Source: a virus. Taken from it: a stretch of 34,378 bases of DNA. Under the pieces are notes generated by a model, which ran no database searches, was not told the origin of the DNA, and saw only the letters and a list, made by a program, of their open reading frames with translations. The position numbers and the translations under genes were made by a program. The stretch lies in the IMG/VR virus record IMGVR_UViG_3300028228_000447, positions 1 to 34,378 of that record. One strand, given 5' to 3'. Shown here in pieces: positions 1-34,378 of the stretch (the stretch's first letter is position 1; every line of letters starts with the position of its first letter).

Positions 1-1614
1 AATTATACTATTAAAAGCCCGCTTTTGAATAACGTAAAAGTAAGTCAAATGGCTTAATAATTATCTCACCCAATAAGCTCCAATAATTAATAACGGTATC
101 AACAAAATTGGCAAAAAATCCTTTAGCCATCTGAAAAAAGCCAGATATAGTTTCGCCTAAAAGCCCGAAAAAGCGCCCTCTTGAGATGCCTATGTAACCA
201 ATTAATCCACCCTAATGCGCCAATAATTAATGATATAGGCCCCAGCGCTGCTGACAAAGCAAGCCCAAAACGTGAAGTAGCGAAAGCAGCTATTGATGCA
301 GCAATAGCTTGTGCATTGAAAGCGATGGCAACAAAAGCCAATTCCCAAAGATACGCCCGTTAAAATTGGAATTATTGTACTAGCATTATCTGCTAATGTT
401 ATAAAAAATTCCATTGAACGAACAAGAAACGGCTCCATTTTTAAAAATGATTTTACTAAAAGTCCGTCTATTGTTTCAGACATCCTAGCTTGTGCGTTAG
501 TAAAGGTTTTTGAATTTATAATAGCTTGTTCAAGCGCTGTTTTCGTTCCCGTTACCCGCTCAGTCATTATTGCGATTTGCTCTGAATTTTGAGCTAAGGC
601 CGACGCTACTACTATCGCTCCCTCTCCGAAAATCTTATTCATTTGTTGCGTGTCGTCCATAATCGGCTCTAGCAATGCCATTGTTGCTGCTAACCCTTGC
701 GTTTTCAAAGTTGCTGGAGTTATACCAAGTTCAGCTAATTCAGCGCTTCCTGCTTGCAATCTTAAAAGTACATTCCTAAGGCCAGTCCCTGCTTCAGCGC
801 CTTTTATCACCTGCTGCGATAAGACTTCTAACGTACCAACTGTATCTTCTAAAGACAGCCCCGATATACTTGCAATGCTTCCCACATTTTTTAAAGACTC
901 GCCTAAGTCGCCAACAAAAGCTGCTCCAAATTTTGAACCAGCTGCTAAAATATTTACTACGTCACTAGCTTGGCTTGCTTCTAGTCCAAATTGATTAATC
1001 GCCCCAGCTACGGTATTAGCTGCCGTTGCTAAGTCTACGCCACTTGCTTGAGCTAATTGAACAGTAGCTTTTCCTAACATTTCTAGCCCTGCAACCCCAC
1101 CAATTACAGAAACATCAATATTTGATGCTAGTAACTTATAAGCTTCAATTTGGTCAGATATAGCAACGCCCGTTCTCGCTGCTTCGCTAATTGCCGTATC
1201 GCCTAAGCGGTCTAAATCTTCGCCAGCTATTCCCGTTATTGCGCTTAACTCAGCTAAATTTGCTTGATATTCTGAGCCTATTTCAATAGCGCTACCAATG
1301 CTAGCTATAACAGCGTCTAAAGCTCTTACTGCATATTCACTTATAATATTAGCAAAAGCGAAACCCTTCGCTCCAATTCCCTCAAAAGAACCGCCAAGCT
1401 CATCATTTGCTGTTGTGGCTCTTTTTGCATCTTTTATATACTTGCCGTTTTCATTTCTTAATCTGCCTTGTGCATCACGATAATTTCCCGTCGATTTATC
1501 AACGTCTTTAATGCTATCGTCAAGTTTTTCGATTTGATCATCTAGCCCTTTAACGCCTTTAATAGCGCCACTTGCGTCTAGTTCAATGTCAAATTTTACG
1601 GTTTTAGTAGCCAT
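1..1614 (-). CDS. tail tape measure protein, N-terminal part (continues at the other end of the window)
   Basis: N-terminal portion of the tape-measure protein, which sets tail length and occupies the tail tube. The first ~60 residues are charged and helical. From about residue 95 the protein follows the TP901-type core: a residue stretch starting IGSEYQANLAELSAITG, then repeated Ala/Gly-rich helices. Hydrophobic segments follow near residue 430. The frame is lost near base 330 (the peptide turns into a Cys-rich artefact) and resumes as AFVAIAFNAQAIAASIAAF. It slips again near base 150 and reaches the terminal overlap as MAKGFFANFVDTVINYW. Joined with 33141-34291 the protein would be about 900 residues, normal for a phage of this size. 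The start ATG at 1614 overlaps the preceding stop as TAATG, so the genes are probably translationally coupled. Confidence 0.9.
45..132. repeat. terminal redundancy, left copy
   Basis: Bases 45-132 match 34292-34378 throughout except for one A in a homopolymer (six A here, five there). The tape-measure reading frame crosses this block, so the two copies mark the point where the circle was cut or the linear permuted molecule ends. Bases 1-44 also align with 34247-34291, but less well: many differences fall in third codon positions. Confidence 0.93.
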
Positions 1615-1896
1615 TATCCACGAATTATATTTTTCAAGTATAAGTTAGCAATTTCTACGCATGTTGCTTCATTTAATAACATTCTATAATCAATTAAAAT
1701 CTTTCGAAGCAAGCAAAGCTAATCTATCAAAATTTTCTAAATGATTTAAAGCGTTATTTTTAAAATCGTCTAGTTCTTGCTTGTACCAATAAAAATCATC
1801 CTTTTCTTTCGGATCGGGTGGATCAGGCGCATTTTCTAAATAAGCTAAAATAGAAAGGGCTTCGGTTAAATCCCTTTCCGCTTCATAAAAAAAGTT
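1614..1896 (-). CDS. tail assembly chaperone, downstream frame (probable T-like extension)
   Basis: An open frame between the upstream chaperone frame and the tape-measure start has no good start codon of its own. It reads YEAERDLTEALSILAYLENA, then an acidic linker (PDPPDPKEKDD) and helices. A further one-base slip near 1700 carries it into IDYRMLLNEATCVEIANLYL and a stop overlapping the tape-measure ATG. The arrangement matches the G/G-T chaperone pair found just upstream of tape-measure genes, where a ribosomal frameshift makes the longer product. The junction is a T7 run (1887-1893), so a sequencing slip is equally possible. I see no recognisable domain; the assignment rests on position. 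Confidence 0.6.
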
Positions 1897-2224
1897 GTAG
1901 CCCAGCGTTTACTTCCCCTTCATCCATAAAATCAAAATCGGAAACATCTTCACGCTTTAACTCAAAAAGAATTAATGAAAGCTCTTCTAAACATTCAAAT
2001 TCTGTGTATAAAATATCTAGCTCGTTAGCTCCATCTTGTAGTTTAATTCCACCCATTGCTGCGTACTCCACTCTTTGCTTAATCGGTACGCCTTCGCTAT
2101 GTGCTAAAATCGTAGCTAACATTCGCACATTTCTACGAATAGGCTTCACTATTTGCATCATAGATTTGTCGCTAAATGGCTTAAAATCTTTTCTTTTCGC
2201 TAGTGCTTGAATCTGTTCTAACAT
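1883..2224 (-). CDS. tail assembly chaperone (G-like), upstream frame
   Basis: A 113-residue helical protein immediately upstream of the tape-measure gene, the place normally held by the tail assembly chaperone. It has a basic N-terminus (LAKRKDFKPFSDKSMMQIVKPI) and an acidic C-terminal third (FELKREDVSDFDFMDEGEV). The frame ends directly after the CTTTTTTTATGA run. Moving +1 (equivalently -2) at that run opens the downstream frame. No family motif is evident and the call is by gene order. Confidence 0.6.
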   Translation of the reverse strand: MLEQIQALAKRKDFKPFSDKSMMQIVKPIRRNVRMLATILAHSEGVPIKQRVEYAAMGGIKLQDGANELDILYTEFECLEELSLILFELKREDVSDFDFMDEGEVNAGLQLFL

Positions 2225-2229
2225 ATTTG

Positions 2230-2670
2230 TTACCTATATTTTAACCAATCTGGATAGTTAGTGAGCCTAGTTACGGCTCTCATTTTTATTGTCTGCTCAG
2301 CTTTGAATAAGCCCCTAGTAGTTTTTAGCATTGTGCTGCTACCGTTTGCCGTTTTTACAGCGTATTTTATTGCAGTTTGATTTTCGTAATCAGGGTAGAA
2401 ATAAATAGTTGCAATCCCCTTCAAAGCGTTCATTATATCAATGCGGTCTGTGTTAGCTTCTCCCAAAACTTGCTCTTTAAAGTATTGTGTACTAATTTCA
2501 AAGAACAGCCACACGCCAATCACATCGACCCCATATTCCCCGTTTGCCGTTTCAAACGTTTGGGAATCTTCTTTGACTGTGACAATTAGCTCAGGAACTT
2601 TGAATACTCGTACAGAGCTGCCAAATTCCCAAGCTACTTGCCGAGCTGCTATTTGATTTACTAAGCTCAT
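2230..2670 (-). CDS. putative tail completion/terminator-type protein
   Basis: A 146-residue protein between the tail-tube-like genes and the chaperone. Tail terminator or tube-initiation proteins are common at this point, but I do not recognise a family. It is a mixed alpha/beta sequence beginning SLVNQIAARQVAWEFGSSVR and ending TRLTNYPDWLKYR, with no signal peptide or membrane segment. Its ATG lies directly after the stop of the upstream gene, in keeping with co-translation in the late operon. Confidence 0.5.
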   Translation of the reverse strand: MSLVNQIAARQVAWEFGSSVRVFKVPELIVTVKEDSQTFETANGEYGVDVIGVWLFFEISTQYFKEQVLGEANTDRIDIMNALKGIATIYFYPDYENQTAIKYAVKTANGSSTMLKTTRGLFKAEQTIKMRAVTRLTNYPDWLKYR

Positions 2671-3380
2671 TTAATAGCTCATGAAAGAACTGCCGTTACT
2701 AAGCGCTCCATTTGTCGATACTACGGGAAATTCTGCGGTTGCCGTTGATATATTAAAAAGCACATTATAGACAGTCGCCTCGATTAAGTCTGTTACAGTC
2801 AATATTCCAGTCGCTCCAATGCTTATTGTAGCAGTCGAAACTTGTGTTCCTGCGAAGTTATTCAATGTAATAACGTAATTTCCACCAGTACTAGTTGCGT
2901 CAGCCGATAACGTTAAATTTGTAGTTGATACGGGAAATTGAAAAGTGCCTGAATCCACATCGCCTAGAAAAGCCATTAAATTCTGATTAGCATAAATAGC
3001 AGGCGTAGCGCCAACAAATACCATCGTAACCGTAAAAAAGTTTAAGCCCGTTCTTTTATCCGCTCTCAAACTTTTTTGCACCGAAATCGGAACGCTTTCA
3101 TACCATTGAATGTTTGTCGCTCCAGCTGCTACGGCTCGTACTTCCGTGCCATCTTCTTCCCACTCTTTCAATGTTGCTATTCCATCATCATCAAAAAAGA
3201 TAAGTTTAGCGTCACCGTTTCGCCACCAAATACGGTAGACTGTGTGCTATCATTTGTGATTTGCTCAAATGTTAGCGTACTATTTTCTACACTAATATCC
3301 CCAACTTGAACTGTTACTCCGTCAGCAGGATTGTAAAAAGACGCTTGATAAATTCCAGAAAAAACATTGTTTCCCATCAT
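2671..3380 (-). CDS. tail tube-like protein, longer paralogue with extra C-terminal domain (one frame slip)
   Basis: About 236 residues once a one-base slip in the T6 run near 3190 is repaired (LNLSFFDDDGIATLKEWEEDG). It is clearly related to its upstream neighbour at 3436-3831: both share an ITNDSTQSTV(F/Y)GGET stretch in the first half and a LRADKRTGLN / LQADKRTGLN stretch later. The last ~90 residues are unique, Thr/Ser/Gly-rich and beta-like (TNLTLSADATSTGGNYVITL), resembling an immunoglobulin-like domain decorating a tube protein. Tube function is inferred from position before the chaperone and tape-measure genes. Confidence 0.65.
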
Positions 3381-3435
3381 TAACTCACTAAATTTTTAAA
3401 AGTAATAGAGGTAGCAAAAAAACTACCTCTATAAA

Positions 3436-3831
3436 TTAAGCGCTTGTAAGCGTAGCCGCATCTGTCGAGAACGTGCCCATTAACCGCCAAGTATTTAAAC
3501 CCGTGCGCTTGTCCGCTTGCAGAACTTTTTGCACTTGAATAGGATGCCCTTCGGTGCTTGTTTCTGTTGAATCGTCTACAAAAGTAAACTCAATAAACTG
3601 CTTAGTATTTGCCCTCATGATTGTATCTAGTGCAGCATATCCCGCAAAGTCATAGAAGCCAATGTTGAAAGCTAATGTTTCGCCACCATAAACAGTCGAT
3701 TGCGTGCTGTCGTTTGTTATGACAGTCGGCTCAATCGTGCTATCTGGTGTCATTTCGCCTGCAATTGAAGTGCCTACACTAGACGTAGTTCCGTAACTAA
3801 TTGATTTTAAACCGCTAAATTTATTAGCCAT
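3436..3831 (-). CDS. tail tube-like protein, shorter paralogue
   Basis: 131 residues, intact. It begins MANKFSGLKSISYGTT and holds the shared blocks VITNDSTQSTVYGGETLAF and VLQADKRTGLNTWRLMGTF. It sits between a small connector-like gene and its longer paralogue. A major tail tube protein is expected here and either copy could fill that role. The upstream gene ends GGCAATTAA just before this ATG. Function is inferred from position and compact beta-rich composition. Confidence 0.65.
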   Translation of the reverse strand: MANKFSGLKSISYGTTSSVGTSIAGEMTPDSTIEPTVITNDSTQSTVYGGETLAFNIGFYDFAGYAALDTIMRANTKQFIEFTFVDDSTETSTEGHPIQVQKVLQADKRTGLNTWRLMGTFSTDAATLTSA

Positions 3832-3832
3832 T

Positions 3833-4111
3833 TTAATTGCCTCCGCTTGAAGCGTTTTTTGTTAATTTAATTGTAGGCTTTTCGCCCTGAAGTAATTGCT
3901 CAACTATATCGCCCCGAACATACAACGTATTACTTATTTCTAAGCTCATATCCGTCATTTGTACGTCAGCCTCAAAAGTTGCGCCCCACTTTAAAAAAAG
4001 TTTGTCATCTCCGATTTTAATGCTAAGACCCTCGGGAGGTTGACCCTGCCCGAAAGTTTTAACAAAAACGGGAGTCTGTACTTTGTATCTATTACCCGTT
4101 ACAACTAACAT
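3833..4111 (-). CDS. small conserved-looking structural-region protein
   Basis: A 92-residue protein directly downstream of the major capsid gene. The sequence (LVVTGNRYKVQTPVFVKTFG; SLEISNTLYVRGDIVEQLL) is beta-rich and soluble. I do not recognise a family. The location between capsid and tail tube suggests a head-tail joining or accessory head protein, but this is inference only. Confidence 0.5.
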   Translation of the reverse strand: MLVVTGNRYKVQTPVFVKTFGQGQPPEGLSIKIGDDKLFLKWGATFEADVQMTDMSLEISNTLYVRGDIVEQLLQGEKPTIKLTKNASSGGN

Positions 4112-4113
4112 GA

Positions 4114-5082
4114 TTAAGTCAGTACGTTAAATAAGACTTGACCAGCACTTGCAGCCGTTAGCTTAACTTCGAAATATGCAGAAGCCCGCATTTCGTAAGA
4201 TTTATTTTCTGTGTTGAAACGCTCTTCAACACTCATGAACGGACTGTTTTGCGTTCCAAAATAAAACGTCTGAGCTAAGTTCATTTTATCACGAACTTGC
4301 AAGCCATTGCGATAAAACACTAGTACGCTATCGCCTGTGAATAAATCGCCCCAAACATCCGCAACACCAGCATTTGCTGAGTTAGCTAACTCGCCAAACA
4401 CTATAATTTCCTCAACGCCAAGCAAGGCTGCCAAAGTAGTTTTGGTTAAGCTTTGAGAAGATGTGTATTTAATTCTATCGTAAACACTAGATAAAGCGTT
4501 TGTTGTGATAGCATCAAATACAATTTGTGGCATAGCAATAACATTAGCTGCGTAACCGCAATTGATTCTAACACGCTCTTTTGCAGCAGCGATATTAGCT
4601 TCAATCGTGTTTGATGCAGCATTCCATTTAGTAGCAGGTACATTCACATTTGCAGCACCGTAAATAGCATTGAAACCACTTTCAGTAGCTGCCCAAGTTG
4701 CGTCACGAACGGCTTTAGCGTGTGCGTTACGCACTTCGATAAGTGATTCTAAACCTGCATTAGCTTTTTCGCCAAATAAGTCATTAGCGCCGTAACCGTA
4801 AACAAATTCCTCTGGAACTGGCTTAATTATACCGTAATCGCTCATCACATACGGCTTCATTTCGCCCTTTGATGGCTCCATGTATTTGTAAGATTCGCCT
4901 GGCGCTCTTTTAGTGTCAGCGGCTCCAAGTTTCTGTCTATCTCTTTCGAAATAAACGCCTTTATAATTTAGTTGACGCAAAACTGGAGCAACGCCAACAG
5001 CGCCTCCGAAAGTGCCAACGCCAGCTTTAATACCGTAATCAGTAAGAGATGGGCTGTAAGAGAATTGTGCTATATTAGGCAT
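4114..5082 (-). CDS. major capsid protein
   Basis: An intact 322-residue protein in the capsid slot, after protease, scaffold and decoration genes. The N-terminus is flexible (MPNIAQFSYSPSLTDYGIKAG). The central part has the helix-rich pattern of HK97-fold shells (GLESLIEVRNAHAKAVRDATW; MPQIVFDAITTNALSSVYDRI). The C-terminal half contains a segment naming an inserted property of the particle (VFYRNGLQVRDKMNLAQTFYFG), typical of capsid proteins that end with a beta-rich A-domain. The minus-strand leader AAAGGAAAACAAAATG gives a Shine-Dalgarno-like site. It is the most even, error-free long frame in the head cluster. Confidence 0.85.
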   Translation of the reverse strand: MPNIAQFSYSPSLTDYGIKAGVGTFGGAVGVAPVLRQLNYKGVYFERDRQKLGAADTKRAPGESYKYMEPSKGEMKPYVMSDYGIIKPVPEEFVYGYGANDLFGEKANAGLESLIEVRNAHAKAVRDATWAATESGFNAIYGAANVNVPATKWNAASNTIEANIAAAKERVRINCGYAANVIAMPQIVFDAITTNALSSVYDRIKYTSSQSLTKTTLAALLGVEEIIVFGELANSANAGVADVWGDLFTGDSVLVFYRNGLQVRDKMNLAQTFYFGTQNSPFMSVEERFNTENKSYEMRASAYFEVKLTAASAGQVLFNVLT

Positions 5083-5094
5083 TTTGTTTTCCTT

Positions 5095-5477
5095 TTATGC
5101 TAGTGTGTATGGTGCGGTTAGCTTTGCAAGTATTAGTTCACCGTTGGCTGTTGGTGCAACAAGTGCTTGCGCAATTGATACTTCTCCAGTCGTAGCTAGT
5201 ACGAATCCGCCTGCTGTGTCAACCATAAGTAATGAACCCACTACTATACTTGTTGCTGTTGTAATCTTAACGGGAACAAACCCGTCTGTGATCACATCTA
5301 CATCTTCGCCACTAGCTGCATTTACAACCACAACGCCATGCGCTAAATTACCAGCAGCTGCTGGATAAGATGCGGTGCGAGCTGTAAAATCAATCACTAC
5401 ACCACGCCCAACGGTTAAAGCTTCAGTAGCTTTAGCGCCCCATGATGCTATTTTTTTATGCTTAATTCAAAAGCCAT
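5095..5477 (-). CDS. capsid decoration protein (DUF2190-like), one frame slip
   Basis: About 127 residues. The ATG at 5477 follows AGGAAAATAAA. The first codons (MAFELSIKKIASWGAKATEA) are separated from the rest by one missing A in the A-run near 5451-5457. The body is Ala/Val/Gly-rich and beta-like (GNLAHGVVVVNAASGEDVDV; LLMVDTAGGFVLATTG), the pattern of small trimeric decoration proteins that stabilise the shell. It lies between scaffold and major capsid, the usual place for such proteins. Confidence 0.7.
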
Positions 5478-5478
5478 T

Positions 5479-6041
5479 TTATTTTCCTAGTTTAATTTGC
5501 TCAGATGCTTCTGCGTAAGCGTTAGCATAGTCTGAAATTTTTAATTTTTTGTTTCCATAATTTCGTTAGTTCTAGCAACGATTTTATGTTCAAGATCAAT
5601 AGAGCTTTCGGTGCCAAGATTAGCACGCCCAAATTCTTTTGTATTAGCAGACTGATCAGACTTGATACCATAAGCGTTTACATACAGCTTCATATCTTCC
5701 ATCCGATCCGCTTTAGATTCTGCGTCAGAATCGGCTAAATAGGACTTGACACGCTTTTCTAACTTAGCTTTTACTTCGTCAGATACTTGTTTGCCCGATT
5801 TGCTAATTAATTCAGCTAGAACGGTTTCAGCTTCGTGCGATTGCACTTGTGCTTTCAACTCGTTTACTTCTATTTTATTAGCTTCAATCTTAGCATTTAG
5901 CCCCGTAATTAATTCGCTTTTAGCTTGAATGTCATCAGTTAGCGCAGTTACTTTTGTTGTAAATGCTTTCACACTTTCAATTATAGTATCTTCGCTTGCC
6001 GTCGCATCCATCGCTAAAACCGCTATGAGTTCTTTTTTCAT
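5479..6041 (-). CDS. scaffold-like protein, one frame slip
   Basis: About 187 residues after repairing one missing A near 5549. The central part is a long charged coiled coil (LNAKIEANKIEVNELKAQVQ) and the C-terminus is short and basic/acidic (SEQIKLGK). Between a ClpP-type protease and the decoration/capsid genes, this is the classical place for the internal scaffold that the protease degrades. Its start overlaps the protease stop in ATGA, implying coupled synthesis. Family assignment is by composition and position. Confidence 0.65.
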
Positions 6042-6643
6042 CTCATTTTTTGGTTTTGTTGTTTTTGATTAAAAAGCGCTTGAACTTCTTTAGGCGCTTT
6101 GGCTGTGATAAAATCAGTAGTAAAATCCATTGACGCAGCAACAGCTATTTCATTTGTTGCCCCTACAATTTCGTCTACAAAACCCATCTCTAGCGCTTGC
6201 TCAGCGCTTAAATAAGTTTCTTCATCCATCATTTTTTGCATTTGCGCAACGGGCAAGCCAGTCTTTGCAGAGTAAGCATTTGCATATGTTGCCGCTAAAC
6301 TTTTTAAGTAGTCTATTTTCTTTTCAGCTTCTACATAATCGAATCGCCCAGCCGATATAGCAGGGTTGTGAATCATTATGAATGAGCCTTTTTCTATTGT
6401 GATCTTGTCAAACGCAAGCATTATACGAGTAGCTGCACTTGCTGCAATTCCGATAATTTTAATACTTGTCTGAGGTTCATAAGCTTTTATTAAAGAATGA
6501 ATTGCCTCGCCTACATAGTATGAACCACCAGGACTAAAAATAGTCGCTTCAATCGGCTCATTCCCTGCTTGCATTAATGCAAAATTTATACTTTCAGCGT
6601 CGATTGGGTATTCTCCAACTAGGCCAAATAAATCTAATTTCAT
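6038..6643 (-). CDS. ClpP-like prohead maturation protease
   Basis: A 201-residue serine protease of the ClpP/crotonase fold used by phages to process the prohead. Features in order: strand-turn with the Gly-rich SPGGSYYVGEAI (residues ~37-48), nucleophile region IIGIAASAATRIMLAF with the candidate serine in ASA (~68), catalytic His in FIMIHNPAISAG (~91), and the C-terminal QALEMGFVDEIVG. Typical length for a phage ClpP-like protease. The C-terminal ~20 residues are Gln/Lys-rich and may be cut off. Start and stop overlap both neighbours by four bases. Confidence 0.88.
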   Translation of the reverse strand: MKLDLFGLVGEYPIDAESINFALMQAGNEPIEATIFSPGGSYYVGEAIHSLIKAYEPQTSIKIIGIAASAATRIMLAFDKITIEKGSFIMIHNPAISAGRFDYVEAEKKIDYLKSLAATYANAYSAKTGLPVAQMQKMMDEETYLSAEQALEMGFVDEIVGATNEIAVAASMDFTTDFITAKAPKEVQALFNQKQQNQKMR

Positions 6644-7119
6644 ACTGTATCCATATTTAGAGTTACACCTTCAACGGCAAAAGTTGCCATTCGTACATCA
6701 ATTGAATCAGAGACAAATAAATCTCTTAAAGAACGGAACACTAAAGGTTGAGATGGTTGACCCGTTAAGTCTAATTCAAAATTATTTAACCGATTCATTG
6801 CAAGTCCTACTAATATGTTTACTGATCTTTTTTCGCCTTTGATTTGCTTCATTTTACCACCATCATTAGCAGCAAAAATAATCTGAACATCAAAAGTTCC
6901 ATTTGTTAATGTGCCATTCGTGTTAAGATTATCAGCTTGCACCCCCGTTGAGCGCAAAAAAACGGCTGGTTTGCTCTTAACTTTACTTAAAATAAAATGT
7001 AATAAATCATCTGGGCTGGTTGTTTCAAAGTACCTATTAACCTCAAATACGCTGTTCGTAGCGCTTAAAACCGTTTCGATTTGGTCTTCAATTTCAGTAT
7101 CAAAATCGACCCAACTCAT
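6640..7119 (-). CDS. Mu gp37-like head-tail protein (DUF1834-like)
   Basis: 159 residues, the gene directly after the gp36-like protein, as in Mu. The sequence starts with an acidic helix (MSWVDFDTEIEDQIETVLSA) and continues with a compact alpha/beta fold (DVQIIFAANDGGKMKQIKGE). Such proteins are thought to act in head-tail completion. The match is by gene order and general pattern rather than a diagnostic motif. Four-base overlaps with both neighbours. Confidence 0.6.
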   Translation of the reverse strand: MSWVDFDTEIEDQIETVLSATNSVFEVNRYFETTSPDDLLHFILSKVKSKPAVFLRSTGVQADNLNTNGTLTNGTFDVQIIFAANDGGKMKQIKGEKRSVNILVGLAMNRLNNFELDLTGQPSQPLVFRSLRDLFVSDSIDVRMATFAVEGVTLNMDTV

Positions 7120-7565
7120 ATAAAATTCGATTGACTAAATTGACTGTTAGCTTGCGGAGAAACGCTTACTTGCGCTCCGCCCTGCGTTGAAACAGATCCA
7201 TCGGCTAATAACAAATTTATATTAGCCGAACCCTTTCCAATGTCTTTAAACCACCTTAGCACATTATCGTATTGAGCTTGGATTCCTGCATCAATTTGGT
7301 CACGTCTGCCATAAAGAAAGTATTTCACGATAACAAAAATAGCTTTCTTAATGCTATTAGGGCTTGTTCCGTCAGGCGCTTGAAGCGGAATAATGTACCG
7401 ACCCGATAAATAGCTTTCTACTGTTTCCTCTGCACTTTCTCCGAACTGCATTAATATGCTGTCTACACTCGTTTCGGAATTTGGAGCGTCGTCAGTCATA
7501 GACCCCTGCAATGATTCAGGAATCTCATTTACTAGCTCAGCAAGTGTAATGTATCGAAGGGCCAT
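7116..7565 (-). CDS. Mu gp36-like protein (DUF1320)
   Basis: 149 residues matching the DUF1320/gp36 head-tail connector pattern: an N-terminal segment RYITLAELVNEIPES, then an acidic helix ending EETVESYLSGRYIIPLQ, an AIFVIVKYFLYGRR helix, and a C-terminal loop with KDIGKGSANINLLLADG. This Arg-Tyr...YL-GRY...LY-RR layout is characteristic. It is the first minus-strand gene after the reversed portal block, and its promoter must lie in the 97-base divergent gap or further upstream. Confidence 0.8.
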   Translation of the reverse strand: MALRYITLAELVNEIPESLQGSMTDDAPNSETSVDSILMQFGESAEETVESYLSGRYIIPLQAPDGTSPNSIKKAIFVIVKYFLYGRRDQIDAGIQAQYDNVLRWFKDIGKGSANINLLLADGSVSTQGGAQVSVSPQANSQFSQSNFI

Positions 7566-7573
7566 AAAAATAA

Positions 7574-7589
7574 GTTAGAGCTGTCTAAC
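7574..7589. promoter_or_regulatory. inverted repeat in divergent gp36/portal gap
   Basis: GTTAGA-gctg-TCTAAC is a perfect 6-base inverted repeat with a 4-base spacer, eight bases before the gp36-like start on the minus strand and followed by a third half-site GTTAGG at 7597-7602. It could be an operator or an mRNA hairpin controlling the two divergent genes. Only symmetry and location support this. Confidence 0.4.
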
Positions 7590-7617
7590 ATTTAAAGTTA
7601 GGCTAATATAAACAAAT

Positions 7618-7625
7618 TATTTTTG
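7618..7625 (+). promoter_or_regulatory. possible Bacteroidota-type -7 box (TAnnTTTG) upstream of portal
   Basis: TATTTTTG fits the TAnnTTTG -7 element described for Bacteroidota, 37 bases before the portal ATG. The expected TTTG -33 element is only TTTA at 7591-7594, so the match is partial. AT-rich DNA makes chance matches likely. Confidence 0.25.
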
Positions 7626-7662
7626 TAAATTGCAACACATTAAAAAACATTTATTTATTCTT

Positions 7663-8941
7663 ATGGCCTCACTAGATAGCAATTTGTACTCTGAGTTTTT
7701 AGAAACTAAGCAAATGTCGAGGTACGTTACCGTATTTACGACGTTGAATATGCAGTTTGTTCAGCAAATAATTGGCTCAGCTGAGTCGGGTAAAATAGGC
7801 GACCTTTACCAATTATATGAGTTTATAGAAGCAAGTGATGCCAGACTGAAAGGCATGATTAACAATAGACGTAAAGCCGTTTCAAAATTTAAGTACTTAA
7901 TAAGCGCAGGCAATAGAGATAATCCAAAATCAATTGAGGCTGCCGACTTTGTTGCTGGTAACTTAGAAGCGCTAAAATGGAAAGCGTATATAGCGCAATT
8001 AATGGACGGCAGAGCTTACGGGGTACAAATGCACCAAAAAGTATGGAAAGCAAAAGAGGGTAAACTATGCATAGATCAGCTAGTCCCGGTAGATAAAAGC
8101 AAATACGAGCAAAACAACCAATACTTAATTGAAGAAAAAACGGCTTTTAGGTCGAATTACTTATTTCAGAATATTTGACTGGCTCACGTGTTATATCAGC
8201 TCAAAGCTTAGTTGATGAAAGTGTACTAACGCTGGCCGTTGACAAAGAAATAAAAGGAAAGTACGACTTACAAGGATTCATGCGGGGTATTGCAAGATGG
8301 TACTTAATAAAGCTATTCGCTGTAATGAATTGGAGCCAGTACGCAGAAAAATACGGCCATCCAGTAGTGACAGCTACTGTCAGCGAAGATATGCTAAAAA
8401 AGATAGGTCTTTAATTACGCAGCTGCTAAGCTCGGTTGGCTCTAATCGCTACGGGCTAATGCTGCAAGGAATGGACTATAAAATTCATAACGGTTCAAAT
8501 TCAGCTAATGTTGAAGTTTATGAAAAGCTAATTGCCCTCGCAAATACAGAGATGGCTATCGGTATTTTAGGGCAAAATCTTACAACAGACGTAAGCGGAG
8601 GTTCTTTAGCTGCATCTAAAACGCATCTTGAAGTATTAAGCAATATTATCGAAGATGATGCAGAGTGGATAGACGAGATTATCAACGATCAAATAGTTAA
8701 TTCTTTAGTTCGTGTTAACTTCCCCGATTTAGCTTATGAAGACTATCCAAATTATCAAACGCATATTCCCGAAGAAATTGATATTCAAAAAATCTCAAAC
8801 GGTTTACTACAAGCTTCTCGCATCGTCCCTATTCCCGTTTCACATATTTACAAAAAACTAGGCATTCCTGAACCGCAAGATAACGAAGAAACTATAGGCG
8901 GTAACGGTTCATCTTTATTAGATTCCATTGTCAATTCGTAG
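7663..8941 (+). CDS. portal protein, Mu gp29-like (DUF935), two frame slips, reversed strand
   Basis: Portal of the Mu gp29/DUF935 family, the dodecameric ring through which DNA enters the capsid. About 426 residues after joining three frames with slips near 8165 and 8400. Landmarks: IGDLYQLYEFIEASDARLKG and INNRRKAVSKFKYLISAG near the N-terminus, LMDGRAYGVQMHQKVW, GFMRGIARWYLIKLFAVMNW in the middle, WSQYAEKYGHPVVTATVSED, and MAIGILGQNLTTDVSGGSLA followed by AASKTHLEVLSNI. All are hallmarks of DUF935 portals. I chose ATG 7663 (MASLDSNLYSEF); 7630 is an alternative. The gene opposes the direction of all other head genes except its partner gpG, and begins in a divergent gap. Confidence 0.93.
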
Positions 8942-9500
8942 ACAAATAATCCCCGATTTAGAAAATGCGTTTTCAAATGCAAAGCTAGGCGTTTCGGCTG
9001 CCCGTGTAGGTACTGCTGCGCAATCGGCTATTTTAGATCGCACGGAAAAAGGTAAATTTCTTGGTGGTACGCTATCAAATAACGGCTATTCGACTAATCC
9101 TATATCAGCCTGGAAAATAGGAGATGTTACGTATTTAAAAAACGGCTCGATTAATGTTAAAGCTGCTCGGATCGGGCCGGTTAAGTTTGCATCTAATGAT
9201 ATCCGATTTGGTAAAAAAGGCGCTGTGATTTTAGGAGGCTACAAAGCATTTAGAAAAGCATCTGGAAGGGAATCTAATAAAGTTACTTTGCTTTTGTCTG
9301 GAGCCATGTTAAATAGTCTAAATTTTGCTTACACAATCGCTCGTAACGTGGCGAAAATAGTTATAGCTGTTACTCCAGATCAAATGAATAAAGCGTTTTT
9401 TACAAATAAAAATCGTGAATGGTTAGGGCTGAGTAACCCCGAACTTGATAAAATTGAACGTGATTTATCCAACGATATCGAGCGTAGTTTGAGGGATTAG
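8928..9500 (+). CDS. gpG-like virion morphogenesis protein
   Basis: 190 residues, overlapping the portal end by 14 bases with a probable TTG start (SIRRQIIPDLENAF). The gene follows portal as gpG-type (phage virion morphogenesis/tail completion) proteins do in Mu-like clusters. Features include RVGTAAQSAILDRTEKGKFL, a Gly-rich loop, TLLLSGAMLNSLNFAYTIAR, and an acidic tail with EWLGLSNPELDKIERDL, matching the W-G(L)-S motif of this family. It is co-oriented with the portal and ends facing four small minus-strand genes. Confidence 0.78.
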   Translation: MSIRRQIIPDLENAFSNAKLGVSAARVGTAAQSAILDRTEKGKFLGGTLSNNGYSTNPISAWKIGDVTYLKNGSINVKAARIGPVKFASNDIRFGKKGAVILGGYKAFRKASGRESNKVTLLLSGAMLNSLNFAYTIARNVAKIVIAVTPDQMNKAFFTNKNREWLGLSNPELDKIERDLSNDIERSLRD

Positions 9501-9525
9501 CGTTGGTTTGTGCGCTTTGGGTGAG

Positions 9526-9699
9526 TTATTCCACATATACAGGCGTTAAGTATATTCTTTCACAGTCGTTTTTACTTATACCACATTCCCAAGCACCACA
9601 AACTTCATACCCATCATTATCAAACTTTGCTACCATTAGTAGTTCATTGTTTGCTGATACCCATAAATGCTGACCTATTTTTACATCTTCAAATTTCAT
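9526..9699 (-). CDS. small unknown protein, 57 residues
   Basis: An open frame of 57 residues, starting MKFEDVKIGQHLWVSANNEL and ending YLTPVYVE, with two clustered cysteines around GAWECG. Composition is protein-like and soluble. It converges on gpG with 25 bases between the stops, so it closes the accessory minus-strand insert. Function unknown. Confidence 0.6.
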   Translation of the reverse strand: MKFEDVKIGQHLWVSANNELLMVAKFDNDGYEVCGAWECGISKNDCERIYLTPVYVE

Positions 9700-9773
9700 A
9701 ATTATCTAATTTAAAAGAGCATAACACGGTATATAAAAAATTTCGCTTTGCTCCACATTTCATATACTATTCG

Positions 9774-10151
9774 TTATGTGCCAATTAAAGGGCACTGACA
9801 CACACGCATTAATTCAATTAATTCTGATTTCTCATTAAGTGTTGTTAAGTGATTTTCGGTAGAGTTTATATAAACTTGCCAATCTCCGTAATGATGATTT
9901 TCTAATATTGAAATTTCTGAAAAGTGATCAACTTGCTGTTCTAGTGTCATATCTCCAACAACTTGTGGACAAGGAGAAATTAATATGTCGCAGTAGTAGC
10001 CATCAATTTTGAAATAAACTCTAAATTGTTTCCAACGATTATCAAACCATCTTTCTGCTTTAGAAAATCCTTTTGAAATAAGAAAATCGGCACATAACAA
10101 GCGGTTAGCGTCATTGCCTTTTTCGTGGTTAATTGTAATTTTGTTTTCCAT
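9774..10151 (-). CDS. unknown protein, 125 residues
   Basis: An uninterrupted 125-residue soluble protein, mildly acidic with many aromatic residues (SKAERWFDNRWKQFRVYFKI). It contains a CDILISPCPQV segment with two cysteines. I do not recognise the family. It is part of a run of short genes between gpF and gpG, and a TTTTGTGTTT-complement leader element sits 25 bases upstream. Confidence 0.6.
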   Translation of the reverse strand: MENKITINHEKGNDANRLLCADFLISKGFSKAERWFDNRWKQFRVYFKIDGYYCDILISPCPQVVGDMTLEQQVDHFSEISILENHHYGDWQVYINSTENHLTTLNEKSELIELMRVCQCPLIGT

Positions 10152-10158
10152 ATCAAAT

Positions 10159-10289
10159 TTATTTTAAAGTTAAAGTTTTGTGTTTCAAAGTCTGCAACGA
10201 ACGCCAATCGCCCATCCGTTGCGCATCCCACATGTCGTGGTCATGATCATAGCCACAATCACAAATTCTTTTGATTTCATTTCACTCAT
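10159..10289 (-). CDS. small Cys/His-rich protein, 43 residues (one frame slip)
   Basis: Repairing one missing base in the T4 run at 10269-10272 gives a 43-residue frame beginning MSEMKSKRICDCGYDHDHDM and continuing WDAQRMGDWRSLQ. Its ATG overlaps the upstream stop as ATGA, which strongly supports the repair. CxC followed by HDHD could bind a metal ion. Function unknown. Without the repair both frames run into short, less protein-like sequences. Confidence 0.55.
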
Positions 10290-10561
10290 AGCCCGACCCG
10301 ATATTCAGCCGAAAGACTCCAGTAGACTTCTGATGTATATTCAGCATCATATTCGACTAAAGGCAGTACCTTTTTAAGTTCTAGCTCAACGTATTGAGCG
10401 AGTTCTATTTCCTGCCCACATGGCCACAATTCATAGCTGTGTTGGTATTCAGTTCCCAACCCATGGTCGAAGCTTTCATCCACTTTAACCGTTTTTGTGC
10501 CGGTATGTTCGTTTACTTTCTGCGCTATGTTATTTAGCGCCTCATATATTTGGTCAGTCAT
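10286..10561 (-). CDS. unknown acidic protein
   Basis: About 91 residues from ATG 10561 (MTDQIYEALNNIAQKVNEHT). Acidic and helical, with LWPCGQEIELAQYVELELKK in the centre. I prefer this start because the longer frame reaches back into the terminator hairpin. MEKI at 10573 is an alternative. It is coupled by ATGA to the next small gene. Function unknown. Confidence 0.55.
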   Translation of the reverse strand: MTDQIYEALNNIAQKVNEHTGTKTVKVDESFDHGLGTEYQHSYELWPCGQEIELAQYVELELKKVLPLVEYDAEYTSEVYWSLSAEYRVGL

Positions 10562-10577
10562 TATCTTTTCCATTTTG

Positions 10578-10621
10578 TGTTTAAAAAAAAGGGCGCTACT
10601 CAATGAACTAAGCAACGCCCC
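10578..10621 (-). terminator. rho-independent terminator after the 50-residue gene
   Basis: On the minus strand GGGCGTTGCT pairs with AGTAGCGCCC (10 pairs, two of them G-T) around a 10-base loop, followed by eight T. It lies 10 bases after the stop of the gene at 10631-10783. Confidence 0.85.
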
Positions 10622-10630
10622 AACCCTAGA

Positions 10631-10783
10631 CTAAACTAATTTAATTAAGCTTAAATTTTGTTGTATAGAAACAAGTAAAGCAGCGCCAGTCATTACACAA
10701 GGCTTTGACGCAAAGAATAAACCATCATCATACAATCCGTCTTTGTTTATTTCTGTGATTGGGTTTGGGCTAGTGTGATACAT
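10631..10783 (-). CDS. small unknown protein on its own transcription unit, 50 residues
   Basis: 50 codons from an ATG 40 bases downstream of a near-consensus promoter, with the stop 10 bases before a strong terminator. The peptide starts MYHTSPNPITEINKDGLYDD, then GLFFASKPCVMTGAALLVS. The first part recalls the N-termini of larger phage and bacterial proteins with an xHTSPxxITEI start, so the gene may be a truncated or minimal relative; this is recollection, not a search. Independent promoter and terminator mark it as a moron-like insert. Confidence 0.6.
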   Translation of the reverse strand: MYHTSPNPITEINKDGLYDDGLFFASKPCVMTGAALLVSIQQNLSLIKLV

Positions 10784-10822
10784 TGTATTTGCGGTTGTGT
10801 TTGTGTTTCTTAATTTTCTTAA

Positions 10823-10851
10823 ATATACACCATTAAAAACTACTTGTCAAG
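10823..10851 (-). promoter_or_regulatory. sigma-70-type promoter
   Basis: Minus strand TTGACA (10846-10851), 17 bases, TATATT (10823-10828): perfect -35 and near-perfect -10 with ideal spacing. The predicted transcript starts near 10816 and carries an AAACACAAAACACAAC leader before the ATG at 10783. Confidence 0.85.
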
Positions 10852-10864
10852 TGTAAAAGTGAAA

Positions 10865-11380
10865 CTATTTTAAATTATTTTCACTCACATCATTCAGTAA
10901 AGCAAATTCACCGAAATAATGCAATGCTGCTTTATTGTACGCTATCGCTGCATCTCGCTCATTTGCGAACGTGCCTAAGTATACATCTTTTTGATTAAAT
11001 ACTATTCGTGATCTAAAAGACCACCCCAGATTCCTACTGAATTTGTAAACCCCTTTGTACTTGCTAGACCCACCTTTTCGATTTTTTTGATTTCTCATGT
11101 TTTCTACATGGGTGCATAGCCTTAGATTGCTTTTTCTATTGTCCAAGGTATCATGATTTATGTGGTCAACATGAACTTTGCTATCTTCTACGCCCATAAT
11201 AAATCGGTGCATTGATATGGTTTTTCTTATTTGCTTACCGTCTTTCATGCCAATATGTTGGATTCGCCTCGCATATCCAGTTCCAGCCTTATTATATTGC
11301 CACTTAAATTCATTTACCCGATCGAAGTCGTCAGCATCTACTATTGCTGATTTGCCTTGTGTTAGTTCAATTTTATTCAT
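10865..11380 (-). CDS. HNH endonuclease with AP2 DNA-binding domain
   Basis: 171 residues, a free-standing homing-type endonuclease. The N-terminal part (IVDADDFDRVNEFKWQYNKA) leads to the HNH core: HRFIMGVEDSKVHVDHINHD and TLDNRKSNLRLCTHVENMRN, with the paired His and Asn of the metal site. The C-terminal ~60 residues form an AP2/ERF-like fold: SSKYKGVYKF, YLGTFANERDAAIAYNKAAL. Such genes cut alleles that lack them and spread by repair. It sits between gpF and the accessory genes, next to the point where morphogenesis genes change strand. A TATACT -10-like box at 11416-11421 and an AACACAAAAC leader precede it. Confidence 0.92.
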   Translation of the reverse strand: MNKIELTQGKSAIVDADDFDRVNEFKWQYNKAGTGYARRIQHIGMKDGKQIRKTISMHRFIMGVEDSKVHVDHINHDTLDNRKSNLRLCTHVENMRNQKNRKGGSSKYKGVYKFSRNLGWSFRSRIVFNQKDVYLGTFANERDAAIAYNKAALHYFGEFALLNDVSENNLK

Positions 11381-11415
11381 TTATTCATTTTCGGTTAGTT
11401 TGTTTTGTGTTGTCA

Positions 11416-11421
11416 AGTATA
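11416..11421 (-). promoter_or_regulatory. possible -10 box for the HNH gene
   Basis: Minus strand TATACT followed by TGACAACACAAAACAAAC places a start site about 7 bases downstream, at the same leader motif that follows the two strong promoters. No good -35 is present, so this is weak. Confidence 0.3.
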
Positions 11422-11448
11422 ATACTAAATTAATCGCAATAAAAAAAC

Positions 11449-12267
11449 TTATTCCCAATCTTTATCAAACGGCACTAACTGATGCCTGCAATTGTACCCA
11501 CCCCCGTACACCGTTGGCGGTTGTGGCCCCGTATCATTTGTGATCATTTCCCAGTACTCCCAACTTCGAATATCGTTAACGTGTTGAGCGCAAAAAGATC
11601 GTGTAAGATTATCCATTGGGCCATAATATTTAGCCGTCTCAATTCCGCTTTTTTTACCCTGCTCTTTTCGAATTGTGCGATCTATTGCGAATAAAGACGT
11701 ATTAGCTACCGTACCAGCGTATTTGGGTAGTATGCCACTTTTGCTAATCAAGTCGCTTTTAAGCTGGGCGAAACTTACGGATTCATTATCAAATACGGTG
11801 TTTCGATAATTTAACAATGTGCGAGATAATTCAATTTCTTGTGCTTCCGTGCCTCTTCTTACAGAGTCCATCACATAGCCTAGTTGCTCTAAAACGGCTG
11901 GTATGACTCGTGCATCGTCGCCAATTTTTAAGTTATCTAAGTCTAATTTATTCCATACTACATCTGCCGTATTGATTCTTTTATTAATAATGTCAATCAA
12001 GTCTGGAGTAAGCTTAGTAATGCCAGCTTGATCAAAGTAAAACGGTAAGTTATTTACCATGTCATCCATCCGATTCGCATTAGCAAAAACTGGTTTAATC
12101 CGCTTACCATCTGAACTCATTTGCATCTGTGATAGCTCAGCTATTAGCGACCGACTAAATGCCCGTTTAAATTTGTGATTGCGCTCTAGTATCTGAGCAA
12201 ACCAGCGATCCATATTTTTTGAATCGGCTGCTAAGGCTTTATCTAACCTCTCTGTAAATTCACTCAT
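11449..12267 (-). CDS. gpF-like minor head protein (phage head morphogenesis)
   Basis: 272 residues of the Mu gpF / SPP1 gp7 minor capsid family, which binds the inside of the portal vertex. The helical N-terminal two-thirds (SEFTERLDKALAADSKNMDR) leads to the family's C-terminal module: YYGPMDNLTRSFCAQHVNDI, then WEYWEMITNDTG and the closing YGGGYNCRHQLVPFDKDWE. The conserved Cys and His residues are present. The gene overlaps terminase by ATGA. In Mu-like clusters the portal lies between these genes; here it is missing from that position and found reversed 2.5 kb away. Confidence 0.88.
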   Translation of the reverse strand: MSEFTERLDKALAADSKNMDRWFAQILERNHKFKRAFSRSLIAELSQMQMSSDGKRIKPVFANANRMDDMVNNLPFYFDQAGITKLTPDLIDIINKRINTADVVWNKLDLDNLKIGDDARVIPAVLEQLGYVMDSVRRGTEAQEIELSRTLLNYRNTVFDNESVSFAQLKSDLISKSGILPKYAGTVANTSLFAIDRTIRKEQGKKSGIETAKYYGPMDNLTRSFCAQHVNDIRSWEYWEMITNDTGPQPPTVYGGGYNCRHQLVPFDKDWE

Positions 12268-13487
12268 ATCATTACGCCTTGCTCATATATTTGGTCTGTT
12301 AATGATTCGAGACCTGAAGTTGTTATTTCTGGCCTGAATAGCTGCGTGTTTGTAGCATATCGAATTGAATCAATGCCATGATTCCATTTATCAATCGGCT
12401 TATTAAGTGCCTGACCATTCCGATCTTTCGCCCACGTGTACGAGCTAAACTCTTCGACTAATTCTTTAGAGCTTCTTAGTACATTTATTTTATAGCGTTT
12501 GAGCTGGTCAATTCCATTCATTACGCTATCTTTACCCTTTTCAGCACCTTCTAAAAAGAACCCGAAGCGATTCAATTCTTCTATACTCTTTGGCTCAGCT
12601 GAGTCTGCTATAATCTTTTGCGATCCATTTATATTCAATTCCCTTAGCTTCTTTGCTATGTCGCTATTCGTTAAGCCCGTTTCATATATTAATTGCCTAG
12701 TGTATAATTCGCCACTAAATAAAGCGGTTTCAGTTAGTACGGTTGGATCATTTGTATAGCCAAAATCTAAACCAAAAACTTTCCATTTAGGATACTTCGG
12801 AAATTCGTCGACCTCTTCAAATTCAGGAAATATTAAGCCTTCTAAGCGCCCTAGCTCGCCTAATCCGTACACTTTCCATCTATATTCGTTTGCCGTCTTT
12901 CTTGCTATATTTTGCGGTGTTGGCTCGTAGCCTAGGATTGACTTTAAGATAGTCGGATGAATAAAATCGTTATCTCTGTAAGTCGAGTTAAACCAATCCA
13001 CATCATCTCGCCCCTTTAGCATATCATGCGCCCAAAAGCTAGCGGATGGATTAAAATCAATAATACTTTTAACATTTGTTCTTATTCTTAATTGCTCAAA
13101 TACATTCTTAGATATGCCGTTGGCTTCGTTTAAAAAACAGTAATCTCTTTTACCATTCTTTGCATCCTGCTCATCTGCATAAGAAGTAAATTCAATAATG
13201 CTGCCCGTTTTAAAATAGTATATGTAGTCGGATTTGTTAAATCGGTCTATCTGTTGACTAAAAAAAGACGTTGAATCAACTACATTTTTTGCATCTCTAA
13301 TAGCGCCTTTTTTTAAATTAGGTAAATCTGAGCCGACGACGGTAATAACTTTGTTTCGCTGCGTTGAAGCAATAGTAAATAGCCCTTGTATGATGCTATA
13401 CGTTTTTGAGCTACTGGAACCACCTTCATGAACTACAATAGATTTGAGGCTATCTAATGTAGCTTTATATAGCCAGTTAACATCCAT
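12264..13487 (-). CDS. terL: terminase large subunit
   Basis: 407 residues, intact. ATPase domain: Walker A HEGGSSSSKTYSII near residue 20, adenine/translocation region, Walker B RDYCFLNEANG near residue 115 with the catalytic Glu. Nuclease domain: FGLDFGYTNDPT near residue 230, IIADSAEPKSIEEL near 285, and the last acidic site in WNHGIDSIRYATNT near 375. These are the RNase H-fold metal ligands of packaging terminases. It translocates DNA into the prohead and cuts concatemers. Coupled to the small subunit by TAATG and to gpF by ATGA. Confidence 0.95.
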   Translation of the reverse strand: MDVNWLYKATLDSLKSIVVHEGGSSSSKTYSIIQGLFTIASTQRNKVITVVGSDLPNLKKGAIRDAKNVVDSTSFFSQQIDRFNKSDYIYYFKTGSIIEFTSYADEQDAKNGKRDYCFLNEANGISKNVFEQLRIRTNVKSIIDFNPSASFWAHDMLKGRDDVDWFNSTYRDNDFIHPTILKSILGYEPTPQNIARKTANEYRWKVYGLGELGRLEGLIFPEFEEVDEFPKYPKWKVFGLDFGYTNDPTVLTETALFSGELYTRQLIYETGLTNSDIAKKLRELNINGSQKIIADSAEPKSIEELNRFGFFLEGAEKGKDSVMNGIDQLKRYKINVLRSSKELVEEFSSYTWAKDRNGQALNKPIDKWNHGIDSIRYATNTQLFRPEITTSGLESLTDQIYEQGVMI

Positions 13488-13930
13488 TATTTTTTAATTT
13501 GTGGGGCATTTACAACTGTTACAATAAATTCAGTTTCAATATCCGTTTTAATCTCGCTACGTTCAGGCGCATTTAGCCCTAGAAGCTTGTTAATTTCTTT
13601 CTGCACTTCTCTACACTCCTTTAAGTCAGGTCGTGGACTAGCGGTCATATTTAAGCGATACAATTCAGTAAGTCTGGCATAAGCTAATAGCGTTTCGTTT
13701 CTTTTTGATTCGTCTGAGATGTAAGCCAGCGTGCTGAAGATTTTTTCAATTTCTTCGTTGACTTTTGGAAGTGGGATATTCCAGCTTTCCGAAACTTCAT
13801 TGATAACATCGTCTGCAAAGTCTTTAGTTTGCGATAATTCAGACATGATCCGGGCTTTGATAGTACTTCTATCGTCTCCGTTCATTAGCATTTCTGCTAT
13901 TTCTCTTTGTTTATTGCTGCTTAGTGTCAT
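13487..13930 (-). CDS. probable terminase small subunit
   Basis: 147 residues immediately before the large subunit. Composition is helical. The N-terminal region (SNKQREIAEMLMNGDDRSTI) resembles a helix-turn-helix DNA-recognition segment, followed by coiled-coil stretches (KVNEEIEKIFSTLAYISDE) expected for an oligomerising subunit and a beta-like tail (TEFIVTVVNAPQIKK). No unique family motif is evident. The call rests on size, order and composition. Confidence 0.6.
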   Translation of the reverse strand: MTLSSNKQREIAEMLMNGDDRSTIKARIMSELSQTKDFADDVINEVSESWNIPLPKVNEEIEKIFSTLAYISDESKRNETLLAYARLTELYRLNMTASPRPDLKECREVQKEINKLLGLNAPERSEIKTDIETEFIVTVVNAPQIKK

Positions 13931-14322
13931 TTTAAAGTGTCCTTTATTTGATACAAATTACAAAAAAAGTGTCTAAAATGGTGGAATTCGGAAATAATCG
14001 TGTAAGTAGCGCTTGTTTCGGTGAGCTTCATCTCATGTAGAATTTGGCTTTTGCTTTGCTTATCTGTCCCCACTTTGAATTCTACTGCGCCATATTTGCC
14101 ATCTAAGCTCACTAAACTCATATCAGCTACACCTTCTACCAATCCCTTAGCTTTGAGCCTGCTAAGGGCGATTTTAAGAGCTCGACGGCTTAGCATTGGA
14201 GCGTTGTTGTTATTGCTCCAAAACAGGCCTCGAAATTGTGGGTAATTGTTCCATGCCCATTGGAAGCATTTAGCTTGCAGCTGATCGTGTGATAGGCCGT
14301 CTTTATTTACGTTTTTACTCAT
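13927..14322 (-). CDS. VRR-NUC-like endonuclease
   Basis: 131 residues of PD-(D/E)xK type. A helical N-terminus with HDQLQAKCFQWAWNNYPQFR is followed by WSNNNNAP, LKAKGLVEGVADMSLVSLDG with the metal-binding Asp, and KYGAVEFKVGTDKQSKSQ with the ExK motif, then a final helix. This layout is typical of small phage VRR-NUC proteins that act in DNA processing or packaging. It is the first gene after the repeat-bearing gap and overlaps the next gene by four bases. Confidence 0.8.
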   Translation of the reverse strand: MSKNVNKDGLSHDQLQAKCFQWAWNNYPQFRGLFWSNNNNAPMLSRRALKIALSRLKAKGLVEGVADMSLVSLDGKYGAVEFKVGTDKQSKSQILHEMKLTETSATYTIISEFHHFRHFFCNLYQIKDTLK

Positions 14323-14592
14323 GTTGTTTTAGCTCGTTTAATTGGTTTGAATTGGGATGAATTAGCATTGTAACAGGTAACAGATGGGTAACAGATAAAA
14401 AAGGGCTATGTGTTACCTTCTAAGTTCTTATTTACTAACTACTTAACTACTATTAAATATAGATAACAGATAAATATAATAATAAGAGTATATAGAAATA
14501 TTATTTTATATGACATGGCTATATAAAATTTCATTTTATAAAAGTTTGCCGTTCTATGTGTTCTATCTGTTACCTTTTGCACTTTATCCCCA
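14323..14592. other. gene-free AT-rich gap with repeats (candidate replication origin)
   Basis: A 270-base AT-rich stretch between the primase-helicase gene and the late genes. It holds two exact GGTAACAGAT repeats (14376-14385, 14387-14396), a variant GATAACAGAT (14462-14471), an inverted copy ATCTGTTACC (14565-14574) and a partial inverted TGTTACC (14411-14417). A further direct copy is at 14623-14632 inside the helicase gene end. The rest is very AT-rich with several TATA-like blocks. A 31-codon hydrophobic minus-strand frame in it could be chance. Confidence 0.6.
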
Positions 14593-14632
14593 CTAAAACG
14601 GTGCGTCGTAATCACTTACAGAGGTAACAGAT
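14376..14632. repeat. GGTAACAGAT iteron-like repeats
   Basis: Exact copies on the plus strand at 14376-14385, 14387-14396 and 14623-14632, inverted at 14565-14574, and one mismatch at 14462-14471. The first two are 11 bases apart, one helical turn, as for iterons bound by an initiator. Confidence 0.7.
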
Positions 14633-16780
14633 AAATCGTCATTTTCACGTAAAAAATACGCTCTTTTAGTTCCTTGTTTAGACTTGACAAGTTTTTTTTC
14701 AAAACCGAGGTGTTTTAATTCAATGCCAAGTTTTCGAGAATTGAGCTTTTGCGATGTTCTTTGCTCGATATATACCTTAATTTCTGTGTTTGAAAGTGCA
14801 AGTCTATTTGGGGTATTTTCGGTTGCTGGGGAGAAGTATTTTTGTATTAGTTCGGCTTCGATTGAAGCTTGGTAATAGTATTGTGTATTTCTGTTGAGTA
14901 GCTCTATATCGTCGCTGCTAAGGTGGAAGCTTTCGCCCGCTTTATATGCGTGGTAGGCTTCGCACCATAGGGCTGTTTTGTCTATTTTATTATACATTTG
15001 ATGATTGTAGGATAAAAGCTCAATGGGGATTATTCGCCTATTCCCCGTTGGGTCGGAGATTATTTCTAGGTTGTTGGTTGTACCGCAGAATGCAGCAATC
15101 CGCCTTATATCTTCGTTTGTAGTGCCATAAGGCTTGCGAAGATTAAACCATTGAGCAGATGTAAGCTTTTTCAAAAGGCTTATATCGTGCTTATCCATAT
15201 TCTCCATTTCGTCGTTAAGTAGTATAGCTTTTGAACACATAAGAAGCTTATCGTCGTTACTTCCGTTAAATTCACTTTCGCCAAAAAGCAGTTGAATTTC
15301 TTGCGGTATTAAGTGCCTTAGCCAAAAAGTCTTGCCCGTATTTTGTTTGGTTCCCGCAAGGACTAGGACTAGTGGGGAGTGGTGTTTAAACCACATTGCA
15401 ACAGCTCCAACAAGCCATTTGCGGATAAAATGGTAGGCGTAGTTATCGCTGGTTCCTGTCGTTGTGTGTATCGTATCAGCTAAAGCTTTGATGTAGCCAG
15501 TCTTTGTGTGATTTGATGCGTGCGTTTTGAAAAACTCTTTTATTGGGTTGTAGTTGGTGATAAAGTTTGATTTTATGGTTGAGAAAACAAGGTCTTTAGT
15601 AGCTTTTGGAAATAGTTGGCGGCATTCAATATAGATGCTGTTCATGTCACGGTCTGTGACAGCGTCGTTTTTTTTAGCAAACTCATATTTTAGCGTTATT
15701 TCATTATATCGCATTGGATAATGTAACCGAATAAAGTTTTTTATATGCTGAATTAGGTCTCCATCGTCTGTGGTCGTGTCTTCGTCTGAAGTAGAAAAAA
15801 CTTGTTCAACTAGGGCTTTAGAGCGTTCGGGTTCTATGCCCTCGATTGCTTGAAGCGTTTTTATAGCGTCTTCGGGCGTCGATCTTTGTTTCTTTGCGTT
15901 CCGAGCGACGAGCTTAATAGATTGCGTTTCGGGCGTTGATATTTGTAGGCCTGCTTGCTTTGCGTAGTAGTAGAAAGTTGATATAGTTTTTTGCTTAACG
16001 CCTTTAAATGAGTTATATTTTTTTTCGTCATTGTTTTTGGGTTGTATTCTGGATGATTAGCGCTTATTGCTTGAAAGTAGCTTAGTCCAGCTGTTCCATA
16101 TTCTGAGTAAATAGCTTGGCCGATAGCGATCCACGTATAATAATCGGCTGTTAAGTCTATTCGTCGATCTTGAATTTGCTGAAGTATATAAGAAAAGTCA
16201 TCTTGTGAGCTGATATAAATTTTCGGATATAGTATTTCTTTGGGCTTTTTGGCGGTAGCTGAGTAAATTGGGTTGAATCTGCATTTAAGTGTAAGTCTGG
16301 GTCTGAGCTAAAAAAGCGTAGCCTATTAACATTTTTGCATGCACGATCTATTTGCAGTTGATATTGTTTGCTGTAATAAGCTTCGAGCGCATCGAAATGT
16401 TCACGATGTTTTTTGCCGTCTATCTTAACGATTATACATAGCCCGGTATGCGAAACAGATAAGAAGCCAGAGAATGTATATGGGTCAGCGTATAGAAGCG
16501 CTCTAGCCTCGTCTAAGTCATCAATATGGTCAAAATCTATGGCAATTAGTCCGCTGTGTTGTTGCAGTGAATTAGCTTCTTTATTTGCAAAAGTGCCCGA
16601 AACGGTAAAGCATGGAACGTGCCAGGCTTTGTAATCTCTGCGTTCTTGATAGCCAGTAATTTTAGCTAATTCGTCTACTTTTGTTTGATATTGGCCCGTC
16701 CGAATTTTTTCGAGTAGCCCAAGAATTGGTGCGTCTATTAATTGATTTGATGTTGAGTTAGTAAAGAATGTTACGTTCAT
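14593..16780 (-). CDS. primase-helicase of the VirE / BT4734-like type (two or more frame slips)
   Basis: About 728 residues once slips near 16230 and in the T-run near 16020 are repaired. N-terminal domain (first ~200 residues) is BT4734/VirE_N-like: SGLIAIDFDHIDDLDEARAL with a primase-type acidic pair, and SHTGLCIIVKIDGKKHREHF. The C-terminal ~370 residues form a virulence-associated-E helicase: Walker A LVLAGTKQNTGKTFWLRHLI, acidic Walker B region KAILLNDEMENMDK, then LKKLTSAQWFNLRKPYG, RIAAFCGTTNNLEIISDPTG and NRRIIPIELL. This is the likely replicative helicase-primase. The start ATG overlaps the methylase stop as ATGA. It is the last early gene and borders the repeat region. Confidence 0.88.
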
Positions 16781-17827
16781 AATAATTTGTAATTTTGTAT
16801 TGCTTTAAATATTTCTAATACTACTTGTGGAACTATGGCATTTCCATAGCCTTTGATTGATTCATTTCTCCACTTTGAAAAGGTAATTCCGTCCAATCTG
16901 GAGGAAAGCCCATCATTTCCGCCACAAATCGGGGGTTGAGTTGGGAAGTTGAGCCAGTCTTGTAACCTACCGTCAGCGCTATACCTGGACCCTATTCTTT
17001 TTTTGTATTGGTTGTTTAGCTTTTCTTGGCTTTTGAAAGTGTCCTTGTAATCTCTGGCTGTTTGGCGTTGGTATCATTCCCGTAAACATCGCTGCATCCA
17101 AAATGCTGTTCGGTCTGTTCTCTCCCGCTTTTCGGCTCATCATTGTTTTCGCTCCCGTTGCTTTGAGTTTCTCCACTCGTTCTGGATGGTCCCGTTGTAC
17201 GCTCGTTGGCGTTGGGAACAGCCCCGAATACTTGACTTGGCTCAGCAGACTGCCGTACATCGTGCCGTTCTTGTAACCGTTCTTCTTTGCTCTTGCTCGC
17301 ATTGCATCTGGATGTTCGTCTGTCATTACAGCTGTCGGAGTAAGCAACAAACCAGACTCTATCTCTGCGGTGGGGAGCGTTTTTGGCGCAAGCTGGAAGT
17401 ATATACGATTGTACTTCGTACCCTTCATTTTCCAAGTCAGTTTGCACCTGGTCGAAGACCAATCCCCCTGACCAATTAACAATTCCGTGAACATTTTCGC
17501 CCACGACCCAACTTGGTTTAATTCTTTAATTGCCCTAAGCATGCTCGGCCAGAGATGTCGCTCGTCATCTTTCCCAAATCTTTTACCTGCGGTTGAGTAG
17601 GGTTGGCAGGGGAATCCCCCGGTAAGAACGTCAATTTTGTTTGCATATTTAGTGAAATCGGTTTTTGTTATGTCAGTAAATTGTTCAGCTTTAGGCCAAT
17701 AATAATGCAGTATTTTTTGGCAAAATGGGTTCCATTCGCAATGAAAAAGATTATCCCAACCCATTTTCTCAGATGCTAAGTCAAAGCCACCAATCCCGCT
17801 AAATAATGAGCCATGTGTTACGTTCAT
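16777..17827 (-). CDS. C5-cytosine DNA methyltransferase (frame slips)
   Basis: About 350 residues in three frame pieces. Motif I is THGSLFSGIGGFDLASEKMG, motif IV with the catalytic Cys is TGGFPCQPYSTAGKR. After a slip near 17510 the frame continues as VVGENVHGIVNWSGGLVFDQ (motif VI, ENV) and NAPHRRDRVWFVAYSD (motif VIII). After a second slip near 17025 the target-recognition part and motif X follow: RLDGITFSKWRNESIKGYGN and AIVPQVVLEIFKAI. The protein transfers a methyl group to C5 of cytosine, probably to protect phage DNA from host restriction. Start and stop overlap both neighbours as ATGA. A second frame, +1 to the methylase, stays open over 17030-17504 and looks protein-like (see findings). 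Confidence 0.9.
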
Positions 17828-19290
17828 AATTTAACCTTAAAATTTGTGTAGTCTTTAGCGCCTTGCAGTTGATGTTGCACCCAGCCCGATTTGTAGCCTT
17901 TCAATTTAGCGAATAGTTTTAAATCTTCTGGGTTTCTTTGTCGTAATATTCGAACTATAAAGCCCGTTTTATAATTTTTGTGGGCTTGTAGCTCGATAAG
18001 TTCGGGAACAGATAGCTCGGCTATTGGCTTATCTTTTACGTTTTTGAGCGTTTCAGAAAGTAAGAAAGTTTCGCCATTTATGGTGTCGTCTTTTGCTTTA
18101 ATTTGGAATTTATGAGCGCATTCTGGGCAAACTGAAATAGATGGAGCGAGTAGCATGTGGCATTTGGGGCACTCTTTAACGCCTTGAACCCCGTCGGATC
18201 GGTCGCTTGGCTGCGGTGGGTGCTTGAATAGCTTTTCCCAATCTCGCCTAGCTTCCCATAATAAATGTTTAATAGCGTTGTTACCTAAATCTACAATAGT
18301 AAATTTGCTTTTATTTGTTTCAGGGCTAAGGCGTGAGCCTCGTCCGCACATTTGCAGCCAAAGCGTTAGGGATGTCGTTGAACGGTGTACCATTATACAT
18401 TCAATAGCTGGGTGGTCGTAGCCCGTTGTGAGTATACCACAATTTACTAGAACTCCGTCGCTTGATTCGTGAAACTCTAATATATTAAGCTCATTTTGGT
18501 TGGGGTGCTGCTTAGAATGAACTAGAAAAGCGTTTGGGTTCAGCTCTTTTAAGCGTTCGTGTGTCTTTATTGTGTGATCTACGTTAACGCAAAAAACTAA
18601 GGTTTTTTACCTTGTGCATGTTTTTTGTAAGCTTGAATAAAGTCAGCTTTAGGCTTAGCTTGCTCTAGTTGTTGCAACTGTGAAGCGTCGGTGTATTCGC
18701 CCTGCCTCTTTTTAAGTTGACTTTCGTCGATTGAGCGGACTGCCCATGTTTCTGCGGGGTTTAAGTAGCCTAGTTCTATTAGGTCTGGCGTGTCTAGCTG
18801 AAAAGCTATGTCGTTATAGTAGTTATTTAACGGGTCTTTTTTTTTGTTGCTAGTGGTGTCGCTGTTGCACCTATATAGAGCGAATCGGGGAAAATCTCAA
18901 AGATTTTTTTAAATGAGCCAATATGGGCTTCGTCTATAATTATTAGCGTTGGCGGTGGTATAGATTTAGCGTTACGACGCTTAACTGTCTCGACCATACC
19001 GATTATGCAGCGTGAGTAAATCGGTTCTTTTAGCTTAGCTTTAGCTGTGTAAGAAAAAGGTTTTATATCTAGTCTGTGAATTGCCTCGAATGTTTGGTCG
19101 AATAGCTTCGAGCGGTTTGTGAGTATTAGCACTCGATTAAAAGCATCTTTTGCTAAGTGTCGCTGGACGATATTACTAAAACAGAAAGTTTTTCCAGCAC
19201 CGGTCGGGAGGCAAAAATAACCCGTTTTGTACGGGCTAATTTTTTTGCTATCAGGTTATTTATGTTTATTTGGTAGGGTCTGAGGTTCAT
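17824..19290 (-). CDS. SF2 DEAH helicase with zinc-binding segment (three frame slips)
   Basis: About 488 residues from MNLRPYQININNLIAKKLAR. Walker A is FCLPTGAGKTFCFSNIV, reached after a slip at 19213-19217. Then come VLILTNRSKLFDQTFE, motif II TLIIIDEAHIGSFKK, motif III YIGATATPLATK, a slip in T9 at 18837-18845, a slip near 18605, and TLVFCVNVDHTIKTHERL. Next is GVLVNCGILTTGYDHPAIEC and motif VI LWLQMCGRGSRLSPET. A four-Cys knuckle, CPKCHMLLAPSISVCPEC, lies near the C-terminus. This is an XPB/UvsW-like phage helicase probably used in replication or recombination. It starts 22 bases after the helicase-methylase stop. Confidence 0.88.
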
Positions 19291-19312
19291 TTTTTTTGGT
19301 TTTGTGTTAGGC

Positions 19313-21492
19313 TTATAAAAGAGAAAGTTGTGATCGTTCGTACATTGCTGAGTTTACATTGCTTACTGCTTGATTGAAGTAAGATTCTTTAAGCTCAATT
19401 CCATATCCTTTTCTATTCATTTTTATAGCTTGATAGATTTCACTACCAACACCTAGAAATGGAGAGAAAAACTACGTCGCCTTTTGTTAGTATAAAGATG
19501 TATAAGCCTTTCGATAACTTCAATTTGCAGCGGACATATATGCTTTTCATCTTCAATATCTCTAGCCATTCTAAAAAGATATAGTATCGCTTTGGTTTAT
19601 ATCCATCCAAACGGGCGATGCGTACTTTTGGCCATAAGTCTACGGGTATATCTTTTTGTGATACGGGCTCGCTTCTTTCTTCCGTCTTTTCTAAAGACTA
19701 AAACCATAATCAGGGAAGCCTACCCTGCTTTTAGTTGAGTCTTTTTTACTTGTTTATGCAATAGTCCTAAAGCTTTTGTCCGCTGCATTGCTACAACTGG
19801 ATCTTTCCAAATAGTTATACGGCAATGATATATAAAGCCTTTAGATTCAAATATCTTTATTAAATCTCCGCTAAAGTCTTTTAAACCTATATATCCGTCT
19901 TTTGATTTTTTAGTAGGAATATCCATACAATGTACGGCTATATTTCTACCTTGCTTTAATATTCTAAATAAATCTTCTACTAGATATTCGAAATGCTTAT
20001 AAAACTCTTCATGGGTTGATGAATTGCCCATGTCTTCAATATTATTAGAGTACGTATAAAGGTCAGCAAAAGGAGGACTAAAAACAGAGAATCCAACAGA
20101 CTCATCAGGAATAGCTTTAATTAGTTGAACGCTATCTCCTTTTTTTAATGTATAGTCGTCTGTTACAACTTCTTTATAGTCTTTATTTTTCTTTTATTAG
20201 TTCCTCTGGTTTAGCATTTATAAACTCAGTCATTTTTTCTTGCATAATAGTGAAAGCCTTTTCTTTTTTTCTAATTGATTTAATTACATTAGTCATTGTG
20301 TCTGTTGTAATAATATAAATATTTACTTCTTTAGTTTGCCCAAATCGATATGATCTTCTTACTGCTTGGTATAAAGATTCAAAACTAAAATCAACGGTTG
20401 CAAATATTTGGTTTCTGCAATGTTGCCAATTCATACCAAAGCCAGCTATTTTTGTTTTAGTAATTAATACTCTAAACTTGCCTTGCCCAAAACCAATTAA
20501 ATTAGCTTCTTTTTTTCCATTGAATCTGATCCTTTTACTTCTACTGAATCAGGGATAAGTTCAAGTAATTTTTTACCTTCTTCGTTGTGTTTTATCCATA
20601 TTACAAAAGGTTCATTTGTTTTATTTGCAATAGATGCAGTTTTTTGCAGCCTCTTATCCATTGTTCGTCTTACCTCAGCATTGAATCCAGTTGCTGAGAT
20701 AGCAATGTCATTAAAAAGCGATTCTCCTTTATTTTCTGTAATGATTTTTGATTCAAAATAATTTATATCGGGGAGTGTGTAAGCATCTCCGTTGAATCCT
20801 AAATCTTTAGGATTACTAATCATTATCGCCCATGAATTTATAAATTTAAAAAATTCATCTTTAGCGTGTTTTTTCAATCTCCAGTCGCCAGTATTTGAAG
20901 CGTCATGAATAAAATACATTGATAGCATTTCTAGTCTTGACATAATATCTAAAAACTCTGTATGATTCCCTAATTCAACATAATCATTAGGGCTAGGCGT
21001 TGCGGTGCAGGCTAATTTATAAGGTGTGAATTTGAATGATTCTATTATTTGTGTTTTTATTTTACCTATAAAGTTTTTTATTATAGATGATTCATCTAAA
21101 ACTATACCACTAAATAATTTAGTATTTATATTATTTAGCTGTTCATAATTAGTTATATAAATCCCTTTTTCTGTTTGATTTGTGTATTTCTGTACATTGA
21201 TACCAAATTTAACACCTTCATTAATCGTTTGTTTAGATACAGCTAAAGGAGCTAGTATGAGAACAAGTCTATTTGTGTGTGTTTGGACTTGTTCAGCCCA
21301 TGATAGTTGCATTAAAGTTTTACCAAGCCCCGTATTTGCAAATATAGCATATTTGCCTTTTTTAAGTGCTTGTTTAACTATTTTCTTTTGAAAATCAAAT
21401 AAGTTTGTATTTAATTGATTTTCATTTATGTCAAAGCCTGAATCGACTATTTTTTTAATTTTTGATTTTATAAAGTCGTTATAATCCATCAT
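19313..21492 (-). CDS. SNF2-type helicase fused to DNA methylase (several frame slips)
   Basis: About 726 residues. N-terminal SNF2-like helicase: LNTNLFDFQKKIVKQAL, Walker A FANTGLGKTLMQLSWAE, motif II GIVLDESSIIKN, motif III LACTATPSPNDYVELG. After a slip at 20512-20517 comes helicase motif V/VI SFESLYQAVRRSYRFGQTKE. The C-terminal part is an N4/N6 methylase: VFSPPFADLYTYSNN supplies the SPPF catalytic motif, IYHCRITIWKDPVVAMQRTK follows, and after several slips between 19440 and 19720 the S-adenosylmethionine motif VGSEIYQAIKMNRKGYGIEL closes the protein. Helicase-methylase fusions of this kind are common in phages and probably modify phage DNA. The region 19440-19720 has the densest errors in the window, so exact sequence there is unreliable. 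Confidence 0.88.
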
Positions 21493-21689
21493 TCAACTGC
21501 CCTAACTGTTAAGCTGCCTTTTGGCGATTCGTACAGCCCTTTCTGGTCTGCGTCGTGAGCGTATGCGTTACGGTGTTCTAAGTCGTATATTATGGCATTC
21601 GCTATGAATTTTGCGGCGTTATCATCGTCTGCGTATAGATATAAATCTACTTCTAAAATGTAGCGTTTGGGTAGTGGTACTTGGCTCAT
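21489..21689 (-). CDS. small unknown protein, 66 residues
   Basis: Starts MSQVPLPKRYILEVDLYLYA and contains the acidic DDDNAAKFIANAIIYDLEH. Soluble, alpha/beta-like. A strong ribosome site (AAAGGAGACGAAATG) precedes it. Its stop overlaps the helicase-methylase start as ATGA. Function unknown. Confidence 0.7.
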   Translation of the reverse strand: MSQVPLPKRYILEVDLYLYADDDNAAKFIANAIIYDLEHRNAYAHDADQKGLYESPKGSLTVRAVE

Positions 21690-21702
21690 TTCGTCTCCTT
21701 TA

Positions 21703-22116
21703 TTAAAATGGTAAGTCTTTTTCTGAAATATCGCTCTGTTTGCTCTGAGCTGGTGCGCTACTTTTAGCGGGTGCGTTAGAATCGCTTTTGCTACCTAGCA
21801 TTTTCATTTCATTAATGTTAATGCTTGTAGCGTATTTTTTGACGTTGTTTTTGTCTTCATATTCACGGGTTTCTATACGTCCTTCGATATAAACTAAGCT
21901 ACCTTTTCTCAAATATTGTTTGCATATTTCGCCTAGTTTTCCCCAAGATTGAATATTATGCCACTCGGTTTTTTCTTGTTGCTCGCCCGCTTTATTTTTA
22001 AACTTTTCGGACGTAGCGATACTGAAATTAGTTACGCTAGCGCCTCCGCTGAATGTTTTTATTTCAGGATCTTGACCAAGTCGGCCTATTAGTGTGGCTT
22101 TATTTAAGCTGCTCAT
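21703..22116 (-). CDS. ssb: single-stranded DNA-binding protein
   Basis: 137 residues. The OB-fold is complete: SLNKATLIGRLGQDPEIKTF at the start, TEWHNIQSWGKLGEICKQYL in the middle, KGSLVYIEGRIETREYEDKN after it. A Ser/Ala/Gln-rich linker leads to the acidic tip SEKDLPF, through which SSB recruits partner proteins. It covers ssDNA in replication and recombination. The start overlaps the previous stop as ATGA. Confidence 0.96.
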   Translation of the reverse strand: MSSLNKATLIGRLGQDPEIKTFSGGASVTNFSIATSEKFKNKAGEQQEKTEWHNIQSWGKLGEICKQYLRKGSLVYIEGRIETREYEDKNNVKKYATSININEMKMLGSKSDSNAPAKSSAPAQSKQSDISEKDLPF

Positions 22117-22403
22117 AGTTTTATTAAGTTAGTTAGTTCGTGTCTGTTAGAAGGTCTAGCCAGTAGTTTAGTAGAGTTTTCTAAGTTGGCTCTACCTGTA
22201 GCTAGTTGTTTTGTGTCGTTAAATATAGTAAAAATAATTGAATCAGTTGACTTTAATTTAGTAAAATTTTCAGTTGTTGCGAATGTCTCAAAATTGATTA
22301 GAATATAATCAGATAGACTAGGCTCTTTTTCATTTTCGTAGTCTATGCTAGATATTTTAGCGTAAGCTACATTAATATCTTTGTGCTTTATTGTTAGATT
22401 CAT
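22113..22403 (-). CDS. unknown protein, 96 residues
   Basis: An intact 96-residue soluble protein directly upstream of SSB and coupled to it by ATGA. It begins MNLTIKHKDINVAYAKISSI and is rich in beta-forming residues. No family is recognised. The position suggests a role in early DNA metabolism, but this is only contextual. Confidence 0.6.
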   Translation of the reverse strand: MNLTIKHKDINVAYAKISSIDYENEKEPSLSDYILINFETFATTENFTKLKSTDSIIFTIFNDTKQLATGRANLENSTKLLARPSNRHELTNLIKL

Positions 22404-22421
22404 GTTAGATCGGGTAGATTA

Positions 22422-22619
22422 TTATTCATTGATGGTGTCTCGATTAGCTTCAAAACATACGAGGCATTTTGCACTAAATTTGTGCGCTGGTTGACGATTT
22501 GTGTTAGCTTTGCTTTCAGCGCTTTTTAAATAGCGGTTTATTTCGCTTATCTCTTCGTCAGTTTCTGTAATCTCAGCTATTAGCTTTTGATACTTTTCAG
22601 CTAGAATTGCATTACTCAT
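22422..22619 (-). CDS. small coiled-coil protein, 65 residues
   Basis: From ATG 22619 (MSNAILAEKYQKLIAEITET) the first half is a coiled coil and the second half has a Cys pair (SAKCLVCFEANRD) that could bind a metal. This start overlaps the upstream stop as ATGA and is preferred over the in-frame ATG at 22631. Function unknown. Confidence 0.6.
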   Translation of the reverse strand: MSNAILAEKYQKLIAEITETDEEISEINRYLKSAESKANTNRQPAHKFSAKCLVCFEANRDTINE

Positions 22620-22983
22620 ACGCTCGTACATTTAATTTTGATTCCGTTTAAAGCTTCTTCGACTATTTCAAAAGCTCCTTTTGGGCAAATGTTTTTGCAT
22701 TTTTTCATAAGGCGTTCAATCTCTTCGGTTGTTTTGCATATTAGCATAACGTCACCAATAGCCATACCTAACATCAAATTAACGTGCTTATCAATCTTTT
22801 TATATCTATTTCTTGGCGTGTATTTATCTTCTCGACTAACAAAGTTTTTAGCAAGCGGTATTTTGAACGGATCAATTGAATTTGGATATTGATTTCTTAG
22901 CTCGCTTGCTGTTCTAAGTCCAAGAGGTCTGTATGAGTCTGTTTTTTCCCACTACCGCCATTTGAGTAATTTATGGGTTTCAT
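22616..22983 (-). CDS. unknown protein, about 122 residues (one frame slip)
   Basis: The frame starts MKPINYSNGGSGKK behind a good ribosome site (AAGGAGCCAAAAAATG), loses one base in the A6 run at 22942-22947 and continues SYRPLGLRTASELRNQYPNS. Later segments: YKKIDKHVNLMLGMAIGDVM and ERLMKKCKNICPKGAFEIVE. The stop overlaps the next ATG. The weak plus-strand frame over this interval has no ribosome site and is a shadow. No family recognised. Confidence 0.65.
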
Positions 22984-23018
22984 TTTTTGGCTCCTTCATT
23001 TCGATTAAAATTCTTTCT

Positions 23019-23111
23019 TTATTCTTCATCATGAATTAGGTTAGTGCCGCCCATTCCAAAGGTAGCCAGCGTGATTAGCATTAGTTGAAGTGCAAGGGAA
23101 TTTAGTTCCAT
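23019..23111 (-). CDS. very small protein, 30 residues
   Basis: The ATG overlaps the exonuclease stop as TAATG. The peptide is hydrophobic for its first 22 residues (MELNSLALQLMLITLATFGM) and then polar/acidic, suggesting a single short membrane segment. Evidence is the coupling and composition only. Confidence 0.45.
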   Translation of the reverse strand: MELNSLALQLMLITLATFGMGGTNLIHDEE

Positions 23112-23706
23112 TACATTAATTTTTTGAGTTGTTTAGCAAAGTTGCTAGCTGTTACTAGCATGAACTTAGCTCGATTTGCTAGTTCACCTATAAAATCTTC
23201 ATCTCTATTTACTCGCTCTATTTTAGTTTGTAAACATTCAGGGGCTTCAGGGTGATAGCTTACAAAGTCGCACCATTTACGATCTGTAATCCATAAACTG
23301 AATTGTATTTGTCCCATGTATATAGGAAGTTGCGCAAGGCTCAAAATATTATCTAAGTGATTGTGTGGCATAGGGCACTTTACTTCAATCATTCCGTCTG
23401 TCCCAACTAGCCCATCAGGTGTACAACCTGCATTTAATGTTTTGTGGTTAATCCAGATTTGAGCGCTGTGAACTTTCACTCATTGTCTGTAGTTCATATT
23501 CAGCGACTGCCAGCGGTTCGTTTTCAATTTCCCCACTTTACCGCAGGCATATTGCTTATATCGCTTGAAACGTCCCAGCCTACCATTCCAGCAGCGATTG
23601 CTTTCGCTTGCGTTAGAAATGTCTCACCGTATTCTATGCCTTTGCCACGCCCTTTTGTCATTACAGCTTTAGCCATAGATGCGCTAACATATCCTGATTT
23701 AGGCAT
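23111..23706 (-). CDS. YqaJ-type recombination exonuclease (two frame slips)
   Basis: About 198 residues of the YqaJ/lambda-exonuclease nuclease fold. N-terminal part MPKSGYVSASMAKAVMTKGR and NMPAVKWG; after a slip near 23530 the frame reads IENEPLAVAEYELQTMSE, and after another near 23475 VHSAQIWINHKTLNAGCTPD. The metal site is seen in CTPDGLVG (Asp) and MIEVKCPMPH (ExK), followed by LPIYMGQIQFSLWITDRKW. It would resect DNA ends for strand-annealing recombination with the upstream gene's product. Overlaps its upstream neighbour by eight bases. Confidence 0.85.
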
Positions 23707-24229
23707 TATCGATTACCTCGCCAGTTTTTGTTAATGTTTGCACTTGCTCAGCTGCCAAGATTTGATTTTCTTTGCTCATATCGTAGTGCTTTAGGATGTT
23801 TTCAATTGAAGTATTTCCTTCAGCTAGTGACTTTATCATCCCTTCCCACTTTTCATGAGTTGCGTTCATTTCTGGTTTAGTTAGTTTAGGCGCTTTAGTC
23901 CGCACCCTAACAGCTTGAACCGTATCGCCAAAAGCGTTCACTTCAGTAGTGAATAATTGAATAGCTACATTTTGCCAATCTTCTATATACTCTGACCCTG
24001 CAACTTTGCTTATTTGCTTTTGAGTTAGTCACGTTGCATATGAGCGGTTTGATATAGCTTTCATTAAACCGCACTACCATACAATCCTCAGCTTTGCCGC
24101 CTGATCCCGTGACTGATTCAACGCTTGCTGAATGAATCGTAGCAATTATTTCTTCATTTGGTTGGAACGCATAGGCTCCAATAAAGTCTGGGTTGTGTAG
24201 CTTTTTCCAATGTGTTTTTTCTCTTTCAT
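23699..24229 (-). CDS. conserved phage protein paired with the exonuclease (frame slips)
   Basis: About 177 residues in three pieces. Start MKEK, slip in the A-run near 24220, then THWKKLHNPDFIGAYAFQPN, EEIIATIHSASVESVTGSGG and YIKPLICNVTNSKA. After a slip near 24020 it continues ISKVAGSEYIEDWQNVAIQL. The sequence type is familiar from many phage genomes, usually next to exonuclease or SSB genes, and is annotated there as conserved hypothetical (recollection, not searched). A recombination role is plausible by location. The ATG overlaps the HTH gene stop as ATGA. Confidence 0.65.
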
Positions 24230-24381
24230 TTCAGTACTTCCTTGATTTTGTCGATTACGTTTGTGTTTTGGTCTTTTAGCCCTTTGTAAATCCATTGAGT
24301 AGAGCAACCCATTTTGCTAGCAAGGTCGGTAAATGTCCAACCTTTTATGATTAGGCTTATCTTTACATCTTGTTTAGTCAT
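24226..24381 (-). CDS. small helix-turn-helix protein, 51 residues
   Basis: Starts MTKQDVKISLIIKGWTFTDL. The segment WTFTDLASKMGCSTQWIYKG fits an XRE-like helix-turn-helix, with a further C-terminal helix VIDKIKEVLK. A ribosome site AAAAGGAAAAAATG precedes it. As the only DNA-binding regulator candidate near the early promoter, it may autoregulate the operon. Coupled by overlaps on both sides. Confidence 0.75.
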   Translation of the reverse strand: MTKQDVKISLIIKGWTFTDLASKMGCSTQWIYKGLKDQNTNVIDKIKEVLK

Positions 24382-24473
24382 TTTTTCCTTTTATTCTGTA
24401 TTTCTACCACAATCGCTATTATTACAATTTGTAATGCAATAGCTGCTGTGATTAGTTTTAGTACTTCTAGCAT
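24378..24473 (-). CDS. small membrane protein, 31 residues
   Basis: MLEVLKLITAAIALQIVIIA then IVVEIQNKRKK: one hydrophobic helix followed by a basic tail, the signature of a single-pass inner-membrane peptide with the tail in the cytoplasm. The stop overlaps the HTH start and the ATG overlaps the upstream stop, so the frame is probably real. Confidence 0.6.
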   Translation of the reverse strand: MLEVLKLITAAIALQIVIIAIVVEIQNKRKK

Positions 24474-24580
24474 GAGATGTAGTGCATTCCATTTAAGCTA
24501 GTTAGTATGCAGGTGATCCCCTGCAATTGCAGCGCATTGAATTTGTTATGCGCTTTCGTGTAGTTTGTGTAAGCTATCAT
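24467..24580 (-). CDS. first gene of the early operon, 37 residues
   Basis: A 37-codon frame (MIAYTNYTKAHNKFNALQLQ) beginning about 30 bases after the predicted early transcription start and overlapping the next gene. No ribosome site is obvious. It could be a leader peptide. Function unknown. Confidence 0.45.
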   Translation of the reverse strand: MIAYTNYTKAHNKFNALQLQGITCILTSLNGMHYISC

Positions 24581-24615
24581 GATTTAGTCTCGTTTGTGTT
24601 TGTTTGTGTTGAGTT

Positions 24616-24644
24616 AATATATATAGCTAGTTTGCAATAGTCAA
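24616..24644 (-). promoter_or_regulatory. early operon promoter, sigma-70-type
   Basis: Minus strand TTGACT (24639-24644), 17 bases, TATATT (24616-24621). Immediately downstream is a leader with two AACACAAAC copies. It lies between the late terminator and the first early gene. Confidence 0.82.
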
Positions 24645-24653
24645 GCGTGTACA

Positions 24654-24686
24654 TAAAAAAAGAGTAAGTTTTTTCAGAACTTACCC
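24654..24686 (-). terminator. late operon terminator
   Basis: Minus strand GTAAGTT-ctgaaaa-AACTTAC followed by TCTTTTTTT. A perfect 7-base stem ends transcription from the lysis cassette just before the early promoter. Confidence 0.85.
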
Positions 24687-24721
24687 TTTAACACAAACAT
24701 AGATAACTAACCCTATGTAAA

Positions 24722-25087
24722 CTAAATAAACTTGTTTAGCACGTTCCAGATCGAGAAAGCAGCGTTTGTTAAGTCTTTTGCCGTGCCATCTTTAAGCGTT
24801 AAAACTTGTACTATATGCAAGTTAAGCTGCTCCGTTTCTGTTTTATTTAATTCCTTTAATTCCTTTGCTACCAAGTTGATGCCAGTTAGTGCGCTCGGCA
24901 TTAGTCGAAGCGCTCCAATAAATTTAGCTGCTTCCGTCCAATGAAATTTCCCATCCGCCATTGCTAAGCGGAACGCATGGATTAAAGCAGCTATGAAGGT
25001 AATAAATTCTTTAGTTTCTTTAATGCCGTATTCATTTTTTACGACTTTAACGTCTTTCACATTATTTTGATTTGGCTTTACTTCCAT
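24722..25087 (-). CDS. unknown protein of the lysis region, about 121 residues
   Basis: I prefer ATG 25087 (MEVKPNQNNVKDVKVVKNEY) because AGGGGAAAAG stands in front of it; longer in-frame starts overlap the upstream gene. The body is helical and soluble (KEFITFIAALIHAFRLAMAD; GKFHWTEAAKFIGALRLMPS) with no true membrane span. It is the last gene before the terminator. I recall similar proteins near phage lysis genes, but no function is established here. Confidence 0.65.
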   Translation of the reverse strand: MEVKPNQNNVKDVKVVKNEYGIKETKEFITFIAALIHAFRLAMADGKFHWTEAAKFIGALRLMPSALTGINLVAKELKELNKTETEQLNLHIVQVLTLKDGTAKDLTNAAFSIWNVLNKFI

Positions 25088-25234
25088 CTTTTCCCCTAGT
25101 TTCATTTTTGGTATTATCTTCGCTCGCTGTATTCGTTGCATTTTCTTTGCTTAATTTGCGTTTTAACCCATTTTTAGTGCGTCGGGTACTACGCTTAATA
25201 TAGTGATTTTAATTAACTCTTTTAGTAAGCTCAT
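25062..25234 (-). CDS. small membrane-associated basic protein, 57 residues (one frame slip)
   Basis: Starts MSLLKELIKITILSVVPDAL, a hydrophobic or amphipathic helix. Adding one A to the run at 25171-25175 gives a lysine-rich tail (NGLKRKLSKENATNTASEDN and on to KDGSKAKSK). The repaired frame is exactly 58 codons with its stop. The ATG closely follows the upstream stop (TGAAATG). It may be a lysis accessory protein, by position. Confidence 0.5.
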
Positions 25235-25235
25235 T

Positions 25236-25346
25236 TCAATTGCTCTGAAGTTGAATCTCAATTAGTCGGTCTAGTTTACTTTCTATTCTATCTAGTCGCT
25301 GCTTATAAGCTTCAAATTCATTTCTTTTAATGTAATCAATCGGCAT
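25236..25346 (-). CDS. small coiled-coil protein, 36 residues
   Basis: MPIDYIKRNEFEAYKQRLDR then IESKLDRLIEIQLQSN: a regular heptad pattern over the whole length. It lies between two membrane peptides in the lysis cassette and may oligomerise or bind them. Evidence is composition and tight spacing. Confidence 0.5.
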   Translation of the reverse strand: MPIDYIKRNEFEAYKQRLDRIESKLDRLIEIQLQSN

Positions 25347-25359
25347 TGTTATAACTACT

Positions 25360-25503
25360 TTAATGAATACGTTCTATCTCTCTAGTGTTTATATTAGCTG
25401 TATTTTGAAGCGTTGTGTACGCTATAATTGAACCGATAAAAAGCGCTAACATAGTAATGACGTTACCCATATTTATCGTCATGTCAAAATTAGGCTTGGT
25501 CAT
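25360..25503 (-). CDS. small membrane protein, candidate holin
   Basis: 47 residues: polar start (MTKPNFDMTINMGNVITMLA), one hydrophobic helix through ALFIGSIIAY, then a charged C-terminus. It overlaps the end of the endolysin gene by 14 bases. A single-span peptide in this place is a reasonable holin candidate, but an accessory or spanin-like role is possible. Confidence 0.55.
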   Translation of the reverse strand: MTKPNFDMTINMGNVITMLALFIGSIIAYTTLQNTANINTREIERIH

Positions 25504-25911
25504 AATTTGCCCATCCCGTAGCCGTGTTTATAAATATCTTTTTTCTATTTCCTTTATAGTCGCAATGAATAAAATTTTTTCTTTATAAATACATATTCTA
25601 CGGTATGGAGATTCATTTTTTAACAGTTGAAAAAGTGCGTTCATATTCGCACACGTTAAATCAACAGCGCCCATATCTTGAAATGTATGTTCGCTATTGC
25701 CTGAGCGCTTATGCTTAATCTCCCAAGCTTTAGAACGGTATCCGCTGCTCTGGCTTATCGAAATCGGTAGTCCTAATTCGTGCCTAATAGGGTTGAGCGG
25801 TATTAAATGATACCTTACTATCTTTTCCATAATATCAAGAGGGACAGCCTTGTTTGGCTCAATCAAGAACTCTTTAATATGAAAGTAGTTTGGTGGGAAT
25901 AATTCTAGCAT
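25490..25911 (-). CDS. endolysin, M15-type peptidase (one frame slip)
   Basis: About 140 residues. The metal-binding pattern of M15A peptidases is visible: ISQSSGYRSKAWEI, then SEHTFQDMGAVDLTC, where His and Asp bind zinc. The expected second His lies after a slip near 25570: the frame changes from ILFIATI to IHCDYKGNRKKIFINTATGW, which supplies it and ends at 25490. The enzyme would cut peptide cross-links of host peptidoglycan. No signal peptide, so release through a holin is expected. First gene of the lysis cassette. Confidence 0.82.
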
Positions 25912-25967
25912 AAAAGAAAATACAAAAATTTTAAGGGATTGTTTGCTTTTAGTAAAAACTTTATTAA

Positions 25968-26051
25968 ATTAGAGTTCACTAAAAACACGACTGTATGTGG
26001 GTTTGTTTTATGTCTCTATTGCTAGGGTTTCACTACCCTAGCTTTTTTTTT
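25968..26051 (+). ncRNA. possible plus-strand small RNA with terminator
   Basis: A perfect hairpin GCTAGGGT-ttcact-ACCCTAGC (26021-26042) is followed by nine T on the plus strand, where no gene points. A weak promoter-like pair, TTGTTT (25939-25944), 17 bases, TATTAA (25962-25967), lies upstream and would give an RNA of about 80 bases. In the minus direction the hairpin has no T tract. The terminator is convincing, the RNA only inferred. Confidence 0.4.
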
Positions 26052-26448
26052 ATGGGTTTATAATGTTTTGTAAAGCGGTTGAAAATGTAGCTTGAATGGA
26101 CGTAGTACCGTTGCTAATCGCTTGTTTAGTTGCCCATCTAGCCCCCGTATAAGGGCTTGCGAATAAACGCCTAATACTTGCCATTGCTTGTAGTACTTGT
26201 GGCTTTGTGAGCGTTATAGGTACGTTCTCGAAAGTCATTATAGTGACGGTATCTAAATCTGAATCTAGCAAGTTAGCCATTGCCATTACACCTAGCCAAT
26301 TGGTGCGATCGAGCGGACGGCATTGCAAATGATAAGTTGTACCGTTATTTACAATCGGCATTCCTTGCGCCTCGTATCTTGCGAAAACTTGCTCTAATTG
26401 AGCCGTTGAGCCGTTTTTTATTTCGTTTATTAATCTATTTGGTCTCAT
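26050..26448 (-). CDS. DUF4376-like tail fibre-associated protein
   Basis: 132 residues. The second half has the pattern seen in DUF4376-type proteins that follow fibre genes: YHLQCRPLDRTNWLGVMAMA, then PITLTKPQVLQAMASIRR and the helix through ATKQAISNGTTSIQ. It overlaps the fibre gene stop as ATGA, which supports a role in fibre assembly. An acyl or nucleic acid role is not suggested by anything visible. Confidence 0.65.
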   Translation of the reverse strand: MRPNRLINEIKNGSTAQLEQVFARYEAQGMPIVNNGTTYHLQCRPLDRTNWLGVMAMANLLDSDLDTVTIMTFENVPITLTKPQVLQAMASIRRLFASPYTGARWATKQAISNGTTSIQATFSTALQNIINP

Positions 26449-28170
26449 GTAAAGTATACTCCGTAATTATTTAAAGTTGGCGTTACAGCTGTATCTGAGG
26501 TAGTAAATAGCCATTGCAGCGTAAGCGTTCGAGTAGTTAGGCTCGAGCAGTCTACTTCTGTATCGAAATTCGCACTTGTGACTGTAACATCATTTGCTGG
26601 CGTTCCGTCTAGAAATTTTAAGCGATAAAGTCGTATCGGTGGGAGTCGCAAAAGTTGAACATACTACTACTTTAGTCGGATTTGCTGCTAAGTCGCTAGT
26701 CAAATCTAGTGTAGTACTAATGAAGTTTCCCGTTGTGAAATTAACACCCGCATTAAATCGAGCTAATCTGTCTATACTTTCGCCACCTATCGTAGTAAAC
26801 CCACCACCTACATAAATTCTACCGTCAGCAGCTTGGTGGATTGTTCTAACAATATTACTTGCATCTAAAGTATAACCCGTATCTAAAGTACCGTCTGAGT
26901 TTAATCGAGCTAATCTATCTTGCGATCCTGCTCCAATTGTAGTAAAAATTCCCACCAACATATATTTTTCCGTCAGCATCTTGGTGGATTGCATCGACCC
27001 TAGCATCTGTATTTAAAGTAAAGCCCGTATCTAAAGTACCATTGGAGTTTAATCGAGCTAGATAATCTTGTGAACCTGCCCCAATTGTTGTAAATTCCAC
27101 CAACATATATTTTTTCATCTGCGGTTTGGTAGATAAATAAGATTGACAGATTTGTATTTAATGTATAAGCGGTATCGAGCGTACCATCGGAGTTTAATCG
27201 AGCTAGATAATCTTGTGAACCTGCCCCAATTGTAGTAAAATCTCCGCCAACGTAGATTTTACCATCAGTCAGCTTGGTGGATTGTTCTAACAATATTACT
27301 TGCATTAAGCGTATAGCCAGTATCGAAGTGTACCATCAGAGTTTAGTCGAGCAAATCTTTCTTTAACTTGCCCACCAATTAAATCAAAGCCTCCACTAAC
27401 ATATATTTTTCCGTCCGCAGTTTGGTGGATTGTTTCAACAGTAAAATTAGCATCTAAAGTATAACCCGTATCTAAAGTACCATCGGAGTTTAATCGAGCT
27501 AATCTATCTTGCGATCCTGCTCCAATCGTTAGAAATGCTCCTCCAACATATATTTTTCCGTCAGCAGCTTGGTAGATTGTTTCAATATTAGCACTTGCAT
27601 TTAGCGTATAGCCAGTATCTAGCGTACCATCTGAATTAAGTCGAGCAAATCTTTCTTTCGTTTCTCCATCTATTGTAGTAAAAGGACCACCAACATATAT
27701 TTTACCGTCAGCAGCTTGGTGGATTGCGTGAACATGATTATTTGTTGCATTTAAGTTATAACCCGTATCTAAAGTACCGTCTCCAGCCGTTTCAACAGTC
27801 AAAACCACACTACCATTATCTGCTCCAACAGCTAAAGTACTAACGCTAACTTGTGTTTTACTCGCTATTTTTGTTTCATCCGTAAAAATATCAAAGGTTC
27901 CGCCCTTGTATGCAATGGCTTCTAAACTATCTTGAAAGTTTAATCTAGCCACATTTTCAAAAAGTATATTTTGATTTATCTTTTCGTTCAAGCTCATTCC
28001 CCCCGCTGGAATTGGAATCGCTGCAACTAACGTATCAAACGTAATCTTCTTATTTTTATTCGAGTTATTCGCTTCGTTTTCGTCCACAATCGGAATAAAT
28101 ACATTAGTCGTTGGCGTTGGTACGCTTGAAGCCGTCGTGAATGCGCTAATTTTTTGTCTAGTACTGCCAT
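26445..28170 (-). CDS. tail fibre with seven-repeat beta-propeller (several frame slips)
   Basis: About 575 residues. From ATG 28170 (MAVLDKK) one missing base in T6 at 28150-28155 leads to ISAFTTASSVPTPTTNVFIP. The N-terminal ~140 residues include a coiled or trimeric segment (MSLNEKINQNILFENVARLN). Then seven ~48-residue delta-60 (DUF5122-like) repeats follow, each with DGTLDTGYTL, IHQAADGKIYVGG, FTTIGAGSQDRLARLNS. Several are split by slips (near 27330, 27255, 27105, 26955). The C-terminal ~100 residues are a beta domain (DGTPANDVTVTSANFDTEVD). Probably binds the host surface. Gene stop overlaps the next start. Confidence 0.85.
26740..27800 (-). repeat. seven tandem delta-60 propeller repeats
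   Basis: Seven copies of a unit of about 145 bases, coding DGTLDTGY-x(12)-IHQAADGKIYVGG-x-FTTIG-x(4)-DRLARLNS. Nucleotide identity between units is high enough to permit unequal recombination. Repeat 1 begins near 27785 and repeat 7 ends near 26745. Confidence 0.85.
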
Positions 28171-28173
28171 GAT

Positions 28174-28884
28174 TTATAAAATTTTAGTCGTTGCTGTGTA
28201 AATTATAGCGCTATTTTGCCCTATGCGCCCCGTAATGCCAATCGGCAATAATTTATATGCGTACGTTTCGGCTGAATCAATAGAATTTGTAAAAGTTTCC
28301 GTTGTGCTTTCGCCTACTTTATTAAAAACACTACGAACGCCTACCGCTCTCCATATTTCAACTTTACTAGTGCGAATCCCGTCGTCCCACGTTAGCACAG
28401 CGTTCGAGCCGTTTCGAACTACTCTAAACGAATTAACGGGCTCGGGTCGTGTGCTTTGCGTCGTAACTGTAACGCTCGCACTCGATAAGATGTTAACCGC
28501 CTTATTCTTAATCCCACCGCTACTAATGACAACCTGCCCGTTGCCCTCGATTAGAATCGGTATAGATCGAGCAGTAGTAAACGTAGCGCTTAAAGCACCA
28601 ACGCTATTAACTACAACAGATTTAGACCTAGCTTTAGTTGCTTGAATAAATAATACGCCCACACTAGATATACTAGCACTAACAGTGAACGCCTTAATTG
28701 CAGTCGTAGCTATTATCCCGATTGAAGAAATTCCAGCTCTTGTATTTCTTGTTGTTCCGGCACTAACCGTTATTGCATTTTCACTACTAACAGAAACAGC
28801 CCTTTCCGAAAATTCTTGTTGAATTGCCCCACCGTCCTCTTGAACGATGTTCAAAACGCCATCTTCTGTTAGAATATTAAACAT
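28174..28884 (-). CDS. tail/baseplate protein with fibronectin type III-like domain
   Basis: 236 residues, intact. The N-terminal part begins FNILTEDGVLNIVQEDGGAI. The middle has four short repeats of beta strands (SISSVGVLFIQATKARSKSV; VNSVGALSATFTTARS). The C-terminal ~95 residues form a fibronectin III-like domain: PVNSFRVVRNGSNAVLTWDD, KVEIWRAVG, ETFTNSIDSAETYAYKLLPI. Such domains are common in tail proteins contacting the host or sugars. It lies just before the propeller fibre. Confidence 0.7.
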   Translation of the reverse strand: MFNILTEDGVLNIVQEDGGAIQQEFSERAVSVSSENAITVSAGTTRNTRAGISSIGIIATTAIKAFTVSASISSVGVLFIQATKARSKSVVVNSVGALSATFTTARSIPILIEGNGQVVISSGGIKNKAVNILSSASVTVTTQSTRPEPVNSFRVVRNGSNAVLTWDDGIRTSKVEIWRAVGVRSVFNKVGESTTETFTNSIDSAETYAYKLLPIGITGRIGQNSAIIYTATTKIL

Positions 28885-29217
28885 CGTTTATAGCAACGTC
28901 AAAATCTGAGATTACTAAAGAACCTTCTGTCGCAAAAGTTTCGGACGTAATCGCTTTAAATGACAAGCAAGTACCGCCGTGAGCGCTGTGTATAACGCTG
29001 CAAAGTTTACCGTTGATCCACTTGGACCGTAATGTGTGATTTGAGCTGTCTAAATTACCAGCTGAAGCGGCATTCCAAGTGATAGACTGCCTTGCATAAC
29101 TACCCCCGCTTATTTCTGTTCCTGCTCCGCTCGGGTCGCCATTGAATAGCGCAACGTGCGAAGCACTACCTGCGATATCGTCCAAGCCTATATTTTTCCT
29201 GCTGCTGTGATTGGCAT
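28877..29217 (-). CDS. tail-associated protein (one frame slip)
   Basis: About 113 residues from ATG 29217, which has AGAGGATTAATT in front of it. The start is MPITAAGKNIGLDDIAGSAS after adding one base to the T5 run at 29193-29197. The motif SHVALFNGDPSGAGTEISGG followed by SYARQSITWN is typical of a phage tail fibre-associated family that also ends in a variable segment. As sequenced, this frame is joined artificially to the small upstream gene. Confidence 0.7.
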
Positions 29218-29362
29218 AATTAATCCTCTTTTTATCTGTTAATTTAGTAATTTTTTCTTCTAATTCTTTAGCATGATTTACTAACGAACCAATCGCATTA
29301 AGCGCTTCGGTATCGTTTGCGATTCTTTGCTGAATTTTGTCAATTGTTTCTTGTATGTTCAT
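29166..29362 (-). CDS. small coiled-coil protein, 65 residues
   Basis: Starts MNIQETIDKIQQRIANDTEA and continues with LEEKITKLTDKKRI. With the same one-base repair as its neighbour it ends in a basic tail (HSSRKKYRLGRYRR) at 29166, overlapping the next gene by about 50 bases. The coiled coil suggests an oligomeric tail accessory. ATG overlaps the upstream stop as TAATG. Confidence 0.55.
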
Positions 29363-31064
29363 TATGAAATTGCTGTGATTAGACCGTTATTAACTGTTAT
29401 TGAAGTTGGGTTTCCCGTGTAACTTGCTACGCACGTAGTGCCGTTTATCTTGATAGTATTCGTTGATTGTATAAGTAAACCACCGCTAGCATTGGTAAGC
29501 CTTACTGCGTTTACTATATCTGTACCTAAATCACATATCCCAAAACCAAATTGGGTTGTAGTTCCTATAAGCATTCCGCCATTAAATACTCTTGTATCTC
29601 CGCTGACTAAGCCAATATTAGATATACTAGTATCCCCAAATTTTATTTGTGTGCTAGATATTTCTAATGTTGAACCAAAAATTATTTTTCCACCATTTAG
29701 CGCAAGGTTTCCAGTTACATTTAAGTTTCCTAAATTCCCCGTTAGCGCTTCAATATTTCCTGCAAAACTAGCTGCTCCATTTGCAGCAATATCAACTGTT
29801 TTTTCTCCGTCGCTGTCGTATGCTCTTAATCCCAATTGATCTACTATTAACCCTCCGTCAGTTTGAACAGTTGGACTTGTTCTTATGCTACTGCTTTGTA
29901 GATTATAAACCGTTTCCGTTATCGTTCCAGAAAAAGTAGGGTCACCAACCAAAGGAATGCTAAATTTAGTTACTCCGCCTTGCTGAGCTAAAATGCCATC
30001 GACTGAAAGCTGTACAAAATTAGAAGCGTTATCTTCTTGTTGCGCTTTTAATGTGCCCGTAATACTTATATTTTTAGAGAATAAATCTCCAATTAGTATT
30101 GAATTAGCCGTTATAGAATCGGCTGTTATTAAACCACCATTTATAGTAACGAACGCTTGCGCCCAAATCGTATCGTTCCACCTATGCGGCATTCCTGAAT
30201 TGTCGTCACTCGTGTCAAACCATAAATCCCCAACTAAGTAATCACTACCAGTTGGAGCCGTTTCTTGAAAAATGTACTTACTCCGTCTGGAACGGTTATT
30301 TCTCCGTCAGATATAGCCCTAGTAATCCCTGCGAAAAATGTAGTTTCTCCGTTAACATCTATCTGATCTGCATTGATTTTTACGCTAGAATCTGTTACTC
30401 CACTCAGCAAAGATATAGAAGCAATGTTTCCAGCCGTATCAACTTGCAATACAGCTCTAGTAGCTATTTGAGTAACATCGAATTTTATCCCTGCTGTGTT
30501 TGATGTTCCGTCTGCCCCCAAAACTTCGGCACTTAAACTAGCTAGCGCTGTTCCTTGCCCCGCAATTAAACTCAGCGCTGCACTTGCGTCGCCCGTTGCG
30601 TTCTGAGCTATTACTAAAACTTGGCTCGGTTGAACTAAAACTTGTGAACCATCAAAAGCCACATCATATTTAACAACAGCATCTTTATACGCTACGATAA
30701 ACGCCTGTTGAATCGGTATGCTTAGATCTCCAGTTTGGACTAAAGCCGTCGTTGTTACTTGATACGTCTTATCGCCCGATACGATTTTTAAGTCAGATCC
30801 GCTTGGAATAGTAACTCGAACGGGATAAAATGGATCTACTGCTATACTCGTATAATCACCGTCTAAGTCCTGCCCGATCTTGCATATAAAATCGCTTCGG
30901 TAATTCCATATTACTTCGTTTAATGTTGCTTCTTTCTGAGCTTCTTTTGCTGCAAATAACCCCTGAGCTATCTGCTTCGGGAAAACGCTTACAAAAGGTG
31001 CAGCAGTATCGCCCGAAATGTCAGCATCTGTATTACCCACAAACGCTAAAAAGCTCAACCGCAT
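29362..31064 (-). CDS. tail tip / central fibre protein, C-terminal-type (one frame slip)
   Basis: About 568 residues with one slip in the A5 run at 30268-30272. The first ~270 residues are beta-rich, with Ala-rich helices (DASAALSLIAGQGTALASLS) and ADQIDVNGETTFF, a phrase typical of J-like tail tip proteins. After the slip: FQETAPTGSDYLVGDLWFDT, DRNSG-like WNDTIWAQAF, and repeated short beta elements (GLITADSITANSILIGDLFS; SISNIGLVSGDTRVFNGG). Such C-termini make a trimeric beta-helix that contacts the receptor. It starts directly after the stop of the upstream gene. Confidence 0.72.
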
Positions 31065-33141
31065 TTACACCTTCAAGAAATTCTGGACTATTAAACCAAG
31101 CTTCCTCATTTTATTTAAAATCGTATTGCGGGCTTTATCATAATAAAATACAATTGGTTCAACGGCTTGATCTGATCTGTAATCAATTTCGTAGGCAAAT
31201 TGGCCGTCAGCAACCGTAAAACGTGTGCCGTCTTGTAATATGACTACAATATCAGACCATTCAACTAAAACGTCTGTTTGTATATTCGTTACGCTAACAA
31301 CGCCCAAAACTTCTTTAATTACTAAATACACATCTTGTATAGCTACCCTAGATGAATTTATATCAGCGTTATTAGATAAAAATCTCGTTGTTAATGATTC
31401 AGGCAGTAAATTAGTCTTTTCAATAATTTGTAAATCAATCGATGAGCTAGTATAATTAATAAGCTCATAAACGGGAATAAAAACTACTGAACTATATGTG
31501 AAACCTTGACTATATCCACGTTTAGCAAAGGCGCTTGGAATTGTTTTACTTTAAAATATTGAAGCGTATTTTTGCTTTGTCGGTTTATATCTCTTGTAAA
31601 AACGGTATCTAACGCTTCACTAGTTCCCCAATCGCTCGAAAGCCTCCACGTGCTGCCATCGTTTACCTCAATTCCCCCTTTTGCATTGTACGCAGTTTGG
31701 TCAGATAGATGGAAAATGTTATTTAATTTGCCCCCAAAATTAGTTGAATTAATTTCCGTAGATAACTCATTAAAACTATCTGTTTCTTCAATTACTGCTT
31801 TAATGCTGTACCATGCAAAGCTGCTATATCTCGGTGCGGTCTCATCATCCAGACAAGAAAATAATAAATCAACTACTACAATTCTATCTTGATTAAATGC
31901 TAGATTTCCATCTGTTACATTTAATGAAACAGATATTTCCTGTAAATTATTAAAGCCTTCCTGAACTGCTGGTGTAAAATACGTTAGCGAAGTTTCGACA
32001 GTTGTAACCGTTCCATCATCTTTTAGATATAATGTAGCGCTGTCGCCTAGTGGCGCAATAAAAGAAACTTTTGCATAGAAAAAAGTACCTTTATTTATAG
32101 TAAAGCTTACACCCGTTCCGTTGAATTTGGAATCTAATCTAAACGGCTGCCCAGCGCCTTTTATATAATTCAACCGCTGCGAAATTACAGCATTGTCTGT
32201 ACTGCTAATGTTTCCATCCGGGAAAGATTGAGTAACTGTGCCCTGCTTGACTTCCCACGAAGATAAACCGCTTCTATTAAACTGATTGAAACTAGAATTT
32301 AATATAAACGGATCTGCTACATTCCATTTAAAAATGGTTTCAATATCTTCGATACTGTCAGTCTTGCCCTTTATATGTTCGCTCAGTAAATCAGCATCAG
32401 CTAGTGTAGTCGCATCCGTTTGCGTTTGACTTGCTACGCTTGAATCACTAAAATCTATTAGCCAACCGCTAGTATCACCCCCTATTTGATTGCGTTGAAT
32501 TATTTTCCATTCTATTACGTCTCGGCTATGAGATTGCGTAATAATTAAGCCAAAGCGTTTCAAAATTATTTCTAAAGCTTCATAATTATTCGCTGCATTT
32601 AAAACGCTTGCATCGAATCGAATCAATGCTGGCGAAGTGCTAGACATGTTTTCTTCTTGCCATGAAGCAACATACAATGCTTTATTAACGACAGTAAGAG
32701 GCTCTAAAATAGCTTCTAAGAATCCAGCTAAAGTATAAGTACTATTTAGTGTGTACGTATTTTGCTGCAATAATATCAAGCCATCAAAACAAGTTAAAAC
32801 AAAATCGCCAGCTGCCCATTTTTGATTTTTTCTATATTTTGTGGCTGCACATAGCCCGTAAATTCAACAACGCTATCCGTTAAATTATTTAGCGTAATAG
32901 TCACATCACCTAATTTAATAAGGCCTAACTCATCAAATAACGTTTCGGAATTACGAGCAGTAAAGCGTAATTGACTTGATCGAATGGGTATGAAAATATC
33001 TGCAACGGATCGTGTTTGGTTTCCCGTTTGCTTAACAACATCGCCGACAATATCGAACGTGCCCGTCGTTATATCATCGCCAACTAATGTAATAGAGTAG
33101 TTTTTTGTAGAATTTTTAAAAAGTCCCGTAGCGGTTCCCAT
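31065..33141 (-). CDS. large tail/baseplate protein (two or more frame slips)
   Basis: About 692 residues. Start MGTATGLFKNSTKNYSITLV at 33141. One slip near 32820 joins KWAAGDFVLTCFDGLILLQQ, and another near 31545 joins IPSAFAKRGYSQGFTYSSVV. The protein is beta-rich with two Ig-like stretches and contains TLADADLLSEHIKGKTDSIE and GTFFYAKVSFIAPLGDSATL. No family is recognised with certainty; length and position right after the tape measure fit a distal tail/tail-associated hub protein. The next gene follows with its ATG one base after the stop. Confidence 0.68.
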
Positions 33142-34378
33142 TATAGTACGCCTCCTTGTATTTGGACTTGATTAAACTGGCGTTGACCCTGATCTAAATC
33201 AAAAAGGCTTAATGTTACTTTTATGTTTTGAACCATATTTGACATGCCCATATTGCCTAAGCTCGAATTGTCTGGCACTCTAGTTGAACCGCTGAAAGCC
33301 TGCTCCATTTGGCTTGCCATTGTAGCGCTTGAATTAATCGCTTCAATTAGATTTGGTGCGCTTGATGTGCTGTTTCTATTAAGTACAAATTCGCCCTGTT
33401 CTGCCTCGATTAGCGTTCCACCTGCTGAATGTCTTTGGCCACCAATCATACCGCCCGTTTCAAAACTTGGAATAAGCTTATTAATAAAACAGATGCAGCT
33501 GCACCAGCGGCAGCAGCAATCGGGATAGAGAACGGAGGCGGAATCATGGATAATACTTTTTGCGGCTTGGTTTGCAATTGCTTGCGCTATTACGCCACGT
33601 ATTTGTAATCTTATATCATTTATAATAGCAGCGCCTGCCTCTGCAAATGATTCAGCTTGCTCCGCATTTGACGTGATAATATCTGCCGTCATGCTTTCTA
33701 CTATATTGCTTTTAGCTGCCAACGCTTCCGCTTCTGCAAGATTTGCATCAATAATTCTTTTGCTGGCATCTTCTTGCTTTTGCGCTGCTTTACTCGCTAA
33801 ATCTTTATCGAATCGTTCTTGTTCATTATCGAACATAGCATTCAAAAAAGAATCTAATTCATTTACGTTGTTTTTTTCTTGCTCATTCCACTCTGATTCA
33901 CGTTCAGCCGCTAATAAAGCTTGTAGGGCTGCATCTTCTTTTGCTTTTTACATTAGCTTTTGTGGCTTCCGTATCTTCTTTAGTTTTTTCTGCATTTGTT
34001 CGCATTATATCACCAAATAATGCAGCGGCGCTAGTCATTCTATCAAAGCCTTCTACTACATCGGCATTATCAATAATGCCATCTTTAAGCTCATTAAAAG
34101 CGGTTGAAATGCTATCGAAGCTATCTTCAAATTCTTCTGAAAAGTTACCGCCAACATCCGCTCCCACTTTTAACATAGCCACAGCTGCCCCTTCAAAATC
34201 GCCTACTAAAGCTTTTCCAATTGCTTCTCCTACACCTTTAACTGAATCAAGTACGCTATTGAAAACGGCTTTTACATAGCGCCAAAGCAAATCAAATGGC
34301 TTAATAATTATCTCACCCAATAAGCTCCAATAATTAATAACGGTATCAACAAAATTGGCAAAAATCCTTTAGCCATCT
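33141..34378 (-). CDS. tail tape measure protein, C-terminal part
   Basis: C-terminal portion of the tape-measure gene whose N-terminus lies at 1-1614. It enters through the terminal overlap (GEIIIKPFDLLWRY) and continues with amphipathic helices. One slip in a T5 run near 33945 switches frame into an Ala/Glu-rich coiled coil (AKEDAALQALLAAERESEW). A pair of slips near 33490-33545 creates a spurious Cys-rich stretch where an Ala-rich segment (IPIAAAAGAAAS) is expected. The end contains SFETGGMIGGQRHSAGGT, a Gly-rich motif common at tape-measure C-termini. The stop overlaps the next gene's ATG as TAATG. Confidence 0.88.
34292..34378. repeat. terminal redundancy, right copy
   Basis: Right-hand copy of the block at 45-132. 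Joining the copies gives a unit of about 34,247 bases and unites the two halves of the tape-measure gene. This copy has one A fewer in its homopolymer, which breaks the tape-measure frame; the left copy (GGCTAAAGGATTTTTTGCC on the minus strand) keeps it open. Confidence 0.93.

Follow-up and report, generated by a model that had tools for sequence, protein, structure and literature searches.

We identified a G-like tail assembly chaperone gene in the window (the whole 34,378-base stretch analyzed here, an IMG/VR virus record of a metagenomic phage), and its end almost certainly carries a programmed frameshift of one direction or another. Programmed frameshifts are a familiar feature of tail chaperones. 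In this phage, G and GT proteins are probably made by a -1 slip on a run of eight T, of which the record lacks one; a single undercalled T would make an ordinary -1 site appear as the +1/-2 site that is read in the window. The features of the region are as follows.

202..1614, minus strand: tape measure protein, first part (PF10145, E 2.7e-24; phrog_1533, E 5.3e-37)
1614..1695, minus strand: T frame, last part (LIDYRMLLNEATCVEIANLYLKNIIRG), in the third frame, assigned by codon usage; its stop TAA (1616-1614) overlaps the tape measure ATG
1690..1893, minus strand: T frame, first part (FFYEAERDLTEAL...DFN), without ATG and at +1/-2 relative to G as sequenced, assigned by translation and codon usage
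1852..1879, minus strand: candidate stimulatory hairpin with an 8-bp stem (GGAAAGGG/CCCUUUCU), starting ~7 nt past the T run
1883..2224, minus strand: ORF of the G-like tail assembly chaperone, 113 aa as sequenced, assigned by hhalign and by its position between the tail genes and the tape measure gene
1887..1893, minus strand: slip site, seven T as sequenced (A7 on the plus strand) and probably eight in the phage, judging by the T runs of relatives and the run-length error table
2230..2670, minus strand: tail gene p146, common to the relatives (tblastn to locus L020, 3651-4097, E 6e-6)
2671..3380, minus strand: tail gene split into 2671-3171 and 3177-3380 by a simple sequencing error, but one unbroken ORF in each of the four relatives (tblastn; for L119 through L015)

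The last codons of the G ORF on the minus strand are CAA CTT TTT TTA TGA. The frame that continues after the run has no ATG, remains open to 1690 and translates as GYNFFYEAERDLTEAL...SKDFN*. G, the T frames and the tape measure gene all lie on the same strand, with tail genes on one side of G and the tape measure gene on the other. The startless +1/-2 frame after the T7 at 1887-1893, upstream of the tape measure gene, had been described in the initial annotation and was seen again in the ORFs and their translation. In a window this rich in AT, a run of seven T is in itself no rarity; what goes beyond chance is its position at the end of an ORF just ahead of the tape measure gene, together with the return of the arrangement in four relatives.

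We further followed the coding signal across the region with a codon usage model trained on 5,058 codons of a close relative (L010). The signal stayed in the first frame to ~1903, in the +1/-2 frame to ~1695 and in the third frame to the start of the tape measure gene. Thus, by codon usage, two frame changes precede the tape measure gene, and a second one near 1695-1692 had been overlooked when a single change was claimed. The codon-usage shift point at 1903 lies ten bases before the T run and was rejected as the true slip point because it differs from the run by only 2.0 log2 units. A programmed change near 1695 was also rejected, since in the relatives the T frame continues unbroken in the direction of the tape measure gene; an extra base near 1695-1692, a probable sequencing error, appears to break the T frame here. 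In the sequence as read, the last part of T lies at -1 overall relative to the G frame, which is what one missing and one extra base between them would give. With the last part added, the T of the window has approximately the length of the T pieces in the relatives (93-102 aa).

The relatives came from a tape measure alignment scan that yielded 35 loci, three of which (L015, L020 and L021) have tail genes in common with the window; a further scan with one of the common tail genes brought in a fourth locus (L119). All four have the same gene order as the window. Each has a G ORF of 108-142 aa with an overlapping T frame behind it, at -1 and heading for the tape measure gene, which shows that the programmed G/GT frameshift is real and conserved. 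The relatives also separate a programmed shift from a sequencing error: the gene at 2671-3380 is whole in each of them, and G and T are split in each of them. Conservation of the slip site, which had been named as a check, was observed in four of four, with a T run at every G/T frame change (nine T in L020, six in L015, four in L021 and five in L119). In the G frame, the sequences at the change are GCC TTT TTT TTT ATG (L020), GAT TTT TTG (L015), GAT TTT ACG (L021) and GAT TTT TCC (L119); with only four or five T, the slip would be less ideal in L021 and L119. The G of the window matched a profile built from the four G proteins (hhalign probability 91.3%, E 9.5e-7, 80 columns). Its T matched the corresponding T profile weakly (E 0.016, 23 columns), and the first part of T is the counterpart of FFYETTVQLDTDAAL in L020. 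The bases that follow the run in L020 are ATG AAA in the G frame and TAT GAA in the T frame, and those in the window are ATG AAG and TAT GAA. With seven T, the two frames of the window are at +1/-2; only with eight do they stand at -1 as in L020.

The accuracy of the record was assessed against L010 (IMGVR_UViG_3300025438_000207), a 99% identical contig that matches window positions 4123-22981. Four blocks of >1,000 bases and >98% identity were kept for the error table, which excludes a block of 93% identity (10286-11382) as well as a divergent patch (11540-11600) with its three indels. The 16,685 aligned bases contained 27 single-base indels, among them 12 insertion errors of the record. None of the 39 A/T runs of six in L010 was read as seven in the window, and two of its six A/T runs of eight were. 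Conversely, of 13 A/T runs of seven in the window, 11 are seven and two are eight in L010, and all 136 G/C runs of three in the window agree with L010. Where this record errs in long A/T runs, it usually undercalls them. L010 ends at window position 4123, so the length of the T run comes from the window sequence alone. Five genes are broken in the window and intact in L010: primase/VapE, helicase-methylase, helicase, protease-scaffold and portal (domains were matched for the first three; the portal was named from its size and place only). In addition, six extra bases relative to L010 cluster at window 19467-19704.

We weighed the possible run lengths roughly. Priors were taken from the relatives with one pseudocount for each class (-1, 5/7; +1 frame, 1/7; continuous gene, 1/7), and the chance of reading seven T was set to 2/6 from eight, 11/17 from seven and ~0.03 from six (0/39 observed, with other insertion errors included). 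This gave ~0.7 for -1, ~0.27 for the +1 frame and ~0.01 for a continuous gene. Because the phase of L020 was matched, we consider a -1 slip with one undercalled T the probable explanation, and leave a true -2 or +1 shift a clearly smaller share of our confidence. The proposal of a frameshift in the tail assembly chaperone at the T run was thus borne out as a programmed event by all four relatives. The proposed +1/-2 direction was not, given that all four stand at -1 and that the phase of L020 fits eight T.

In this arrangement, most ribosomes would end at the short G, and a minority would slip back by one base on the U run near the end of G, enter the T frame and produce a GT fusion. A run of eight would read CTT TTT TTT ATG AAG, offering a perfect U UUU UUU slip, and T would then read LFF-YEAERDL. 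A position ~7 nt past the slip run is a usual place for a stimulator, and the candidate hairpin of the window begins there. The fold of the window hairpin had an energy of -12.9 kcal/mol (z -2.09, equalled by 3 of 200 shuffles), for a stretch picked after the hairpin had been seen. L020 lacks such a hairpin, and downstream hairpins of three relatives were no better than shuffles (z +1.03 in L020, -0.76 in L015 and -1.34 in L021); a 90-base fold of L015 reached z -4.04 with simple shuffles. By analogy with lambda, G and GT may bind the tape measure protein and the T part may recruit the subunit of the tail tube. PMC5009743 describes such binding to the tape measure protein for lambda gpG and gpGT, and binding of the tail tube subunit for their T part.

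The main rival explanation is that seven T is exact and that the phage enters the +1 frame through a -2 slip like that of Mu or through a +1 slip (TTT to TTT before TTA TGA). Most window A/T runs of seven are indeed correct by the error table (11 of 13), and PMC5009743 describes other long-tailed phages that use -1, -2 or +1 at this place. There is also a group of five metagenome contigs from uncultured phages (L090, L093, L097, L099 and L105), with G at 3665-4162 and T at 4119-4409 in locus coordinates, in which the T frame stands at +1/-2 across AA[A/G] TTT TTT CGT. Most nucleotide changes in this group fall on third codon positions, in the G frame ahead of the slip and in the T frame beyond it, providing solid comparative support for access to the +1 frame. 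Like the window, this group has a T frame at +1/-2 and, ahead of the tape measure gene, a G with a T run at its end; it has other G and T proteins, a T run of six and a frame change conserved in five contigs. The idea of a -2 or +1 shift in the initial annotation therefore has a sequence-level example, but in another, unrelated family. Against an exact run of seven stand the relatives of the tail module, all four at -1, and the phase of L020, which fits eight T. If seven were correct, the phage would have switched from the -1 of its relatives to -2 or +1 at the same run, which we regard as unlikely. Were it so, a single tail module family would include both directions, as is the case for Trichomonas vaginalis viruses according to PMC5009743, and a direction that truly differs from that of the relatives would offer a direct test of a change from -1 to -2 or +1 in phages.

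Much less probable are two explanations in which the ribosome does not shift. One continuous gene would result from six T in the phage, from another extra base (for example, GG read as GGG) or from two missing T. Before the run, codon usage slightly favoured GGC TAC AAC TTT TTT over GGG CTA CAA CTT TTT (-26.6 vs -28.6), and the insertion errors of the record show that extra bases do occur. However, the reading of six A/T as seven was absent from the table, the G/C runs of three agreed throughout, and the relatives are split at the corresponding place. An accurate read of six T, and with it one continuous gene, had been put forward as the outcome that would overturn the frameshift; the record, with no such overcalls and two of six eights undercalled, points the other way. 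Since undercalling rather than overcalling is typical of its long A/T runs, no explanation is less likely than this one. The accompanying warning was that T7 is exactly the kind of run miscounted in this sequence; in the long A/T runs compared with L010, the usual miscount is an undercall (eight to seven). The other explanation, that RNA polymerase rather than the ribosome slips on the T run and so gives mixed transcripts and hence both products, is very improbable as well. With 7-9 T, the runs of the window and L020 have a length at which such slippage may be suspected, but the arrangement is kept in L021 and L119 with only four and five T. Taken with these comparisons, the preferred reading, a -1 slip on eight T, illustrates a general approach to telling a programmed shift from a sequencing error, which is to ask whether relatives split at the same place and in which direction.

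Among known systems, the window is similar to lambda G/GT in a location with tail tube genes on one side and the tape measure gene on the other, in a short G with GT made by a slip near its end, and in the -1 relation of the four relatives. It differs in slipping on U's and in the lack of a match to a named chaperone family in Pfam or PHROGs. The Mu tail chaperone frameshift is -2 according to PMC5009743 and PMC2628397. The likeness to Mu consists of the T frame at +1/-2 as sequenced and a Mu Gp36-like head gene in the phage; on the other side are the -1 relatives and a window chaperone without a significant Pfam or PHROGs match, with no likeness to Mu gp41/gp42 emerging from these family searches. 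The earlier comparison with Mu relied on Mu-like head genes (Gp36 family, PF07030), which are silent on the tail genes.

Direct relatives of the window G were not found in viral contigs, genome contigs or phage records (tblastn, E<=10), nor were those of the window T in viral contigs, and the exact DNA pattern across the site, with the run length left free, gave nothing in viral contigs. A major capsid protein query found only the 99% identical contig, and window 1-6000 showed no DNA similarity to phage records. Family searches gave no Pfam and no PHROGs family for the window G at E<=1 and no significant match in either for the window T. In PHROGs at E<=0.1, the G proteins of L020 and L021 had no match and that of L015 a single uninformative one. 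These chaperone ORFs show low sequence similarity between phages, as described in PMC5009743, and the lack of a family match was therefore not treated as defining of function. The predicted structure of the window G with its four relatives had a mean pLDDT of 57.7, too low for a fold search. For the genes tried, the tail module of the five phages had no match among 50,697 phage records; a tail module family of this kind now joins the phages with a frameshifted tail chaperone.

In a wider survey, 123 loci were reduced to 83 distinct tape measure sequences by removing 10 without a tape measure match and then sequence repeats; L119, whose tape measure gene had no match, lies outside the 83. A mechanical filter detected a G/T pair in 46 of the 83 (36 with only -1, nine with only +1 and one with both), some of which are surely chance pairs. 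The other loci had no pair (33), too little upstream sequence (2) or no start (2). A tape measure relative, L003, has a -1 G/T change at CATAAAAAAGC (4169-4483 and following).

The record probably represents a phage genome that is nearly whole and circularly permuted. A tape-measure-like part was recognised by eye at the opposite end (33141-34320), and the tape measure gene is probably cut by the ends of the record (window 1-1614 and 33141-34378) and continues at the far end. The head genes include the Mu Gp36-like protein (PF07030) and a ClpP-like protease. At window 16784-17815, ~1 kb with a gene for a C5 cytosine DNA methylase (PF00145), whose ORF is apparently broken, corresponds to only 13 bases in L010, and an HNH endonuclease gene (PF13392) at 10865-11380 lies in a stretch 93% identical to L010 with flanks of ~99%. 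Finally, broken ORFs at window 26590-28087 contain repeats of the motifs GTLDTGYTLN and ADGKIYVGG and encode a probable tail or fibre protein.
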